From Sphingomonas sp. CROZ-RG-20F-R02-07 (lineage in GTDB: Bacteria; Pseudomonadota; Alphaproteobacteria; Sphingomonadales; Sphingomonadaceae), in the NCBI RefSeq assembly GCF_022662335.1, contig NZ_JAKNQJ010000002.1, positions 124,001 to 188,000 of the forward strand: DNA of 64,000 bases, read 5' to 3'. Position 1 is the stretch's first letter, and each line of letters begins with the position of its first letter. Below the pieces are notes generated by a model that saw only the letters and a list, made by a program, of their open reading frames with translations, was not told the origin of the DNA and did not search any database. The translations under genes and the position numbers were made by a program. Positions 1-64,000 of this stretch are shown piece by piece.

Positions 1-1100
1 GCGCGATCTGGATCCGGCGTTTCGATCTGGCGACGATGAAGACCGTGGGCCCCGCGCGGGTGATCGTGGACGGCGGCGTCGACATCGCGACCAAGCCCGC
101 GTGGACGGAAGGGCCGCACCTCTTCCGCCACGACGGCCATTATTATCTGATGACCGCGGAGGGCGGCACCTCGGTCAACCATTCGGAAACCGTGTACCGC
201 GCCGACCGGCCGGACGGCCCGTTCGTGCCGCTGCACCGCCCCATCCTGACTCAGCGCGACCTGCCGGCCGATCGGCCCAACCCCATCGGCTCGGCCGGCC
301 ATGCGCAATTGGTCGACACGCCGAGAGGCGACTGGTGGGCGGTGTTCCTCGCGACGCGGCCCTATGCCGGCGATTTCTACAATACCGGGCGCGAGACGTT
401 TCTGCTGCGCGCGCGGTGGCAGGATGGCTGGCCGATCATCACCCGGCCGGGCGAGACGATCCCCTATGCGGCGCCCGCGCCCGCATTGCCGCGCGGCGCG
501 CCGGGGCCTTTTCCGGTATCGGGCGATTTCACGCTGCGTGAAGATTTCCACGCGGCCACGCTCGCGCCCTATTGGCTGACGGTGCGCACACCGCACGAAC
601 GCTGGTGGCGGACCGGGGCGGACGGCCTGGCGCTCACCCCGCGCCCCGACCGGATCGGCGAGCGCGGCCAGCCGAGCTTTCTCGGCCGGCGCCAGCAGCA
701 CCGCCACGCCGAAGCCTCGGCCGAGATCCGCGCCGAAGCGCTGGCGCCGGGCGGCAAGGCGGGGCTCGTCGCCTATCAGAACGAAGCGCATTATTACCTG
801 ATCGCACTGATGCAGGATCGCGGCATGCGGCGCATCCGCGTCGAGCGCCGGGCGGGCGAGGGCGATCCCGTGGACGGCATGGTGCTCGCCAGCGCGCCGC
901 TGCCGGCCGGGGCGGGCACCGGCCGGGCGCCGTTGCGGCTGCGCATCGTCGCCGATGACGGCCGCTATGCATTCGATTATGCCGTGAAGGGCGGCGGCTG
1001 GACCCGCCTGCTGGCGAATGCCGACGGCACGGTGCTGAGCACCGCCAAGGCCGGCGGCTTCGTCGGCACCACGATGGGCCCTTACGCCTATACGCCCTGA
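1..1100 (+). CDS. GH43 family xylosidase/arabinofuranosidase, 5' end outside window
   Basis: The reading frame is open from base 3, upstream of the first ATG at 36, so the gene is cut by the window edge and its N-terminus is missing. The visible part begins in the GH43 five-bladed propeller: W-T-E-G-P-H-L-F carries the likely general-acid glutamate, and HDGHYYLMTAEGGT is typical of GH43 beta-xylosidases. From about residue 165 of the visible ORF a C-terminal beta-sandwich follows (GH43_C2/DUF1349 type). Family knowledge makes it an exo-enzyme releasing xylose or arabinose from xylo-oligosaccharides; the exact substrate cannot be read here. It is convergent with the next gene (6 bp gap) and lies in a xylan locus. 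Stop TGA at 1098-1100. Confidence 0.85.
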   Translation, partial: AIWIRRFDLATMKTVGPARVIVDGGVDIATKPAWTEGPHLFRHDGHYYLMTAEGGTSVNHSETVYRADRPDGPFVPLHRPILTQRDLPADRPNPIGSAGHAQLVDTPRGDWWAVFLATRPYAGDFYNTGRETFLLRARWQDGWPIITRPGETIPYAAPAPALPRGAPGPFPVSGDFTLREDFHAATLAPYWLTVRTPHERWWRTGADGLALTPRPDRIGERGQPSFLGRRQQHRHAEASAEIRAEALAPGGKAGLVAYQNEAHYYLIALMQDRGMRRIRVERRAGEGDPVDGMVLASAPLPAGAGTGRAPLRLRIVADDGRYAFDYAVKGGGWTRLLANADGTVLSTAKAGGFVGTTMGPYAYTP

Positions 1101-1106
1101 TCGCGG

Positions 1107-3188
1107 TCAGCGGCAGATGTCGGCGCCCGGTAGCGGGGCGTTCGCGGGCACGGCGAGCCCATGTGCGGCCGCCGCCGCTTCCAGCGTGGGGCTGGGGCCG
1201 GCGAGCGACAGGTCGATCGCCGCGGCGTAGAACGGGTCCGCTTCCGCGCGCGGCAGCGTCGTGAAATCGAAGCCCATCGCGCGATAGAGATCGAGCAGGC
1301 GCGGCAGCATCCGCGCGTCGAACGCGCCGACATGCATCAGCAGCACATAGGGCAGATCGCGGCCGAGCGCGGCGTGCGCGAGCTGACGCGAGCGCAGCGC
1401 CTGCGCCCGTGCAGCGGCGAGATAGCTCGCCTCCAGCCCGGCGATCGCGCCCGTATCGGCCTTCGCGGCGCAGCGCGCGAACGCATCGTTCCAGGCATAG
1501 TCGCCGAAGCTCATCGTCACCGCCGCGATGCGATAGCCATCCGCGCGCAAGGCGCCGCGCACCGCCGCGACGGTCGCTGCGTCGCGGCCTTCGGAGAGGA
1601 ACGGATAGCGGAACCAGTGCCAGTCGCTTCCGCGGCCTAAGGCGGCGAGCGGTGCGTCGTCGCGTCGCACGTCCGCCAGAAACGCCGCCGCCCCCACCTG
1701 GCCGAGATCGAGATGGCTGAAGCCGTGGTTGCCGATCGGCAGCCCTGCCGCGCGCCAGGCGGCCAGTACGCGCGGGGCATCGGGGTTCCCCGCATCCACG
1801 CCCGCGTTCAGGAATCCGAACGCGGGCGCATGCTGCGCGGCCAGCGCCGCGATGATCGTCCGTGCGATCGCGAGCCGGTCGCCGCCCGGCGGCAGCGGCC
1901 CGTGCGTGGGAAGATCGTCGAAGGTCAGCGCGATCTGCGGCCGGAGCGCTGGGGCCGCCGTCCCGCCGAACAGCGCCAGCGGCACCGCGTCCGCCATCGC
2001 GCGATAGCCCGCCGCGTTGGGGTGGAGATGGTCGCCCGAATCATAGGCGGCCAGCAGATGGTCCGGACGGGCAGGATCGTGCGCCGCTGCATCGAAATCG
2101 ACTACCCCGTCGAACACGCCGGAGGAGCGGATGAAGGCGTTGATCGCCTGGCGATCGGCTTCGCTGGCGGCGCCGGGATGATAATAATCGTTGCCGGCAT
2201 AGGGCGTGATCGTTCCGCCGACGAGCCGGATGCCATGTTCGTGCGCACGCGCCGCCATCTGGCGAAAGGCGGCCTCGATCGCGGTGACCATCGCTGCGTG
2301 CGTCCCGGCGCTGGCCGGCTGGTCGCGGGTGAGGACGCCCAGATCGTTCACGCCCTCCAGCACGATCGCGTAGCGGACGCCGGGTCGCGCGACGACGTCG
2401 CGGTCGAACCGCGCGAGGAGATTGGGGCCGAGCCCGTCGAGCAGCACGCGATTGCCGCCGATCCCTGCGTTCACCACGGAGAGCGTCCGCGTGGCCGGAT
2501 CGGCGGCGAGCCGGGTGGCCAGCACGTCGGGCCAGCGCGCGTTGCTGTCGTCGGCGATGCCGTGCCCGTCGGTGATCGAATCCCCGATGGCGACGACCGT
2601 CCCGGCCTGCGCCGATCCGGACACCTCGACATCGGCGAGGCTCCACCAGCCGCCGATCCGCCGGATGTCGGTGGGGACGGGCGCGCCGGTCTGGTCGCCG
2701 GCTGCGAGGAAGGTGGTGGCCCGCGCACCCGGATGGCCGGTGCGCGGTCCGGCCGGATCGGGCAGGAACAGGCTGACGGCCACGTCCCCGCCCGCCACGA
2801 CGGCGAGCGCGACAGGATCGGAATAGACCTCGGCGCCGGCGGGCACGACGGTGGTGGCCGCGCCCGCGAAGGTCAGGACATGGCCTTGCGTCACCCCCGA
2901 CTGCCCCGGTCCGGCGGCCAGCGCGACTCGGGCGGCGCCGATGCGCAGCGGCCGGTCGCCCGCCACGTTCGACAGCCGGACGCGAAGGCCGGTGCCGCCC
3001 GCCGACAGGTGGACGATCTGGCGGATGGTCGCCGCGCCCGTGGCAGCGATCGCATCGGCATCCTTGCCGTCGGCGCGCATCTGTGCCGCGCCCCAGGCCG
3101 GAATCCAGCGGCCCTCCTCGGCCATGGCGTCGGTCGCCAGGGCGGCGAGCGTGACGGCCAATGCTGCACGCCCGATCCGTTTCCTCAT
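1107..3188 (-). CDS. Secreted SGNH esterase - polysaccharide deacetylase fusion
   Basis: Two-domain secreted protein of 693 residues. A signal peptide (about residues 1-23) is followed by an N-terminal beta domain and an SGNH hydrolase: GDSITDG with nucleophile Ser204, GVND block near 279-282, and D386-H-L-H389 as the catalytic Asp/His pair. From about 418 a polysaccharide-deacetylase (NodB-like) domain begins: TFDD at 422-425 and H488-G-F-S-H492 as metal ligands. Both activities would remove acetyl groups from carbohydrate; acetylated xylan is the likely substrate by context (inference). The start at 3188 is chosen over an upstream ATG at 3203 because GGAGAAG sits just before it and the signal peptide begins there. 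Divergent from GH115. Confidence 0.8.
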   Translation of the reverse strand: MRKRIGRAALAVTLAALATDAMAEEGRWIPAWGAAQMRADGKDADAIAATGAATIRQIVHLSAGGTGLRVRLSNVAGDRPLRIGAARVALAAGPGQSGVTQGHVLTFAGAATTVVPAGAEVYSDPVALAVVAGGDVAVSLFLPDPAGPRTGHPGARATTFLAAGDQTGAPVPTDIRRIGGWWSLADVEVSGSAQAGTVVAIGDSITDGHGIADDSNARWPDVLATRLAADPATRTLSVVNAGIGGNRVLLDGLGPNLLARFDRDVVARPGVRYAIVLEGVNDLGVLTRDQPASAGTHAAMVTAIEAAFRQMAARAHEHGIRLVGGTITPYAGNDYYHPGAASEADRQAINAFIRSSGVFDGVVDFDAAAHDPARPDHLLAAYDSGDHLHPNAAGYRAMADAVPLALFGGTAAPALRPQIALTFDDLPTHGPLPPGGDRLAIARTIIAALAAQHAPAFGFLNAGVDAGNPDAPRVLAAWRAAGLPIGNHGFSHLDLGQVGAAAFLADVRRDDAPLAALGRGSDWHWFRYPFLSEGRDAATVAAVRGALRADGYRIAAVTMSFGDYAWNDAFARCAAKADTGAIAGLEASYLAAARAQALRSRQLAHAALGRDLPYVLLMHVGAFDARMLPRLLDLYRAMGFDFTTLPRAEADPFYAAAIDLSLAGPSPTLEAAAAAHGLAVPANAPLPGADICR

Positions 3189-3248
3189 GTCTTCTCCGAT
3201 CATCGCATCGCTCTCCCGTCCAAGGCGCTTGCCGCGGTCCGGATGGGA

Positions 3249-3282
3249 GCGGTATCACCATGCGAAGCGGAGTCGATACCGC
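3249..3282. promoter_or_regulatory. Inverted repeat between the divergent esterase and GH115 genes
   Basis: GCGGTATC at 3249-3256 and GATACCGC at 3275-3282 form a perfect 8-bp inverted repeat with an 18-base spacer, 12 bases upstream of the GH115 start. The left arm also contains GGT-ATC-ACC, which resembles a GntR/FadR-type half-palindrome. It could be an operator or an mRNA hairpin in the GH115 leader; no xyl-box-like core is present in this 105-bp divergent region. Confidence 0.3.
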
Positions 3283-3293
3283 CGGAGAAGGAT

Positions 3294-5744
3294 ATGCGCC
3301 GTCTGTTGCCGCTGCTCGTGCTGGCGCTGCCATTTCCGGCACATGCGCAGGACTGCGCCGGTCCGGTCGTCGCATGCGGCGTGCCGATGCCGGGTGCCCT
3401 CGCGCTGCTGTCGCCCGGCCAGACCGCGCGCGTGGTGGTGAGCGCGGACGACGATGCGGGCGTGCGCCGCGCCGCGGCCGATCTCGTGGCCGATCTGAAG
3501 GCGGTAGGCGGCGGCAGCGCAGCGCTGTCGCCCGACGCGCGGGACGGCGCGACGGTGATCGCCGGCACGCTCGGCCACAGCGCCGCCATCGATGCGCTCG
3601 TCCGCGCGGGGAAGCTGGACGTGTCCGGCCTGGCCGGCCAGTGGGAGGGCTATGTCGAGCAGGTCGTCGATCATCCCGCACCCGGCGTCGCGCGCGCGCT
3701 GGTCGTGGCCGGCAGCGATCGGCGGGGCACCATCTTCGGCCTCTACGACATCAGCGCCAAGGCGGGGGTGAGCCCGTGGACATGGTGGGCCGACGTGCCG
3801 GCGCAGCGGCATCCGACCTGGTATCTCACCGCCGGCCGCGTCGCCGATCATCCGATCGTCAAATATCGCGGCATCTTCATCAACGACGAGGAGCCGGCCT
3901 TCGGCGGCTGGGCACGGGCGACGTTCGGCGGCGTGAACCACCGGGCCTATGAGCGGCTGTTCACGCTGCTGCTGCGGTCGCGCGCCAATTATCTGTGGCC
4001 GGCGATGTGGGGCAAATCGCTGTGGCAGGACGATCCCGCCACCGCCCCGCTCGCCACGGAGATGGGGATCATCCTCGGCACGTCGCACCACGAGCCGATG
4101 GAGCGCGCCAATATCGAGTGGAAGCGCCAGGGCGGCGGCGCGTGGGATTATGCGACCAACGCGCCCGCGCTCCGCGCCTTCTGGCGCCAGGGCATCGAAC
4201 GGCGCGGGCCGTCGGAGGATCCCGTTACCATCGGCATGCGCGGCGACGGCGACGAGCCGATGACGAAGGGCACCGCCATTCCCCTGCTCGAACGGATCGT
4301 CACCGATCAGCGGGCGATCATCGCCGATGTGAGCGGCCGCCCGCCTGCGCAGACGCCGCAGGTGTGGGCGCTCTACAAGGAGGTGCAGGATTATTATGAC
4401 GGCGGGATGCGCGTTCCCGAGGACGTGACCTTGCTCTTTTCCGACGACAATTGGGGCAATATCCGCCGCCTGCCGCCGCCGGGCGAGGTGCGCGCGGGCG
4501 GATCGGGCGTCTATTATCATTTCGATTATGTCGGCGATCCGCGCAATTACAAATGGATCGATACGGTCAGCATCCCGCGCGTGTGGCAGCAGATGGCGAT
4601 GGCGGACCGCTATGGCGCCGACCGGCTGTGGATCGTGAACGTCGGCGACCTGAAGCCTCTGGAATATGCGACGAGCTTCTTCCTCGACATGGCCTGGAAT
4701 CCCGGCCGGATGACGCTGGGGGCGATGGAGGCCTATCCGGTGCGCTGGGCGGCGCAGCAGTTCGGCGCGGCGCAGGCCGGCCCGGTCGGCGCGATGATCG
4801 CGCGCTACGGCCAGCTCGCGAGCCGGCGCAAGCCCGAGCTGATCGATGCCGACAGCTATGCGCTCGCCGATGGATCCTGGGCGCGCGTCCTGGCCGACTG
4901 GAATATGCTGGCGGCCGCGGCGCACCGCGAGGCAGAGGCGATCCCGGCCGACAGGCGCGATGCCTATGACGAGCTTGTGCTCCACCGCATCGATGCGATG
5001 GCGAGCCTGCACCGGCTCTATGAGGCGGTCGCCGAGAACCGCGCCGCCGCCCGTGCCGGCGACGATGCCGCAGCGGTCCGTTGGGCCGCCAGCACGCGCG
5101 GCTATTTTGCCGAGGATGGGGCGCTCCGCCGCCGCTACGAATCGCTCGGCGGCGGCAAATGGCCGCAGATGATGGCGCAGACCCATATCGGCTATACCGG
5201 CTGGCAGGAGCCCGCCGCCGACGTCATGCCCGCGCTCGCGAGCGTCGCCGCGCCGCTGCCCATCCCGGCGACCGAGCCGGCACCCTTCGCGACCCTTGCG
5301 GCGGACGCTGGCCGGCCGATGGATGGCGCGGGCTTCCACTGGCAGATGGTGCCGAACTTCACCGCCGGGGGCGCGGCGATGGCCGTCACGCCCGTCGCCG
5401 CCGCGCCGATCGAACATCCCGGCGGCGTGAGCCCGCAGATCGTTTACCCGGTGACGCTGCCGCCCGGACGCATGGTGTCGGTCAGCGTCGTCGCCGCGCC
5501 GGGACTGGACGTGCGCGGCACGCGGCGCCAGCGGCTGGCGCTGTCGATCGACGCGGGCGCCCCCGTCCCCATCGACCTGCTCGCCGGCGACGACGATTCG
5601 CGGTGGCGCGGCGCGGTGAGCGACAACCGACGCATCGCGACCGCCATCCTGCCCGTCGCGCGCTCGGGGCGCCATGCGTTGCACCTCTGGCTGGTCGATC
5701 CGCAGGTGGTCGTGGAACGGCTGGAGATCGAGCTCGTGCGCTGA
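3294..5744 (+). CDS. GH115 xylan alpha-1,2-glucuronidase, secreted
   Basis: An 816-residue protein with signal peptide MRRLLPLLVLALPFPAHAQ. The family hallmarks are readable: a Rossmann-like N-terminal region with FGLYDISAKAGVSPW, then KYRGIFINDEEP, NYLWPAMWGKS and LGTSHHEPM in the barrel, and a C-terminal beta domain from about residue 640. GH115 enzymes remove (4-O-methyl)glucuronic acid side chains from glucuronoxylan, including internal residues. The open frame extends far upstream antisense to the esterase, but the ATG at 3294 has GGAGAAGG just upstream and starts the signal peptide. The cupin_8 gene follows 43 bp downstream on the same strand, so the two may be cotranscribed. Confidence 0.9.
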   Translation: MRRLLPLLVLALPFPAHAQDCAGPVVACGVPMPGALALLSPGQTARVVVSADDDAGVRRAAADLVADLKAVGGGSAALSPDARDGATVIAGTLGHSAAIDALVRAGKLDVSGLAGQWEGYVEQVVDHPAPGVARALVVAGSDRRGTIFGLYDISAKAGVSPWTWWADVPAQRHPTWYLTAGRVADHPIVKYRGIFINDEEPAFGGWARATFGGVNHRAYERLFTLLLRSRANYLWPAMWGKSLWQDDPATAPLATEMGIILGTSHHEPMERANIEWKRQGGGAWDYATNAPALRAFWRQGIERRGPSEDPVTIGMRGDGDEPMTKGTAIPLLERIVTDQRAIIADVSGRPPAQTPQVWALYKEVQDYYDGGMRVPEDVTLLFSDDNWGNIRRLPPPGEVRAGGSGVYYHFDYVGDPRNYKWIDTVSIPRVWQQMAMADRYGADRLWIVNVGDLKPLEYATSFFLDMAWNPGRMTLGAMEAYPVRWAAQQFGAAQAGPVGAMIARYGQLASRRKPELIDADSYALADGSWARVLADWNMLAAAAHREAEAIPADRRDAYDELVLHRIDAMASLHRLYEAVAENRAAARAGDDAAAVRWAASTRGYFAEDGALRRRYESLGGGKWPQMMAQTHIGYTGWQEPAADVMPALASVAAPLPIPATEPAPFATLAADAGRPMDGAGFHWQMVPNFTAGGAAMAVTPVAAAPIEHPGGVSPQIVYPVTLPPGRMVSVSVVAAPGLDVRGTRRQRLALSIDAGAPVPIDLLAGDDDSRWRGAVSDNRRIATAILPVARSGRHALHLWLVDPQVVVERLEIELVR

Positions 5745-5787
5745 AGCGCTGTCGGCCCACGGATTAAGGATGTAAGGCGGCTTTTCG

Positions 5788-6819
5788 ATGCGAACCGATT
5801 TTCCTGCCATCACCGAACGTCGCGTCGCCGAGCGACCGGCCGTCGACGCCGACACGTTCGCGCGCGAGGTGGTGTCCGGCTATCGCCCCGTCGTTCTTCG
5901 CGGACAGGTGGCGCATTGGCGCGCGGTGGCGGCAGGGCAGGCCGGCCCGCGCGCGACGGCGGAGTATCTCGCTGGCTTCGGCGGCGGTACGCCGCTCGAG
6001 GTGCTGATCGGCCCGCCGGACATCGGCGGCCGGTTCTTCTATGCCGACGACAGCCTCACCGGGTTCAACTTCCACCGCCAGCAGGTGTCGATCGGTGCGC
6101 TGGTCGCCGAGCTGTTGCGCTATGCCGAAACCGCGGAGCCGCGCCCGCATGCGCTCTACGCCAATGCCGCGACCGCCCCCGAACATCTGCCCGGCTGGGA
6201 GGCGGCGAACCCGCTGGCGCTGGGGATCGACGCGCCGGCGCGGCTGTGGATCGGCAATGCCAGCAGCATCGCGACGCATTACGACACGTCGATCAACATA
6301 GCCTGCGTCGTCGCCGGTCGCCGACGCTTCACGCTGTTCCCGCCCGATCAACTGCCCAACCTCTATGTCGGGCCGCTCGATCATACGATGGCGGGGCCGC
6401 CGTCGAGCATGGTCGATCCCGACGCGCCCGATCTCGCCCGCCATCCCCGGTTCGCCGACGCGCTGGCGCATGCCGAGGTGGCCGAACTGGAGCCGGGCGA
6501 CGCGATCTTCATCCCGCCGATCTGGTGGCATCACGTCCGCGCGTTCGACCGGCTGAACGTGCTGGTGAACTATTGGTGGGAGCATCGTTCGGGCGCCGCC
6601 TTCGTGGCGCTGGTGCACGCGATCTGGGCGGTGCGCGATCTGCCGGATGCGGAAAAGGCGGCATGGCGCGGCTGGTTCGACCACCTCGTCTTCGCGCCCG
6701 ACGCCGGCCGCGCCGCGGACCATCTGCCAGATGCGGCGCGCGGCATCATGGGCGCCGCAAGCCCCGAGCGGACCAGCCGGATCCGCCAGTTCCTGACCGG
6801 TATGCTGGGCCGATCCTAA
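5788..6819 (+). CDS. Cupin-like (cupin_8/JmjC-like) protein
   Basis: A 343-residue cytoplasmic protein of the cupin_8 family, related to JmjC and FIH-type Fe(II)/2-oxoglutarate oxygenases. A metal-binding triad is visible: H164-Y-D166 in ATHYDTSINIA and a distal histidine at 248 or 249 in PPIWWHHVRAF. FTLFPPDQLPNLYVGP is the family's conserved central strand. In sphingomonads and xanthomonads such proteins accompany TonB receptors and tryptophan-halogenase homologues, but their substrate is not established. It follows GH115 by 43 bp and its last 4 bp overlap the convergent GH9 gene. It is a paralogue of the protein at 8609-9616. Confidence 0.8.
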   Translation: MRTDFPAITERRVAERPAVDADTFAREVVSGYRPVVLRGQVAHWRAVAAGQAGPRATAEYLAGFGGGTPLEVLIGPPDIGGRFFYADDSLTGFNFHRQQVSIGALVAELLRYAETAEPRPHALYANAATAPEHLPGWEAANPLALGIDAPARLWIGNASSIATHYDTSINIACVVAGRRRFTLFPPDQLPNLYVGPLDHTMAGPPSSMVDPDAPDLARHPRFADALAHAEVAELEPGDAIFIPPIWWHHVRAFDRLNVLVNYWWEHRSGAAFVALVHAIWAVRDLPDAEKAAWRGWFDHLVFAPDAGRAADHLPDAARGIMGAASPERTSRIRQFLTGMLGRS

Positions 6820-8612
6820 CGCCCGCCGGGTCGGTCGAGATACGTCGCCACCCAGAGCAGCGGCGCGTTCCAGTTGATCGCCACTTCGTTGTCGGCATAG
6901 GCGCGGCTGTCGTCGAGCCAGCAGCGCTGGGCGGTGCACTGGCCCTTCAGGGTGGCCGATACGGGATCGGCGAAGGCGGTGTTGTTAGCGCCGCCGCCGA
7001 TCACGCCGGGCGGCGGCCCGGGCAGGCGCGCATCGAACTGGTGCGCCCAGAAGCGATGGTGCGGGCGCGACATGGCGTGCCAGCCGAAGCCGGTGACATA
7101 GCTCTGGTTTAGCGGGTTGCGGCCCAGCACGTAATCCGCGGTATCCACCACCGCATCGCGGTAGCGCGCGTCGCCGGTGAAGCGCGCCGCCATGGCGAGG
7201 ATGATCCCGCGGTTGAGGATCGCACCGTTCGATCCCCAGGGATAGCGCGTCGTGGCATAGGGCAGGTGATAGCCCGATCGCGCCTCCTCGGCGAGGAAGC
7301 GGTCGGCGAGCGCGATCAGCCGGGCGCGGGCGGCGTCGCGGTCGGCGGCGGGGACGCCCGGCGCGGTCGCCAGCGTCATCGTGCCGAGCGCGGCCGTGTT
7401 GCTCCACCCCGGCTCGCCGCCCAGCGGCGCGGTGGCGAGCGGCATGCGGTGGAGCGCGGCGGCGAGTTCGGGCGTCGGCGTGGCGGCGTAGAGTTCGGCG
7501 GTCGCCCAGTAGAATTCGTCGGACAGATCGTCGTCGCCATAGCCGCCGCTTCCGGTGAACGCCTGCGCCGCGTAGATCGCCGGATTGCGCAGCGCGGCGC
7601 GATAGGCGCGGCCGGCGGCGGTAAGGCAGCGCCGCGCGAAGCCGTCGTCGATCCCCTTCCACACCCGCGCGCATTGCGCGGCGGTGGCGGCGAGATTGAG
7701 CGTCGCGGCCGTGCTGGGCGGGTAGAGCAGCCGCTGTTCGCGGTCCTCCGCCGGTATCGTCGGCAATGTGGTCCAATGCCGATCGGCGACCTTGTGATGC
7801 GCCATGCCGCCCGCGTCGACCTCGGTCAGCAGAAGCCGGCCGCGGCCCTGGCGCCCTACCGGCAGCGCGAGGCGGCTGCCGTCGGGCACCTGCATCGCGA
7901 GCAGGAACCGCATCTCCCACCGGGCCTCGTCGAGCAGGTCGTTCGTGCCGTTCCCCGCCTCGGGCAGCGCGGCGCTGCCGTCGGGGAAGGAGGGGGCGGC
8001 CGCGTTCGCTTCGTAGAGATTCTGCAGCGTCCAGAGCGCGATGCCACCGTTGACGACATATTTGCCCTGATCGCCCGCGTCGTACCAGCCGCCGGTGACG
8101 TCGAGCGTATAGGGGCAGCCGGGCCACATCGTGCCGCGTTCGTCCGGCCCGGCGAAGCAGCCGGCGACCTCGTGCGGGTGGCCGGCCGCGCGCGCCCATT
8201 GCGCGCCGCCCGCATAGCGCGCCTCGATCGCGATCCCGGCGCGCGTCTGGTAGAAATAGTTGAGCGCGGCGCGGGCGACGGGACGATAGAGGCCGCCATC
8301 GATCCGGAACGGATGGCTGGCCGCGCCGTCTACCTCCAGCCGATAGGTGCCGGGCAGCCGCAGGCCGGTCATGTCGATCTGGTGGACATGATCGCCCGAC
8401 GCGGCATCGTCGCCGAAGACGCGCGTCGCGCCTTGGGCGACCGGCCGGCCTTGCGCGTCCGTCACCCGCCAGGCGAGCGGCGCCGTCGCCGCATCGTTCA
8501 GGATCGCCAGCTTCGCGGTGTCGGGCAGGAAGCCGAGCTGGTTGAGATTCACCGCATTTGGCGCGGCGGCGCCGAGCGTCAGCGGCGCGAGCAGGGCGAT
8601 CAGGCGCTTCAT
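6816..8612 (-). CDS. GH9 family glycoside hydrolase, secreted
   Basis: A 598-residue enzyme: signal peptide (about 1-18), a CelD_N-type immunoglobulin-like domain (about 20-105, VNLNQLGFLPDTAKLAIL), then the GH9 (alpha/alpha)6 barrel. Catalytic signatures are intact: GGWYDAGDQGKYV with D178 and D181 as base pair, RPHHRFW, and the C-terminal ADNEVAINWNAPL with the acid glutamate. GH9 members are mostly endoglucanases, with some exo-glycosidases; the xylan setting leaves the substrate open. It is the last gene of the six-gene operon: its ATG overlaps the cupin_8 stop as ATGA, which fixes the start. Convergent overlap of 4 bp with the first cupin_8 gene. Confidence 0.85.
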   Translation of the reverse strand: MKRLIALLAPLTLGAAAPNAVNLNQLGFLPDTAKLAILNDAATAPLAWRVTDAQGRPVAQGATRVFGDDAASGDHVHQIDMTGLRLPGTYRLEVDGAASHPFRIDGGLYRPVARAALNYFYQTRAGIAIEARYAGGAQWARAAGHPHEVAGCFAGPDERGTMWPGCPYTLDVTGGWYDAGDQGKYVVNGGIALWTLQNLYEANAAAPSFPDGSAALPEAGNGTNDLLDEARWEMRFLLAMQVPDGSRLALPVGRQGRGRLLLTEVDAGGMAHHKVADRHWTTLPTIPAEDREQRLLYPPSTAATLNLAATAAQCARVWKGIDDGFARRCLTAAGRAYRAALRNPAIYAAQAFTGSGGYGDDDLSDEFYWATAELYAATPTPELAAALHRMPLATAPLGGEPGWSNTAALGTMTLATAPGVPAADRDAARARLIALADRFLAEEARSGYHLPYATTRYPWGSNGAILNRGIILAMAARFTGDARYRDAVVDTADYVLGRNPLNQSYVTGFGWHAMSRPHHRFWAHQFDARLPGPPPGVIGGGANNTAFADPVSATLKGQCTAQRCWLDDSRAYADNEVAINWNAPLLWVATYLDRPGGR

Positions 8613-9616
8613 GACGGCTGCCCGAGCGTGCGCAGCAGCGTCGCGCGCATCCGCGCGAACCCGGCGGCGTCGGCCGGTCCCAGCATCCCGCGCATCTCGG
8701 GCGGAAGATGCGCGACGGGATCGCCGCCGGTCTGGAAGACCAGATGATCGAACATCATGCGCCACACCTCGCGTTGATCGTCGGGAAGGCCGCGCAGCGC
8801 GAACAGCGACAGCAGCAGCGCGTCATAGGGACTGACCGTTTGGTCGGCCGCGGTGTTCCACCAATAGTTGCACAGCATGTTGACCCGGTCGAGCGAAGCG
8901 ACCGCGTGCCACCAGTGGAAGGGAATGTAGATCGCGTCGCCCGGCTCCAGCGTGGCGTGCTGCGCCTGCGCCAGCGCTTCGGGGAAGCGGGGATAGCGAT
9001 CGAGATCGGGGGCGTCGGGATCGACCATGCTGACCGGCGTTCCCGCCGGCGTCAGCTCATAGGGGCCCATATAGAGATTGGCGACCTGATCGGGCGGAAA
9101 CAGCGTGAACCGCCGCCGGCCGGCGACGACCAGCGCGATATTCTCGGCGAGATCGTAATGCGTCGCGACCCGAATCGCATTGCCGAGCCAGAGCCGGGGC
9201 ACCACCCCGATCGGCACGATGGCGGTGGCGTTCTCCTCGGCGAAGCCCGGCAGCAGATCGGCCGCCGGGATCGACTGGATCGCCATCGCATAAGGCCGCG
9301 CGGCGTCGCGGTCGCGCAGCAGCCGGTCGAGAAACGGGCCGAGCGGCGATCGCCCGCGCGAGAAGTTCAGCCCCGCCATGTCCGGCGTGTAGAAGAACCG
9401 GCCCTCGATCGCGGGATCGCCGACGATGGCGTTCACCGGCTCGGCGTGGCTGAAGCGTTTCAGATAGGCGACGAACGCGTCGTCGCCGGCCTGCGCGGCG
9501 GCCACCGCGGGCCAGTCGGCAGCGATCCCGCGCAGCACGACGGGGCGGCAGGCGGGGCGGATCTCGGCATCGAACCGGTCGCGATCGACGCCGTGGAGCT
9601 CGGGCATGGGAGTCAT
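8609..9616 (-). CDS. Cupin-like (cupin_8/JmjC-like) protein
   Basis: A 335-residue cupin_8 protein, clearly paralogous to the one at 5788-6819: both share ATHYD, VVAGRRRFTLFPPDQ, SMVDPDAPDL and LEPGDAI. The likely metal ligands are H153, D155 and H237 (HWWHAVASLDR). It would be a cytoplasmic non-haem iron protein, possibly an oxygenase; the substrate is unknown. The start at 9616 is chosen because this ATG shares ATGA with the stop of the halogenase gene upstream; an ATG at 9607 is an alternative and one at 9646 would overlap far into the halogenase. It is the fifth gene of the operon. Confidence 0.8.
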   Translation of the reverse strand: MTPMPELHGVDRDRFDAEIRPACRPVVLRGIAADWPAVAAAQAGDDAFVAYLKRFSHAEPVNAIVGDPAIEGRFFYTPDMAGLNFSRGRSPLGPFLDRLLRDRDAARPYAMAIQSIPAADLLPGFAEENATAIVPIGVVPRLWLGNAIRVATHYDLAENIALVVAGRRRFTLFPPDQVANLYMGPYELTPAGTPVSMVDPDAPDLDRYPRFPEALAQAQHATLEPGDAIYIPFHWWHAVASLDRVNMLCNYWWNTAADQTVSPYDALLLSLFALRGLPDDQREVWRMMFDHLVFQTGGDPVAHLPPEMRGMLGPADAAGFARMRATLLRTLGQPS

Positions 9617-11154
9617 GCGGGCGACCCCAGCGGCGCGAGCGTGCACCCGACCTGCGCCAGATAATCATCCTGCCGCGGCAGGGCCTGTGCCGTTTCGGCG
9701 ATCACCGCGCGGATATCGGCCAGCCGCGCAAGCGTCTCGGCATCGGGCAGCGTGTCGGCGACCGGGTGATAGCGCCGCGGCCGCACGCCCTTGCCGGTCA
9801 TCACCGCCAGCCAGCTCGTTTCGGTGAACACCTCGTTATGTTCGCGAAAGACGCGCCCGCTCTCGCGGAACATCGCGAGCTTGTAAGCGGTGCCCTCGGG
9901 CATGGGCAGCGCGCGCATGTCGCGCCAGAAGGGCGAATCGTCGCGGTCGCTGGCGTTGTAGTGGAGGAGGAGGAAATCGCGGATGTCGCGATATTCTCCC
10001 GCCATCTCCGCGTTGAACCGGTCGATCTCCAGCGGCGAGAAACCGCGGCCGGGGAACAGCGTCAGCAGCCGCGCGATCGCGGTCTGGACGAGATGGATGC
10101 TGGTCGATTCGAGCGGTTCGAGGAACCCGCCGGCCAGGCCGAGTGCGACGACGTTGCCGATCCAGGCGCGCCGGCGGTGGCCGGCGGTGAAGCGCAGCGG
10201 CTTGGGATCACCCAGTGCCGGGCCGTCGAGCCCGGCGAGCAGCGTCGCGGCGGCTTCGTCGTCCGAGACATGCGCCGAGGAATAGACATAGCCGTTGCCG
10301 ATCCGGTGCTGGAGCGGAATGCGCCATTGCCACCCCGCCGGGCGCGCCGTGGCGCGCGTGAGCGGCAGGCGGGCGTCGCGTTCCGTGCCGAAGGCGCAGG
10401 GCACCGCCCATGCCCGGTCGCAGGGCAGCAGCGCCGACCAGTCCTCGAACCCCGCGTTCAGCCTTTCCTCGATCAGCAGGCCGCGAAAGCCCGAGCAATC
10501 GACGAACAGATCGCCCGCGACCCGGCGGCCATCCGCCAGTCGCACCGCGGCGACATGGCCGGTCTCGCCGTCCTGCTCGACGTCGACGACGCGGCCTTCG
10601 GTCCGCCGCACGCCCCAGCCTTCCGCCAGCCGGCGCAGGAGCCGGGCATAGAGGGCCGCGTCGAACTGGAACGCATAGCCGAGCTTCGACAGCGGCGATT
10701 GCGGCAGATCGTGGCGCGGATGGCCGAACCGCCCGCGATAAGCCGCCATGATGTTGAGCGAATAGGCCTCGAGCGGCGTCTCGTCGCCGAGCGCGCGTGC
10801 CTTCAGCCAATGATGGTGGAACTCGATGCCCTGCATATCGAGGCCGTAAAAGCCGAACGGATGGACGAACCGCTCGTCCGCGCGCGTCCAGTCGCGAAAC
10901 TCGATCCCCATCTTGTAGGTCGCGCGCGTCTCGCGGAGGAACTCCCCCTCGTCCAGGCCGAGCAGCGCGTTGAACAGCACGATCTGCGGGATCGTGGATT
11001 CGCCGACGCCCACAGTGCCGATCTCGTCCGATTCGATCAGTTCGAACGACAGCGCCCGGTCGCCGCCGAGGATGCGCGACAGCCCCGCGGCCGCCATCCA
11101 GCCGGCGGTGCCGCCGCCGACGATCACCACGCGCCGGATGCCGTCCTGCATCAT
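9613..11154 (-). CDS. Tryptophan halogenase family flavoprotein (copy 1)
   Basis: A 513-residue protein with all family signatures: N-terminal FAD motif VVIVGGGTAGWMAAA (9-23), GVGESTIP strap region (49-56), the conserved lysine K81 in ATYKMGIEF corresponding to the hypohalite-relay lysine of PrnA/RebH, and GWQWRIP, the GWxWxIP motif thought to bar monooxygenation. The residues needed for halogenation are therefore present, needing FADH2 from a separate reductase. The natural substrate is unknown; carbohydrate-locus homologues probably do not act on free tryptophan (inference). Start at 11154: ATG overlaps the preceding stop by 4 bp. Fourth gene of the operon. Confidence 0.85.
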   Translation of the reverse strand: MMQDGIRRVVIVGGGTAGWMAAAGLSRILGGDRALSFELIESDEIGTVGVGESTIPQIVLFNALLGLDEGEFLRETRATYKMGIEFRDWTRADERFVHPFGFYGLDMQGIEFHHHWLKARALGDETPLEAYSLNIMAAYRGRFGHPRHDLPQSPLSKLGYAFQFDAALYARLLRRLAEGWGVRRTEGRVVDVEQDGETGHVAAVRLADGRRVAGDLFVDCSGFRGLLIEERLNAGFEDWSALLPCDRAWAVPCAFGTERDARLPLTRATARPAGWQWRIPLQHRIGNGYVYSSAHVSDDEAAATLLAGLDGPALGDPKPLRFTAGHRRRAWIGNVVALGLAGGFLEPLESTSIHLVQTAIARLLTLFPGRGFSPLEIDRFNAEMAGEYRDIRDFLLLHYNASDRDDSPFWRDMRALPMPEGTAYKLAMFRESGRVFREHNEVFTETSWLAVMTGKGVRPRRYHPVADTLPDAETLARLADIRAVIAETAQALPRQDDYLAQVGCTLAPLGSPA

Positions 11155-12767
11155 ATCGGCGATCCGCCGCCGCCCACGTCGAACGGCGATGCGGCGTTGA
11201 ATTCGAAGAAGGGCAGGTCCGCCGCCGGTGCGGCCGCCACGGGCTTGACGGGAGCGAGTGGAGAGGGCGCGGTCATGCGCAGGAACTCGCCATGCGTCGG
11301 CAGCCGCCGCGCGGTTTCCGCATAGCCACGCCGCATCTGCTCGAGCGCGGCGGTCACCTTGGTTTCGTCCAGCGAATCGGCGGCGGGCTCCCAGCTTTGC
11401 GGCACGATGCCCTGGCCCAGGCACACCGCCACCCAGCTCGGGTTGCTGAACAGGTCATACCCTTCGCGAAACAGGCGCCCCTTGCCGGCGAACAGTTCGA
11501 TCTTGCGGGCCAGGCTGTCGGGCACGTCCATCGTGCGGACGCGGTTCCAGAACGGCGAATCGTCGCGCGCGGTCGCCTTGTAGTGGAGGATGATGAAATC
11601 CCGGACGTCCTCGTACAGCTCCTTCATCTGCCGGTTGAACTCCGCCCGCTCGGCGGGATCGAACCTCTTGTCCGGAAACAGTGCCACGAGCCGCTGGATC
11701 GCCGCCTGGACGAGATGGATGCTGGTCGATTCCAGTGGCTCGATGAAGCCGCTGGCCAGGCCGAGCGCGACGACATTGCCGTTCCAGCATTGCCGGCGCC
11801 GTCCCGCCTCGAAGCGCAGGCGGCGCGGCGTGCCGAGCGGTTCGCCCTCCAGGCCGGCCATCAACTGCGCCTCCGCGGCGTCGTCGGACAGATAGTCGCT
11901 GCAATAGACGAGGCCGTTGCCCATGCGGTGCTGGAGGGGGATGCGCCACTGCCAGCCGGCCGCTTTCGCGGTCGCGCGGGTGAAGGGATCGGGCTCGGCG
12001 GGGTTGGGCAGCGCGCAGGGCACCGCCACCGCGCGGTCGCACGGCAGCCACTGCGCATAGCTCTCGTAACCGGTGCCGAGCGTCTCCTCGATCAGCAGGC
12101 CGCGAAAGCCCGAGCAATCGATAAACAGATCGCCCTCCACCTGCTCGCCATCCGCGAGCGTCAGCCGCTCGACATGGCCGTTCGCGCCGTTCACCGCGAC
12201 ATCGGTGATGCGCCCCTCGATCCGGTGGACGCCCTGCGCCTCGGCATAGTCGCGCAGATAGCGCGCATAGAGACCGGCATCGAAGTGGAACGCGTAGAAC
12301 AGTTCGCGCACCGGCGAGCGCGCATCGTCGCCCGCGCGGCCGAACTTGCCGTGTGCTGCGGCCACCGCGCTCATCGACCAGGCGGCGATGTCGGGCACCG
12401 GACGCCGCGCCCGTTCGCGCAGCCAGAGCTGGTGGAAATGGATGCCCTGAAGATCATGGCCGTGATTGCCGAACGGATGGAAATAGCTCGATCCCAGCCG
12501 GCCCCAATCGACGAACTCGATCCCCAGCTTGAACGTAGCGGAGGTGGCGGCGACGAACGCGTTCTCGTCCAGCCCGAGCATCCGGTTGAAGTTGAGCAGC
12601 GGGGGGATCGTCGCCTCGCCGACGCCGACGGTGCCGATCTCCTCGGATTCGACGAGCGTCACCTCGGTATGGCCGTTGTTGAGGAAACGCGCGAAGGCGG
12701 CCGCGGCCATCCAGCCGGCGGTGCCGCCGCCGACGATCACGACGCGTCGGATGGGCTGTTCGTTCAT
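11151..12767 (-). CDS. Tryptophan halogenase family flavoprotein (copy 2)
   Basis: A 538-residue protein with FAD motif VVIVGGGTAGWMAAAAF (9-25), GVGEATIPP strap (48-56), lysine K80 in ATFKLGIEFVDW and GWQWRIPLQHRMGNG. IDCSGFRGLLIEE and LESTSIHLVQ are shared with copies 1 and 4, showing duplication within the locus. It is expected to be a reduced-flavin-dependent halogenase or related oxidase; the substrate is not known. The open frame runs far upstream, but the ATG at 12767 overlaps the preceding stop as ATGA and begins directly before the FAD motif. A C-terminal extension of about 40 residues, Ala/Pro-rich, follows the usual family end. Third gene of the operon. Confidence 0.85.
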   Translation of the reverse strand: MNEQPIRRVVIVGGGTAGWMAAAAFARFLNNGHTEVTLVESEEIGTVGVGEATIPPLLNFNRMLGLDENAFVAATSATFKLGIEFVDWGRLGSSYFHPFGNHGHDLQGIHFHQLWLRERARRPVPDIAAWSMSAVAAAHGKFGRAGDDARSPVRELFYAFHFDAGLYARYLRDYAEAQGVHRIEGRITDVAVNGANGHVERLTLADGEQVEGDLFIDCSGFRGLLIEETLGTGYESYAQWLPCDRAVAVPCALPNPAEPDPFTRATAKAAGWQWRIPLQHRMGNGLVYCSDYLSDDAAEAQLMAGLEGEPLGTPRRLRFEAGRRRQCWNGNVVALGLASGFIEPLESTSIHLVQAAIQRLVALFPDKRFDPAERAEFNRQMKELYEDVRDFIILHYKATARDDSPFWNRVRTMDVPDSLARKIELFAGKGRLFREGYDLFSNPSWVAVCLGQGIVPQSWEPAADSLDETKVTAALEQMRRGYAETARRLPTHGEFLRMTAPSPLAPVKPVAAAPAADLPFFEFNAASPFDVGGGGSPI

Positions 12768-14236
12768 CGGGTGAGATATCTCGCCTGCGCCGCCCGAAAG
12801 GCGGCATGGGTGGGAAGGTGCGGCAGCGCCGCGGCGATATCGGCCGCCAGCGCGGCCATGGCGGCGTCGGCGCTGGCGGCGGGAACGGCATCGATCAGTG
12901 GATCGAGCCGGCGCGGCAGGCAGCCCTGGCCGATCAGCACCGCCGCCCATGCGTCGCGTGCGAACGTCTCTTCCTCGTGGAAGGGCAAGCGACCGCGTTC
13001 CGTCCATTGCGCGAGCGTGTGCGCGAGGCTCGCGGGCGGCTCGGCCGCGGCGACCGCGCGCCACAGCGGGTCGCGCCGCTGCGCGGTGCGCCAGTGCATC
13101 GCCAGGAAATCCCGCACCCGGTTGGCCTCCGCCAGGCTCTGCCGGTTGAAGTCCGCCGCCTCGACGGGGGTGGGGACGGCACCGGGCAGCATCGTCACCA
13201 GCCGGTCGATCGCGCTCAGCGCCAGATGCAGGTTGCACCATTCGAGCGGCTCCATCTCGGTCGCGGCATCGCCGATCGCGACGACGTTGCCGCGCCAGGG
13301 TTCAGGCCGCGTGCCGGGGCGGATGCGGATGGGTGCGTCGGGTGCCTGGCCACAGGCGTTGCGCAGCACGCGCGCGGCGGCCGCGTCGCCCAGATGGCCC
13401 GACGCATAGCCGAACCCGCTCTGCTGCCCGCTCGTCCAGCGCCAGCCTGCCGGATGCGCCATGACCGGGGTCAGCACCGGCGGCGCGGCGGCGGGACCGT
13501 CCGCCAGCAACACCCGGTCGCACGGCAGCCATCGGCTCCAGTCGTCGCGCGCGGCATCGAGCGCGCCGCGCAGCCTTGCCTCGGGGCCGGTGGCATCCAC
13601 GAACAATTGGGCCCCGACCGCGCGTCCGTCGGCAAGCGTCACCGCCGCAACGAACCCGCGCGCATCGACGCGGACGTCGGCGATCTCCCCCGCAATCTCG
13701 CGCACGCCGACGTGCAGCGCGAAGGCGCGCATCATGGCGTGATAGCGCGGCGGATCGAGCGTCAGCCCATATTCGTGATCCGCGAACGGCGTGTCCGGCG
13801 TGGCGGGCACGAATCGGTCGGCGCGGGCGAGCGCGGCGGCGGGCGAATAGCCGTCGAACGGCCCCGCGGCTCCCGTGCGCGCGGCACGCAGCCAGTGGAG
13901 ATGGAACGATGTCGGCCCGAACGGCCGCCCATAGCGGCCATAGGCGTGGGCATAATCGGCAAGCCCCTCCGCCCAGCCGCTAAAGCGCGTGCCGAGCCGA
14001 TAGCCGGCGCCGGTGCGCGCGATCCCGTCGCCTTCGCCGATGCCCAGATCGCCATGAAAGCCGAGCAGCGAGGGCAGGGTGCAGGCGATCCGGTCGGCGA
14101 GCGCATCCGGCGAAACCGGGGTTGCCAGCAACGTGACGTCGAGAAACGGCGCCCGCCGCCGAAGCGCCGCCGCCGCACACCAGGCGGTGATCCCGCCCCC
14201 TGCGACCAGCACCGTTCCCAGCGCACCGGTCCGCAT
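12764..14236 (-). CDS. Divergent tryptophan-halogenase-like flavoprotein, key motifs degenerate (copy 3)
   Basis: A 490-residue member of the same fold that has lost the halogenase hallmarks. The FAD motif is altered to VLVAGGGITAWCAAAAL (9-25), the GVGEATIP strap is absent, the conserved lysine is arginine R80 (AGYRLGTRF), and GWxWxIP reads GWRWTSG. What remains is FVDATGPEARL, WLPCDRVLLAD and LEWCNLHLALSAIDRL, which align with the FAD-binding core of its neighbours. It is unlikely to halogenate; it could be a structural partner or a flavoprotein with another reaction (inference). The ATG at 14236 shares one base with the stop of copy 4 (TGATG); its own end overlaps copy 2 by 4 bp. Second gene of the operon. 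Confidence 0.75.
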   Translation of the reverse strand: MRTGALGTVLVAGGGITAWCAAAALRRRAPFLDVTLLATPVSPDALADRIACTLPSLLGFHGDLGIGEGDGIARTGAGYRLGTRFSGWAEGLADYAHAYGRYGRPFGPTSFHLHWLRAARTGAAGPFDGYSPAAALARADRFVPATPDTPFADHEYGLTLDPPRYHAMMRAFALHVGVREIAGEIADVRVDARGFVAAVTLADGRAVGAQLFVDATGPEARLRGALDAARDDWSRWLPCDRVLLADGPAAAPPVLTPVMAHPAGWRWTSGQQSGFGYASGHLGDAAAARVLRNACGQAPDAPIRIRPGTRPEPWRGNVVAIGDAATEMEPLEWCNLHLALSAIDRLVTMLPGAVPTPVEAADFNRQSLAEANRVRDFLAMHWRTAQRRDPLWRAVAAAEPPASLAHTLAQWTERGRLPFHEEETFARDAWAAVLIGQGCLPRRLDPLIDAVPAASADAAMAALAADIAAALPHLPTHAAFRAAQARYLTR

Positions 14237-15762
14237 CAGGCGGCGTCCGCCATCGGGCAGAAGCGCGCGATGAAGGCGCGGTGGTCGGATCGGCCCGCGA
14301 CCTCGCCTGCGATCTCTCCATGCAGCGCGTGAAGTCCCTCGAGGAGCGCGGCGCTCGCGACGGTGTCGGCGCGCGGGTCCCAGCCGGTCGGCACGATGCC
14401 CTGGCCCAGATACACCGCCACCCAGCTCGCATCCAGGAACACGCCTTCGCGATATTTCACGACCCGACCGCGACGGCGCCACAGCTCCATCTTCTCGGCC
14501 AGGCTGTCGGGCACCGCCATCGTGCGCACGTAATTCCAGAAGGGCGAATCGTCGCGCGTGGTCGCGTGATAATGAAGGATCAGGAAGTCGCGGATGCGAT
14601 CATATTCCAGGTCGATCACGCGGTTGAACTCGTCGCGATCCGCCGCCGCGACGCGGCGTTCGGGGAACAGCTCGATCAGCGCGGTGATCGCCTGCTGGAC
14701 GAGATAGATGCTGGTCGATTCGAGCGGCTCGAGAAATCCCGAGGCGAGCCCGACCGCGACGCAATTGCCCACCCAGCTGCGCCGCCGCCGTCCGGCCGCG
14801 AAGCGCAGCAGGCGCGGCGCCGCGATCGCTTCGCCCTCCACCGCCTGCTCGAGCGCGGCCCGGGCGTCGTCGTCGGAGGTAAAGGCGCTCGCATAGACAT
14901 AGCCGTTGCCGGTGCGGTGCTGGAGCGGGATGCGCCAGCGCCAGCCCGCCGGCATGGCGATCGCGCTGGTATAGGGCGTGACCGCGGTGGCGGTACGGCA
15001 GGGCATCGCCACCGCGCGGTCCGCGGGCAGCCAGCGCGACCAATCCTCCCACGTTTCGCCCAGCGCCTCCCCCAGCAGCAGCGAGCGAAACCCTGAACAA
15101 TCGACGAACAGGTCTCCATCGATCCGCTCGCCCGAACCCAGGACGATCGCGGCGATATCCCCGCTTTCGCCGTCGCGCTCCACCCGGGTGACGATTCCCT
15201 CGGTGCGCGTCGCGCCCATCGCCTCGGCGATTTCGCGCAGATAGGGCGCGAACAGCAGCGCGTCGAACTGATAGGCATAGCCGAACGTGCCCGCCAGCCG
15301 CCGCCGATCGGGATCGGGATGATCGAACCGCCCCTCGCGTGCCAGCGTGCAGGCATAGGAAAACCGGTCGAGCGGCGGCAGCGGCGCGCCTTCGTTCAGC
15401 AGGCGCGCCCAATAATGATGGAAATCGACCGCGCCCGTGCCCCGCCCGAACGTGCCGAACGGGTGCACATAGCTGTCGCCGATCCGCCCCCAGTCGCGAA
15501 ATTCGATCCCCAGTTTGAACGTCGCGCGGGTGCGAGCCATGAAATCGGCCTCGGCAATCCCCAGCCGCTCGTTGAAGGCGCGGATATGCGGCAGCGTCGC
15601 TTCGCCGACCCCGACGACTCCGATGGCTTCCGATTCCACCAGCTGCACGGTGCAGCGCCCGGGCAGCAGCCGAGCCAGTGCGGCCGCTGTCATCCAGCCG
15701 GCCGTGCCCCCGCCGACCACCACGACCCGCACGGGATCCCGGTCCTCTCTCTCCTCGCCCAC
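14236..15762 (-). CDS. Tryptophan halogenase family flavoprotein (copy 4), first gene of operon
   Basis: A 508-residue protein with FAD motif VVVVGGGTAGWMTAAAL (13-29), GVGEATLPH strap (51-59), lysine K83 in ATFKLGIEFRDW and GWRWRIPLQHRTGNG, so the halogenase residues are intact. I chose the GTG at 15762 because AAGGAGG lies six bases before it and it leaves a short leader before the FAD motif; an in-frame ATG at 15792 would add ten residues and lacks such a site. It heads the six-gene operon reading towards GH9 and is divergent from the TonB receptor, sharing a 248-bp regulatory region. Predicted cytoplasmic, dependent on a flavin reductase encoded elsewhere. Confidence 0.85.
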   Translation of the reverse strand: MGEEREDRDPVRVVVVGGGTAGWMTAAALARLLPGRCTVQLVESEAIGVVGVGEATLPHIRAFNERLGIAEADFMARTRATFKLGIEFRDWGRIGDSYVHPFGTFGRGTGAVDFHHYWARLLNEGAPLPPLDRFSYACTLAREGRFDHPDPDRRRLAGTFGYAYQFDALLFAPYLREIAEAMGATRTEGIVTRVERDGESGDIAAIVLGSGERIDGDLFVDCSGFRSLLLGEALGETWEDWSRWLPADRAVAMPCRTATAVTPYTSAIAMPAGWRWRIPLQHRTGNGYVYASAFTSDDDARAALEQAVEGEAIAAPRLLRFAAGRRRRSWVGNCVAVGLASGFLEPLESTSIYLVQQAITALIELFPERRVAAADRDEFNRVIDLEYDRIRDFLILHYHATTRDDSPFWNYVRTMAVPDSLAEKMELWRRRGRVVKYREGVFLDASWVAVYLGQGIVPTGWDPRADTVASAALLEGLHALHGEIAGEVAGRSDHRAFIARFCPMADAA

Positions 15763-15871
15763 CGGCGTCCTCCTTCCCCCCGTGGCGGGCATGGTTGCGC
15801 TCTCGTTTCCAGCGATCCTTGATTAGGCGGGGCGCGTCAACCGCTGGCGCGTGGCTGCAGGCTAGCGTTGC

Positions 15872-15896
15872 AAAAACACCACATGCGCTGGTTTTT
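15872..15896. promoter_or_regulatory. Inverted repeat in the halogenase-operon/TonB-receptor divergent region
   Basis: AAAAAC at 15872-15877 and GTTTTT at 15891-15896 bracket ACCA and TGGT in the same symmetry, giving an interrupted palindrome about 25 bp long. It lies between the two divergent starts and just upstream of the TTGACG element at 15901, the position expected for an operator or activator site. The cognate regulator is unknown; LacI-type binding is one possibility. Confidence 0.35.
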
Positions 15897-15900
15897 ACAG

Positions 15901-15930
15901 TTGACGGCGAAAGACTGTTACCGCAATCAT
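15901..15930 (+). promoter_or_regulatory. Candidate promoter of the TonB-dependent receptor
   Basis: TTGACG at 15901-15906 is a good -35 element; AATCAT at 15925-15930 is a weak -10 with an 18-base spacer. Downstream, at 15984-15989, an AGCGCT core lies within ATTACAGCGCTGATTAA; only the core matches the xyl-box-like operators found elsewhere in the window, so its role as an operator is uncertain. A purine-rich GGGGGAGGA ribosome-binding site precedes the receptor ATG. Confidence 0.35.
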
Positions 15931-16010
15931 TGCCGTCTGCCACCGCTGCGATTACGAGGTGGGGGCAGATCAGGCGCGATTACAGCGCTGATTAAAGGGG
16001 GAGGATTACG

Positions 16011-19000
16011 ATGCGCCTTGTTGCGCCGCCGCATGGCACCAGCAATCATTTCGTTCGCTTGATGCGTGGCGCTTCTGCCACAGCGCTGTGTGTAGCCGCG
16101 ATGGCGGGCACGGCGCAGGCGCAAGTGACGCCCGACCAGCAGGCGCCGATCACCGGCGCCAACCAGCCGTCGCCCACCGGCGCGAAGGCGGGCCCCGGCA
16201 CGGCCGGCTCGTCGACGCCGTCGAGCAGCGCGACCGGCGCCGTCGGCACGCAGATGACGGTGGGCGAGGTGCCGACGCCCGGCGACCAGACGCCCGCCAC
16301 GTCCGATGCGGGCGCCAACGGCCCCGACGACGTGGTCGTCACCGGCATCCGCCAGAGCCTCGCCAACGCGCAGAACATCAAGCGCAATTCGGACACGGTC
16401 GTCGATGCGATCACCGCGACCGACATCGGCGCGTTGCCGGACCGCTCGGTCACGGAGGCGCTCCAGCGCGTGCCGGGCGTCCAGATCAGCCGCTTCGCCG
16501 GCGCCAACGATCCCGATCACTTCTCGGTCGAGGGTTCGGGCGTCAACGTGCGCGGCCTCAACTTCGTCCGGTCCGAGTTCAACGGCCGCGACACCTTCTC
16601 GGCGGGTATCGGCGGTCAGGCGATCAACTTCGCCGACGTTCCCGCCGAACTGCTCGGCTCGGTCGAGGTGTACAAGAACACCACCGCCGAACTGATCGAG
16701 GGTGGCTTGGCCGGCACGGTCAATCTCAACACCCGCAAGCCGTTCGACAATAATGGTCTGCATATCGGTGCCGATGCCGAAGCGAACTATGGCGATCTCG
16801 AAAAGAAATGGTCGCCGACCGGATCGCTGCTCATCAGCGACACCTGGCAGACCGGCATCGGCAAGTTCGGCCTGCTCGCCGACGTCAGCTATTCGCGCAT
16901 CCGCAGCCGCGCCGACGGCATTCAGGTGACGAACTTCCAGACCCGCGACAACCAGAGCGCGATCGCGGCGAATTCGACGACCACCACCATCTGCCGCAAC
17001 GCGCTGCCCGGCACGACCGACACGACCACGCTGCCCGCGGCGGGAACGGGCTGCGGCGCGGCCAGCACGGCCGGCGCCGACGGTCTGCTCGATCCGACCG
17101 GCACCCGCTATGCCCCGATCGGCGGCCAGTACCGCACGCAGGATTTCGATCGCAAGCGTGACGGCCAGGCGGTGGCCGCCCAGTGGCAGAGCAACGACGA
17201 GCGCACCCTCGTCACCGCGCAGTTCCTGCGCACCCATACGACGAACAGCTGGGGCGAACACACCTTCGAGACCGCGCCCGATCTGTCCGAATACAACACC
17301 TATCCCTATGGCTGCGCCCAGAACGGCAACGGCCCCGCATCGAACGGCAATTCGACGACGCGCGCCGAATGCTCCGTCACCGGCACGCGCAACTACAATT
17401 ACGATGCGAACGGCCTGTTCCAGTCGGGCTATATCACGCAGCCCGGCAGCGGGTACCGCTCGGCGTGCAGCGGCACCGCGACCTGCTACGTGCCGACCGG
17501 CGGAACCCAGCAGTCGCTGTCGCGCCGCCAGGTGTACGAAGAGAATGCGATCAAGGATTACGGCCTCAACCTGAAGCTCCACCCCGACGACCATTGGTCG
17601 ATCAACCTGGATGCCGACTATACCGAGGCCGAGCACAACGATCTCGATTTCAGCGTGTTCGGCTCCACCTTCGCCGACAGCGAGCTGAACCTGACCGGCA
17701 ATCTGCCGTCGGTCGTGGATCACAAGCCGGCGACGCTGGCGGCCGCCTGGGCTACGCCCAATCCCAAGCTCGTCGCCGAAAACGACGCGCAATATTTCTC
17801 CGATCCGAACGTCCAGTTCTGGCGCGCCGCGATGGATCATGCGGAGCACAGCGTCGGCCGCGAATATGCGTTCAAGGGCGATTTCGACTATAAGTTCGAC
17901 GATGGCGGTTTCCTGAACCACTTCAAGTTCGGCGCCCGCTATGCCGATCGCCGCGAAGACGTGCAGTATAGCGCCTATAATTGGGGTGCGCTGAGCGAAG
18001 TGTGGTCGGGCAGCAACCCGGTCTCGATCGCGCAGTCGCCCGCGAACAGCGCCTTCTACTCGTTCCCCAACTTCTTCCGCGGCGCGACGCCGGGGCCGAC
18101 GGGCGGCTATTATTACACCGGCGATCTCATCAAGGCGTACAATCAGTCTGCGGCCTATTTCCAGCAGATCGGGAATACCTGGACCTCGACGAATGCCGCC
18201 AACACCTTCACCCGAGCGGATGGCAGCACGTTCAGCGCTTCGGTGCCGAGCTGTAATTCAACGACTATCGTTGCGGATCCCCGTGGCGGCACCGTTGTGG
18301 GCTGCCAACCAACGACCACGTTCAGCCCGCTGGCGCAGCGTGCAGGCGTGGTTCCCGGCACCTCCTACCTGCCGTCCGAAATCCAGCGCGTGACGGAGCA
18401 GGACGTCGATGCCTATGCGCAGCTCAATTTCGCCACGCCCGGCAATCTGTTCGGCAATGTCCGGATGAGCGGCAATATCGGGCTTCGTTTCGTCGACTCT
18501 GCCATCACCTCGGCAGGCTCGGTCGGCGCGCCGACGCAACAGTCGACCGGGACGCAGGATCCCTATGCGGTGCGCTGCGTCACCACCACGGCGACGCGCC
18601 CTGATGGCACCACCGTCGTGACCCAGCCGACCGGCGCTTGTACCCTCGGTGCCGATGGCTATGCCGCGCTGCGCCAGTTCTCGACGGGGCAGACCATCTC
18701 GGAGGTCGCGCACAACAGCTATCATTACTTCCTGCCGAGCCTGAACCTGAAGTTCGGGATCGACCGCAATCTCATCGTGCGCCTGGCGGCGTCCAAGGTG
18801 CTGACGCGGCCCGATCTCGCCAATATCCGCGACTTCCTCCAGGTCGGGTTCGATCCGAACAGCGGCGTGGCCACCGCGACGGCGGGCAATCCCTATCTGA
18901 AGCCCGCCACCGCCTGGCAGTTCGATGCGACGGTCGAATGGTATTTCGGCAAGGTGGGCCAGCTCTCGCTCGACGGGTTCTACAAGTCCGTTCACAACTT

Positions 19001-19613
19001 CTTCTACCAGTCGCTGTTCGAGCGTCCGATCACCAGCAACGGTGTCACCGAATATGTCCAGGTGCGGGGACCGGCCAACTATAGCGGCTATGGCAAGATC
19101 AAGGGTGTCGAGGTCACGTATCAGCAGACCTTCGACTTCCTGCCCTCGATCTTCAACGGCCTGGGCACGAGCATGAACTATTCGTTCATCTCCAGCTCGG
19201 GCCTGCCCAACTCGTTCCTGAGCGGCGGCGCACCGACGGCTGTGTCGAACATCAAGGCGGGCAACCTGCCGTTCGAGGGGCTGTCGAAGCACAATTTCAA
19301 CGCCACCCTGTTCTACGAGAAGGGTCCGGTGTCGCTGCGTGCGGCGTATAACTGGCGCTCGAAATATCTGCTGACCGCAGCCGACGTGATCTTCCCCTAC
19401 ACGTCGATCTTCCAGGATGCGGGCGGGCAGCTCGACGCGTCGGCATTCCTCAACGTCAACAAGTATATCAAGATCGGCGTTCAGGGCGTGAATCTGGCCA
19501 ATCAGATCGTGAAGACCGAACAGGCCTATATCAACGGGTCCGATGCGACGGCGCCGCGATCCTATTTCGTCAACGATCGCCGCTTCTCGTTCATCCTGCG
19601 CGGCAACTTCTGA
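16011..19613 (+). CDS. TonB-dependent receptor for oligosaccharides
   Basis: A 1200-residue outer-membrane receptor. Signal peptide to about residue 37 (ending AMAGTAQAQ), then a Pro/Gly/Thr-rich spacer (about 38-105), a TonB-box-like DDVVVTGIRQ, the plug domain (ALPDRSVTEALQRVPGVQI through GTVNLNTRKPF) and a 22-strand barrel ending in RRFSFILRGNF with the terminal phenylalanine usual for outer-membrane barrels. The subfamily is the one found with glycan-utilisation loci in Caulobacter, Xanthomonas and Sphingomonas; it probably imports xylo-oligosaccharides (inference from neighbours). No FecA-type signalling domain is seen. Divergent from the halogenase operon, convergent with GH10 across a shared terminator. 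Confidence 0.92.
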   Translation: MRLVAPPHGTSNHFVRLMRGASATALCVAAMAGTAQAQVTPDQQAPITGANQPSPTGAKAGPGTAGSSTPSSSATGAVGTQMTVGEVPTPGDQTPATSDAGANGPDDVVVTGIRQSLANAQNIKRNSDTVVDAITATDIGALPDRSVTEALQRVPGVQISRFAGANDPDHFSVEGSGVNVRGLNFVRSEFNGRDTFSAGIGGQAINFADVPAELLGSVEVYKNTTAELIEGGLAGTVNLNTRKPFDNNGLHIGADAEANYGDLEKKWSPTGSLLISDTWQTGIGKFGLLADVSYSRIRSRADGIQVTNFQTRDNQSAIAANSTTTTICRNALPGTTDTTTLPAAGTGCGAASTAGADGLLDPTGTRYAPIGGQYRTQDFDRKRDGQAVAAQWQSNDERTLVTAQFLRTHTTNSWGEHTFETAPDLSEYNTYPYGCAQNGNGPASNGNSTTRAECSVTGTRNYNYDANGLFQSGYITQPGSGYRSACSGTATCYVPTGGTQQSLSRRQVYEENAIKDYGLNLKLHPDDHWSINLDADYTEAEHNDLDFSVFGSTFADSELNLTGNLPSVVDHKPATLAAAWATPNPKLVAENDAQYFSDPNVQFWRAAMDHAEHSVGREYAFKGDFDYKFDDGGFLNHFKFGARYADRREDVQYSAYNWGALSEVWSGSNPVSIAQSPANSAFYSFPNFFRGATPGPTGGYYYTGDLIKAYNQSAAYFQQIGNTWTSTNAANTFTRADGSTFSASVPSCNSTTIVADPRGGTVVGCQPTTTFSPLAQRAGVVPGTSYLPSEIQRVTEQDVDAYAQLNFATPGNLFGNVRMSGNIGLRFVDSAITSAGSVGAPTQQSTGTQDPYAVRCVTTTATRPDGTTVVTQPTGACTLGADGYAALRQFSTGQTISEVAHNSYHYFLPSLNLKFGIDRNLIVRLAASKVLTRPDLANIRDFLQVGFDPNSGVATATAGNPYLKPATAWQFDATVEWYFGKVGQLSLDGFYKSVHNFFYQSLFERPITSNGVTEYVQVRGPANYSGYGKIKGVEVTYQQTFDFLPSIFNGLGTSMNYSFISSSGLPNSFLSGGAPTAVSNIKAGNLPFEGLSKHNFNATLFYEKGPVSLRAAYNWRSKYLLTAADVIFPYTSIFQDAGGQLDASAFLNVNKYIKIGVQGVNLANQIVKTEQAYINGSDATAPRSYFVNDRRFSFILRGNF

Positions 19614-19653
19614 TCGGGCGGGTCGGCGGTCCGGGCCGCCGACCCCGTCCGGC

Positions 19654-19687
19654 AAAAAGGCGTGCCTTGGGAAAGGCACGCCTTTTT
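19654..19687. terminator. Bidirectional rho-independent terminator
   Basis: AAAAAGGCGTGCCTT (19654-19668) and AAGGCACGCCTTTTT (19673-19687) form a perfect 15-bp stem with a 4-base loop, A-tract on one side and T-tract on the other. It ends the TonB receptor on the plus strand and the GH10 gene on the minus strand, 41 bp after and 28 bp after their stops respectively. Confidence 0.9.
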
Positions 19688-19714
19688 CGTATTTGGTGGC
19701 GAAGCCGCCGCACC

Positions 19715-20860
19715 TCAGCGCATCGACGCACCCGCGAATGCGGCGGCGACGGCGGCGCGCATGGGCTTGGGCCGGAAGCGATCGTCGTACAGCGTCGGCC
19801 GGCGCCGGGCGCCGTCACGCCGCGGCTCGAATCCCTCGATCCAGCTATAGCGGTCGCAAAGGCCCCAGCAGAGCACGTCGCGCAGGCTCCGATAGCTCAG
19901 CGTCAGGTCGAGATAGGCGCGTGTATAATCGGCGACCCCCTGGTCGCGCATGGCGATATCGGCCGGGAGGCCGTTGTCGCGCACGTCGAGTTCGGTGACG
20001 AGCAGGGCATAGCCCATCTGCGTCACCGCATCGAGAAAATGGCGCCACTCGCCCTGCTGCCGTCCGACGGTGGCCCCGATATCCGGCCCTTGCGTGACGA
20101 GATGGGACTGGATGCCGAGCGCATCGACCGGCGTGCCGCGACGGCGGAACCCCTCGAGCAGCCGCAGCACGCCCGCGCGGTGCGCCGCGTTGCCCGGCTC
20201 CCAGCTCATATAGTCGTTATACACGAGCTGCGCGTGCGGGGCGGCGGTGCGCGCGGTGTGGAAGGCGAGATCGAGCGTCGGCTCGGGGCCGCCCGTCGCG
20301 CGCGACAGCGCGGTATCGTACAGCACCCCGTCCGCCGGCCGTACCGCTTCGTTGACCACGTCGTAGCTGCCGATGCGCGTGCCGTAGCGGCCGAGAACGG
20401 TCTGGATATGCGTGGTGAGCAGCCGCTCGGCTTCCACCCGCGGTCGGGCGCCGAAATCATAGTCGTTCAGCCACTGCGGAAACCATTTGGGCTGATGCCA
20501 CAGCAGGTTATGCCCGCGCACCGCCAGCGCATGCCGCTCCGCCCAGCCGAGGATCGCGTCGAACCGTTCGAAGGCGAATGCCGTCGGGGTCGGGCGCAGC
20601 CGCTGCCATTTCATCTCGTTCTCGGCAACGATCAGCCCGCATTCGGCCTCCACCAGCCGGGCATAAGCGGGGTTGGCGAACGACCCCGCATCCGCGCCGG
20701 GCGCGCTCCAGTTCACCGCCGATCCAAACCGCATCCCCCGCGTGCGGGCGATCGCATCGAGCGACTCGGGCGACGGGGCGGCAGCGAGTGGGGCGGCGAT
20801 GCCAGCGACGGCCGCGCCGGTCGCTCCGGCCAGCATGTCGCGCCGCGTGATCCGATCCAT
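19715..20860 (-). CDS. GH10 endo-1,4-beta-xylanase, Tat-exported
   Basis: A 381-residue enzyme that cleaves internal xylan linkages with retention. A twin-arginine signal (TRRDMLAGATGAAVAG) leads into a single GH10 barrel. Catalytic residues are visible: acid/base E171 in YDVVNEAV and nucleophile E290 in LLVTELDVR; substrate-binding HNLLWHQPKWFP and YNDY are intact. No carbohydrate-binding module. The ATG at 20860 is preceded by AGAGGA at good spacing; longer upstream reading is antisense to the intergenic region. An imperfect xyl-box-like palindrome lies at 20882-20895 in its leader. Divergent from GH29. It supplies the oligosaccharides used by the other enzymes of this locus. Confidence 0.92.
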   Translation of the reverse strand: MDRITRRDMLAGATGAAVAGIAAPLAAAPSPESLDAIARTRGMRFGSAVNWSAPGADAGSFANPAYARLVEAECGLIVAENEMKWQRLRPTPTAFAFERFDAILGWAERHALAVRGHNLLWHQPKWFPQWLNDYDFGARPRVEAERLLTTHIQTVLGRYGTRIGSYDVVNEAVRPADGVLYDTALSRATGGPEPTLDLAFHTARTAAPHAQLVYNDYMSWEPGNAAHRAGVLRLLEGFRRRGTPVDALGIQSHLVTQGPDIGATVGRQQGEWRHFLDAVTQMGYALLVTELDVRDNGLPADIAMRDQGVADYTRAYLDLTLSYRSLRDVLCWGLCDRYSWIEGFEPRRDGARRRPTLYDDRFRPKPMRAAVAAAFAGASMR

Positions 20861-20881
20861 CGACGATCCTCTCTGTCTTAT

Positions 20882-20895
20882 TGATATCGCTATCA
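20882..20895. promoter_or_regulatory. xyl-box-like operator between GH10 and GH29
   Basis: TGATATCGCTATCA has arms TGATA/TATCA around TCGC. On the minus strand it reads TGATAGCGATATCA, matching 11 of 14 positions of the xyl-box motif TGGTAGCGCTAACA as I know it from Xanthomonas XylR work. It is 21 bp upstream of the xylanase start and 112 bp upstream of GH29, so one LacI-type repressor could serve both. Confidence 0.55.
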
Positions 20896-21006
20896 TTGTT
20901 CTGGCGCCGGCCGAGGTCAAGCAGCCGAACGCACGGCCGACACCCGATTTTTCACCGGCCACGGCACCGCGCTGGTAAGTCGGACGGCCGCGCTTATGCT
21001 GGTGCG

Positions 21007-22611
21007 ATGATGACCAGCATCGACCGCCGCCAGTTCCTCGTCGCCACGGCCGCAACGGCGGCCGTTCCCGCTTCCGCCGCGTCCGGCGGTGGCGTCACGG
21101 CGACTTGGGCGACCCTCGCCGCGGCGTGGCGCTGCCCCGACTGGTTTCGCGACGCCAAGTTCGGCATCTGGGCGCATTGGTCGGCGCAGTGCGTGCCCGA
21201 GCAGGGCGATTGGTATGGCCGGCTGATGTACCAGCAGGGCCACCCGATCTACGACCATCACCGGCGTACCTATGGCCATCCCGCCGATACCGGGTTCATG
21301 GAGATCGAGCATCGCTGGCGCGCCGAGGCTTGGGATCCGGCGTATCTCGTTCGCCGCTACAAGGCGGCGGGTGCGCGCTATTTCGTCGCGCTCGCGTGCC
21401 ATCACGACAATCTCGATACCTTTGCCAGCCGGCATCATGCCTGGAACACGACGCGCGTCGGCCCGAAGCGCGACATCGTCGGCACCTGGGAGCGGATCGT
21501 GCGCGCCGAGGGGCTGCGCTTCGGCGTCAGCAATCACGCGAGCCACGCCTGGCATTGGTGGCAGACCGCCTATGGCTATGACCCCGAAGGGCCGCGCGCG
21601 GGCGAGCGCTACGATGCGTTTCGCCTCACCGCCGCGCAGGGCAAGGGGCTGTGGTGGGAGGGGCTCGACCCGCAGGAACTCTATACCGGCGCGAACATGG
21701 CGGCGCCCGCCGGCCTCGCCAATATCGCTGCGATGAACGCGTGGCATGACGCGCATGACGGCAAATGGCTCGAGACCGTGCCGCCGCGCAATCCGGCCTT
21801 CGCCGCCAAATGGCTGTTGCGGCAGAACGAGCTGGTCGACCGCTACCGTCCCGACCTTGTCTATTTCGACGATTTCGGGCTGCCGTTCGGGCAGATCGGG
21901 CTGGATGCGGTGGCGCATTATTATGCGGGGGCGATCGCGGCGCAGGGTCGCGCGGACGTGGTGCTGACCGCCAAGCAGCTCGATCCCCTCCAGCGCCGCG
22001 CGATAACGGAAGATATCGAACGCGGCTGGAGCGATCGGCTTCGGCCGGAGCCGTGGCAGACCTGCACCTGTATCGGCGACTGGCACTACAACCGTGCCCG
22101 TTTCGAGCAGAAGAGCTATGTACCGGCCAAGCAGGTGATCCAGCGGCTCGTCGATACGGTGGCGAAGAACGGCAATCTGCTGCTCTCCATTCCGGTGCGG
22201 GGCGACGGCACCATCGATAGCGAGGAGGAGCATATCCTCGACGGCATCACCAGTTGGATGCGGACCAACGGTGAGGCGGCGATCCATGGGTCGCGGCCAT
22301 GGACGGTCTATGGCGAGGGGCCGACGGTGGTGGCGGGCGGCATGTTCAGCGAAGGCGCGGTGCGTTTCGTGCCGCAGGATGTGCGGTTCACCGTCACGGC
22401 TGGCGCGCTGCACGCGATCCTGCTCGAATGGCCCGAGACGCCGGTCACGGTGACGGCGCTGGCCGGCCGCCGCGTCGATCGGGCGACGCTGGCCGATGGT
22501 CGCCCGGTGGCGGTGCGCCCGGTCGCCGGCGGCCTCGAACTGACGTTGCCGGGCGCACGGGCGGGCGAAATGGTGCCGGTGGTCCGGCTGGACGGTCCCG
22601 GCCTCGCCTGA
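21007..22611 (+). CDS. GH29 family alpha-L-fucosidase-like enzyme, Tat-exported
   Basis: A 534-residue protein with a twin-arginine signal (DRRQFLVATAATAAVPASAA). The GH29 barrel shows DWFRDAKFGIWAHWSAQCVP, YFVALACHHDNLDTF and the nucleophile region PDLVYFDDFG with D288 as the likely nucleophile; a C-terminal beta-sandwich follows. GH29 enzymes release alpha-L-fucose; in xylan or xyloglucan side chains this might be fucose or a related sugar such as L-galactose (inference). ATG at 21007 or 21010 gives the Tat signal directly; no strong ribosome-binding site is seen, and the open frame upstream belongs to the intergenic region. It is convergent with GH31, separated by only 2 bp. Confidence 0.82.
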   Translation: MMTSIDRRQFLVATAATAAVPASAASGGGVTATWATLAAAWRCPDWFRDAKFGIWAHWSAQCVPEQGDWYGRLMYQQGHPIYDHHRRTYGHPADTGFMEIEHRWRAEAWDPAYLVRRYKAAGARYFVALACHHDNLDTFASRHHAWNTTRVGPKRDIVGTWERIVRAEGLRFGVSNHASHAWHWWQTAYGYDPEGPRAGERYDAFRLTAAQGKGLWWEGLDPQELYTGANMAAPAGLANIAAMNAWHDAHDGKWLETVPPRNPAFAAKWLLRQNELVDRYRPDLVYFDDFGLPFGQIGLDAVAHYYAGAIAAQGRADVVLTAKQLDPLQRRAITEDIERGWSDRLRPEPWQTCTCIGDWHYNRARFEQKSYVPAKQVIQRLVDTVAKNGNLLLSIPVRGDGTIDSEEEHILDGITSWMRTNGEAAIHGSRPWTVYGEGPTVVAGGMFSEGAVRFVPQDVRFTVTAGALHAILLEWPETPVTVTALAGRRVDRATLADGRPVAVRPVAGGLELTLPGARAGEMVPVVRLDGPGLA

Positions 22612-22613
22612 CG

Positions 22614-24923
22614 CTACCGTCCCACCACCGTCACCAGCGGTGCCAGCGCCTGTCCGGTCGGCAAACGCCCGCTCGCGGTCAGCCGCCGGTCCGCATCGTT
22701 CCATATCAGCGTCGTTGAGCGGCCGCCGCCGTGCCGATACGCGTTGCTGGTGCCATCATCGTCGTACAGCGTGAAGCGCGCGTCGCGACCGGGATAGACG
22801 CGCACGCGCGCCAGCGGTTGCGCGGTCGCGGTGCTCGGCACGGGCACGCCGATCGGCACGATCGATCCCGCGCGGACGAACAGCGGGATGTGGCCGATCG
22901 GCGCCGCCGCCGTGATCCACGCGCCGCCGGTATGGCGTTCGTCGGTCCACCAGTCATACCAGTCGGTCCCCGCGGGAAGATAGACGCGCCGCTCGGTCGC
23001 ACCCTGCTCGGTGACCGGCGCGACGAGGAAGGCGGGGCCGAACATATATTCGTCCGTCAGCGTCTTGGCGGTCGTATCGGCAGGGAAGTCCATGAACAGC
23101 GCGCGCATGAACGGTGCGCCGCTCTCGAACGTCGCGTGCCCGAGCGCGTAGAGATAGGGAACGAGACTGTATCGCAGCTTCAGGATGCTCGCGAGGATGG
23201 GCTCGGCCGCGGCGCCATAGTCCCACAGCGCGGTGCCGGGCCGCTGGCCATGGATGCGCAGCGTGGGGGTGAAGGCGTTATACTCGAACCAGCGGACGAA
23301 CAGTTCGGGATAGTCGCGATAGGAGGGCGCCATTGCGGTCGCCCCGGCGGGATCGACCAGCACCGGATGCTGCGCCGCCGGGCCGTTCGGCCATTGCCAG
23401 CCGCCGGTGTCACTCGACCAATAGGCGATGCCGCTCGCCGTCATGCCCAGCCCCGCCGGCACCTGGCGCCGGAGTGCGTCCCAGGTCGACTGCACGTCGG
23501 ACGACCAGAACAGGCAGCCATTGGCCTGCGCGCCCAGATAGGCGGCGCGGCACAGGATCAGGTTGCGGAAATCCGGCCGATCGCGCGCCGAGCCGTCGGC
23601 GACGGCGGCGGTGTGGAGCAGCGGAAAGACATTGTGGTAACGATCGCCCGATCCGATCGCGTAGAAAAAGCCGTCTGGCACCAGGTCGGGCTCGGTCTCG
23701 TCGAGCCACGCATAGTCGAAGCCCTGGCTGAAGATATTGTCGCGGATCTTGCCCCAATACCACCCGCGCGCGTCGGGGTTGGTCGAGTCGATCAAGCCGC
23801 CCGCGCGGTCGGAACGAACGGGCAGACCGTCGACGGGCTTGCCCTCCTTGTCCTTCAGCAGCCAGCCCTTGGCCGCGAGATCGTTGAAATAGCGGCTTTC
23901 CTTTTCGAAACGCGGCCAGATGCTGACGATGCTGCGCATCCCCGCATCGTGGAGGTGCCGGTTCATGCCCGCGGGATCGGGAAAGGCGGTGCGATCGATG
24001 TCGAGCTGGCCCATCCGCGTCCAGTAGAACCAGTCGAGCACCATCACGTCTAGCGGCAGGCCGCGTTTGCGATAGCCATCCGCGACGGCGAGGAGTTCGC
24101 CCTGCGTCTCGTAACGGGCCTTGCTCTGGATCAGCCCGAACGCGGCCTTGGGGGGCAGCGGCGTTCGTCCCGTCAGCCGGGCATAGCCGGCATAGAGTTC
24201 GTCCGCCGTTCGGCCCGCGACGACGAAGAACGACACGCGCTCGCCGACGTTCGACTGGAACCGGGTCGCATCGTGCAGGCCCGGTGAGACGGTCGTGGCG
24301 GACGGATTGTCCCACAGGATCGCATAGCCCTTGTCCGTCACCATGAACGGCACGCACACCGCCTCGCCGGACGGGCGATCATAATCGTGGCGGCAGTCGA
24401 TCGTGCGGCCGCGCAGATCCAGCACCCCGTCCTGATATTGGCCGAGGCCGTAATAATGCGTGTCGGGGGTGTCGGCGAAGGCCGCCCCAACGCGGAAACT
24501 ATGCTCGCCCGCGACGTCGTGCGGCGCCATTTCCCAGCCGGTCATGCGGGTGAGGGGGCGGCCATCGGGTAGCGACAGGTCGATCGCGACCGGCGGCAGC
24601 GACGGCGCGAAATAGCGCTCCATCTGGCTCGGCGGCTTGGGCCAGGGCTGGGCGGCGACGGTTACGCGCAATCCCGCCGCGGCGAACACGTCGCCGGTCG
24701 CATCGGCGCGGTGCGTCCAGCCGGCGGCATCGGGCTTGCCGGTGATGCCATAGCCAGGCGCGCTTTCCGCCTGTGCCCGCTCGGTCGCGATCGTCACGCG
24801 GACGATCCCCGGGCCATAGGGCTCGATCGACACCATCGCGCCGTTGCGGTCGAGCGTGGCGAGCGGGGCGGCGCCCGCGTTGGTCGCGAGCAGCAGCGCG
24901 GCGACGGCGAGCAGGCGCCTCAT
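22614..24923 (-). CDS. GH31 alpha-xylosidase/alpha-glucosidase, secreted
   Basis: A 769-residue secreted enzyme with signal peptide MRRLLAVAALLLATNAGA. It has the GH31 layout: N-terminal beta-sandwich (about 22-250), TIM barrel with the nucleophile D408 in YAWLDETEPDL and the acid/base D476 in FWSSDVQSTW, and C-terminal beta domains. LDVMVLDWFYW and GIAYWSSDTGGW are family strands. In this setting alpha-xylosidase activity on xyloglucan-type side chains is the best guess; alpha-glucosidase cannot be excluded. The ATG at 24923 overlaps the stop of the SGNH gene by 4 bp (ATGA), so the two are coupled. It is probably the distal gene of the run GH43-xylB-xylA-SGNH-GH31. Confidence 0.88.
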   Translation of the reverse strand: MRRLLAVAALLLATNAGAAPLATLDRNGAMVSIEPYGPGIVRVTIATERAQAESAPGYGITGKPDAAGWTHRADATGDVFAAAGLRVTVAAQPWPKPPSQMERYFAPSLPPVAIDLSLPDGRPLTRMTGWEMAPHDVAGEHSFRVGAAFADTPDTHYYGLGQYQDGVLDLRGRTIDCRHDYDRPSGEAVCVPFMVTDKGYAILWDNPSATTVSPGLHDATRFQSNVGERVSFFVVAGRTADELYAGYARLTGRTPLPPKAAFGLIQSKARYETQGELLAVADGYRKRGLPLDVMVLDWFYWTRMGQLDIDRTAFPDPAGMNRHLHDAGMRSIVSIWPRFEKESRYFNDLAAKGWLLKDKEGKPVDGLPVRSDRAGGLIDSTNPDARGWYWGKIRDNIFSQGFDYAWLDETEPDLVPDGFFYAIGSGDRYHNVFPLLHTAAVADGSARDRPDFRNLILCRAAYLGAQANGCLFWSSDVQSTWDALRRQVPAGLGMTASGIAYWSSDTGGWQWPNGPAAQHPVLVDPAGATAMAPSYRDYPELFVRWFEYNAFTPTLRIHGQRPGTALWDYGAAAEPILASILKLRYSLVPYLYALGHATFESGAPFMRALFMDFPADTTAKTLTDEYMFGPAFLVAPVTEQGATERRVYLPAGTDWYDWWTDERHTGGAWITAAAPIGHIPLFVRAGSIVPIGVPVPSTATAQPLARVRVYPGRDARFTLYDDDGTSNAYRHGGGRSTTLIWNDADRRLTASGRLPTGQALAPLVTVVGR

Positions 24924-25720
24924 CGGGCCAGCGCCCGCTGGATCGCCGCTTCCGCCAGGGGCCGCATCACGGCATAACCCGCCGCGGTCGGATGCACGCC
25001 GTCGCTGGCAAGGCCGGGCTTCATGCCGCCCTCGGGCGTGGCGAGCACGGGATGGTAATCGATCCAGACGAACCCCTCGCGCGCGGCATAGGCGGCGATC
25101 CAGCGGTTGAGCGCGGCGATCTGCGCCACCGGCCGCTTGTCCTTCGCCCAGGGAAAGGCGGCGGCGGGCGGGATCGAGGCGAGGATCACCCGGATGCCAT
25201 GCAGCCGCGCGAGTTCGGCCATCGTCGCGATATGGCCCTCCACGGTCTCGATCGTCGCCGCGCCGGTGTTGCCCGCGATGTCGTTCGTGCCGATCATGAT
25301 GTGGACGGCGCGGGGGCGTAGATCGATCACGTCCTGGCGGAAGCGCACGAGAAGCTGCGTGCTCGTCTGGCCGCCGATGCCGCGATCGACGATCCCGTGC
25401 GTGAAGAAGCCGGGATCCGCGCCGATCCAATTGTCGGTGATCGAATCGCCGGCGAACACGACGCGCGGCCGTTCCCTCAGCGCGGCGTTGGCGGCGGCGT
25501 AGCGACATAGCTGGCCGAAATCGCGGGTCAGGTTATGAAGCTGCTCTTCTGCCCATCCGACCGCGGCATGGGCGGGGCAGGGCTGGGCGACGATCCCGAT
25601 CGGGTCCCCGGCGAACGGGTCGCCCGCCGCGCTGACCTGCGCGGCAGCGGCGGACAGGGGGACCAGCGGGGCGATCAGGGAGGCTGCGGCCAGCGCAGCG
25701 ATCGGGCGTATCATCGGCAT
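24920..25720 (-). CDS. Secreted SGNH/GDSL hydrolase
   Basis: A 266-residue secreted esterase of the SGNH fold. After a signal peptide (IAALAAASLIAPLVPLSAAAAQ) the four blocks are clear: FAGDSITDNW with the nucleophile serine, RGIGGQTSTQ, IGTNDIAG, and the C-terminal DGVHPTAAGY with Asp/His. Such enzymes deacetylate xylan or xylo-oligosaccharides (CE2/CE3/CE6-like or platelet-activating-factor acetylhydrolase type); the precise class is not assigned. Three in-frame ATGs cluster at 25726, 25720 and 25714; 25720 has GAGG six bases upstream and is preferred. It lies 83 bp after xylA and overlaps GH31 by 4 bp. Confidence 0.82.
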   Translation of the reverse strand: MPMIRPIAALAAASLIAPLVPLSAAAAQVSAAGDPFAGDPIGIVAQPCPAHAAVGWAEEQLHNLTRDFGQLCRYAAANAALRERPRVVFAGDSITDNWIGADPGFFTHGIVDRGIGGQTSTQLLVRFRQDVIDLRPRAVHIMIGTNDIAGNTGAATIETVEGHIATMAELARLHGIRVILASIPPAAAFPWAKDKRPVAQIAALNRWIAAYAAREGFVWIDYHPVLATPEGGMKPGLASDGVHPTAAGYAVMRPLAEAAIQRALAR

Positions 25721-25803
25721 CGTCATCCTCGTCACGGCGCTTTTCCTTCGGCCCGCGGCGTAGCGGTCGGGTGGGCGCGCGGGGAATCGCGCGCCCATCG
25801 GTC

Positions 25804-27117
25804 TCAGAAGCGGTTGAGCAGATTCTCCAGCCATTCCTGCCGGCCCGAACGGGGCTTGGGATCCAGCCCGCGCGCGATCGCCAGATCGGCGATCTCGGCG
25901 AGACCCGTGCCGTCGGCATGGATCATCCGGCCGAGTTCACCGTCCCATCCGGCATAGCGCTCCTTCTTGAAGGCGTCGATCCGGCCGTCCTCGATGATCG
26001 CCGCGGCGTTCAGCAGCGACTTGGCCACCGCATCGATGCCGCCGATATGGCCGTGGAACAGGTCGACCGCGTCGATCGACTGGCGCCGCACCTTGGCATC
26101 GAAGTTGAACCCGCCGGTGGTGAACCCGCCGGCGCGCACGATCTCCAGCGTCGCGCGCGTCAGCTCCTCGACCGAATTGGGGAATTGGTCGGTGTCCCAG
26201 CCATTCTGGTAATCGCCGCGATTGGCGTCGATCGACCCGAAGATGCCGAGCGCGGCGGCGGTGGCGATCTCATGCTCGAACGTGTGGCTGGCGAGCGTCG
26301 CGTGGTTGGCCTCGATGTTGACGCGCACCTCGTTCTCAAGGCCGTAGCGTTTCAGGAAGCCGTACACCGTCGCCGTGTCGAAGTCGTACTGGTGCTTGGT
26401 CGGCTCGAACGGCTTGGGCTCGATCAGGATCGCGCCGGTGAAGCCGATCCTGTGCTTGTGCTCGACCACCTGCGACAGGAAGCGGCCGAGATTGTCGAGC
26501 TCGCGCTTCATGTCGGTGTTGGTCAGCGTCTCGTAACCCTCGCGGCCGCCCCACAGCACGTAGTTCGCGCCGCCGAGCCGATGCGTCGCCTCCAGCGCGG
26601 CGCGGACCTGCATCGCGCCCCAGGCATAGACCTCGGGATCGGGATTGCTGGCGCCGCCCGCGGCATAGCGCGGATCGCTGAACAGGTTGGCGGTGCCCCA
26701 GAGCAGCTTGACGCCGCTGTCCGCCTGCAGCGTTTCGAGATGATCGACCGCCTGGCCGAAATAGCGGCCATATTCGGCGACGTTGGTCGCGTGCGCCGAA
26801 ACGTCGACGTCATGCCAGCAGTAGAAGGGCACGTCGAGGCGGCGGATGAAGTCGAACGCCGCGGCGCGCTTCATCGCCGCGCCTTCGGGCGTATGCGCAT
26901 GCGCCGCCCAGGGCCGGTCGAACGTGCCGGGGCCAAACACGTCGCTGCCCGGCCAGCAGAATGTATGCCACATGCACACGGCGAAGCGCAGATGCTCTGC
27001 CATCGTCTTGCCGAGCACGACGCGGTTCTTGTCGTACCAGCGATAGGCGAGATCGTCGTCGCTGTCGGGGCCCTTGTACGTGATCTGCGGGATGTCCGCG
27101 AAATAGTCGGTCGCCAT
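25804..27117 (-). CDS. xylA: Xylose isomerase
   Basis: A 437-residue cytoplasmic enzyme converting D-xylose to D-xylulose; the length fits class II xylose isomerases. The catalytic [10 protein letters not shown] (His and Asp), the metal-site motif [16 protein letters not shown], the strand [18 protein letters not shown] and [15 protein letters not shown] are intact. The ATG at 27117 starts the usual [16 protein letters not shown]; the open frame upstream overlaps xylulokinase. It sits 5 bp after xylB, in the GH43-xylB-xylA operon governed by the operator at 29769, so it should be induced by xylose through the adjacent LacI regulator (inference). Confidence 0.96.
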
Positions 27118-27122
27118 GTGGG

Positions 27123-28577
27123 TCAAATGCCTTTCGTGTTGGGTGCGATCCGCGGGTACGCGGCGCGAAACTGGTGTTTCTTGGGAGCGAGCCGCGCGAT
27201 CAGCGTCGGATCGGGTTCGATGACGTGGCTGATCGGCGGCGCCGCGCAGACGCTGGCGGGATCGCCGCCGTCGACCGCGATCTGCGCCAGCCGTGCGGCG
27301 CCGAGCGCCGGCCCGACCTCGCCGCCCTCCAGATAGACGAGCGGCGTCTCCAGTGCGGCGGCGATGATGCGGCCCCAATAGGAGGAGCGCGCGCCGCCGC
27401 CGATCACCGCGAGCCGCTCGATCCGGGTGCCCGCATCCGTCAGCGCGTCGAGGCCGTCGGCGAGCGCGAAGGCCACGCCTTCGAGCACCGCCTGTGCGAG
27501 CCGCGGCGTATCGGTCTCGTTGTCGAGCTGGAGAAAGGCACCGCGCACGGCCACGTCGTTGTGCGGCGTCCGCTCGCCCGAGAGATAGGGCAGGAACAGT
27601 TCGGGGCCGCCGGCGGGCCCGCTCGCCTCGGCGCGCGCGAACAGCTCGGCCGCGCCGCTCGTGCCGGTCAGCCGCGCGACCCAGTCGATGCACGAGGCTG
27701 CCGACAGATGCACGCTCATCTGGTGCCACAGCCCCGGCAGGCAATGACAGAAGGCGTGGACGGCGCGCGCGGGATTGGGGCGGAACCCGTCCGTCGCGAC
27801 GAAGATGACGCCCGACGTGCCGAGCGACAGCAGCGCATCGCCGTCGCGCACGACGCCGACGCCCGCCGCGCCGGCGGCATTGTCGCCACCGCCCGCCGCC
27901 ACCGGCACCGCGCCCATACCCCATAGCTCGGCGACCTCGGCGCGCAGCCGGCCGGTGATCTCGGTGCCCTCATACAGGCGCGGCATCTGCGCCTCGCTCA
28001 TGCCGCAGGCGGCGAGCACCGTGTCGCTCCAGCGCCGCCCGGCGACATCGAGCCACAAGGTGCCCGCGCTGTCCGACAGGTCCGACGCGCGGTCGCCCGT
28101 CATCCGCAGCCGGACATAGTCCTTCGGCAGCAGCACGGTCGCCACCTGCGCGAAGACCTCGGGCTCATGGTCTTTCACCCAGAGCAGCTTGGGGGCGGTG
28201 AACCCCGGCATCGCGATGTTGCCGGTCACGGCGCGCAGCGTCGGGCAGGCCGCCTCCAGCGTCGCGCATTCGGCGGCGCTGCGCCCGTCGTTCCACAGGA
28301 TCGCGGGCCGCAGCGGCCGGTCGTCCGCGCCCAGCAAGGTCGCGCCGTGCATCTGCCCGGCCAGCCCCACGCCGCGTACCGCGCGCCGCACCGCCGGGTC
28401 GATCGCCTGCACCGCCGCCGTGGTCGCCTGCCACCATGCGTCCGGGTCCTGTTCCGACCACAAGGCCGATGGCCGCTGGACGGTGAGCGCGGCCACGCCC
28501 TGGCCGACCACCACGCCCGCCGCGTCGAGGACGACCGCCTTGACACCCGAAGTGCCGATATCGATGCCTAGAAACAT
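27123..28577 (-). CDS. xylB: Xylulokinase
   Basis: A 484-residue FGGY-family kinase that phosphorylates D-xylulose to xylulose 5-phosphate for the pentose phosphate pathway. The N-terminal phosphate loop [28 protein letters not shown] with the substrate-contacting MHG, LWNDGR, and the C-terminal [16 protein letters not shown] adenosine motif are all present. The gene starts 4 bp after the GH43 stop and ends 5 bp before xylA, indicating one transcript. It should not be confused with the xylose dehydrogenase at 44322, which Caulobacter nomenclature also calls xylB. Confidence 0.95.
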
Positions 28578-28581
28578 CGGA

Positions 28582-29727
28582 TCAGTTCACCAGCGGATCG
28601 ATTGCCGGGATCGTGCCGTCGGGATCGAAGTGAAGTTCGGTGACCTTGACGTTCCTCAGATGGTTCCGGTTCGACATCTGCGTGTCGGCATAGAAGAGCC
28701 ACCATTTGCCGTTCCATTCGATGATCGAGTGGTGTGTCGTCCAGCCCTGTACCGGCTTCAGGATGTGGCCGCGATAGGTGAAGGGCCCGTAAGGGTTGCT
28801 GCCCGTCGCATAGTTCAGGAAATGCGTGTCGCCGGTCGAGTAGGTGTAATAATAGAGGCCGTTGCGGCGGAACACCCAGGATGCCTCGAAGAACCGTTTG
28901 TCGTGCGCGCCGCCGAGCACCGGCTTGCCGGTCGCGGGATCGAGGATCACCGCATCGCGCGGCTTCTCCGCGAAGGTCTTCATGTCCGGGTTCATCCGCA
29001 CGACCTTGCCCGACAGCGCGGGCTGGTCGTCGCGGTGAAGATCGGTGTCGCTGCCGTTGCGATCGAACCGCCCGCTCGCCCAGCGCTGGAGCTGGCCGCC
29101 CCAGATGCCGCCGAAATACATGAAGGTGCGGCCGTCCGCATCGGTGAAGACCGCGGGGTCCATCGAGAAGCTGCCGGGAATCGGCGCGGCCTCCGCCTTG
29201 AAGGGGCCCATCGGGTTTCTGGCGGTCGCCACGCCGATGCGGAAGGTGCCGAGACCGTTCTTGTCGAGCACACGGTCGCGCGCCGGGAAATAGAGATAAT
29301 AGGTGCCGTTGCGATAGGCCGCGTCGGGCGCCCACATCTGCTTGGAGGCCCAGGGCACGTCCTTCACGTCGAGCGCCACCGGGCCGACCGTGACGGGGCC
29401 GCCGATCCGGTCCATGCCCAGCACGCGATAATCGTGCATCGCATATTCGTTGCCGAGATCGTCGTCGGGAATGTCGGTCGGTACGTCGTGGCTGGGATAG
29501 ACGTAGATCTTGCCGGCGAAGACGTGCGCGGACGGATCGGCGGTGTAGATCTGCGTCGTCAGCGGTTGCGACAGATAATGCCGACCATCGGGCGCCGTCT
29601 CGGGCACGGGCTTGCCCGCGGGGGTGAGCGGCGGCGCGGATTGGGCGAGCAGCGTCGCCGTGGGCACGAGCGTCAGGGCCAGGGGCGCGAGCGCACCGAT
29701 CGCGCGGCGGATGGTCTGTCGGGGCAT
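28582..29727 (-). CDS. GH43 family glycosidase, secreted; first gene of the xyl operon
   Basis: A 381-residue secreted GH43 enzyme with signal peptide (RRAIGALAPLALTLVPTATLLAQ). The five-bladed propeller carries the three carboxylates: Asp in YTADPSAHVFAGKIYVYPSHD (base), Asp in SMDPAVFTDADG (pKa modulator) and Glu in RFFEASWVF (acid); WAPDAAYRNGTYYLYF is a family strand. It probably acts as a beta-xylosidase or alpha-L-arabinofuranosidase on xylo-oligosaccharides. ATG at 29727 has GGAGA seven bases upstream. The 12-bp palindrome GGTAGCGCTACC lies about 40 bp upstream. It is divergent from the LacI regulator and followed directly by xylB and xylA. Confidence 0.88.
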   Translation of the reverse strand: MPRQTIRRAIGALAPLALTLVPTATLLAQSAPPLTPAGKPVPETAPDGRHYLSQPLTTQIYTADPSAHVFAGKIYVYPSHDVPTDIPDDDLGNEYAMHDYRVLGMDRIGGPVTVGPVALDVKDVPWASKQMWAPDAAYRNGTYYLYFPARDRVLDKNGLGTFRIGVATARNPMGPFKAEAAPIPGSFSMDPAVFTDADGRTFMYFGGIWGGQLQRWASGRFDRNGSDTDLHRDDQPALSGKVVRMNPDMKTFAEKPRDAVILDPATGKPVLGGAHDKRFFEASWVFRRNGLYYYTYSTGDTHFLNYATGSNPYGPFTYRGHILKPVQGWTTHHSIIEWNGKWWLFYADTQMSNRNHLRNVKVTELHFDPDGTIPAIDPLVN

Positions 29728-29768
29728 CAGTCGGTCTCCTTTCCGGCACCCTTCTGCAGGGGATATCC

Positions 29769-29780
29769 GGTAGCGCTACC
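29769..29780. promoter_or_regulatory. xyl-box operator of the GH43-xylB-xylA operon
   Basis: GGTAGCGCTACC is a perfect 12-bp palindrome between the divergent GH43 and LacI-regulator genes. Read on the minus strand with flanks it is TGGTAGCGCTACCG, 12 of 14 matching the xyl-box TGGTAGCGCTAACA. Its place, about 41 bp before the GH43 start, suits repression, and it may also autoregulate the regulator. Confidence 0.8.
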
Positions 29781-29899
29781 AATAACGTCGCGGGCGGGGC
29801 ATGCAAGCGGCGTGCGGGAATTGCCCGGTTTTGCGGCCGATTTCTTGCATTGCGCGGGGTGCTCCGTGTAAGGACAGGGTTCCTGTCCGGAGAGCAACC

Positions 29900-30988
29900 C
29901 TGGCGATATCCAAGCCCCGCGGCCGTCAACTCGGCGCGCCGACGATCACCGATGTGGCGCGACATGCCGGCGTGTCGCCGATGACCGTCTCGCGGGTCAT
30001 CAACGCCGAAACCAATGTTCGCCCCGCCACGCGCGAGATCGTCAACGCGGCGATCAGCGAACTCAACTACGCGCCGAACCAGGCCGCCCGCCGTCTGGCC
30101 GGCGCGACCCAGAGCCGGATCGGGCTGCTCTATGCCAATCCCAGCGCCGGTTTCATCGGCGAATTCCTGATCGGCAGCCTCGACGAGGCGACGCGGCGCA
30201 ACGTGCAGATCGTGTTCGAGAAATGCGAATCCGGCGACCGCGAGGCGGAGATCGCGGCGCGGCTGGTGCGCGACGGCATCGACGGCGTCGTGCTCACCCC
30301 GCCGCTGTGCGAGATGCAGCCGGTGCTCGATGTCTTCCAGAACGCCGGCATTCCGGCGGCGTTGCTGGGCACCAGGCGTCATGCCGGCGATCAGCGCGCG
30401 GTGGCGATCGACGACCGGCTCGCCGCCTGCCGGATGACGGAGCATCTGCTGGCGCTGGGGCACCAGCGGATCGGCTTCGTCGCGGGCGATCCCAATCTGT
30501 CGGCCTCGGCGCTTCGCCTGGAGGGCTATCGCGACGCGCTGGCGACGGCGGGCCTGCCGATCGACGCGGCGCTGATCGTCGAGGGCCTGTATACCTATCG
30601 TTCGGGCCTCGAAGCGGCCGAGCGGCTGTTCGCGGTGACGGATCGTCCGAGCGCGATCTTCGCATCCAACGACGATATGGCGGCGGCGGTGATCGCGGTG
30701 GCGCATCGTTACGAGCTGGACGTGCCGGAGAGTCTCACGGTCGTCGGCTTCGACGACACGACGCTGGCGACCGCGATCTGGCCGGAACTGACGACGATCC
30801 GCCAGCCGATCGCCGACATGGCGCGGCTCTCCATCGAACTGCTCGCCGCCGCGATCCGCGGGGAGCCCATGCCAGTCACGGGAGCGGTCGGCCTGCTCGA
30901 CTTCACGCTCGTCCACCGCCAGTCCGACGCGCCGCCACGCGATGCGCTCGGCCATCACAGCCGGGCCGGTCGCGTGCCGACGCCGTAG
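29900..30988 (+). CDS. LacI family regulator, probable XylR-type repressor
   Basis: A LacI/GalR regulator of about 362 residues. The helix-turn-helix is PTITDVARHAGVSPMTVSRVIN (split here as PTITDVARHAGVS and PMTVSRVIN), followed by the hinge ARRLAGATQSRIGLLY and a periplasmic-binding-protein-like sensor with FASNDDMAAAVIAVAH and VVGFDDTTLATAIWPELTT. It should bind the AGCGCT-centred palindromes in this window and respond to xylose or a xylo-oligosaccharide (inference). Start: GGAGAG lies a few bases before the CTG at 29900, which gives the usual short leader before the helix-turn-helix; the only upstream in-frame ATG (29801) would add 33 residues containing several cysteines. The start is therefore uncertain. 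Confidence 0.85.
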   Translation: MAISKPRGRQLGAPTITDVARHAGVSPMTVSRVINAETNVRPATREIVNAAISELNYAPNQAARRLAGATQSRIGLLYANPSAGFIGEFLIGSLDEATRRNVQIVFEKCESGDREAEIAARLVRDGIDGVVLTPPLCEMQPVLDVFQNAGIPAALLGTRRHAGDQRAVAIDDRLAACRMTEHLLALGHQRIGFVAGDPNLSASALRLEGYRDALATAGLPIDAALIVEGLYTYRSGLEAAERLFAVTDRPSAIFASNDDMAAAVIAVAHRYELDVPESLTVVGFDDTTLATAIWPELTTIRQPIADMARLSIELLAAAIRGEPMPVTGAVGLLDFTLVHRQSDAPPRDALGHHSRAGRVPTP

Positions 30989-31009
30989 GTCCGCGGAAAG
31001 CCCGGCGCT

Positions 31010-31306
31010 TCAGGCGTGCGGTGCGCCCGCGATCGGCGCCGCGTGGCACGCCGCCAGCCGGTCGCGCATCACCTCCAGCCGCACCGCGTCGATCGCCACG
31101 GCGGGATGTCCTTCGTGGCGCAGGAACGTGGCGACTTCGCCGATGGACTGCGCCACGCCGTCGAATTGCTGGAGCGGCCCCGGATGCCGCGCGAACACCA
31201 CCGGATCGAGGCATAGCTGCATCGCGAATTCCTCGAGCGTGCGCCGCGCCCGGTCGAGTTCGTCGGCGAGCGCCTGCGCCAGGGCGACATAGTCGGGCTC
31301 AACCAC
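31010..31306 (-). CDS. Small helical protein of unknown function, chemotaxis cluster
   Basis: A protein of 98 residues that I do not recognise. It appears wholly alpha-helical (DYVALAQALADELDRARRTLEEF, read in two parts, then QQFDGVAQSIGEVATFLRH and DAVRLEVMRDRLAAC) and has no signal peptide or membrane span. The GTG at 31306 overlaps the end of the first cheB by 8 bp; the open frame upstream is antisense-like cheB shadow. It is the distal gene of the chemotaxis run and convergent with the LacI gene (21 bp apart). Position suggests a partner or modulator of the chemotaxis proteins, but nothing in the sequence proves it. Confidence 0.6.
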   Translation of the reverse strand: MVEPDYVALAQALADELDRARRTLEEFAMQLCLDPVVFARHPGPLQQFDGVAQSIGEVATFLRHEGHPAVAIDAVRLEVMRDRLAACHAAPIAGAPHA

Positions 31307-32321
31307 GGCACATGCCAAGCACCGTCTCCGCGATGTCGCTCGATTTGATCGGCTGCACCGCCATGCCGCGCCCGAGTTCGAGCTTGCCCGACCCGTCCTC
31401 GGCGGGGGCGATCGCGCAGGCCCGCGCCGCCCGCAGCGCTGCGGCGCCCTGCTGGCCATCCTCGCCGCCCGCGAGCAGCACGCCGATCGTCTTGGCCGCG
31501 GCGCTCTTGGCCAGCGTCGCCATCATCAGCGAGATCGATGGACGCTGCCCGGCAAAGGGCGGCTTGTCGAGCAGGCGGATCGTGCCGCCCGGCCACGCGT
31601 CGATATAGACGTGGTGCGTGCCAGGGCGGCAGAAGACGATCATCCCCTGCTCGACCTTCAGGCCATCGCTCGCCTCGACGACGCGCGGCGCCACCGAATC
31701 GGACAATTTGGCGATCATGCCGTCCGCCAGCTCGGGGCGCATATGCTGCACCACCATGACGGGGGGGCCGTCGGCCGGCCAGCGCCCCAACAGGTCGAAC
31801 AGCGGCTTGGTGCTCGCCACGTCGGCGCCGACGGTCACGATCGTGCCGTTCCACGCGAACGCGCCGGTCGCGGAGGCGCGCTTCGCGGCCGATGCCGACG
31901 GCCCGTCGTTCAGTTCGGCGAACCGCTTGGGCGCTTCCTTGATCGTCTTGCTCAGCTTGCCGAACGCGGCCTGCATCTCGTCGGGCGTGGCGCGGGTGGG
32001 CTTGGGATAGCAGTCGAGAGCGCCCAACCTCAGCGCCTCGATCGAGCTTTCCGCGCCCTTGGCCGTCAAGGTGGAGAACATGATGACCGGCATCGGCGCG
32101 GTCTCCATGATCTCGGCCAGATAATCGATACCGTTCATGCCCGGCATTTCGACGTCCAGCGTCATGACGTTGGGCTTCAGGTCGCGCACCATCGCGCGCG
32201 CCTCCTCCGCCCCGTCCGCCATGCCGACGACCTGGATGTCCTTGTCCTTTTCCAGGATGCCGGCAACCATCATGCGCATCGTCATCGAATCGTCGACGAC
32301 CAATACTCTGGCTTTGGCCAT
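31299..32321 (-). CDS. cheB: CheB-like response regulator with mutated methylesterase site
   Basis: A 340-residue protein with the CheB layout: receiver domain (DD at 10-11, phospho-acceptor D56 in TLDVEMPGMNG, K107) joined to a C-terminal methylesterase-like domain (about 155-340). The catalytic GASTGG motif reads V-G-A-D-V-A-S, so the nucleophile serine is aspartate D167; the His193 (VVQHMR) and Asp288 (GGEDG) partners remain. It is therefore probably not an active glutamate methylesterase or deamidase, but could still be phosphorylated by CheA and act as a phosphate sink or receptor-binding protein (inference). A normal cheB is at 33762. ATG at 32321, AAGGAAATGTGAC upstream. Confidence 0.85.
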   Translation of the reverse strand: MAKARVLVVDDSMTMRMMVAGILEKDKDIQVVGMADGAEEARAMVRDLKPNVMTLDVEMPGMNGIDYLAEIMETAPMPVIMFSTLTAKGAESSIEALRLGALDCYPKPTRATPDEMQAAFGKLSKTIKEAPKRFAELNDGPSASAAKRASATGAFAWNGTIVTVGADVASTKPLFDLLGRWPADGPPVMVVQHMRPELADGMIAKLSDSVAPRVVEASDGLKVEQGMIVFCRPGTHHVYIDAWPGGTIRLLDKPPFAGQRPSISLMMATLAKSAAAKTIGVLLAGGEDGQQGAAALRAARACAIAPAEDGSGKLELGRGMAVQPIKSSDIAETVLGMCRG

Positions 32322-32348
32322 GTCACATTTCCTTGCGATTACGGGAGT

Positions 32349-32783
32349 TCACGCGGCTTCGGCCTGGGGTGGAGCGAGGCGTTCCAGATCGAGCACCAGG
32401 ATCATCCGGTCTTCGACGGTCGCCAGACCGTCGAGCAGCGCGGCCGCCTGGGTCGATCCGACGTCGGGCAGCGGCTGCATGTCCTCGGGGCGGATGGTGA
32501 CGATGTCGTTCACCGCATCGACGATCACGCCCTGCAACTGCTCGCCGATGCGCACGACGATGATGACGTGGCGTGCGGTGGGATCGGTCAGGCCCCAGCC
32601 GAGCCGCATGCGCAGATCGAGCACCGGCAGGACGACGCCGCGCAGGTTGACGACGCCGCGGACATGCGCGGGCACGTTGGGCAGGGGGGTGGCGGGGGAC
32701 CAGGCGCGGATCTCGCGAATGGCCATGATGTCGATACCCAGCGACTGGTCGCCGAGTTCGAAGGTGATGAGCTGACGGGTCAT
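32349..32783 (-). CDS. cheW: Chemotaxis adaptor CheW
   Basis: A 144-residue single CheW domain that couples the chemoreceptor to CheA. Characteristic stretches are LITFELGDQSLGIDIMAIREI, broken by usual beta strands, NLRGVVLPVLDLRMRLG and VDAVNDIVTIRPEDMQPLP. No extra domain. The start at 32783 gives MTRQLITFELG directly; the long upstream open frame overlaps cheY and cheD and is not coding. It lies 14 bp after cheY and 27 bp before the atypical cheB, all on one strand. Confidence 0.93.
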   Translation of the reverse strand: MTRQLITFELGDQSLGIDIMAIREIRAWSPATPLPNVPAHVRGVVNLRGVVLPVLDLRMRLGWGLTDPTARHVIIVVRIGEQLQGVIVDAVNDIVTIRPEDMQPLPDVGSTQAAALLDGLATVEDRMILVLDLERLAPPQAEAA

Positions 32784-32797
32784 GGCATGCCTTCCGG

Positions 32798-33163
32798 TTA
32801 GACGAGGACGCGGCGGACGGCCGCATTGAGTTTGGCGGGGTCGAATGGCTTGACGATCCAGCCGGTCGCACCGGCCACGCGCGCGCGCTGCTTCTTCTCG
32901 TCGGAGAATTCGGTCGACAGCACGAGGATGGGCAGGTTGGACCAGCGCGGATGCGCGCGCACCGCGCCGATCAGGCCGAAACCGTCCATCCGGGGCATGT
33001 TGATGTCGGTGATGACGAGATCGGGCGCGGCCTCGTCGATCCTGTCCATCGCGTCGACGCCGTCCTCCGCCGCGGCGACCGCATAGCCGTCGCCGACGAG
33101 CGCCATGCGGAGCAGCGCCCGCATGCTGGGCGAATCGTCGACGGTCAAAATCGTTCGAGTCAT
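32798..33163 (-). CDS. cheY: Single-domain response regulator CheY
   Basis: A 121-residue receiver domain alone. The acidic pocket (DD at 9-10), the phospho-acceptor Asp in LVITDINMPRMDGF, the Thr/Ser switch in LVLSTEFS and the lysine in IVKPFDP are all present. It is the output regulator of the cluster, phosphorylated by CheA; in a flagellated cell it would act on the motor, although no motor genes are in this window. Placed between cheD (11 bp) and cheW (14 bp). Confidence 0.93.
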   Translation of the reverse strand: MTRTILTVDDSPSMRALLRMALVGDGYAVAAAEDGVDAMDRIDEAAPDLVITDINMPRMDGFGLIGAVRAHPRWSNLPILVLSTEFSDEKKQRARVAGATGWIVKPFDPAKLNAAVRRVLV

Positions 33164-33174
33164 GGGGCCGTCCT

Positions 33175-33765
33175 TCAGAAGAGATCGAGCTCGCCGCTGG
33201 CAGCGGCGGCGGGAAGCGGGGCAGGGGGCGCGCGGCGGGTGACCGGCGCCACGGAGTCTTGAACCAGCCGCGCCCGCGAACGGCCGAGCGCGGCCTGGAA
33301 TTCGAGCCGTCGGGCCGAGCGGCCGCCGAGATCGCTGACGACCAGCGGGATGCGATCCTGCTGGAGGAAGCGCACCGCGAAATCGGCATTGGCCGAACCG
33401 ATCGCGCGCATGCCGGCATGGAGATTGGCACCGCCGTAGAGATGCGCGCGCAGCCGCTCGCGCCGCGCGCCGTGACGCAGCATCTCGTTGATGAGCAGCT
33501 CCATCGCATGGACGCCGTAACGGTGCGCCGCGGCCGGATCGATCGTCTGCCCGGGCTGGGGTTCGCCGAGCAGGAAGTGGTTGATGCCACCGATGCCCGC
33601 TTCGGGATCGAACAGGCAGGCCGCGACGCAACTGCCGAGGATCGTGCTGAACATCACCTGCGGATCGGCGGAGACGCCGCGTTCGCCCTGGACGATGCCG
33701 ACATGGCGGAAGCCATCGCCGCGCAGCGCCGGCTGGCGCTTGGCTCCGGGAAGGGGCGCGGTCAT
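33175..33765 (-). CDS. cheD: Chemoreceptor glutamine deamidase CheD
   Basis: A 196-residue CheD. The catalytic cysteine C46 lies in [15 protein letters not shown] and the histidine H63 in [15 protein letters not shown] and [16 protein letters not shown] are family signatures. It deamidates specific glutamines of chemoreceptors, and in other bacteria cooperates with CheC, which is absent here. Residues 165-196 form a Pro/Ala-rich tail ending GELDLF. The ATG at 33765 overlaps the cheB stop by 4 bp, fixing the start and implying coupling. Confidence 0.93.
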
Positions 33766-34772
33766 GCCGCCATTCCGATCGCGACGTCGGCGATCCGCGG
33801 CAGCGCCAGTTGCGCCTCGACCGCACCGGCGGCGAAGGCGACGGCGGGCATGCCGTAGACGACGCTGGTCGCCTCGTCCTGGCCGATCGTCCGCGCGCCG
33901 GACTGGCGCATCTCGGCCAGCCCGACGGCGCCGTCCGCCCCCATGCCGGTGAGCAGCACGCCCACGGCCGGCAGGCCGAGCCGCGCGACCGAGCGGAACA
34001 GCACGTCCACGGACGGGCGATGGCCGCTGACGAGATCGCCGGAGAACAGCCGGATGCGCGGCGCGGCGGCGCCGATCACCTCCATGTGACGCTCTCCGCC
34101 CGGCGCGAGATAGACGTGACCCGGCTTCAGGATCATCCCCGTCCGCGCCTCGCAGACGGTGGGCGGGCAGAAACGGTCGAGCCGGATCGCGAAGCTGGCG
34201 GTGAACATCGCGGGCATGTGCTGGACGATGACGGTCGGCGGGCAGTTCGCGGGAAAGCCGCCGATCACCTCGAGCAGCGCCTCGACCCCCCCGGTCGAGG
34301 CGCCGATCGCGATCAGCGCGGCGCGGTCGCCGGCGCCCGCGCGCGCCGGGCGCGGTTCCGGCCGGATGGTAGCGCGCTTGCCCCCGGCGGCGGCGCGGAC
34401 GACCTGCGGCAGCGTGGCGGTGCCGGGCGTGGCCGTGGGCGAGGTGGGCTTCAGGAAACAGGCGAACGCCCCCGCATCCAGCGCCCGCGCGGTCGTCGCC
34501 GCGCCCCGTTCGGTCGCCGAGGACACGATCACCACCGGCATCGGCCGCAGCGCCATGATCTTTTCGAGAAAGGCGATGCCGTCCATACCGGGCATCTCGA
34601 TATCGAGCGTGACGACATCGGGATCGAGCGCCTTGATGAGACGCCGCGCCTCGATCGCGTCGGCCGCTTCGCCGACCACCGCGATGCCCGGATCGGCGCG
34701 CAGCATCGCCGACAGCAGACCGCGCATCGTGGCGGAATCGTCGACGATCAATACGCGGATCGGTGCGGTCAT
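33762..34772 (-). CDS. cheB: Chemotaxis protein-glutamate methylesterase CheB
   Basis: A 336-residue, complete CheB: receiver domain with D57 in [11 protein letters not shown] and K109, a linker rich in Pro/Ala/Arg, then the methylesterase domain with the intact triad S159 (GASTGG), H185 (VQHMPAMF) and D280 (GMGADG). It demethylates receptor glutamates made by CheR, giving adaptation, and is activated by CheA phosphorylation. Start at 34772 shares ATGA with the cheR stop; its end overlaps cheD the same way. Contrast with the paralogue at 31299, where the serine is lost. Confidence 0.95.
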
Positions 34773-35617
34773 GCGGTCCTCCGATAGATCGTCTGGCCGA
34801 CCGGCTCGAACGCCGATGTCGCCGGGCCGATCACGCGTTCGGAATGGCCGATGTAGAGAAAGCTGCCGGGCGCCATCAGCTCCGCAAACCGTTCGATCAG
34901 CCGGGCTTTGGTCGGTTCGTCGAAATAGATCATGACGTTGCGGCAGAACACCACGTCGAAACGTCCCTTCATCGGCCAGCTTTCGAGCAGGTTGAGCCGG
35001 CGATAGGCGAGCACGCGCTTGAGTTCGGGGCCCATCACGAGTTCGTCCGCCTCTTTGCTCATCCAGGTGCGGCGATAGCGTTCGGGGATGTCGCGCGCCA
35101 TCGCCACCGGATAGCGGCCGGCCGACGCCGTCGCGAGAACGTGCGGGGCGAGATCGGTGGCGAGGATCGCCACGTCGCGGCTCGCGAGGCGAGTGCCCGC
35201 CGCCTTGTCGTCGCCGAGCAGCGTCATCGCGAGCGAATACGGCTCCTCGCCGCTCGAACTGGCCGAGGACCATAGCCGTACCGGACGGCCCCGCTCGGCC
35301 TGTGCGATCAGGCCGGCGCGGACATGCGTCGTGAAATGCGCGAAATGATGGTCCTCGCGAAAGAATTTGGTGTGATTGGTAGTCAGCGCGAAGATCGCCT
35401 CGCGCCGCGCATCGGCATCGTTGCGGAGCAGTTCGACATAATCGGCGAACCCGCTCATGCCGCGCCGACGGACGATCTTGGCGAGCCGCGAATAGACGAG
35501 CTGGCGCTTGCCGTCGGCCAGCACGATCCCCGAATGCGCATGCGTCATGCGGGCGATGGTGGTGAAATCGGCGGCGTCGAGCGTGAATTCGCCGACCGGG
35601 GCGGGGGCGGCGCTCAT
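34769..35617 (-). CDS. cheR: Chemoreceptor methyltransferase CheR
   Basis: A 282-residue SAM-dependent methyltransferase. An N-terminal helical domain (about 12-85) precedes the catalytic domain with the SAM motif [26 protein letters not shown], and [23 protein letters not shown] is the usual CheR substrate-site stretch. It methylates receptor glutamates. The receptor at 38096 ends in DWSKF, the kind of C-terminal pentapeptide that the CheR beta-subdomain binds. ATG at 35617 overlaps the cheA stop as ATGA. Confidence 0.94.
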
Positions 35618-37749
35618 GCCGCCAGCAGCCGGCTGGGCTCGGCGCGATGACGGCGGACCAATGTCTCGACATCGACGATCAGTGCGACGCGCCCGTCGCC
35701 GAGCACCGTGGCCCCCGCCAGGCCAGCAACGGGCGCGAAGTTCGTCTCCAGGCTCTTGACCACCACCTGGCGCTGATCCTGGATACCGTCGACCATCAAG
35801 ATGGCCTGGCCGACATCGGTTTCGACCACCACCAGCACGGCCTCGGTCGGATCGGCGCATGCATCGCCCACCCCCAACAGGCTGCCCACCGGCAGGATCG
35901 GCAGATAGGCGCCGCGCACGTCGAGCACGCCCGCATCGGGGCCGAACGCCCGCACGTCGCCGGCCTGCGGACGCAGGCTTTCGACCACATGCGCAAGCGG
36001 GATGACATAGGTCTGCGATCCGACGCTGACGACCATGCCGTCGAGGATCGCGAGCGTGAGCGGCAGGGTGAGCGTGAAGGTCGAGCCCTTGCCGAACTTG
36101 GAGGTGATGCCGATCCGGCCGCCCAGCGCCTGGACGTTGCGGCGGACAACATCCATGCCGACGCCGCGGCCCGAGATGTTCGATACCGTCGCCGCGGTGG
36201 AAAAGCCGGGTGCGAAGATCAGGTTCTCGATCTCCTCGTCGGACATATTGGCATCGGCCGATATGATGCCGCGCTCGATCGCCTTGGCGCGGACGCGCGG
36301 CAGATCGATGCCGCGGCCATCGTCGGACACCGAGATGACGATCCGGCCCGAACGGTGCTCGGCCGCCAGACGGACCAGCCCCTCGGGCGGTTTGCCTGCG
36401 ATCACGCGTTCGTCAGGCATCTCGAGCCCGTGATCGACCGCGTTGCGGATCATGTGCGTGAGCGGCTCGCCGATGCGTTCGACCACGGTCTTGTCCACCT
36501 CGGTCATCTCGCCTTCGACCTGCAGCCGCACCCGCTTGCCGGTGCCGGCCTCGAGCTCGCGGATGATCCGCGGAACCCGGCTGAACACCGATTTCACCGG
36601 TTGCGCGCGGATCGACATCGCGCTGTCCTGAAGCTCGCGCGTCAGGTGGTCGAGGTCGGACAGCTCGTCGATCGTGCCCGCGCCGTGCAGCGACAGGCGC
36701 TGCGCCAGCATCGCCTGCGTGATGACCAGTTCGCCAACCAGATTGACGAGGCGATCGAGCTTTTCCAGCTCGACGCGGATCGTCGCCGATCCCGCCGCCG
36801 CCCTGGCCGCTTCGTCGCCGGCGGCGGAGCGCGGATCGGCCGGTGGCTCCTCCGTGACGGGTGATGGCCGTACGGCCGGCGCGATCGCGACGGGCTCCGA
36901 CTGGAGCACCGGAGCGGGCGCGGCACCGCTCTGGGCATCGCTCGAGGCAGGGATCTCGTCAGCGATCGCGGCAGGCGGCTCGCCCGCCGTGACGGTGATG
37001 CGATAGCTGTCGGGCACGAAATCGAACACCGCCTCGATCTCGTCGCGTTCCACGCGGCTGGGGACCGCGATCGTCCATCCGAGATGGCACTCGTCGACCG
37101 CGAGCGCGGAGAGCGGCGGCAGCTTCGACAGATCGATATCGACCAGGCTGCCGCCCAGCGCCATCAATTCGCGCAGCAGCGGCAGGGGATCGCCGCCATT
37201 GTCGAACGCGCCGCGGCCGGGATGAACGCTGATCGTCCATGGCGCCTCGTCGAGGACCGGCGGTTCGATCGATGCGAGAAGCGAATCCAGATCGAAATCC
37301 AGATCGAAATCGGCGGGGCTTTCGGCTTCGGCGGCGGGCGCGTCCCCGTCGTCACCGGCATCGGCGGGTGCCGCGCCTGCCGCGATTGCGGCGAGCCTCG
37401 CCAGGACGGCATCGTCCGCGGGCGCGGCGCCGCCGGCCTGCGCGCTGGCGATATGGTCGCTCAGCACGTCGAAGGCGGCGAACAGCACGGCGATCAGGTC
37501 GGGTGTCGGCTCCCGCTCGCCGGTGCGCAAGAGGTCAAGCACCGTTTCGAGGTGATGCGAGAAGCCCTGAAGCGCATCGAAGCCGAAGGCGCCCGCGCCG
37601 CCCTTGATCGAGTGCACCGCACGGAAGATCGTGTTGATCGTCTCCGCATCGGGCGTCGCGTCGCGCGCATCGGCGAGGCTGGTTTCGATGGTGGCCAGAC
37701 CTTCTTCGCATTCCTGGAAGAAGATCGCCTGGATTTCGTCGAGCTGCAC
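35614..37749 (-). CDS. cheA: Chemotaxis histidine kinase CheA
   Basis: A 711-residue multidomain kinase. Order: P1 phosphotransfer with H46 in [14 protein letters not shown]; an acidic Ala/Pro linker (about 120-180); a second domain near 185-270 that may be a P2-like or degenerate unit; P3 dimerisation (about 340-410); ATP-binding P4 with [23 protein letters not shown] and [11 protein letters not shown]; and a C-terminal CheW-like P5 (from about 570). It autophosphorylates and passes phosphate to CheY and CheB. No ATG exists near the P1 start; the GTG at 37749 has AAGGA eight bases before it and is taken as start. It is 11 bp after the STAS gene. Confidence 0.94.
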
Positions 37750-37760
37750 GGGCCGATCCT

Positions 37761-38030
37761 TCAGCGAGCGGAGGCGGGAACGAGCAACTGCTCGGTGCCG
37801 ATGAGGCGCATGGCATCGAGCAGCGCCTCGCTCGGACGCTCGATGACGAAGGGCACGCCGGCGACGTCCGCGGTCGTGCGGGCGCACAGCAGGAGCTGCA
37901 GGCCGGCGACCCCGATGCGTTCCACGCCCGCCGCATCGAGCGTGGCGGCGGCGGTCGCGGTGAGAAGCTTATCGGCCAGCGCCACCGCTGCGGCCAGGTC
38001 GACAATGGCCGGTAGCACGATGCGGATCAT
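37761..38030 (-). CDS. STAS-domain protein, chemotaxis cluster
   Basis: An 89-residue single STAS domain (MIRIVLPAIVDLAAAVAL ... VERIGVAGLQLLLCA). Similar small STAS proteins often lie beside chemotaxis operons; their exact role is unclear. The position that carries the phosphorylated Ser/Thr in anti-anti-sigma factors (D-S-x-G-L) reads G40-V41-A-G-L, so it cannot be switched by that phosphorylation. Start at 38030 is the first ATG of the domain. The gene lies between the chemoreceptor (65 bp) and cheA (11 bp). Confidence 0.8.
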   Translation of the reverse strand: MIRIVLPAIVDLAAAVALADKLLTATAAATLDAAGVERIGVAGLQLLLCARTTADVAGVPFVIERPSEALLDAMRLIGTEQLLVPASAR

Positions 38031-38095
38031 CGGTTGGTCTTTCGAATTTTGGGATCGGGTGGGCCGCGCCACCAAGGGCGCGGCCAAGGCGACGG

Positions 38096-39520
38096 TCAGA
38101 ATTTCGACCAGTCGGAATCGTCCGGCTCGATGGCCAGCGCCAGCGCACCGCGGGTGGCGGGGCGTTTGGCGACGATCCGCACCGGTGCGGCGACGCGGCG
38201 CGGGGCTGCGACGGGCTGCGATGCCTCGACCGGACGTTCGTCCGCAGCCAGGCGGAAGCGGGCGACATGGCGGGCGAGTTCGTCGGCATCGCTGGCCAGG
38301 CTGCGCGCCGCGGCGGTCGATTCCTCCACCATCGCAGCGTTCTGCTGGGTGACATTGTCCATCTCGCCGACGGCGATATTGACCTGCTGCAACCCCGATG
38401 CCTGTTGTTCGGCCGAGGACGCGATCGTCGCGACGAGCGTGCTGATCTCGTTGATCCGTGCCACGATCCGCTCGAGCGACTTGCCGGTCTCGCCGACGAG
38501 TTCCACGCCGTTGTCGACCTGCTCGGAGCTGGCGAGGATCTTGGTCTTCACGTCCTTGGCCGCATCCGCGGACCGCTGGGCGAGCGCCCGCACTTCCGAA
38601 GCGACGACGGCAAAGCCCTTGCCCGCATCGCCAGCCCGTGCCGCCTCGACACCGGCGTTCAGCGCGAGCAGGTTGGTCTGGAAGGCGATGCCGTCGATCA
38701 CGCTGATGATCTCCGAAATTTCCTGGCTGGATCGTTCGATCCCGCCCATCGCCGTCACCGCTTCGCGCACGACGCGGCCGCTGGCCTCGGCGTCGCCCTT
38801 GGCTTCGCCCACCACGGTGTTGACCCGCGCGGCACCCTGCGCGGTTTCGCGCACGGTCGAGGTGATCTCGTCCATCGACGCCGCGGTTTCCTCGAGGCTC
38901 GCCGCCTGCTGTTCGGTGCGGTGCGACAGATCGTCGGACGCCGCGCTGATCTCGGACGACGCGGTGCGGATGCCGCTCGTGGAGCGGGTCACCGCAACGA
39001 GCGCGTCGCTCAGCGCATCGACCGCATGGTTGTAATTGTGGCGAAGCTGTTCGTATTCGGCCGGGAACGTCTCGGTGATGTGCCCGCTGAGATCGCCGTC
39101 CGCGAGGCGTTCCAGCCCGGCGCCGAGTGCGGACACGATCACCTCCTGCGCGGTACGTGCCTCGGAGACGGTCTGCGCGTGGTCGCGGAAGACCGAAAGA
39201 GCCTTGGTCAGCCGGCCGATGCAATCGCGGTGCTCGGTGAACAGGATCGCGCTGCTGAGATCGCCCGCCGCGAGCGCCTCGGTACGAACGACCGTGGCGA
39301 CATACGGGTCGGAAATGGCCTTGCCGCTGAACAGTGCGGTCGCCATGGTGAGCACGGCCACGACACCGCTGAGAGCCATATAGCGGTAGAGTTCGCTTGG
39401 CGGCGCCAGTGCGGCGAAGTAGGTGGTTGCCATCCCGCTGAACGCGGCGATGGTGTAGATCGCGAACAACACCCTGAATTTAACGCGAATAGGCGCGTCG
39501 TTCTTGAACCAGCTCAACAT
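38096..39520 (-). CDS. Methyl-accepting chemotaxis protein with minimal sensor and C-terminal tether
   Basis: A 474-residue chemoreceptor. Two membrane helices at about 16-36 and 46-66 are separated by a loop of only about 10 residues, so no periplasmic ligand-binding domain exists. A HAMP segment follows, then the long signalling coiled coil whose hairpin tip reads [20 protein letters not shown] and [20 protein letters not shown]. Methylation-helix sequences with paired Glu/Gln are present. The tail after about 420 is Pro/Ala/Arg-rich and ends DWSKF, resembling the CheR/CheB-binding pentapeptide. It probably senses internal or membrane state, or works with another sensor (inference). GGAGGGACGGAG precedes the ATG. 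Confidence 0.92.
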
Positions 39521-39642
39521 GCTCCGTCCCTCCTCAAACCAGAAAGCCCGGCAGCCTTTTCATCGATGCTGCCATGCTGCGTGGGTTCTTCATCGGCGGA
39601 GAAAGTTAATGACGGGGTAAGCTAGTAAAATAATTCCGAAAT

Positions 39643-39671
39643 GGGATAGATTTTGTTCCGTTTTGGGTTAA
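39643..39671 (-). promoter_or_regulatory. Candidate promoter of the chemotaxis operon
   Basis: In the 213-bp AT-richer gap upstream of the chemoreceptor, the minus strand has TTAACC (39671-39666) and TATCCC (39648-39643) separated by 17 bases. The match to sigma-70 consensus is moderate; no clear sigma-28 or sigma-54 element was seen. The LysR gene upstream reads towards this region. Confidence 0.25.
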
Positions 39672-39733
39672 TCTCGCATGATAGCACCGGTGGAGGACCT
39701 TGAGCGGCCGCGTTAACCGCCCGATTACGGGCG

Positions 39734-40663
39734 CTATACCGGGTCGAAAGCATCCCTCACCAGGCCGGTCATGAGCTTGCGAAACCATTGGTGGCCGGGA
39801 TCGAGGCGATAGCGCGAGTTCCAGAATGCGCAGAGTTCGAAATATTCCTCTGTTTCCGGAATCTCCACGATGCGCATGCCTAGCGTGTCGACGGCGACCG
39901 ACGCGATCGCCAGGGGCGTGACGGTCAGGCATCCGGTGGCGAGCGCGAGCCCGGGGAGCACCGAAAACTGCGCTACGCCGGCTTCCATCGCCATGTTGGA
40001 CGATCCCAAGAGCGTCACCAGGGTCTCCTGTTCCTCGCCCACCAGCGCGCGCGGTATGCGCATGCCGAAGCGGGGGGCAGCCAGGAACTCCGCCCGCGAG
40101 CGGGGCGGTCGTGCGGCGAACGGGTGGTCGGGGCCGACGACGGCAACCAGCTTGCTTCTCGACACGCGTTCGACCTCGATGATGTCGTCCAGCGCCGGCG
40201 AGTAGCTGACATAGGCGATGTCGATCCGGCCCTGTCGCAACTCCTCGTGCAATTTGGCCCCCATCGCGCCGAACCGAACGGTGATGTTCGGTGCATCCCG
40301 TGCCAGCGCCGTGCGCAGGGGGGCGACGACCTTCAGCGCAAGATGATCCGCCATGACGACCACGAACCGGCGGCTCGTCCGCTCGGGCGACCAGGCCTTG
40401 GCGAGTAGCGCCTGTTCGAGATCGTCGCACGCCAGTTCCAGGAGCGGCAGCAATCGCTCGGCGAAAGGCGTTCGCACCATCGCCCGCCCATCCTTGATGA
40501 GCAACGGATCGCTGAACATCGTCCGCAATCGGGCCAAGGCGTTGCTAGCGGCGGGTTGCGAAAGCCCGACCCGGCTTGCCGCACGCGTCACGCTGCGTTC
40601 CTGCAACAACGCCCGCAAAACAGGCACCAGGTTCAGATCGATCGCGCGAAGACCCTTGCCCAT
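39734..40663 (-). CDS. LysR family transcriptional regulator
   Basis: A 309-residue LysR regulator of the NodD-like group: N-terminal winged helix-turn-helix (IDLNLVPVLRALLQERSVTR then AASRVGLSQPAASNALARLR) and a two-lobed effector-binding domain. The effector is not predictable. It is divergent from the AraC regulator with a 195-bp gap that carries an inverted repeat at 40726-40742, so it may control that gene and itself. The chemotaxis operon starts 213 bp downstream and is not obviously linked. Confidence 0.88.
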   Translation of the reverse strand: MGKGLRAIDLNLVPVLRALLQERSVTRAASRVGLSQPAASNALARLRTMFSDPLLIKDGRAMVRTPFAERLLPLLELACDDLEQALLAKAWSPERTSRRFVVVMADHLALKVVAPLRTALARDAPNITVRFGAMGAKLHEELRQGRIDIAYVSYSPALDDIIEVERVSRSKLVAVVGPDHPFAARPPRSRAEFLAAPRFGMRIPRALVGEEQETLVTLLGSSNMAMEAGVAQFSVLPGLALATGCLTVTPLAIASVAVDTLGMRIVEIPETEEYFELCAFWNSRYRLDPGHQWFRKLMTGLVRDAFDPV

Positions 40664-40725
40664 CCATCCACCCGCTGAATGCCATTTGTATGATTTATCA
40701 ACTTCCGACGATCAATCCAAATCGG

Positions 40726-40742
40726 ATACGATATCCACGTAT
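40726..40742. promoter_or_regulatory. Inverted repeat between LysR and AraC genes
   Basis: ATACG (40726-40730) and CGTAT (40738-40742) form a small dyad with a 7-base spacer; ATCC/GGAT pairs at 40715-40727 overlap it. Dyads of this size upstream of a LysR gene are often LysR sites, but the T-N11-A rule is not cleanly met. Confidence 0.25.
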
Positions 40743-40858
40743 ATGACCGGAGTCGGACAGCCTGAGGCCATGATATTGCTTGTGAGCCATCATACAACGC
40801 ACTGTTTTCCCGAAGTTTCGATCGCGATGATCGGGGTGACGATCGAAGCGTTCGTCTC

Positions 40859-41656
40859 ATGACCGTGCCCATGTCGGCCGGGCCGAGCTGGGCGCTTAGC
40901 GTCCTGCATTGCGGAATGCCCGAAATACGGCCGAGCGATTCGCTGGCTCTTGTCTGGGCGGACAGCGCGCTTGCGATCACGCGTGACGCGGATCGCTCGG
41001 AAATGATGGCCGGCGATCTGATGCTGGTCGACCGGCGAGAACCGTTCCGGTGTTCCGCAAGCGTCGACGACTGGTCGGCGCGCATGCTCGATTTCGGCGA
41101 CCGGAGCCTCGAGCAAAAGGTCGTTCGAACCACAATGGCTCTGTGGCGCCCGTTGGACGGCCGGTCCGCCATGGCGAGCGCGATCCGCAACACGTGGCTT
41201 TCCATCCACGATTTCCGCGCCTCCGGGCAGCGCGCAAGCGAGTATCAGGCGATGGATCTTCTGACGCAAACCGTCGTGACGCTGGCACAGGGAACGGGCG
41301 ATGCGCCGCCGAGCCGCTATGCGATGGGCCTGCTCGGCCGGGCCAAGGCGATCGTCCGGACCGACCTGTCCAATCCCGATCTCGGCGTGCAGATGATCGC
41401 CGATCGACTCGGCCTGTCCACGCGCCGCGTCGCCGCGATCTTCTCCGCCGAATATATCACCCCCACCGCCTTCATCACGGCGGAGCGGATGAAGGCCGCC
41501 CAGGCGATGTTGACCGATCCCCTTCATCCGAAGCGACGGATCGAGACGATCGCATGGGCTTGCGGCTACCGGAATCACAATCACTTCTGCCGAGTCTTCA
41601 AGGCACGCCATGGCGTGTCGCCCTCGACTTATCGAAGCGCGGCGCAGCCGGACTGA
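40859..41656 (+). CDS. AraC family transcriptional regulator
   Basis: A 265-residue regulator: an N-terminal ligand-binding-like region (about 20-150, SEMMAGDLMLVDRREPF resembles the AraC-binding-like domain) and a C-terminal double helix-turn-helix (about 165-262: NPDLGVQMIADRLGLSTRRV, IETIAWACGYRNHNHFCRVF and KARHGVSPSTYR). The effector and targets are unknown. It is divergent from the LysR gene. A second ATG at codon 5 is a possible start. Confidence 0.88.
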   Translation: MTVPMSAGPSWALSVLHCGMPEIRPSDSLALVWADSALAITRDADRSEMMAGDLMLVDRREPFRCSASVDDWSARMLDFGDRSLEQKVVRTTMALWRPLDGRSAMASAIRNTWLSIHDFRASGQRASEYQAMDLLTQTVVTLAQGTGDAPPSRYAMGLLGRAKAIVRTDLSNPDLGVQMIADRLGLSTRRVAAIFSAEYITPTAFITAERMKAAQAMLTDPLHPKRRIETIAWACGYRNHNHFCRVFKARHGVSPSTYRSAAQPD

Positions 41657-41749
41657 CCGCCCGGCCCGAACGGGATCGTCACGGCGGTGCGGGATCGCGG
41701 CCCGCGCCGCGTTGCCGATCGGTCGTCGCTGCCGCTAAGGCCGATCGGC

Positions 41750-42442
41750 ATGGCGCGCCGACTCCGATCCGTCTCGAACCAGGGACGCCGCCGCCGTCGG
41801 CGCCCGCACGATCGGTCGGCCGAACATTGGCTGCTGCTGATCGGCATCGTCCTCGTCATCGCGGCGGTAGCGGGGTCGATCGATCCGTCGCGCTGGTGGT
41901 CTCGCCCTGCGCCGTCGCCCGTGACCGCGCCGCCGCTGACGATGGCCGAGGCGCGCCGCTCCAATGCCGCGGTGCCGATCCAGGCGGCGCGGCGCGTCCA
42001 GGCGCGGCCCTTTGCGTTTCACGGGGGGCCGGCCGAGCGCGCGCAAGCGGTGGATTGCCTCGCGACCGCGGCGATCTACGAGGCGGGCGCCGATCCGCGC
42101 GAGCAACGCGCGATCATCCAGGTCGTGTTGAACCGCGCGCGCACCGCGGGCTTTCCCAAGACGGTCTGCGGCGTCGTCTATCAGGGGGCGGACCGCACCA
42201 CCGGCTGCCAATTCTCGTTCACTTGCGACGGATCGCTGGTGCGCCGGCCGGAGCATAATGGCTGGGCCGCCGCCCGGCGTGCGGCGAAACGGGCTTTGGC
42301 GGGCTATGTCTTCGCCGATGTCGGCCGCGCCACCAACTATCACGCCGACTGGATGGTACCCTATTGGCGCGGGTCGCTCGTCAAGGTCGCACGGGTACGC
42401 ACGCATCTCTTCTACGTGCGGCGGCGCGCCTCGACCGATTGA
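41750..42442 (+). CDS. SleB-like cell wall hydrolase, membrane-anchored
   Basis: A protein of about 230 residues: a basic N-terminus, one membrane helix (HWLLLIGIVLVIAAVAGSI), a Pro-rich spacer, and a C-terminal hydrolase_2 (SleB) domain with CLATAAIYEAGADPREQRA, VVLNRARTAGFPKTVCGVVYQ, CQFSFTCDG and ATNYHADWMVPYW. The conserved early glutamate (E in YEAGA) fits lytic transglycosylase-like activity on peptidoglycan. The ATG at 41750 is preferred over a GTG at 41687; AAGG lies upstream. It stands alone between the AraC gene and a convergent small gene. Confidence 0.82.
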   Translation: MARRLRSVSNQGRRRRRRPHDRSAEHWLLLIGIVLVIAAVAGSIDPSRWWSRPAPSPVTAPPLTMAEARRSNAAVPIQAARRVQARPFAFHGGPAERAQAVDCLATAAIYEAGADPREQRAIIQVVLNRARTAGFPKTVCGVVYQGADRTTGCQFSFTCDGSLVRRPEHNGWAAARRAAKRALAGYVFADVGRATNYHADWMVPYWRGSLVKVARVRTHLFYVRRRASTD

Positions 42443-42463
42443 CCGCCGGCGATGACGTTTGCT

Positions 42464-42805
42464 CTATTGCGCAGCCGGATCGTCGTTGCCGCCGCCGCTG
42501 GAATCGTGATCGTAATCCTCCGTGCCGGTGCCGCCGCCGGCCCCTGCGCCGCTGCCACGAACCTCGCCGGTCTTCTCGTCGACATAGGCGCGCCGGCCGG
42601 CATCGCTCGGGATGTCCTCGCCCGGCAGGGCGTTCGGGGTCGCGGGATCGGCCTGGCGGTTGGCACGACTGACGCCCACCTCGACATAGCGCGGTGTCTC
42701 ATGGGTCTGGCGATCATCCTCTTCGCCCGAATGATGGCCCACGGTTCCATCGCCGTTGCCGTGCAGCAGGCGGTCGGCATCGGTATCGGGTCGATGGTCG
42801 GTCAT
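42464..42805 (-). CDS. Small acidic, probably disordered protein
   Basis: A 113-residue hypothetical protein that I cannot assign. It is hydrophilic and acidic, without signal peptide or membrane span; the middle TPRYVEVGVSRANRQA and PNALPGEDIPSDAGRRAYVDE looks conserved-type, and the last 25 residues are Gly/Asp-rich low complexity. Similar short proteins occur in sphingomonads to my recollection. GGAG lies upstream of the ATG. Convergent with the SleB gene (21 bp) and downstream of the DHA2 exporter. Confidence 0.6.
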   Translation of the reverse strand: MTDHRPDTDADRLLHGNGDGTVGHHSGEEDDRQTHETPRYVEVGVSRANRQADPATPNALPGEDIPSDAGRRAYVDEKTGEVRGSGAGAGGGTGTEDYDHDSSGGGNDDPAAQ

Positions 42806-42866
42806 GGGCGGCTCCGGCTTTTATCCACCCAACGGGAACGCGCGGGTGCGGCGGAATGTCCCGCCG

Positions 42867-44237
42867 TCACGTCGCCTTCAGCCGGCCCGCGCTGGCGGCC
42901 GCCGCGACGAGGCCCAAAGCCGCCGCGACGGCGAACGGGATCGCGGTCGCGGGGCCGGCCACGCGGAACACGAACGCCACCGCCACCGCGCCGAGCGTCT
43001 GCCCGCACAAGCGCGCGGTCGCCAGCATCCCGGCGGCGGCACCGCTCCGTTCGGCGGGCGCCGATCCCATCATCGTGCGGTTGTTGGGCGATTGGAACAG
43101 GCCGAAGCCGATCCCGCACAGCCCGATCGCCAAGACGAGCGCCGCCGTGCCCGCGGACGCCGGCATCGCGGCGATCCCACCGAATGCGCAGGCGAGCACG
43201 ACGAGGCCGATGCCGCCGAGCAGGCCCGCCGGCACGTGCTCGACGAGCCGCCCTGCGACCGGCGCCGCCACCGCGATGCCGAGCGGCAGTGCGGTGATGG
43301 CGAAGCCCGCCTGCGCATGGTCATAGCCCCAGCGCGACTGGAGATAGAAGGGCAGCGATACCAACCCGATCATCTGCGCGGCGAAAGCGAGGATCGATGC
43401 TGCATAGGACAGGCCCAGCAGCGGCGTGCGGATCAGGTCCAGCGGGATCAGCGGATCGCGCTGCGACCGCGCGATCCGCAGCAGCGGGATGCCCGCGCCG
43501 ATCCCGATGGCCAGCGCCAGCCCGCTTTTCACCGAAAACGCCTCGTGTGCGACGCTGGCGGCGAACGCGAAGAGTGCGGCGAAGGTGATCGCCGCGAGCA
43601 GCGCGGACTGCCAGTCGAAGCGACGGTGCTGGCGCGGCGGCGTCGGCAGCGCGGCCAGCCCGATCGCGAGCGAGGCGAGGCCGAACGGCACGTTGATCGC
43701 GAACAGCCAGCGCCACGATCCGAGCGCCAGCACGATCGCGGCGATCGACGGCCCCGCCGCCGCCGAGATCGCGACGACCAGCGCGTTGAGGCCGATCCCG
43801 CGGCCGAGCCGCGCCTTGGGATAGGTGAACCGCACCAGCGCGCCGTTGATCCCCATGATCGCCGCCGCGCCGAAGCCTTGCGCAAACCGTGCGGCGGCCA
43901 GCCAGGTGAGGCTGCCGGCGAACGTGCAGGCGATCGATGCCGCGACGAACAGGACCAGCCCGACCGAATAAACCCGGCGATAGCCCAATATTTCCCCGAG
44001 CGAGGCGACCGGCAGCAACAGCATGACGATCGCGATCTGATAGGCGTTGACCACCCAGATCGACGAGGCGGGGGACGCGCCGAGATCATGCGCGATCGTG
44101 GGCAGGGCCACATTGGCGATGGAGGTGTCGAGCACCGCCATCACCATGGCGAGCCAGATCGACGCCATCGCCCAGTAACGGCGCGGCACCGGCAGTCCGT
44201 CGGCGAGCGGGGGGAGGGATTCGGTGGGGCTATTCAC
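42867..44237 (-). CDS. MFS transporter, DHA2 (EmrB/QacA) drug:H+ antiporter family
   Basis: A 456-residue inner-membrane protein with about 14 hydrophobic segments. MAVLDTSIANVALPTIAHDLGAS is the DHA2 helix-1 motif (motif D1), and GEILGYRRVY the motif-A loop. Such proteins export drugs, dyes or acids by proton antiport; substrate unknown. It lies 84 bp downstream of the xylose dehydrogenase on the same strand, so it may be at the tail of the xylX operon, possibly exporting a pathway acid (speculative). Confidence 0.85.
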   Translation of the reverse strand: MNSPTESLPPLADGLPVPRRYWAMASIWLAMVMAVLDTSIANVALPTIAHDLGASPASSIWVVNAYQIAIVMLLLPVASLGEILGYRRVYSVGLVLFVAASIACTFAGSLTWLAAARFAQGFGAAAIMGINGALVRFTYPKARLGRGIGLNALVVAISAAAGPSIAAIVLALGSWRWLFAINVPFGLASLAIGLAALPTPPRQHRRFDWQSALLAAITFAALFAFAASVAHEAFSVKSGLALAIGIGAGIPLLRIARSQRDPLIPLDLIRTPLLGLSYAASILAFAAQMIGLVSLPFYLQSRWGYDHAQAGFAITALPLGIAVAAPVAGRLVEHVPAGLLGGIGLVVLACAFGGIAAMPASAGTAALVLAIGLCGIGFGLFQSPNNRTMMGSAPAERSGAAAGMLATARLCGQTLGAVAVAFVFRVAGPATAIPFAVAAALGLVAAAASAGRLKAT

Positions 44238-44321
44238 CCGATGACGCTGACACGGCGGCAGGCAAAGCGGAAGACGCGATCCGATCGCACGCCGCGTGCC
44301 CGCCCCCTCGATCCGCCGGTC

Positions 44322-45110
44322 TCAGCGCCAGCCGGCATCCACCCAATAATTGTGTCCGGTGCACAGCCGCGCATCGTCGGATGCGAGGAACAGCACCATG
44401 GCCGCGATGTCGGCGGGCTGCACGCGCGCCTTCAGGCATTGCGCGCCGACGATCTCGGCCTCGCCCTCGGGTGTGTACCACAGTTCCTGCCGGGGCGTCT
44501 GGACGTTGCCCGGCACGACGGTGTTCACGCGGATGCCGGCCGGCCCGAGATCGCGGGCGAGGGCACGGGTCATGCCCTCGATCGCAGCCTTGGCGGTCTG
44601 GTAGATCACGAGGTCTTCGAGCCCGAGATGCCAGCTGATCGATCCGAAATTCAGGATCACGCCCGTGCCGCGCGCCTTCATCCCCGGCACGACGCTTTGC
44701 GCGCAGAAGAACAGGTGGCGCAGGTTCACCGCGATCCGTTCGTCCCAATAGGCCGGCGTCACCGCCTCGACCGTGTGCCGGTCGTCGTTGCCGGCGTTGT
44801 TGACCAGCACGTCGACGCCGCCCAGTTCGTCCTCGATCGCGCGCATGGTGACGGCCACCGCGTCGAGATCGGTCAGGTCGAGCGGGCGGAACAGGGGCGG
44901 GTGCGCGGCGCCGGGCGACAGGTGCGCGACGAGCGCCTGCGACGCATCGCGCTCCCGGTCGACGAAGACCACCTGCGCGCCTTGCGCGACGAAGCCCTCG
45001 ACCAGACCCGCGCCGATCCCCGATCCGCCGCCGGTGACGACGACGCGCTTGTTCCGGAGGCTGGGATAGCTCGCGCGCATGGCGGCATCGATCGTCGGCT
45101 GCGCGCTCAT
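44322..45110 (-). CDS. xylB: D-xylose 1-dehydrogenase (SDR, Caulobacter XylB type)
   Basis: A 262-residue short-chain dehydrogenase: VVVTGGGSGIGAGL cofactor loop, VLVNNAGNDDRH, catalytic Ser in NFGSISWHLGLEDLV and Tyr-x-x-x-Lys in IYQTAKAAIEG. Many stretches are nearly the same as Caulobacter crescentus XylB as I remember it (AYWDERI-VNLRH, LARDLGPAGIRV, SLCTGH-YW-DAGWR type end). It oxidises D-xylose to xylono-lactone with NAD+, the first Weimberg step. Its ATG overlaps the xylX stop by 4 bp. The name clashes with xylulokinase at 27123. Confidence 0.88.
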   Translation of the reverse strand: MSAQPTIDAAMRASYPSLRNKRVVVTGGGSGIGAGLVEGFVAQGAQVVFVDRERDASQALVAHLSPGAAHPPLFRPLDLTDLDAVAVTMRAIEDELGGVDVLVNNAGNDDRHTVEAVTPAYWDERIAVNLRHLFFCAQSVVPGMKARGTGVILNFGSISWHLGLEDLVIYQTAKAAIEGMTRALARDLGPAGIRVNTVVPGNVQTPRQELWYTPEGEAEIVGAQCLKARVQPADIAAMVLFLASDDARLCTGHNYWVDAGWR

Positions 45111-46258
45111 GACCGCACCAGCCCGCGCGCGACCAGGCCCTTGAGCGTCGCGCCGATACCCTCCGTCCAGGGCGGCGCATCGCGCGAGGTCACGACGCGG
45201 TTGACGAGCACGCCCAGCCGATCGCTGGCGATCGTCACCACGTCGCCCACCTTGTGCGTGAAGCCGCGGCCCGGCTCGTCGCGATCCTGCGTCGGGGCGA
45301 ACAGCGTGCCGAGGAACAGCGCGAAGCCGTCGGGGTATTGGTGTTCGCTGAGCGTCTGGCGGACCAGATCGAGCGGATCGCGGCTGATCTCGCGCATCGA
45401 GCTGGTCCCCTCGAGACGATAGTCATCGGTGCCGACGATCGTCAACGACAGTTCGGCGGCGCGCACGTCGTCGATCGTGAAGCCGTCGTCGAACAGGCGG
45501 ACGAGCGGGCCGAGCGAGCAGGACGCGTTGTTGTCCTTGGCCTTGCCGAGCAGCAAGGCCGAGCGGCCCTCGAAATCGCGCAGGTTCACGTCGTTGCCGA
45601 GCGTCGCACCCACCGCTTCGCCGTCCGGCGCGACGAGCAGCACCACTTCGGGCTCGGGATTGTTCCAGGTCGAATCGGAACGGACGCCAATGTCGGCACC
45701 CCAGCCCATGGTCGACAGCACCGGCGCCTTGGTGAACACCTCGGCGTCCGGCCCGATCGCGACCTCTAGATATTGCGACCACACGCCTTCGTCGATCAGC
45801 GCCGCTTTCAGGTCCGCGGCTTCGCGCGAGCCGGGCACCACGCTGCGGATCGACCCGCCGATCCGGCCCTCCAGCCGCGTGCGGAAATCCTGCGCGGCGG
45901 CGGCATCGCCGCGCGCGCGTTCCTCGAGCACGCGCTCCACGGCGGACGTCGCGAAGGTGACGCCGCACGCCTTGACGCATTGCAGATCGATCGGGGTGAG
46001 CATCCGCGCGGCGCCATCGGCCAGGACGGTGTCCAGCGTCCCGATCGCGCGTCCGCCCTCGGCGGTCAGCGAGCCGGCTTCGACCAGCAGCGAAACGGTC
46101 GGCTGCACCGCGCTCATGTCGTATACGACGCCCTGCGCTATCAGCACGGGGCAGGGGCCGTCGCCGAAGTCGATCCGGCCGAGAAAGCGACCCTCGCGCC
46201 AATCCGCCGGCAGGTTGGCGGCGACGTCGAAGACGGCCGCATCCGAACTCAAATGCAT
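45107..46258 (-). CDS. xylX: 2-keto-3-deoxyxylonate dehydratase (FAH family, XylX type)
   Basis: A 383-residue fumarylacetoacetate-hydrolase-family protein. CVKACGVTFATSAVERVLEE, the metal-binding E-x-E pattern in NNPEPEVVLLVAP, LGNDVNLRDFEGRSALLLGK and KDNNASCSLGPLVRLFDD are readable. The architecture and its coupling to xylose dehydrogenase match Caulobacter XylX, which dehydrates 2-keto-3-deoxy-xylonate to alpha-ketoglutarate semialdehyde. AAGGA precedes the ATG, and an xyl-box-like operator lies 12 bp further upstream. First gene of the operon xylX-xylB(-MFS); divergent from the sugar transporter. Genes for the lactonase, xylonate dehydratase and semialdehyde dehydrogenase are not in the window. 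Confidence 0.88.
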   Translation of the reverse strand: MHLSSDAAVFDVAANLPADWREGRFLGRIDFGDGPCPVLIAQGVVYDMSAVQPTVSLLVEAGSLTAEGGRAIGTLDTVLADGAARMLTPIDLQCVKACGVTFATSAVERVLEERARGDAAAAQDFRTRLEGRIGGSIRSVVPGSREAADLKAALIDEGVWSQYLEVAIGPDAEVFTKAPVLSTMGWGADIGVRSDSTWNNPEPEVVLLVAPDGEAVGATLGNDVNLRDFEGRSALLLGKAKDNNASCSLGPLVRLFDDGFTIDDVRAAELSLTIVGTDDYRLEGTSSMREISRDPLDLVRQTLSEHQYPDGFALFLGTLFAPTQDRDEPGRGFTHKVGDVVTIASDRLGVLVNRVVTSRDAPPWTEGIGATLKGLVARGLVRS

Positions 46259-46270
46259 GGCATCCTTTCC

Positions 46271-46284
46271 TGTTAGCGCTATCG
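46271..46284. promoter_or_regulatory. xyl-box operator upstream of xylX
   Basis: On the minus strand this reads CGATAGCGCTAACA, 12 of 14 matching the xyl-box TGGTAGCGCTAACA, with the right half exact. It begins 12 bp upstream of the xylX start codon, so bound repressor would block transcription or early elongation. Confidence 0.75.
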
Positions 46285-46397
46285 TGGACGATGTCGCACG
46301 CGGGCGTCAACCCGGCGCCTCCGGGGTTGCGCCGATCATATGCAGCCGGCATCCTCGCGACATGGGCGCATCGGCGGCCGGCGGCCAGGGCAAAGGC

Positions 46398-46436
46398 TTG
46401 ACATCGATCCCGCCGCCGCCTCTGGTAGCGCTCACA
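46398..46436 (+). promoter_or_regulatory. Promoter element and xyl-box operator of the sugar transporter
   Basis: TTGACA at 46398-46403 is a consensus -35 box. TGGTAGCGCTCACA at 46423-46436 matches 13 of 14 positions of the xyl-box TGGTAGCGCTAACA and occupies the expected -10 region, where no good -10 hexamer can be read. The site is 75 bp upstream of the transporter GTG and about 165 bp from xylX. Confidence 0.75.
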
Positions 46437-46511
46437 ATCGTGACGAGCATCACGGCGGCGCCGAATCTTGGGCGACCGGCGAAGCGTCGGAGCAAGAGGG
46501 AGAGGATAGCG

Positions 46512-47930
46512 GTGGCTGGTATTAGGACGGACGAGGAGGCGGTGAACATCCGCTTCATCGCCACGATCGTCATGGTGGCGACGATCGGCGGCTTCATGTT
46601 CGGATATGATTCGGGCGTCATCAACGGCACGCAAAAGGGTCTGGAGGCGGCGTTCGATCTCGGGCGCTTCGGCATCGGCGTGAACGTCGGTGCCATTCTC
46701 GTCGGATCGTCGATCGGCGCGTTCAGCGCCGGGCGGCTGGCCGACCGGATCGGGCGGCGATCGGTGATGATCCTGGCCGCCGTGCTGTTCGTGGGCAGCG
46801 CGCTGCTCGCCGGCGCCGCGCCGTCCTCCAGCGTCTTCATCTTCGCCCGTATCATCGGTGGGCTCGGTGTCGGCGCGGCGAGCGTGATCTCGCCGGTCTA
46901 TATCTCCGAAGTGACGCCGGCCGCGATCCGCGGTCGCCTGTCCAGCGTGCAGCAGGTGATGATCATCACCGGGCTGACCGGCGCGTTCGTCGCCAATTTC
47001 TTCCTCGCCCGCTATGCGGGCGGCTCGACCGCCGATTTCTGGCTAGGCGAAAAGGCCTGGCGCTGGATGTTCTGGCTGCAGGCGATCCCGGCCACGATCT
47101 ATTTCTTCGCGCTGCTCGGCATCCCCGAGAGCCCGCGTTATCTGGTTGTGAAGGGCCGCGACGCCGAAGCCGAGGCGGTGCTGACGCGTCTGTTCGGCCC
47201 CGCGACCGCGGCCCGCAAGGTGGGCGAGATCCGCGCCAGCCTGGCCGGCGACCACCACAAGCCCAAATTGTCGGATCTCATCAGCAAGGCGACCGGTCGC
47301 ATCCGCCCGATCGTGTGGGCGGGGATCGGTCTGGCGGTGTTCCAGCAGCTCGTCGGCATCAACGTCGTGTTCTATTACGGCGCGACCTTGTGGGAGGCGG
47401 TGGGCTTCTCGGAGGATTATGCGTTGCAGACCAACATCCTGTCGGGCGTGCTGTCGATCGCGGCATGCCTGTTCACGATCGCCACGGTGGACCGGATCGG
47501 CCGCAAGCCGCTCCTGCTGATCGGATCGGCTGGGATGGCGGTGACGCTGGCGACCGTCGCCTATGCCTTCTCCACCGCGGTGACGGGCGCCGGCGGCGCG
47601 GTGTCGCTGCCGGGGCATAACGGCCTGATCGCGCTGGTCGCGGCCAATCTGTACGTCATCTTCTTCAACGCGAGCTGGGGCCCGATCATGTGGGTCATGC
47701 TGGGCGAAATGTTCCCCAACCAGATCCGCGGGTCGGGGCTGGCGGTGGCGGGGTTCGCGCAGTGGATCGCGAACGCTCTCATCTCGGTCAGCTTCCCGTC
47801 GCTCGCGGTGTCGCCGGGGCTCAGCGTCACCTATTTCGGCTATGCCTTCTTCGCGGCGGTCTCGTTCTTCTTCGTGCGGGCGATGGTCACCGAAACGCGG
47901 GGTCGCGAGCTGGAAGACATGATCGGCTGA
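46512..47930 (+). CDS. Sugar porter family MFS transporter, probable D-xylose:H+ symporter
   Basis: A 472-residue inner-membrane protein with 12 predicted helices and the sugar-porter signatures: GGFMFGYDSGVINGT in helix 1, GRLADRIGRRSVMI, the PESPRYLVVKGR central loop, QQLVGINVVFYYG in helix 7 and DRIGRKPLLL. These are shared with XylE and GLUT-type transporters. The operator in its promoter and divergence from xylX make D-xylose (or arabinose) the likely substrate. The GTG at 46512 follows AGAGGA by six bases; a second GTG at EAV-NIRF is possible. The open frame continues upstream antisense to xylX and is not coding there. Confidence 0.9.
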   Translation: MAGIRTDEEAVNIRFIATIVMVATIGGFMFGYDSGVINGTQKGLEAAFDLGRFGIGVNVGAILVGSSIGAFSAGRLADRIGRRSVMILAAVLFVGSALLAGAAPSSSVFIFARIIGGLGVGAASVISPVYISEVTPAAIRGRLSSVQQVMIITGLTGAFVANFFLARYAGGSTADFWLGEKAWRWMFWLQAIPATIYFFALLGIPESPRYLVVKGRDAEAEAVLTRLFGPATAARKVGEIRASLAGDHHKPKLSDLISKATGRIRPIVWAGIGLAVFQQLVGINVVFYYGATLWEAVGFSEDYALQTNILSGVLSIAACLFTIATVDRIGRKPLLLIGSAGMAVTLATVAYAFSTAVTGAGGAVSLPGHNGLIALVAANLYVIFFNASWGPIMWVMLGEMFPNQIRGSGLAVAGFAQWIANALISVSFPSLAVSPGLSVTYFGYAFFAAVSFFFVRAMVTETRGRELEDMIG

Positions 47931-47945
47931 TACCGCGGCGCCGGG

Positions 47946-47966
47946 CCGCCGCCGATAGGGCGGCGG
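47946..47966. terminator. GC hairpin between convergent genes
   Basis: CCGCCGCC (47946-47953) and GGCGGCGG (47959-47966) make an 8-bp stem with a 5-base loop in the 40-bp gap between the transporter and the GGDEF-EAL gene. There is no T-tract, so it is at best a pause or 3'-protecting hairpin. Confidence 0.4.
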
Positions 47967-47970
47967 CGGA

Positions 47971-50619
47971 TCAGCCGGTTCGCCGGGCCGTGCGCAAGGT
48001 CTGGGCCGGGTTCAAGCGTTCGAGCGCGAAGGGCGTGTCGAACGCGAGACCGGCCCGGCCGTTGCGGATCCAGCGGATGCGCGCGGGGAACATCTGGTTC
48101 TCGAGCAATTCGATGGTCACCGCGAGGCCCACCGCATCGCCCTCGATCGCGATTCCCTCGATCATCGCGCCGCCGCTCGAGATGTCGCGGATGCGCACAT
48201 CGCCTTCCTGGTCGTCGATCGCGATCCGTGCGGAGCGCAGCATCTTGGTGCGCGGCGCGCGGCTGACCTTGTGCCCGGTCGCCTGGGCCCGGCCCTCGGC
48301 GATGCCGAGCTGTTCGCGCACCGTCTCCGCGCGCATCCCGCGGCCATAGACATAGCCCTGGATGTTCGTGCAGCCGAGCGCGCGCAACAGGTCGATCTCG
48401 TCCTGCACCTCGACGCCTTCCGCAGTCGTCTCCATGCCCAGCGTGTCGGCGAGCGTCACGATCGCCTTGATGATCGCGGCGTTGCGGTTGCCGGCCACCG
48501 CGGCTTCGCGGACGAAGGACTGGTCGATCTTGATCTTGTCGAACGGCGCGGTCCGGAGATAGCCGAACGACGAATAGCCGGTCCCGAAATCGTCGAGCGC
48601 GAGCCGCACGCCGATACCCTTCAGCGCCTTGAACATCCGCTCCGACGAGGCGGTCTCGTCGAGGAACACGCCTTCGGTGATCTCGAGTTCCAGCCGGTCG
48701 GGATCGAGCCCCGCGCTCGCGAGCGCGCTGGTGACGAGCGCGGGCAGGGCGGGGTTGGCGAACTGGATCGGCGATACGTTCACCGCCACGCGGACGCCGG
48801 GAGGCCAGGACGCCGCCTCGATACAGGCGGTGCGGAGCGCCCATTCGCCCATCGCCTCGATCAGTCCGCATTCCTCGGCCACCGGGATGAAGTCGGCGGG
48901 CGAGATCGGGCCACGCACCGGATGATCCCAGCGCATCAGCGCCTCGAACCCCGCGATCCGTTCGTCGGCGGTGCGCACCACGGGCTGATAGACCAGGTGG
49001 AACGCGCCGTTCGTCAGCGCGGCGCGCATGTCGTCCTCGAGCTGCTTGCGGCTTTGGGCGCCGGCCAGCATGTCGTTCGAATAGAAACGGTGGACGCCGC
49101 GCCCGTCGCCCTTGGCGGCATAGAGCGCGAGGTCGGCGTTGCGGATCAGCGTCTCGGCGTCCTCGCCATGCTGCGGCGTGATGGCGATGCCGATCGAGCA
49201 CCCGATCGCAACCGAGGCGCCGGCGATGAAATAGGGCTGCGACAGCGACGCGATCAGATCGCGCGCGAGTTCGGACAGCGCCTCGCGCGAATCCATGCCG
49301 GGCAGCAGCACCTGAAATTCGTCCCCGCCGATCCGCCCGACCAGGCCATTGTCGCCGACGCCGCGCTGGAGCCGCTGCGCCACCTGCTTCAGCAGCGCGT
49401 CGCCCGCCTGATGGCCGAGCGTGTCGTTCACCGCCTTGAACCGGTCGAGATCCATCAGGAACAGCGCGGTCGCGCGGTAGGGGCCGGCGCTCGGTGCGAG
49501 CGTCTTGTCGAGCGACAGGCGCATGCGCTGGCGGTTGGCCAGGCCGGTGAGGCTGTCGAACAGCGCCAGCCGCGTGATCTCGGCCTCCGATCGGCGGCGC
49601 TCGGTCAGGTCGGATCCCGATCCGATGAAGCCCTGGAACCGGCCGAGCTCGTCGACCACCGGTCGGCCCGAGATCGACCACCAACGCTCGCCGCTGGTGT
49701 CCGGCGCGGCGCACACGGAATAATCGGAAAACGACGTGCGCGACGACACGTGAAAGGCGAGCGTGCGCTCGGTGCCGGGCGCGTCGCTGTCCATCCGGAA
49801 GATGTCGGTGAGCGTGCGGCCGAGCGGCGCGATTCCCGCCGCGGTCAATTCGCTACCCACCTTGGCCGAGACATAGGTGAGCCGGCCGTCGCGATTGGCT
49901 TCCCAGAACCAGCCGGTGCCGTGCTGTTCGAATTCCGCCACCATCTTGGCCGCGCGCTGGCTGCGATAGCCGTCACGCAACTGGTCGATCGAAGATTTCA
50001 GGTCGAGCCGCGCGAGACGCAGGATCGCCGCCCAGAGACAGGCCAGAAAGCCGATCGCGACGCCGATGGTGACCAGCGACGCCGACAGGAACGCGACGCC
50101 CGCGACCAGCCCCGACGCCAGCGCGAGCGTCGCGCTGCGCACCGGGTGAAGCGTGATCGCACCGATCGCGATCGCGCCGACCATCGCTACGAAACAGCTC
50201 AGCCGTATCGGGCCGGCCGGCAGCGTGAGGCAACTCCACAACAGACAGGACTGCGCCAGCGCCAGCATCGCGGCGGCGAGCGCCACGCCGCGCGTGCGCA
50301 GGAAGGTCGAGCGATCGCAAAGCACGGGTAGGCGGAGCAAGGCCAGAATGCCGCAGGCGATGAGGAGAAGCCCCGCGCCGTTCACCGCCATCCTCGCGGT
50401 CGATCCGGCATCATGCGCGAGACAGGCGGCGATCGGAAATGCGGTGGCGGCCAGCGCCTGCGCACCGATGGCGATCGGCCACACCGCATCGACTTGGTTC
50501 AACCGGTGAAGATGCGTGCCGGTCGCCGGATCATTCTCGTTTTCCGCCAGGCCGAGAACACGCAGCACGCCGGCCAGGCCGGAGGGCGGCGTTTCGTCGA
50601 AAGGCACGATGAACTGCAT
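47971..50619 (-). CDS. Membrane PAS-GGDEF-EAL-PilZ cyclic-di-GMP protein
   Basis: An 882-residue signalling protein. About five or six membrane helices (residues 48-200) are followed by a PAS domain (about 225-345), a GGDEF domain with intact GGDEF at 431-435, an EAL domain (EAL at 559-561, EITEG, LDDFGTGYSS) and a C-terminal PilZ domain (from about 790: RSARIAIDD, DISSGG). The RxxD inhibitory site before GGDEF is absent (GDNG). Both synthase and phosphodiesterase cores look intact, so net activity is not predictable; PilZ would let it sense its own product. Divergent from fumarase with a 91-bp gap; ATG at 50619. Confidence 0.9.
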   Translation of the reverse strand: MQFIVPFDETPPSGLAGVLRVLGLAENENDPATGTHLHRLNQVDAVWPIAIGAQALAATAFPIAACLAHDAGSTARMAVNGAGLLLIACGILALLRLPVLCDRSTFLRTRGVALAAAMLALAQSCLLWSCLTLPAGPIRLSCFVAMVGAIAIGAITLHPVRSATLALASGLVAGVAFLSASLVTIGVAIGFLACLWAAILRLARLDLKSSIDQLRDGYRSQRAAKMVAEFEQHGTGWFWEANRDGRLTYVSAKVGSELTAAGIAPLGRTLTDIFRMDSDAPGTERTLAFHVSSRTSFSDYSVCAAPDTSGERWWSISGRPVVDELGRFQGFIGSGSDLTERRRSEAEITRLALFDSLTGLANRQRMRLSLDKTLAPSAGPYRATALFLMDLDRFKAVNDTLGHQAGDALLKQVAQRLQRGVGDNGLVGRIGGDEFQVLLPGMDSREALSELARDLIASLSQPYFIAGASVAIGCSIGIAITPQHGEDAETLIRNADLALYAAKGDGRGVHRFYSNDMLAGAQSRKQLEDDMRAALTNGAFHLVYQPVVRTADERIAGFEALMRWDHPVRGPISPADFIPVAEECGLIEAMGEWALRTACIEAASWPPGVRVAVNVSPIQFANPALPALVTSALASAGLDPDRLELEITEGVFLDETASSERMFKALKGIGVRLALDDFGTGYSSFGYLRTAPFDKIKIDQSFVREAAVAGNRNAAIIKAIVTLADTLGMETTAEGVEVQDEIDLLRALGCTNIQGYVYGRGMRAETVREQLGIAEGRAQATGHKVSRAPRTKMLRSARIAIDDQEGDVRIRDISSGGAMIEGIAIEGDAVGLAVTIELLENQMFPARIRWIRNGRAGLAFDTPFALERLNPAQTLRTARRTG

Positions 50620-50710
50620 CGCGTCATCTATCCAAACCTAGCTTACAAAAATGCTAAGCGAACACCATTAACGCGCCGCCGTTGCCGTGATGGGGTTTGG
50701 AATCTAGAGC

Positions 50711-52240
50711 ATGCGCATGACCACGATCATCCGCGAAGCCGATCTGATCGAGAGCGTCGCCGACGCGCTCCAGTTCATCAGCTACTATCACCCGATGGAT
50801 TATATCCGCGCGCTGGGCGTGGCTTACGAGGCGGAACAATCGCCCGCGGCCAAGGACGCGATCGCGCAGATCCTCACGAACAGCCGGATGTGCGCCGAGG
50901 GGCATCGCCCGATCTGCCAGGATACCGGGATCGTGACGGTCTTCATCAAATGGGGGCAGGATTGCCGGCTGGAACGCGGCGACCGTTCGCTGCAGGCGGT
51001 CGCCGACGAGGGCGTGCGCCGTGCCTATCTCCACCCCGAGAACAAGCTGCGCGCCTCGATCCTCGCCGACCCTGCGTTCACGCGGCGTAACACCAAGGAC
51101 AATACGCCGAGCGTGCTGAACGTCGAGATGGTGCCCGGCAACACCGTGTCCGTCGATGTCGCGGCCAAGGGCGGCGGATCGGAGAACAAGTCCAAGTTCA
51201 AGATGATGAATCCGAGCGACTCGATCGTCGACTGGGTGCTGGAGATGATCCCGCAGATGGGCGCGGGTTGGTGTCCGCCGGGCATGCTCGGCATCGGCAT
51301 CGGCGGCACCGCCGAGAAGTCGATGCTGCTCGCCAAGCAATCGCTGATGGGCGCCATCGACATGGCGCAATTGAAGCAGCGCGGGCCCCGCAACGATATC
51401 GAGGCGCTGCGCATCGAGATCTACGACAAGGTCAACGCGCTGGGCATCGGCGCGCAGGGGCTGGGCGGCCTGTCGACCATCCTCGACGTGAAGATCCTCG
51501 ACTGGCCGACCCATGCCGCCTCGAAGCCGGTGGCGATGATCCCCAATTGCGCCGCCACCCGCCACGCGCATTTCGTGCTCGACGGTTCGGGCCCGGTCTA
51601 TCTCGAAGCGCCAAGCCTCGCCGAATGGCCCGAGGTGAACTGGACGCCCGACCAGGCGGCGATCCGCGTCGATCTCGACACGCTGACGCCCGCGGTGGTG
51701 CAGTCGTGGAAACATGGCGACCGGCTGCTGCTGTCGGGCAAGATGCTCACCGGCCGCGATGCCGCGCACAAGCGAATCCGCGACATGCTGGACGCGGGCG
51801 AACCGCTGCCCGTCGCGTTCGCGGGCCGGGTGATCTATTATGTCGGCCCGGTCGATCCGGTCGGCGAGGAGGTGGTCGGCCCCGCCGGCCCCACGACCGC
51901 CACGCGGATGGACAAGTTCACGCGGATGATGCTCGATCAGGGCCTGCTCGCGATGGTGGGCAAGGCGGAGCGCGGCCCGGCGGCGATCGACGCGATCCGC
52001 GACGCGCGATCGGCCTATCTGATGGCGGTGGGCGGCGCGGCCTATCTGGTGGCACGCGCGATCAAGGGATCGAAGGTGGTGGGCTTCGCCGATCTGGGCA
52101 TGGAGGCGATCTACGAATTCGAGGTGAGCGACTTTCCCGTCACGGTCGCGGTGGATAGCGAGGGGCAGTCGGTCCACCATCTGGCGCCGCTGGTGTGGCG
52201 CGAACGGATCGCGCGCGAAGGCCTGTTGCAGAACGCCTGA
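50711..52240 (+). CDS. fumA: Fumarate hydratase, class I (Fe-S)
   Basis: A 509-residue single-chain class I fumarase interconverting fumarate and malate in the TCA cycle. The three cysteines that should hold the 4Fe-4S cluster are C69 (PICQDTG), C188 (GWCPPGMLG) and C280 (IPNCAATRH). The N-terminal alpha part and C-terminal beta part (from about 330, LSGKMLTGRDAAHKR, VGPAGPTTATRMD) are joined as in FumA. A second ATG lies two codons in. The last 101 bp overlap the convergent XRE gene. Monocistronic by context. Confidence 0.95.
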   Translation: MRMTTIIREADLIESVADALQFISYYHPMDYIRALGVAYEAEQSPAAKDAIAQILTNSRMCAEGHRPICQDTGIVTVFIKWGQDCRLERGDRSLQAVADEGVRRAYLHPENKLRASILADPAFTRRNTKDNTPSVLNVEMVPGNTVSVDVAAKGGGSENKSKFKMMNPSDSIVDWVLEMIPQMGAGWCPPGMLGIGIGGTAEKSMLLAKQSLMGAIDMAQLKQRGPRNDIEALRIEIYDKVNALGIGAQGLGGLSTILDVKILDWPTHAASKPVAMIPNCAATRHAHFVLDGSGPVYLEAPSLAEWPEVNWTPDQAAIRVDLDTLTPAVVQSWKHGDRLLLSGKMLTGRDAAHKRIRDMLDAGEPLPVAFAGRVIYYVGPVDPVGEEVVGPAGPTTATRMDKFTRMMLDQGLLAMVGKAERGPAAIDAIRDARSAYLMAVGGAAYLVARAIKGSKVVGFADLGMEAIYEFEVSDFPVTVAVDSEGQSVHHLAPLVWRERIAREGLLQNA

Positions 52241-52466
52241 GCGCGGCCGGATCGGGCGCGGCGTCGTCGGGAAAGGGGTCGGCGGAAAACACCGCCTCGA
52301 CAGGCCTTGCCAGCAGGCGCGCGATGGCCATGCCCAGTTCGAGGCTGGGCGCATAGTCGCCGCGTTCGAGGCAGCCGATGGTCTGCGGATTGACCCCCAC
52401 CGCGATCGCCACGTCGCGCCTGGAAAGCCCATGCGCCTTGCGAAGCGTGCCGATGCGATTGAACAT
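52140..52466 (-). CDS. Small XRE-type transcriptional regulator
   Basis: A 108-residue protein whose first 65 residues are a lone helix-turn-helix: TLRKAHGLSRRDVAIAVGVN, then PQTIGCLERGDYAPSLELGM and AIARLLARPVEAVFSADPF. This is the short regulator family of about 67 residues often found with small membrane proteins. Here a 40-residue Pro/Ala/Arg-rich tail follows, translated from DNA that is antisense to the end of fumarase, so the tail may be incidental. The ATG at 52466 directly precedes the domain. Target unknown. Confidence 0.75.
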   Translation of the reverse strand: MFNRIGTLRKAHGLSRRDVAIAVGVNPQTIGCLERGDYAPSLELGMAIARLLARPVEAVFSADPFPDDAAPDPAALRRSATGLRARSVRATPAAPDGGPTAPRYPPRP

Positions 52467-52567
52467 GGCAGCGTTCAACCGCAACGCGAAAACCGGAGCA
52501 AATCCAATCGCATCCGATTTGATCGGCATTCCCGCGCCTGCGCGATGCGCCACCGGACGCGCAAATG

Positions 52568-52608
52568 AAAAGAGGTTGCCGGACGCCTCTCGGCAGCCCG
52601 ACAACCTC
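52568..52608 (-). terminator. Rho-independent terminator of a small minus-strand transcript
   Basis: On the minus strand GAGGTTGTCGG (52608-52598) pairs with CCGGCAACCTC (52582-52572), an 11-bp stem with one G-T pair and a 15-base loop, followed by TTTT (52571-52568). It lies between the small ORF at 52719-52775 and the XRE start at 52466, separating their transcripts. Confidence 0.7.
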
Positions 52609-52612
52609 CAGA

Positions 52613-52718
52613 CATGGTCAGCGGCCGGAAGCTCCAGCCCGGAGGACCATGCGAGCCGCAGGTCTATGCCGATGCGCGTTGACTGGGGGAGGATACCCCC
52701 CGCACACCGACGGCGAAC
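52613..52718 (-). other. Structured region of the small minus-strand transcript
   Basis: Between the 18-codon ORF and the terminator the minus strand contains two further dyads: CATGGTC/GACCATG (52613-52619 with 52645-52651) enclosing a CCGG-rich stem, and a G5/C5 hairpin near 52684-52702. No longer ORF with codon bias is seen. With the promoter, ORF and terminator it makes a plausible independent RNA of roughly 260 bases, which may be a small RNA as much as an mRNA. Confidence 0.45.
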
Positions 52719-52775
52719 CTAGCGGCGCGTCCCCCGAACGAACCGAACCGAACTCACTGCTGAACCATGAGACAT
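52719..52775 (-). CDS. 18-residue ORF with an exceptional Shine-Dalgarno
   Basis: The minus-strand sequence AAAGGAGGTGATCC (52790-52777) is fully complementary to the 3' tail of bacterial 16S rRNA and lies seven bases (from GGAGG) before ATG at 52775. The ORF reads MSHGSAVSSVRFVRGTRR and ends in TAG at 52719. A hairpin (CACCCA/TGGGTG, 52807-52822) stands upstream. I do not know a homologue. Such a strong site on so short an ORF suggests a leader peptide, a tiny protein or an RNA that binds ribosomes. Confidence 0.5.
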   Translation of the reverse strand: MSHGSAVSSVRFVRGTRR

Positions 52776-52829
52776 CGGATCACCTCCTTTCGCTTGTTGA
52801 TAAGAGCACCCAGCCTTGGGTGCGTCCGC

Positions 52830-52858
52830 AATGTGAGCGCGACGCGGCCGCGATGCAA
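52830..52858 (-). promoter_or_regulatory. Candidate promoter of the small transcript
   Basis: On the minus strand TTGCAT (52858-52853) and CACATT (52835-52830) are spaced by 17 bases. Transcription from here would begin just before the CACCCA/TGGGTG hairpin and run through the 18-codon ORF to the terminator at 52568. Confidence 0.35.
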
Positions 52859-52902
52859 GCCTTGTCTTGATCGGTCCGGCGCATGCCGCGCACGGGCGGC
52901 GG

Positions 52903-53424
52903 TCAGCCGCGGCAATCCTCGGTCACGCGCTCGATCTCGGCCCAGGCGGGCACCACGAGCGTCGGCGCGCCCGGCTGCTCGATCGCGAAGCGGCCGCGGC
53001 TGAACCCCATCGCGTCGAGCAGCGGATCGCGGGGGGCGAGCGCCACCGCGACATAGGGCGGCGTGCCCCCGGTCGGGCGCGTCGGCAGCGCGCGCGTGAC
53101 GCTGCTCGTGCGGATCGTGAGCGCAGCCGGCGATCCGCCGGCGCGCGACAGGAAGATCTGGCGCGCGGGAAGGTCGCAGCGCAACGTCAACAGCGCGTCG
53201 GCGCCCGGCGTGCCGAACAGCGCGAGGCTGCCGCGATCGTCGCGCGTGTAGCTCCAGGTGCCGGGCGTCACCGGCCAGTCGCGCCAGTCCGCCGCGAGCG
53301 GCACGGGGGCGGGTGCCGCCGTCACGACCGGCGGGCGGCGGACCGGCTCGGGCGCCGGTCGGGGCGCGGGCGCTCCGCAGGCGGCGAGGGCGGTCAGGGC
53401 GGCGAGGGGAATGAAGGCGCGCAT
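52903..53424 (-). CDS. Putative lipoprotein of unknown function
   Basis: A 173-residue protein with a lipoprotein signal: hydrophobic PLAALTALAACG gives lipobox L-A-A-C with the modified cysteine at about 16. A Pro-rich linker follows, then one globular domain (DWRDWPVTPGTWSYTRDDRG, LLTLRCDLPARQIFLSRAG, FAIEQPGAPTLVVPAWAEIE). It would sit in the outer or inner membrane facing the periplasm. No family is recognised with certainty. Divergent from the PRC-barrel gene, with the small transcript unit downstream. Confidence 0.75.
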   Translation of the reverse strand: MRAFIPLAALTALAACGAPAPRPAPEPVRRPPVVTAAPAPVPLAADWRDWPVTPGTWSYTRDDRGSLALFGTPGADALLTLRCDLPARQIFLSRAGGSPAALTIRTSSVTRALPTRPTGGTPPYVAVALAPRDPLLDAMGFSRGRFAIEQPGAPTLVVPAWAEIERVTEDCRG

Positions 53425-53535
53425 CCCGGCGGCTTATGCGCCTGCGACCGCGCGTGCTCAACCGCCATGCCCACGGGAACCGCCGCAGGCCGCCACCGGT
53501 TGGGCGCAACGAACATCGATGATCCGGAGAGTCCC

Positions 53536-53910
53536 GTGCCCCATGAGCCTGTCACCCCCAATCTCCTGCTCGTCCAGGCGACGATCGCCGGCACGCTGAA
53601 GGTCGAAGGCCGCGACGGGGACCATGTGGGCTCGGTGTTCGCGGTGATGGTGCACAAGGCTTCTGGCCGCACGACGCACGCGGTGCTGAGCCTCGGCGGG
53701 TTTCTCGGCATGGGCAAGAGCTTCTACCCGATTCCGTTCGAGCTGCTGCAATATGATCCGGTGCGCGACGTGTATGTCGTGACGATCGACAAGCGCGTAC
53801 TGGAGGGCGGCCCGAGCTGGGCGAACAACGCGCCCACCTTCGACCAGGCCTATGCCGATCGCGTCGCCAGCTATTACGGCGTCACCAGCGGGTCGCTCGC
53901 CGCGGGATAG
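53536..53910 (+). CDS. PRC-barrel domain protein
   Basis: A 124-residue cytoplasmic protein with a single PRC-barrel (about 22-90: LKVEGRDGDHVGSVFAVMVH, SGRTTHAVLSLGGFLGMGK, YPIPFELLQYDPVRDVYVV). Such domains bind proteins or RNA in contexts from photosynthesis to ribosome maturation; this stand-alone form has no assigned role. The GTG at 53536 follows CCGGAGAG closely and is preferred to an ATG at 53467, whose translation looks non-coding. PiT follows 71 bp downstream. Confidence 0.75.
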   Translation: MPHEPVTPNLLLVQATIAGTLKVEGRDGDHVGSVFAVMVHKASGRTTHAVLSLGGFLGMGKSFYPIPFELLQYDPVRDVYVVTIDKRVLEGGPSWANNAPTFDQAYADRVASYYGVTSGSLAAG

Positions 53911-53981
53911 AGCTGGTCGCAGAGAGTCGCGAAACCGTCACATGGCTGCGTCAGGATGGGATGCTATACGGAGGAACAGCC

Positions 53982-55607
53982 ATGGCATCCCAGGCGATCG
54001 ACGCGAACGACGGCGCGGCTCTTCCGAGTCACCGGATGCATCCTGCCGGGATGACGGTGTTCCTGCTCCTGCTGGTCGGCGGGATCGTCTATGCCGGCGC
54101 GAGCGTGCTGCTCGACACGCGCAACGTCGGCGAACCGCTCGCGATCGGCGCGTTCCTGTTCCTGGGTCTCGCGCTGCTCGTTGCGCTCGGCTTCGAATTC
54201 GTCAACGGCTTCCACGACACCGCCAATGCGGTGGCGACGGTCATCTACACGCATTCGCTCAAGCCCGTCGTCGCCGTGATGTGGTCGGGCGCGTGGAACT
54301 TCATCGGCGTGCTCGTGTCGACCGGCGCGGTGGCGTACAGCATCGTCACGCTGCTGCCGGTCGATCTGATCCTCAACGTCGGCTCGGTCGGCGGCTATGC
54401 GATGATCTTCGCGCTCCTGATCGCGGCGGTCACGTGGAATCTGGGCACCTGGTTCTTCGGGCTGCCCAATTCGTCGAGCCACGCGCTGATCGGATCGATC
54501 CTGGGCGTGGGCCTCGCCAACCAGATCCTGACGCACGGTGCGTCGGGCGTGGAATGGAGCCAGGCGGAAAGCGTGCTGCTGGCGCTGCTGGTCAGCCCGT
54601 TGATCGGCTTCTTCGGCGCGGCCGCCTTGCTGTGGGCGATGAAGCGCGTGCTGCCCGACCCCACGCTCTATCAGGAGCCGAAGGCGGATACGCCGCCGCC
54701 CTTCCATATCCGCGTGCTGCTGATCTTCACCTGCACCGCGGTGTCGTTCGCGCATGGCGGCAATGACGGGCAGAAGGGGATGGGGCTCATCATGCTCATT
54801 CTGATCGGCGTGGCGCCCACCGCCTATTCGCTCAACCGCACCATGCCCGACAGCTCGACGCCCGCGTTCATCCAGGCGGCGACCAGTGCGCAGGGCGTGT
54901 TCCGCCAGAAATCGGGCGGGGCGCATCCCGATCTGCCGACCGCCCAGGCGACGTTGAAGCAGGCACTGCGCGATCACAAGCCGGATGCCCCTGCGGTCTA
55001 TGCCGCGCTCGACACCGTTTCGGGCGAAATCGCGACCGAACTGACCAATTACGGCTCGATCCGCCACGTCCCCGCCGCGCAGACCAAGAACGTGCGCAAC
55101 GCGATGTACCTCGTCTTCGATACGCTGCGCCTGTCGACCAAGGACGAGGACACCGCCAAGACCCGCTTCCCCAACGGCGGTGCGGCCAAGCTCAAGACCT
55201 ATGAGGGGCTGCTGGAAAAGGGCACGCGCTACATCCCGCTCTGGGTGAAGGTGGCGGTGGCGCTCGCGCTCGGGCTCGGCACGATGATCGGCTGGCGGCG
55301 GATCGTGGTCACGGTCGGCGAGAAGATCGGGCGCACGCACCTGACCTATGGCATGGGCGCCGCCGCCGAACTGGTCGCGGCCAGCACGATCCTGCTTGCG
55401 CAGGTGAAGGGCATGCCGGTCTCGACCACGCACATCCTGTCGAGCGGCGTGGCGGGCACGATGGTGGCGAACGGCTCGGGCCTCCAGGCCAGCACGGTGC
55501 GCAACATCGCGCTCGCCTGGGTGCTCACGCTGCCGGCCGCCATGGCGATCGCGGGATTGCTCTACGCGCTGTTCCTGGCGGGGCTGCACGGGCTCGGGAT
55601 CGCGTGA
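53982..55607 (+). CDS. Inorganic phosphate transporter, PiT family
   Basis: A 541-residue inner-membrane phosphate:cation symporter. The two inverted signature repeats are readable: GFEFVNGFHDTANAVATVIY near the N-terminus and FAHGGNDGQKGMG in the middle, plus PVSTTHILSSGVAG near the end. About 10-12 helices; a soluble cytoplasmic insertion of about 120 residues (roughly 295-410) separates the halves, longer than in many bacterial PiT proteins. The ATG at 53982 has GGAGG well placed; an ATG at 53961 lacks this. Confidence 0.92.
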   Translation: MASQAIDANDGAALPSHRMHPAGMTVFLLLLVGGIVYAGASVLLDTRNVGEPLAIGAFLFLGLALLVALGFEFVNGFHDTANAVATVIYTHSLKPVVAVMWSGAWNFIGVLVSTGAVAYSIVTLLPVDLILNVGSVGGYAMIFALLIAAVTWNLGTWFFGLPNSSSHALIGSILGVGLANQILTHGASGVEWSQAESVLLALLVSPLIGFFGAAALLWAMKRVLPDPTLYQEPKADTPPPFHIRVLLIFTCTAVSFAHGGNDGQKGMGLIMLILIGVAPTAYSLNRTMPDSSTPAFIQAATSAQGVFRQKSGGAHPDLPTAQATLKQALRDHKPDAPAVYAALDTVSGEIATELTNYGSIRHVPAAQTKNVRNAMYLVFDTLRLSTKDEDTAKTRFPNGGAAKLKTYEGLLEKGTRYIPLWVKVAVALALGLGTMIGWRRIVVTVGEKIGRTHLTYGMGAAAELVAASTILLAQVKGMPVSTTHILSSGVAGTMVANGSGLQASTVRNIALAWVLTLPAAMAIAGLLYALFLAGLHGLGIA

Positions 55608-55711
55608 GCCGCGGCGGGCGGGGGGTGTGGGTTGCGATGATGCTCCCGCCCTCCGGCATCACGACACGACATTTGCTGCCTAGAGCGACGGTAGTTTGAT
55701 CCAGCCTCGAT

Positions 55712-55799
55712 CCGTTCTTGCGGAGCTTGTCGAAGCACGCTGTCCCCTGGCGAGCGTTCCCCGGTTTGGCACGCCCTCCGACGAGCTCAGGGCGAGCGG
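55712..55799. repeat. REP-like inverted repeat
   Basis: CCGTTCTTGCGGAGCTTGTC (55712-55731, continuing GAAG) and the reverse complement of 55776-55799 (CCGCTCGCCCTGAGCTCGTC, continuing GGAG) match at 17 of 24 positions and face each other. The GAGCTTGTCGAAG unit is of the kind scattered between genes in sphingomonad genomes. The rest of the 245-bp gap holds no ORF or promoter I can support. Confidence 0.55.
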
Positions 55800-55852
55800 A
55801 ACAGGGTCAAGTCATCGGACGCTGAAGCAACCCCGACGCACGATCACTTGGA

Positions 55853-57067
55853 TCAGATCAGCTTCAGATCCACCGGCTCCGCGCCTGGGAACAACGTGCC
55901 CATCCGCGCCTGATCGATGCCATATTGGCGCTTCACCAGCCCGCCGATCAGCGCGCGGTAATCGGTCAGCACCGGCAGGTCGCGGCCCTGGTTGAGCGTC
56001 GCGGCGCTCACCGCCGCCTGCGGCCCCGCGATCCGGCCGCCGGCCACGCCGCCGCCCATCACCCAATAGACGCTGCCATGGCCGTGGTCGGTGCCGTGAT
56101 CGCCATTCTCGCGAAAGGTGCGGCCGAATTCGGAGACGACCACCACCGTCGTAGCGCGCCACGCATCGGGCCCGATCGCGTCGGCGAAACCCGCGAGCCC
56201 GCGACCCAGTTCGCCGATCCGGTCGGCAAGATAGCCGGTCGCGCCGCCCTGGTTCACATGCGTGTCCCACCCGCCGACATCGACGAAGGCGAGGTTGAAC
56301 TGGCTGCGCATCAGCGTGCCGATCCGCTGCGCCGACAGTTCGAAGCCGCGCGCGCTGACTGCGCCGCGGGCGGAGGCCTTCATCTCGTCGTCCAGCGTGC
56401 GGAACACCGTGTCGCGCACCGCGAACCCCTCGGCGACGGATCGGCCGAGATCGCTCGTGCCGACATGCTGCCCCTGGTACATCGCCTCGATCAGCTTTGC
56501 TTGGCGCGCGTCGATCGGCTTGCCGACATTCGCCATCGCCAAATTGGGGATCGGATCGGCGCCGCCGCGAAAGCACAAGGGAAGCTGGTCGGTGAAGGCG
56601 ATCGGCCGGTCGCGGCTGCCGAGCACGCCCGCCAACCGCGCCATGAAGCCCGATCCGTAATCGCGGTGGCCGGCGATCGGCTGGCCGAGTTCGATGGTGT
56701 CCTGCGTCTCGAAATGGCTGCGGCTCATATCGTCGGTGCCCGCGAACGGCACGAAGGCGAGCTGCCGTTTCTGCCACAGCGGGTAGAGGCTGTCCTTCAG
56801 CGCGGGATGGAGGCTCCAATCGGCGTCCAGCGGTAGCGCGGATTTGGGATCGGCCGGATCAGGCTTGGCGAGGCGGATGCCGGGGCGCGCCTGGTGGTAG
56901 AAGTCGCTGCCCGTGGGCGCGACGATGTTGGCGGCGTCATAGGCACCGCGCAGGAACACGACGAGCAGTCGGCTGTCCGCCTGCGGGGCGGCGAACGCCT
57001 GTCCGGCCACCACGAACGGCAGCGTTGCGGCGGCGCCGCGCAACAGGTCTCGACGATGGATGTGCAT
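55853..57067 (-). CDS. DUF1501 family Tat-exported protein
   Basis: A 404-residue protein with a twin-arginine signal (HRRDLLRGAAATLPFVVAGQAFA). The DUF1501 body shows LLVVFLRGAYDAANIVAP, NVGGWDTH-type FVDVGGWDTHVNQGG, VVVVSEFGRTFRENGDHGTDHGHG and MGGGVAGGRI. The fold is related to alkaline phosphatase/sulfatase enzymes, but no activity is established for the family. It is paired with a DUF1800 gene 14 bp upstream, the usual arrangement; the two are presumed partners in the periplasm. ATG at 57067 begins the Tat signal. Confidence 0.88.
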   Translation of the reverse strand: MHIHRRDLLRGAAATLPFVVAGQAFAAPQADSRLLVVFLRGAYDAANIVAPTGSDFYHQARPGIRLAKPDPADPKSALPLDADWSLHPALKDSLYPLWQKRQLAFVPFAGTDDMSRSHFETQDTIELGQPIAGHRDYGSGFMARLAGVLGSRDRPIAFTDQLPLCFRGGADPIPNLAMANVGKPIDARQAKLIEAMYQGQHVGTSDLGRSVAEGFAVRDTVFRTLDDEMKASARGAVSARGFELSAQRIGTLMRSQFNLAFVDVGGWDTHVNQGGATGYLADRIGELGRGLAGFADAIGPDAWRATTVVVVSEFGRTFRENGDHGTDHGHGSVYWVMGGGVAGGRIAGPQAAVSAATLNQGRDLPVLTDYRALIGGLVKRQYGIDQARMGTLFPGAEPVDLKLI

Positions 57068-57081
57068 CAGGCGTCTCCCGG

Positions 57082-58626
57082 CTAACGGCGCATGAACTCG
57101 GGCGAGGAGAGGAACAGCGCGTTCCATTCCTGCGGCGAGGCCGCCTGCGACAGCGTGGCGCGCGTTGCCGGCGCCAGCGTCGCGGCGATCGCGCCATAAT
57201 AGAGCGCGTTCTGCAACTGCGGAAAGGCCGGCCGGTCCGCCGCGGCGCCGGAGGCGCGGAACAGCCCCGCCGCACCGCCGCCGATCTGGCGCGCGATGTC
57301 GAACCGGGTCGCCATCTGCCCCGGCCCCGACCAGGCAGCCGAGGTGAGCGGATAGCCATCGGGCGTCTCGTGATTGTAGAGGCCTTCGCCCATCCGGTTC
57401 AGCCAGTTGAGCAGCGGCTGCGCATTCAGGATCGTGCGGTCGCCATAAGCGAGCCGCACGGCGGAGACCGCATAATGGATCGGATCCTTGAACGCCCGCC
57501 CCAGCGACGCGCTGAATTCGGGCGAGCGCGTCATCGTGCGGATCACCTGGCCGATATCGCCGTCGCTGCGGCGGAAGGTCGCCGCCATCCGGTCGACCAC
57601 GGCGGGGGGCGGGGTGTCGCCCATGAAATAGGTCGCGATGCGCAGCGACACATGGTGCGCGGTGGCGCGCGCGCGCGCGATCAGGTCCAGCGCCTGCCCC
57701 ACCTCGTCGAACCCCGATCCCTTGATGACATGGCCGAGGAAATGCTTGTCGCCGAAATCATGACGCGCCGGATTGAACTCGAACAGCCCGGCGCGGACGT
57801 AGAGCGGCTGGAGCGCCGGCTTCAGCCGCGGCGCATCGGGCTTCAGATCGACGCCGACGCCGGTCAGGATGCGTGCCAGCTCCTGCACGTCCGCCTGGCT
57901 ATAGCCGGAGCCCACGCCCATCGTGTGCAGTTCCATGATTTCGCGCGCGTAATTTTCGTTGATCTTGCCCGCCGCATTCTGGTCGTTGTCGAGATAGCGC
58001 AGCATCGCCGGATGGCGCAGCGTCGCCTCCAGCAGATCGCGGAAGCGGCCGAGCGCGTGGGCGTGGAGCGTGTCTTCGTAATCGCCGACCATCGCGCGGA
58101 TGTCGCGCTTGCCCGCCTGCACGTTGAACTGGTCGAACCAGAACCACGTCATCTGCTCGCGAAGCTGATCGGGCGCATAGAGATCGCGCAGCACCGACCG
58201 CGCGCGGGCCTCGTCGGCCAGCGCGTTCATCGATTTCTGATAGACGTCGCGCGCGGCCTTTTTCTGGTCGGGATCGGTCAGCGCGTTGCTGTCGCGGTTG
58301 GCGGCGTCCTGCTCCACCACGATCGCGGCGAGCGGCTCGGTCGTGATCCGCATCGCCGCCACCTGCGCGGCGGCGTCCGGCGGCAGCGTGGTGTCGGCAC
58401 TGGCGAGTTGCGCCGCCAGCCAGCGATCGGAACCGGGTGGATCGCCCGCCGGGGTCGCGCCGGTCGCGCCCCAGGTCAGCCGGTCGGCCCAGGCGATCCG
58501 CGCCGCCGGATTGGGCTGCGCGGCGCCGAGCGGCGTGGACGCCAGCGCCAGGGCGCCGATCGCCGCGGCGCCGATCCGCGCTGTCCAAAGCCCCGATGGG
58601 CGTGCCCGGTTGGCCGATCTCACCAT
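57082..58626 (-). CDS. DUF1800 family secreted protein
   Basis: A 514-residue protein with an N-terminal signal (WTARIGAAAIGALALASTPLGAAQ). DUF1800 hallmarks: ADRLTWGATGATPAG, WFWFDQFNVQAGKRDIRAMVGDYEDTL (read as two strands), ENYAREIMELHTMGVGSGY, DVQELARILTGVG and FNPARHDFGDKHFLG. Function is unknown; the family nearly always accompanies DUF1501, as here. Predicted periplasmic, alpha-helical. It is first of the two-gene operon. Confidence 0.88.
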   Translation of the reverse strand: MVRSANRARPSGLWTARIGAAAIGALALASTPLGAAQPNPAARIAWADRLTWGATGATPAGDPPGSDRWLAAQLASADTTLPPDAAAQVAAMRITTEPLAAIVVEQDAANRDSNALTDPDQKKAARDVYQKSMNALADEARARSVLRDLYAPDQLREQMTWFWFDQFNVQAGKRDIRAMVGDYEDTLHAHALGRFRDLLEATLRHPAMLRYLDNDQNAAGKINENYAREIMELHTMGVGSGYSQADVQELARILTGVGVDLKPDAPRLKPALQPLYVRAGLFEFNPARHDFGDKHFLGHVIKGSGFDEVGQALDLIARARATAHHVSLRIATYFMGDTPPPAVVDRMAATFRRSDGDIGQVIRTMTRSPEFSASLGRAFKDPIHYAVSAVRLAYGDRTILNAQPLLNWLNRMGEGLYNHETPDGYPLTSAAWSGPGQMATRFDIARQIGGGAAGLFRASGAAADRPAFPQLQNALYYGAIAATLAPATRATLSQAASPQEWNALFLSSPEFMRR

Positions 58627-58715
58627 GAATCCGCTCTAATAGGCGGAAGATGAACCTATGATGGAAGCGTGCTGCGTGACGCCGATTTCATCGCTGCTTC
58701 ATCCGCGGCGATCTC

Positions 58716-59306
58716 TCAATAGGGCGGCGCGCGGCGGGCTTTCTGCGCGCGCGTCGCCTCGGTCCACCAGGCGAGATCGTCGGCGAAGCGAGGAAAGGCG
58801 TGCGTCACTGCGGCGCCGCCGTCTCCGGTCGGCAGGCCTTCCGCATCGAACGCCGCGGCGATCCCGCCCACCGCCAGCGTGCTCGACACCACCACCATCC
58901 CCATTTCCGACAGGATGCCGTGCCACGCCGTTCCCGCGCGCACGCCGGCGGTGCGCCCGGCCGAATAGCTGGCGATCGCCGCCGGTCGCCAGAACCATTC
59001 CTCGAGGAAATGATCGGTGAGGTTCTTGAGTCCCGGCTGGACGCTCCAATTATACTCGCCCGTCACGAAGACGAACGCGTCGGCGGCCTTGATCTTGCCC
59101 GCCAGCGTCTCGAGCGCGGGTGGGGCGCTGCCGGCGGGATATTCCTTGTACATCCGGTCGAGCATCGGCAGCCCGATCGCCTGGGCGTCGATCAGCTCGG
59201 CCCGCGCACCGCGCGCGTTCAGCGCGGCGACGATATAATGGGCGAGACGGATGCCCAGGCGATCGGATCGATAGGAGCCGTAGAAGACGAGGATGGAGTC
59301 GGTCAT
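58716..59306 (-). CDS. NADPH-dependent FMN reductase family protein
   Basis: A 196-residue flavodoxin-like reductase. ILVFYGSYRSDRLGIRLA is the FMN-phosphate loop, and FVTGEYNWSVQPGLKNLTDHF the flavin-contacting loop. It would reduce FMN or quinones with NAD(P)H. Such a reductase could in principle feed the FADH2-dependent halogenases at 9613-15762, but it is far away and there is no direct link. Located 48 bp downstream of the pirin gene on the same strand, probably one operon. Confidence 0.88.
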   Translation of the reverse strand: MTDSILVFYGSYRSDRLGIRLAHYIVAALNARGARAELIDAQAIGLPMLDRMYKEYPAGSAPPALETLAGKIKAADAFVFVTGEYNWSVQPGLKNLTDHFLEEWFWRPAAIASYSAGRTAGVRAGTAWHGILSEMGMVVVSSTLAVGGIAAAFDAEGLPTGDGGAAVTHAFPRFADDLAWWTEATRAQKARRAPPY

Positions 59307-59354
59307 CGCGCTATCCTCATGCCGGGCGACGATCGGTCAAGCCCTGCACGGCGA

Positions 59355-60053
59355 TCATGCGGCATCGACGAGGACGATCTCGGCATCGTCGATCGCCGTC
59401 ACCTGCAGCATGCGCTCGCCCAGGATCGCCGCGCCGTCGCGCGCCTCGATGCGCACGCCGTTCACCAGCACCGTGCCCCGCGCGGGCACCAGATAGGCGT
59501 GGTGCGCCGGGTCGAGCGCATAGTCCGCCGTCTCGCCCGCGCGGATCGTCGCGCCGACGATACGGGCATCGGTGCGGATCGGCAGCGCCTCGGCATCGTC
59601 CGCGAAGCCGCTGGCGAGCGTCACGAACTGGCCGGCGCGCTCGCCCTTGGGGAAGGGCTTGGCGCCCCAGGCCGGCGTCGCGCCGCGCGTTTTCGGCTCG
59701 ATCCAGATCTGGAAAATCCGCGTTGTGTCGCCCTCGCGGTTATATTCGGAATGGCGCACACCCGATCCGGCGCTCATCACCTGCACGTCGCCCGCCTCGG
59801 TGCGGCCAGTGTTGCCCAGGCTGTCCTGATGCGTGATCGCGCCTTCGCGGACATAGGTGACGATCTCCATGTCGGCATGGGCGTGCGGCGGAAAGCCGGT
59901 GCCGGCGGCGATCGCATCGTCGTTCCACACGCGGATCGGACCCCAGCCCATGCGCGCGGGCTCGTAATAATTGGCGAAGGAGAAATGGTGGTGCGCGTCG
60001 AGCCAGCCGTGGTTGGCCGCACCCAGCGTCGTAAAGGGCCTGCGTTCGATCAT
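59355..60053 (-). CDS. Pirin family protein (YhaK-like)
   Basis: A 232-residue bicupin. The N-terminal cupin has the pirin metal site PPHAHADMEIVTYV and SAGSGVRHSEYN (His and Glu ligands); FQIWIEPKTRGATPAWG is typical of the YhaK-type subgroup. Members show quercetinase activity or act as redox-responsive cofactors. First gene of a pair with the FMN reductase, both suggesting response to quinone or redox stress (inference). Divergent from the membrane protein at 60223 across 169 bp. Confidence 0.88.
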   Translation of the reverse strand: MIERRPFTTLGAANHGWLDAHHHFSFANYYEPARMGWGPIRVWNDDAIAAGTGFPPHAHADMEIVTYVREGAITHQDSLGNTGRTEAGDVQVMSAGSGVRHSEYNREGDTTRIFQIWIEPKTRGATPAWGAKPFPKGERAGQFVTLASGFADDAEALPIRTDARIVGATIRAGETADYALDPAHHAYLVPARGTVLVNGVRIEARDGAAILGERMLQVTAIDDAEIVLVDAA

Positions 60054-60222
60054 GATCGGTCTCCAAATGGAGCGATGGCGCCCCGTTGCCGTCTAGATGT
60101 GGCGTGGTGCGCATCATCGAAATAGAAACATCGGCATCGCATCGTTGCAGAAATGATCGATCCGCCACGCATCCGGGATGGGGGGCGTGCGTTTGTGCAG
60201 GCATATCGACAGGAGATTTGCG

Positions 60223-60675
60223 ATGCTGGCTTCGTTTCTGATGGGTCTGGTCGGCGGCCAGCGGGCGATGACGCCGCTCGCCGTCGTCGCGATCGCCGCC
60301 GCCCGCGACGAACTCCCCGACGACAATGGCGCACCGGCGCTGCTCGGCCATCCGCTCGTCGCGGCGGGCGCGCTGGTGCTGGCGATCGGCGAGATGGCCG
60401 GCGACAAGCAGAAGACCGCGCCGGACCGGATCGTGCCGGTGGGCCTCGCCGCGCGCTTCGCCACCTCCGCCATCGCCGGGGCGGCGCTCGCCCCGCACCG
60501 CCGGCGCTGGCTGGGCGCGGCGGTCGGCGGCCTGACGGCGGTCGCGGCCTCCTATCCCGGCTGGCGGGCGCGCAAGGCGGCGATGGCGCGCTATGGCCAG
60601 ACGCCGACCGGGTTCGTGGAAGATGTCGCGGTGATCGCAGGCGCCGCGGCGATCGCGCGCACAGCCGTGGCTTGA
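60223..60675 (+). CDS. Small membrane protein, DUF4126-like
   Basis: A 150-residue hydrophobic protein with about four membrane segments (MLASFLMGLVGGQRAMTPLA, LLGHPLVAAGALVLAIGEMA, ARFATSAIAGAALAP and the C-terminus VAVIAGAAAIARTAVA). GQRAMTPLA and GEMAGDK-type motifs recall DUF4126 proteins; function unknown. AGGAGA precedes the ATG at 60223. Convergent with the XRE regulator, 13 bp apart. Confidence 0.7.
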   Translation: MLASFLMGLVGGQRAMTPLAVVAIAAARDELPDDNGAPALLGHPLVAAGALVLAIGEMAGDKQKTAPDRIVPVGLAARFATSAIAGAALAPHRRRWLGAAVGGLTAVAASYPGWRARKAAMARYGQTPTGFVEDVAVIAGAAAIARTAVA

Positions 60676-60688
60676 CCGAACAACCGCG

Positions 60689-62074
60689 TCACCCGCCCTC
60701 GAGTGACGGAGTGACCGGCGCCATCGCGCGGCTGGCGGGCGGGGCCGAGCGTTGCGCGCAAGCCTCGCGCAGGCAGGCGCGGCATCCGAGCCCGATCGGG
60801 GTGGCATAGCCCGCCAGATCCACCCCTCGCGCCGCCGCCAGCCCTGCGGCCTGCGCGGCCGACACGCCGAGGCCGATCGCGAATTCGGCGGGCACCGCAT
60901 TGGGCCCGCCATGCGCCGGATCGCCGACCGCGGGGACCGCCTGCGCCTGGACGAACCAGCGTGCGCCGTCTTCCAGTTCGACCAGCTGGATCGTGAGCGA
61001 TCCCGGCCGGTCGAACGCATGGTGGATCCGCCATAGCGGGCATCGCCCCTCGGCTGCGACGAGCACCGATCCGCTCGCACCTGCCTGACGCACCGACGCC
61101 TGCCCGGCCCGGTCGATCCGGATCATGAAGAAGGGCAAGCCGCGCGCGCCCACGCGTTGCAGGCTGGTCAGCCGCTGCGCCACCTGTTCGAAGCCCGCGC
61201 CGAACCGGTGCTGCAAGGTCGTCAGGTCATAGCCGCTGCCCTCGCAGGCGCGCAGGAAGCGGGCATAGGGCATCATCACCGCCGCGGCGAAGGCGCCGGT
61301 CAGATGGCTGCGGAACAGCCGCTCCGCCACGCGATCGGCAAAGCCCGCGCCGCGCACCAGCGCATCGATCTCGGCGCGTGCCTCCAACTGGCCGAGCTGC
61401 GCGGCCAGTTCGAAGATCCTGGCGGACGGCGGCAGCGTCTCGCTCAGCTGCAATTGCCGCGCGTGCAGATCGAGCCGCCGCAGCGCGTCGGGCAGCACGT
61501 CGGTCGGCAGGATGCGGATCGACAGCCCGTGGCGGACGCGCAGCCGCTCGACCATCGCGCCATAGAGATCGGCGCCGCTCAGCCGCAACTCGTCAGCCAG
61601 CGCTTCGGCGGCGGCGTCGAGATCGGGAAAGAAGTTGCGCCAGCGTTCGACCTCGCGCCGCACCGATCCTGCGGCATCGTCGCCCGCCGCCGGCATCCCA
61701 CCACCGCCACCGCGATCGAAGGCGCGCGCGAACGCCTCCGCGCCGCCCGGCGCCGCCGCCAGCCATTCCTCGATCTCGTGGCGGTCGATGTCCAGATCGG
61801 CGAACAGTGGGTCGCCGAGCCGCCGGCGGATTGCCTCACCGCCGCCGCCGGGCTCGCCCGCCGCCAGTTCGCGCGGATCGAAATCGAACGCCTCGGCCAG
61901 GCGGACGAGCAGCCCGGCGGGCACCGCACGCTGGTTGCGCTCGATCAGGTTCAGATAGCTCGGCGAAATGACGAGCATCTCCGCCATGGCCGCCTGGGTG
62001 AGCCCGTGGCGGCGGCGCAGGCGGCGCACGGCATGGCCGGCAAGCAGTTTTTCCCGCGCGATCGTCGGCTCCAA
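60689..62074 (-). CDS. XRE-family regulator of the ScfR/RamB type, probable aceA regulator
   Basis: A 461-residue protein: N-terminal helix-turn-helix (RRRHGLTQAAMAEMLVISPS and YLNLIERNQRAVP), a linker, an ImmA/IrrE-like central region (about 180-300, with FELAAQLGQLE where an HExxH would lie, so no metal motif), and a C-terminal short-chain fatty-acyl regulator domain ending GCRACLREACAQR, which keeps clustered cysteines. Homologues (RamB, ScfR, MccR) control acetate, glyoxylate or propionyl-CoA metabolism through acyl-CoA binding. It is divergent from the 51-residue gene and aceA across 139 bp, which suits control of the glyoxylate bypass. Confidence 0.85.
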   Translation of the reverse strand: MEPTIAREKLLAGHAVRRLRRRHGLTQAAMAEMLVISPSYLNLIERNQRAVPAGLLVRLAEAFDFDPRELAAGEPGGGGEAIRRRLGDPLFADLDIDRHEIEEWLAAAPGGAEAFARAFDRGGGGGMPAAGDDAAGSVRREVERWRNFFPDLDAAAEALADELRLSGADLYGAMVERLRVRHGLSIRILPTDVLPDALRRLDLHARQLQLSETLPPSARIFELAAQLGQLEARAEIDALVRGAGFADRVAERLFRSHLTGAFAAAVMMPYARFLRACEGSGYDLTTLQHRFGAGFEQVAQRLTSLQRVGARGLPFFMIRIDRAGQASVRQAGASGSVLVAAEGRCPLWRIHHAFDRPGSLTIQLVELEDGARWFVQAQAVPAVGDPAHGGPNAVPAEFAIGLGVSAAQAAGLAAARGVDLAGYATPIGLGCRACLREACAQRSAPPASRAMAPVTPSLEGG

Positions 62075-62084
62075 TTCGTCACGT

Positions 62085-62110
62085 TCTTTACAATATAGCT
62101 ATGGATACCC
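62085..62110. promoter_or_regulatory. AT-rich island between the ScfR/RamB regulator and aceA unit
   Basis: TTCTTTACAATATAGCTATGGA stands out (quoted as TTCTTTACAATATAG plus CTATGGA) in otherwise GC-rich DNA. It contains TACAAT and TATAGCT, -10-like on the plus strand, and ATATTGTAAAG on the minus strand. It is the only promoter-like stretch in the 139-bp divergent gap; no clear -35 box accompanies it. Confidence 0.3.
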
Positions 62111-62213
62111 TGATTCCGACGACCTGACGACACGATAATCGAGCCGCACCGGCTTCGCGGCTGCATTCTTGCGGATTACACCACAACCAACGGACCGATG
62201 AAGGAGAGACCGG

Positions 62214-62369
62214 ATGTCCAACGAACCGCAACGCAGCCGCGCCGTTTTCTCGACCGAGGATTTCTCGCTGCTGAAGGAAGCAGTCGGCGATTACGTCCGC
62301 AAGATCGCCGACGAGCCCCGCTCGGCCAAATTCTCGAATCTCTATCACCGCCTCGGCCGTCTCGGCTGA
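62214..62369 (+). CDS. 51-residue conserved-looking small protein upstream of aceA
   Basis: A small ORF of 51 residues starting MSNEPQRSRAVFSTEDFSLL and ending YHRLGRLG. AAGGAGAG lies eight bases before the ATG. It is charged, mainly helical (EDFSLLKEAVGDYVRKIADE) with no signal peptide or membrane span. It is on the aceA strand, 106 bp upstream of it, and divergent from the ScfR/RamB regulator. Function unknown; placement suggests coexpression with isocitrate lyase. Confidence 0.7.
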   Translation: MSNEPQRSRAVFSTEDFSLLKEAVGDYVRKIADEPRSAKFSNLYHRLGRLG

Positions 62370-62392
62370 CGACTTTCCTGGGGAGGAAAGGT

Positions 62393-62422
62393 GTCCGCCG
62401 GACGGGAGACCGGCCGGCGGAC
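62393..62422 (+). other. Hairpin between the 51-residue gene and aceA
   Basis: GTCCGCCGG (62393-62401) and CCGGCGGAC (62414-62422) form a perfect 9-bp stem with a 12-base loop. There is no following T-tract, so it is more likely an mRNA processing or stability element, or weak attenuator, than a full terminator. Confidence 0.4.
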
Positions 62423-62475
62423 AATCCCTTCCCGCACCATCATTCGCGGAGCCGCCTCCGCGCGAAGGAAGTTTC

Positions 62476-64000
62476 ATGACCTATCAGGACGAAACCGGCC
62501 GGATCGGCCAACTGGTCGCAAGCCATGGCGAAAGCTGGGCCGGGATCGACCCCGAAGGCGTCGCGCGGATGCGCGTGCAGAACCGCTTCCAGACCGGGCT
62601 CGACATCGCGCGCTACACCGCAGGGATCATGCGGCGCGACATGGCGGCCTATGACGCCGATCCCGCGGCCTACACCCAGTCGCTCGGCTGCTGGCACGGC
62701 TTTATCGGCCAGCAGAAGATGATTTCCATCAAAAAGCATTTCGGCTCGACCGAGCGGCGTTATCTCTATCTCTCGGGCTGGATGGTGGCGGCGCTCCGCA
62801 GCGAATTCGGGCCGCTGCCCGACCAATCGATGCACGAGAAGACGAGCGTGCCCGCGCTGATCGCGGAGCTCTACACGTTTCTGCGTCAGGCCGATGCCCG
62901 CGAACTCGGCATGATGTTCCGCGAGGTGGACGCCGCGCGCGCGGCGGGCAATGCGATCGAGGAGCAGCGGTTGCTGAAGGCGATCGACAACCACCAGACG
63001 CATGTCGTGCCGATCATCGCCGATATCGATGCGGGCTTCGGCAATGCCGAGGCGACCTATCTGCTCGCACGCAAGATGATCGAGGCAGGCGCCTGCGCGC
63101 TGCAGATCGAAAACCAGGTGTCCGACGAAAAGCAATGTGGGCATCAGGACGGCAAGGTGACGGTGCCGCACGAGGACTTCCTCGCAAAGGTGCGCGCCTG
63201 CCGCTACGCTTTCCTCGAACTGGGCGTCGAGGACGGGATCATCGTCACGCGCACCGATTCGCTGGGCGCCGGCCTCACCAAGCAGATCGCCTATTCTAAG
63301 GAGCCGGGCGATCTCGGCGATCGGTATAACGCGTTCCTCGACTGCGAGGAGGTGACCGACATCGCGGCGCTGCGCGGGGATGTGGTGATCGAACGCGACG
63401 GCAAGCTGATGCGGCCCAAACGCCTGCCGTCCAACCTCTACCAGTTTCGCGAGGGCAGCGGCGCGGATCGCTGCGTGCTGGATTGCATCACCTCGCTACA
63501 GAACGGCGCCGACCTGTTGTGGATCGAGACCGAGAAGCCGCATATCGAGCAGATCGCCGCGATGGTCGACCGGATCCGCGACGTCGTTCCGAACGCCAAG
63601 CTGGTCTACAACAACTCGCCCTCGTTCAACTGGACGCTGAACTTCCGCCAGCAGGTGTTCGACGCCTGGCAGCAGGAGGGCAGGGACGTCGCGGCTTATG
63701 ATCGCGCCCGGCTGATGAGCGTGGATTACGACGACACCGCGCTGGGGCGCGAGGCGGACGAGCGCATTCGCACCTTCCAGAAGGATGCCGCGGCGCGCGC
63801 GGGCATCTTCCATCATCTCATCACCTTGCCGACCTATCACACCGCGGCCTTGTCCACCGACAACCTGGCCAAGGAGTATTTCGGCGAGGCAGGGATGCTG
63901 GGCTATGTGAAGGGCGTCCAGCGCCGCGAAATCCGCGAGGGCATCGCCTGCGTGAAGCACCAGAACATGTCGGGCAGCGATCTCGGCGACGATCACAAGG
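62476..64000 (+). CDS. aceA: Isocitrate lyase, 3' end outside window
   Basis: The first 508 residues of the long (about 530-residue, Pseudomonas-type) isocitrate lyase, which splits isocitrate into glyoxylate and succinate. Visible elements: IADIDAGFGNAEATYLLARK, the catalytic loop SDEKQCGHQDGKV with C221 (KQCGH in place of the KKCGH of E. coli), IVTRTDSLGA, LLWIETEKP and NNSPSFNW. The frame is open to the window end. GAAGGAAG precedes the ATG. Probably coexpressed with the 51-residue gene and controlled by the divergent ScfR/RamB-type regulator. Confidence 0.95.
   Translation, partial: MTYQDETGRIGQLVASHGESWAGIDPEGVARMRVQNRFQTGLDIARYTAGIMRRDMAAYDADPAAYTQSLGCWHGFIGQQKMISIKKHFGSTERRYLYLSGWMVAALRSEFGPLPDQSMHEKTSVPALIAELYTFLRQADARELGMMFREVDAARAAGNAIEEQRLLKAIDNHQTHVVPIIADIDAGFGNAEATYLLARKMIEAGACALQIENQVSDEKQCGHQDGKVTVPHEDFLAKVRACRYAFLELGVEDGIIVTRTDSLGAGLTKQIAYSKEPGDLGDRYNAFLDCEEVTDIAALRGDVVIERDGKLMRPKRLPSNLYQFREGSGADRCVLDCITSLQNGADLLWIETEKPHIEQIAAMVDRIRDVVPNAKLVYNNSPSFNWTLNFRQQVFDAWQQEGRDVAAYDRARLMSVDYDDTALGREADERIRTFQKDAAARAGIFHHLITLPTYHTAALSTDNLAKEYFGEAGMLGYVKGVQRREIREGIACVKHQNMSGSDLGDDHK

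Follow-up and report, generated by a model that had tools for sequence, protein, structure and literature searches.

A halogenase, cupin and GH9 operon divergent from a TonB-dependent receptor, a candidate receptor-maturation cassette in Sphingomonas

Introduction

According to the structural papers, BrvH and Xcc4156 do not accept free tryptophan and use free indole in vitro; their authors suggest a larger, peptide-like substrate and leave the natural one open. The word TonB does not occur in the main texts of the two papers. MibH is described as a tryptophan halogenase of a peptide antibiotic precursor that needs its tryptophan within the peptide (26% identity to Xcc4156), and QhpG as a flavoprotein that dihydroxylates Trp43 of QhpC in the cytoplasm and whose structure resembles FAD halogenases. 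In carbohydrate utilisation (CUT) loci, TonB receptors occur together with enzymes that degrade xylan or maltodextrin (Blanvillain 2007), and halogenases are not mentioned in the main text of that paper. A search of the open-licence literature found no paper linking such halogenases to TonB receptors, in agreement with an earlier note on the DNA analysed here, which held that no established pathway accounts for the combination.

Organization of the locus

In the window, a stretch of 64,000 nucleotides from Sphingomonas sp. CROZ-RG-20F-R02-07, six minus-strand genes are joined by overlaps of 1, 4, 4, 4 and 4 bp (TGATG once, ATGA four times) and diverge from a TonB-dependent receptor gene. The overlaps suggest that the six genes may be translated together. 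The features are as follows.

H1: 14236..15792, minus strand, PF04820 flavin halogenase family, 518 aa, retaining the catalytic Lys and WxWxIP
H2: 12764..14236, minus strand, degenerate PF04820 paralogue, 490 aa, Lys replaced by Arg, GVGEAT loop and WxWxIP lost
H3: 11151..12767, minus strand, PF04820 flavin halogenase family, 538 aa, most similar among solved structures to 6frl (BrvH) and 6y1w (Xcc4156)
H4: 9613..11154, minus strand, PF04820 flavin halogenase family, 513 aa
Cupin_8: 8609..9616, minus strand, PF13621, 335 aa, candidate FIH/JMJD5-like Fe oxygenase, HxD...H present
GH9 glycosidase: 6816..8612, minus strand, PF00759, 598 aa, hydrophobic N terminus
TonB-dependent receptor: 16011..19613, plus strand, TIGR01782, 1200 aa, the protein on which the cassette presumably acts
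Codons of the loop motif YNWGALSEVW: 17976..18005, plus strand, W658 at 17982-17984 and W665 at 18003-18005
Divergent intergenic region: 15793..16010, no strand, between H1 and the receptor gene
Second cupin_8 gene: 5788..6819, plus strand, convergent with GH9, the gene ends overlapping
GH115 gene: 1713..5744, plus strand, beyond the second cupin_8 gene, xylan context
FGGY sugar kinase, GH43 and LacI regulator: 27123..30988, no strand assigned, xylose/xylan context

The overlapping six-gene operon divergent from a receptor that the earlier note had described was reproduced in its coordinates, strands and junctions. The note's account of the operon omitted the second cupin_8 gene and the GH115 gene beyond it. 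GH115 is an alpha-glucuronidase family; with GH115, GH43, GH9, an FGGY kinase and LacI accompanying a TonB receptor, the window has the composition of a xylan CUT locus. The promoter scan gave a single weak site. A small precursor gene within the operon was considered and rejected, since the overlapping genes leave it no room, and the locus differs in this from the MibH system with its peptide gene.

The four tryptophan-halogenase-family genes of the earlier note all belong to PF04820, and three of them are plausible catalysts. H1, H3 and H4 (612-651 bits) keep the FAD GxGxxG motif, the GVGE[AS]T loop (GVGEST in H4), the catalytic Lys, WxWxIP and EPLEST, whereas H2 (339 bits) has Arg for the Lys, the loop DRIACTLP, WTSG and EPLEWC. 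Judged by these residues, H2 is a homologous member of PF04820 without the catalytic set. A low-scoring second gene was present in 27 of 32 tandem arrays, and the catalytic Lys was missing in 22 of the 25 second genes that could be aligned. The idea that H2-like genes form one tight clade was dropped, as it was unsupported by the tree and the Lys is retained in 3/25 second genes.

Among solved structures, H3 is closest to BrvH and Xcc4156 (525 and 518 bits, respectively), and K83 of BrvH is the conserved Lys that H3 also has. Unlike in the papers on these two enzymes, the halogenases here are arranged in tandem and accompanied by a degenerate partner and a receptor. The QhpG model matched H1, H3 and H4 at 24-27 bits (cut-off 240), which places them outside that family. 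The likeness to QhpG is one of working, with a flavoenzyme gene beside that of a protein bearing an invariant candidate Trp; the target of QhpG is a cofactor precursor. The presumed modifying enzymes of the operon showed no strong signal-like N terminus.

The cupin_8 protein matched FIH (E ~3e-16) and JMJD5 (E ~1e-15) with HxD...H aligned. Across homologues the HxD was kept in 27/27 and the distal His in 26/26, with one gap. The Lys of FIH binds 2OG; cupin_8 proteins differ from FIH in having Arg at this position (27/27). In locus L001, a DUF6445 gene is placed between receptor and halogenase. Its HxD...H is invariant, and its structure model resembles 2OG oxygenases, with OGFOD1 as the top match and the small-molecule enzymes SnoN and HygX fitting nearly as well as protein hydroxylases. 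The last gene of the operon is a GH9 member (PF00759, 282.9 bits; CelD_N, 70.5 bits) with homologues in 12 of 80 named loci and none in the other 68.

Pairing of halogenases and receptors across genomes

In a neighbourhood survey, the pairing proved general. In 39 genomes, 41 of 54 halogenase loci lay less than 5 kb from a TIGR01782 receptor against 0.87 expected, a count built on 85 halogenase and 110 receptor rows with fragments and weaker rows excluded and at most 17 candidates scored per genome. In this set "paired" means a distance below 5 kb, and in the named loci below 2.5 kb. A receptor was found within 5 kb in 70/80 named loci by custom profiles that missed at least the one of L058, and two loci (L052, L067), each with ~10 kb of sequence on either side, had no receptor detected within ~9 kb. 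In the genome studied here, a TonB-type receptor was adjacent to or within ~2.2 kb of all six halogenase loci. Arrays of halogenases whose second gene is degenerate recur beside a receptor in the named genomes, so the association is not due to chance. The divergent arrangement is shared by Sphingomonas, Caulobacter, Oceanicaulis and Maricaulis, but the receptor is otherwise oriented in Gilvimarinus, Aestuariibacter and Asticcacaulis, suggesting that the linkage outlives rearrangement.

The pairing is not specific to xylan. Relatives of class C1, described below, accompany the xylan-type enzymes GH10, GH67 and CBM15, and related pairs occur in a starch-type locus (L064) with two alpha-amylase-family genes and GH31, and in a melibiase (galactoside-type) locus of the same genome. 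The proteins scanned from further C2 loci comprised transporters or a receptor and no glycosidase in L086 and L024, and a glucokinase in L066.

Invariant tryptophans in predicted surface loops of paired receptors

The receptor scored 635.5 bits with TIGR01782 (cut-off 310), has Plug and barrel domains, and was modelled with a pLDDT of 82.4. Receptors from the 39 genomes were aligned (39 of the 41 paired and 65 of the 69 unpaired; the 2 and 4 left out, respectively, were truncated, fused or weak-scoring). Classes C1, C2, C3 and C5, which were delimited on the tree with knowledge of the pairing, contain 35 of the 39 paired and none of the 65 unpaired receptors of this sample. Paired receptors form clades, and they therefore represent few independent lineages; those of L165 and L003 belong to none of the classes. 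Among the named loci, L012-L014 have second receptors 3.4-3.5 kb from an array with a receptor of its own, and these were counted as unpaired. The L012 receptor is split over two frames and was removed by the length filter, and four receptors belonging to other families were excluded.

W658 and W665, in the motif YNWGxLSExW of a predicted surface loop, were invariant in 50/50 class C1 receptors. An invariant loop Trp was also found in C2 (28/28), in C5 (7/7; with L083, 36/36) and in C3 (6/6, one of them the SapC-type receptor of L029, labelled unpaired though SapC and cupin_8 genes follow at the contig end). In C4, which is not monophyletic and was drawn from paired members only, a Trp lies in the C1 loop in 8/8. 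Thus four paired groups each have an invariant Trp in a predicted surface loop, and the loops differ between groups. None of five independent unpaired clades had one, nor did unpaired clades whose mean identity was below 50%; at ≥52% identity, small unpaired clades had one now and then (three rows). Within one clade, the loop Trp tracked pairing (8/8 paired vs 0/9 unpaired), the two being absent together. A DNA pattern for the loop matched 10 of 398 genomes, in all cases ≤2.3 kb from a halogenase, and the reversed pattern matched none of the 398.

The receptor family of L075 is unrelated, and all six of its paired members have [NQ]WG. W precedes G in 6/26 unpaired members too, "unpaired" here meaning no halogenase within ~1.5 kb, with a further check completed for the six FWG/YWG genomes, and F takes the place of W in two receptors next to a weaker halogenase. 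[NG]WG was thus dropped as a feature confined to paired members of this family. A rule of one Trp per halogenase was likewise discarded because C1 loci with one enzyme (L062, L069) retain the same two Trp as those with three.

Proposed maturation of the receptor and alternatives

The invariant surface Trp of paired receptors suggests that the enzymes may complete the receptor chemically instead of acting on the sugar. We propose that the operon is a receptor-maturation cassette, in which H1, H3, H4 and cupin_8, together with H2, would work in the cytoplasm on the unfolded precursor of the divergent receptor. Cupin_8 would be a protein-hydroxylase-like Fe oxygenase and H2 probably a non-catalytic partner. 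W658 and/or W665 would be halogenated or hydroxylated before export, and the exported receptor would fold with a modified aromatic residue in a surface loop, which may tune glycan capture. We consider this the best explanation and very slightly favor it, on balance, over all others taken together; the substrate, chemistry, compartment, role of H2 and benefit are what we infer. The suggestion in the earlier note that the enzymes process the receptor is thus favored by the invariant loop Trp, with the chemistry kept as a proposal.

Receptor linkage, the class split, the loop Trp, its loss together with pairing and the DNA motif matches count for maturation. So do [NQ]WG in the L075 family, the lack of signal-like N termini, the cupin_8 matches to FIH and JMJD5, the DUF6445 HxD...H with its OGFOD1-first model, the substrate suggestion for BrvH and Xcc4156, and the QhpG precedent. 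Counting against it are the clade structure, the plug and barrel columns described below, the L075 exceptions, identical Trp in one- and three-enzyme loci, the L165 and L003 receptors, small unpaired clades with Trp, L052 and L067, the cupin_8 Arg and the DUF6445 match to SnoN and HygX.

The main rival takes the loop Trp for ordinary residues that stack against glycan and holds that the enzymes act on a small aromatic compound, co-inherited in one uptake locus. This appears distinctly less probable than maturation and still deserves weight. Trp in the surface loop of a sugar receptor looks like a sugar-stacking residue, common ancestry within clades could yield both features, the ligand of the C1 relatives is likely common given their GH10, GH67 and CBM15 neighbors, and W before G in unpaired L075-family receptors fits as well, as does the in vitro use of indole by BrvH and Xcc4156. 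Such residues would, however, have to be invariant in different loops of the paired groups and not in unpaired clades below 50% identity, and to disappear together with pairing within one clade; a small aromatic compound common to xylan and starch loci would also not be expected. An improbable alternative is that the cassette targets another protein or site, such as further residues of the receptor, the TonB machinery or exported glycosidases. Cupin_8 and DUF6445 match FIH, JMJD5, OGFOD1, LH3 and PHD2, which modify residues other than Trp, and GH9 ends the operon and recurs in some named loci, yet most of these loci have no GH9 homologue while most have a nearby receptor.

The earlier note had also offered a ferulate-like aromatic group on imported xylan fragments as the substrate. 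GH115, GH43, GH9 and the FGGY kinase in the window fit this idea, but it is disfavored as a general reason because the same pairing occurs in the starch-type and melibiase loci, and we regard it as very unlikely. Equally slight is the chance that hypohalite or peroxide given off by the enzymes acts as a local antimicrobial or redox signal while the cell feeds on glycan; one article mentions reactive species from flavin halogenases (PMC11337851), but such a role leaves the pairing with particular receptor classes and the loop Trp unexplained.

The maturation reading supplies a concrete candidate for the substrate, and with it a target peptide of ten residues, for a group of enzymes annotated as "tryptophan halogenases", for which the structural papers leave this point open. 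If it is true, bacterial outer-membrane receptors bear halogen or hydroxyl groups installed by enzymes, which would change the view of glycan uptake, receptor engineering and halogenase biotechnology. More tentatively, and with the balance tipping slightly against so broad a claim, many Pseudomonadota may have class-dedicated halogenase/Fe-oxygenase cassettes that modify invariant loop Trp of TonB nutrient receptors, with the degenerate paralogue as a recurrent adaptor; this would be a layer of outer-membrane transporter maturation not described before.

Other features of the receptors

The biggest differences between paired and unpaired receptors were in plug and barrel columns and not in Trp columns (for example, Ser146 in 81% vs 7%), and they are therefore read as clade signal. 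A Trp ahead of the plug was rejected as a candidate site, being absent, by eye, in five of the six paired receptors of the same genome. The L005 receptor has two pre-plug Trp, possibly upstream of its true start. A Foldseek search with the receptor returned other kinds of TonB transporter at ~10% identity among the best 50 rows. The Oar-type receptors (two sequences) have six Trp common to both.

The halogenase operon and its surroundings

The six minus-strand genes of the window's operon overlap as the earlier note had claimed, with re-measured overlaps of 1, 4, 4, 4 and 4 bp, identical to the first values. They indeed lie opposite a TonB receptor, a TIGR01782 protein of 1200 residues. The Pfam assignments of the operon genes and the adjacent features (window coordinates) are as follows.

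14236-15792 (-), H1, PF04820 halogenase family
12764-14236 (-), H2, PF04820
11151-12767 (-), H3, PF04820
9613-11154 (-), H4, PF04820
8609-9616 (-), cupin_8 protein
6816-8612 (-), GH9
16011-19613 (+), TonB receptor
19614-20880, gap between the receptor and an alpha-L-fucosidase-family gene, with frames 19667-20884 (+) and 19715-21055 (-)

The plus-strand frame in this gap matched no Pfam family. The genome is 3.9 Mb, and the best named matches of H3 include Sphingomonas yabuuchiae, parapaucimobilis and sanguinis (80-81% identity). The neighbouring genes (GH115, GH43, GH31, an FGGY kinase and a LacI regulator) fit xylan use, and a second cupin_8 gene, absent from the earlier note, is also found there. 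Chemotaxis genes (CheB, CheA-like and a methyl-accepting protein) adjoin the xylan genes at 31299-39520.

Halogenases are generally paired with TonB receptors

In the same genome, a TonB-type receptor adjoins or lies within about 2.2 kb of all six PF04820 loci, and a halogenase is near each of the four cupin_8 genes. A TIGR01782 receptor lies within 5 kb of 41/54 halogenase loci in the 39 sampled genomes of the family, versus 0.87 expected assuming uniform placement. Among the named loci, profiles detected a receptor within 5 kb in 70/80, or 71/80 counting L058, where an 889-residue frame aligns with the receptor family of locus L075. The remaining nine comprise L052 and L067, without a receptor within about 9 kb (flanks of about 10 kb on both sides), L045, without a profile-detected receptor within 5 kb and whose flank is long on a single side, and six with genes near a contig end. 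The halogenase phylogeny tracks receptor class (C1-C5, cut from the receptor tree; 15 changes versus a mean of 41.4 in 500 shuffles). The pairing is general.

It is also not specific to xylan. Own-genome pairs accompany a melibiase-family enzyme (L001), GH3 (L002), or GH31, GH3 and a putative glucoamylase (L005). Relatives of class C1, that of the window receptor, lie beside GH10, GH67, GH3 or CBM15 (L015, L031, L036 and L037). In class C2, L064 combines GH31 with two alpha-amylase-family genes, L066 has a glucokinase, and no glycosidase was seen in the scanned parts of L086 and L024. Starch has no aryl group and the pairing recurs in the starch-type locus L064, so the ferulate-type substrate proposed earlier would probably not explain it across loci.

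SapC (PF07277) genes also occur within halogenase-receptor loci (L002:8862-9581, in the row receptor, SapC, cupin_8, halogenase; L004:12721-13569). The Lysobacteraceae locus L067:175-5077 carries SapC, cupin_8 and halogenases but, out to about 9 kb, no detected receptor. A second PF04820 subclass scores about 380-450 bits (G010:C48:14518-15879, G032:C14:187988-189382 and others), and several of its members are near TonB receptors as well.

The enzymes as candidate protein modifiers

All four genes called halogenase-family in the earlier note match PF04820, but H2 is by sequence not a working halogenase. The GVGE[AS]T loop, catalytic Lys, WxWxIP and EPLEST are all kept in H1, H3 and H4; in H2 the Lys is Arg, and the loop and WxWxIP are gone. 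Among 186 halogenase-family frames from the window, own-genome and named loci, the Lys position holds another residue in 25 and a gap in one. In 27 of 32 tandem arrays of at least three genes (window included), from alpha- and gammaproteobacteria by record titles, the low-scoring gene is exactly the second; 22 of these 27 have no Lys, three keep it and two are not alignable. This recurrence suggests that the degenerate paralogue may be a structural partner. Fragmentary or degenerate frames also lie near intact ones at L070:5891-8734 and L019:4735-7454.

By analogy, the cassette (H1-H4 and the cupin_8 enzyme) looks like a set of protein modifiers. In a crude check, N-terminal hydropathy peaked at 1.2-1.8 in H1-H4 and the cupins versus 2.1-2.5 in the receptor and GH9. 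The cupin_8 protein matches FIH and JMJD5, retaining HxD...H, whereas the Lys of FIH is Arg. A DUF6445 (PF20043) gene lies between receptor and halogenase at L001, L057 and L077; the DUF6445 genes are:

L001:9321-10148
L057:8985-10001
nine further loci

HxD...H is invariant in 10/10 aligned DUF6445 proteins, and the predicted model (pLDDT 75.5) best matches OGFOD1 (Z 14.3); it also aligns to LH3 and PHD2 near Z 12.6 and to small-molecule enzymes such as SnoN and HygX (Z 12.2). Together, motif and matches indicate a 2OG-oxygenase fold, and this family, to which Pfam assigns no function, very probably consists of 2OG-Fe(II) oxygenases; the model only suggests protein targets. A precedent for the cassette is QhpG, described in the available text as a flavoprotein acting on protein Trp in the cytoplasm, although the window proteins are outside its family.

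Loop tryptophans of paired receptors

In an alignment of 103 paired receptors (halogenase nearby) and 72 unpaired, the Trp columns that contrasted most were window residue 665 (Trp in 59% of paired versus 1% of unpaired) and residue 658 (50% versus 0%). Both Trp are present in 50/50 C1 receptors, where the only loop residues at 100% are these two Trp and Ser1092. C2 has one Trp (28/28), in the same column as C5 (7/7; LTDPLG-W-GG and variants), and the C2+C5 clade including L083 has it in all 36 paired receptors. C3 has one (6/6), and C4 has a Trp within the C1 loop (8/8). In the predicted window receptor structure (52 sequences, mean pLDDT 82.4), W658/W665 and the C2/C5 and C3 positions, the latter two mapped approximately because they fall in alignment gaps of this receptor, lie on three different long segments. 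These alternate with short turns and are thus probably surface loops.

Modification or shared inheritance

We propose that the cassette acts on the precursor of its own receptor, modifying the loop Trp prior to export, a putative reaction that we judge, from sequence patterns and analogy, just on the probable side. For the enzymes whose halogenase motifs are intact, chloride or bromide incorporation would be the default chemistry, with hydroxylation as the alternative. The main rival, that the loop Trp is a plain sugar-stacking residue inherited together with the enzymes, appears rather unlikely to us. Several plug or barrel columns contrast more than the Trp (Ser146, 81% of paired versus 7% of unpaired), so much of the paired-unpaired contrast follows clades. 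In loop columns conserved at 95% or more, C1 has two Trp and C2+C5, C3 and C4 one each, versus none in six unpaired clades, of which one is nested, leaving five independent; the comparison (4/4 versus 0/5, Fisher 0.008) includes C4, which is not monophyletic. With clades cut at mean identity of at least 0.52, three small unpaired clades have one loop Trp, and at a 97% threshold two large paired clades have none.

In the 39-genome sample, C1, C2, C3 or C5 hold 35/39 paired and 0/65 unpaired receptors, and C4, drawn as paired members only, adds two paired. The tree around C4 reads (paired,(paired,unpaired)), with support of 0.97 for the inner clade; the nine unpaired receptors group as monophyletic with a support of just 0.36. 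The loop Trp is present in 8/8 paired versus 0/9 unpaired receptors of this neighbourhood, and we read this as joint loss of pairing and Trp. Scanning 398 genomes of the phylum with a DNA pattern that encodes YNWGx[hydrophobic]SExW (YNWGALSEVW in the window receptor) gave 10 matches, and the reversed pattern gave none. When coordinates were compared by hand, each of the ten, in three families, had a halogenase within 2.3 kb. In the unrelated L075 receptor family, [NQ]WG is found in 6/6 receptors beside a strong halogenase; of 26 without a halogenase within about 1.5 kb, six have FWG or YWG and 20 no W before G. F occupies that position in two receptors beside a weaker halogenase.

Relation to described halogenases

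The component families are known, and their association with a receptor bearing such a loop mark seems not to have been described in the open-licence literature searched, whose available text yielded no halogenase-TonB receptor link. Available parts of the papers on BrvH and Xcc4156, where "TonB" is absent, describe enzymes that are inactive on free Trp, have an open active site and may act on a peptide. The accessible text of PMC11337851 reports phage-assigned rebH/prnA transcripts and speculates on virus-receptor redox effects. These transcripts may be linked to the pairing, provided that halogenases do alter receptors at the cell surface.
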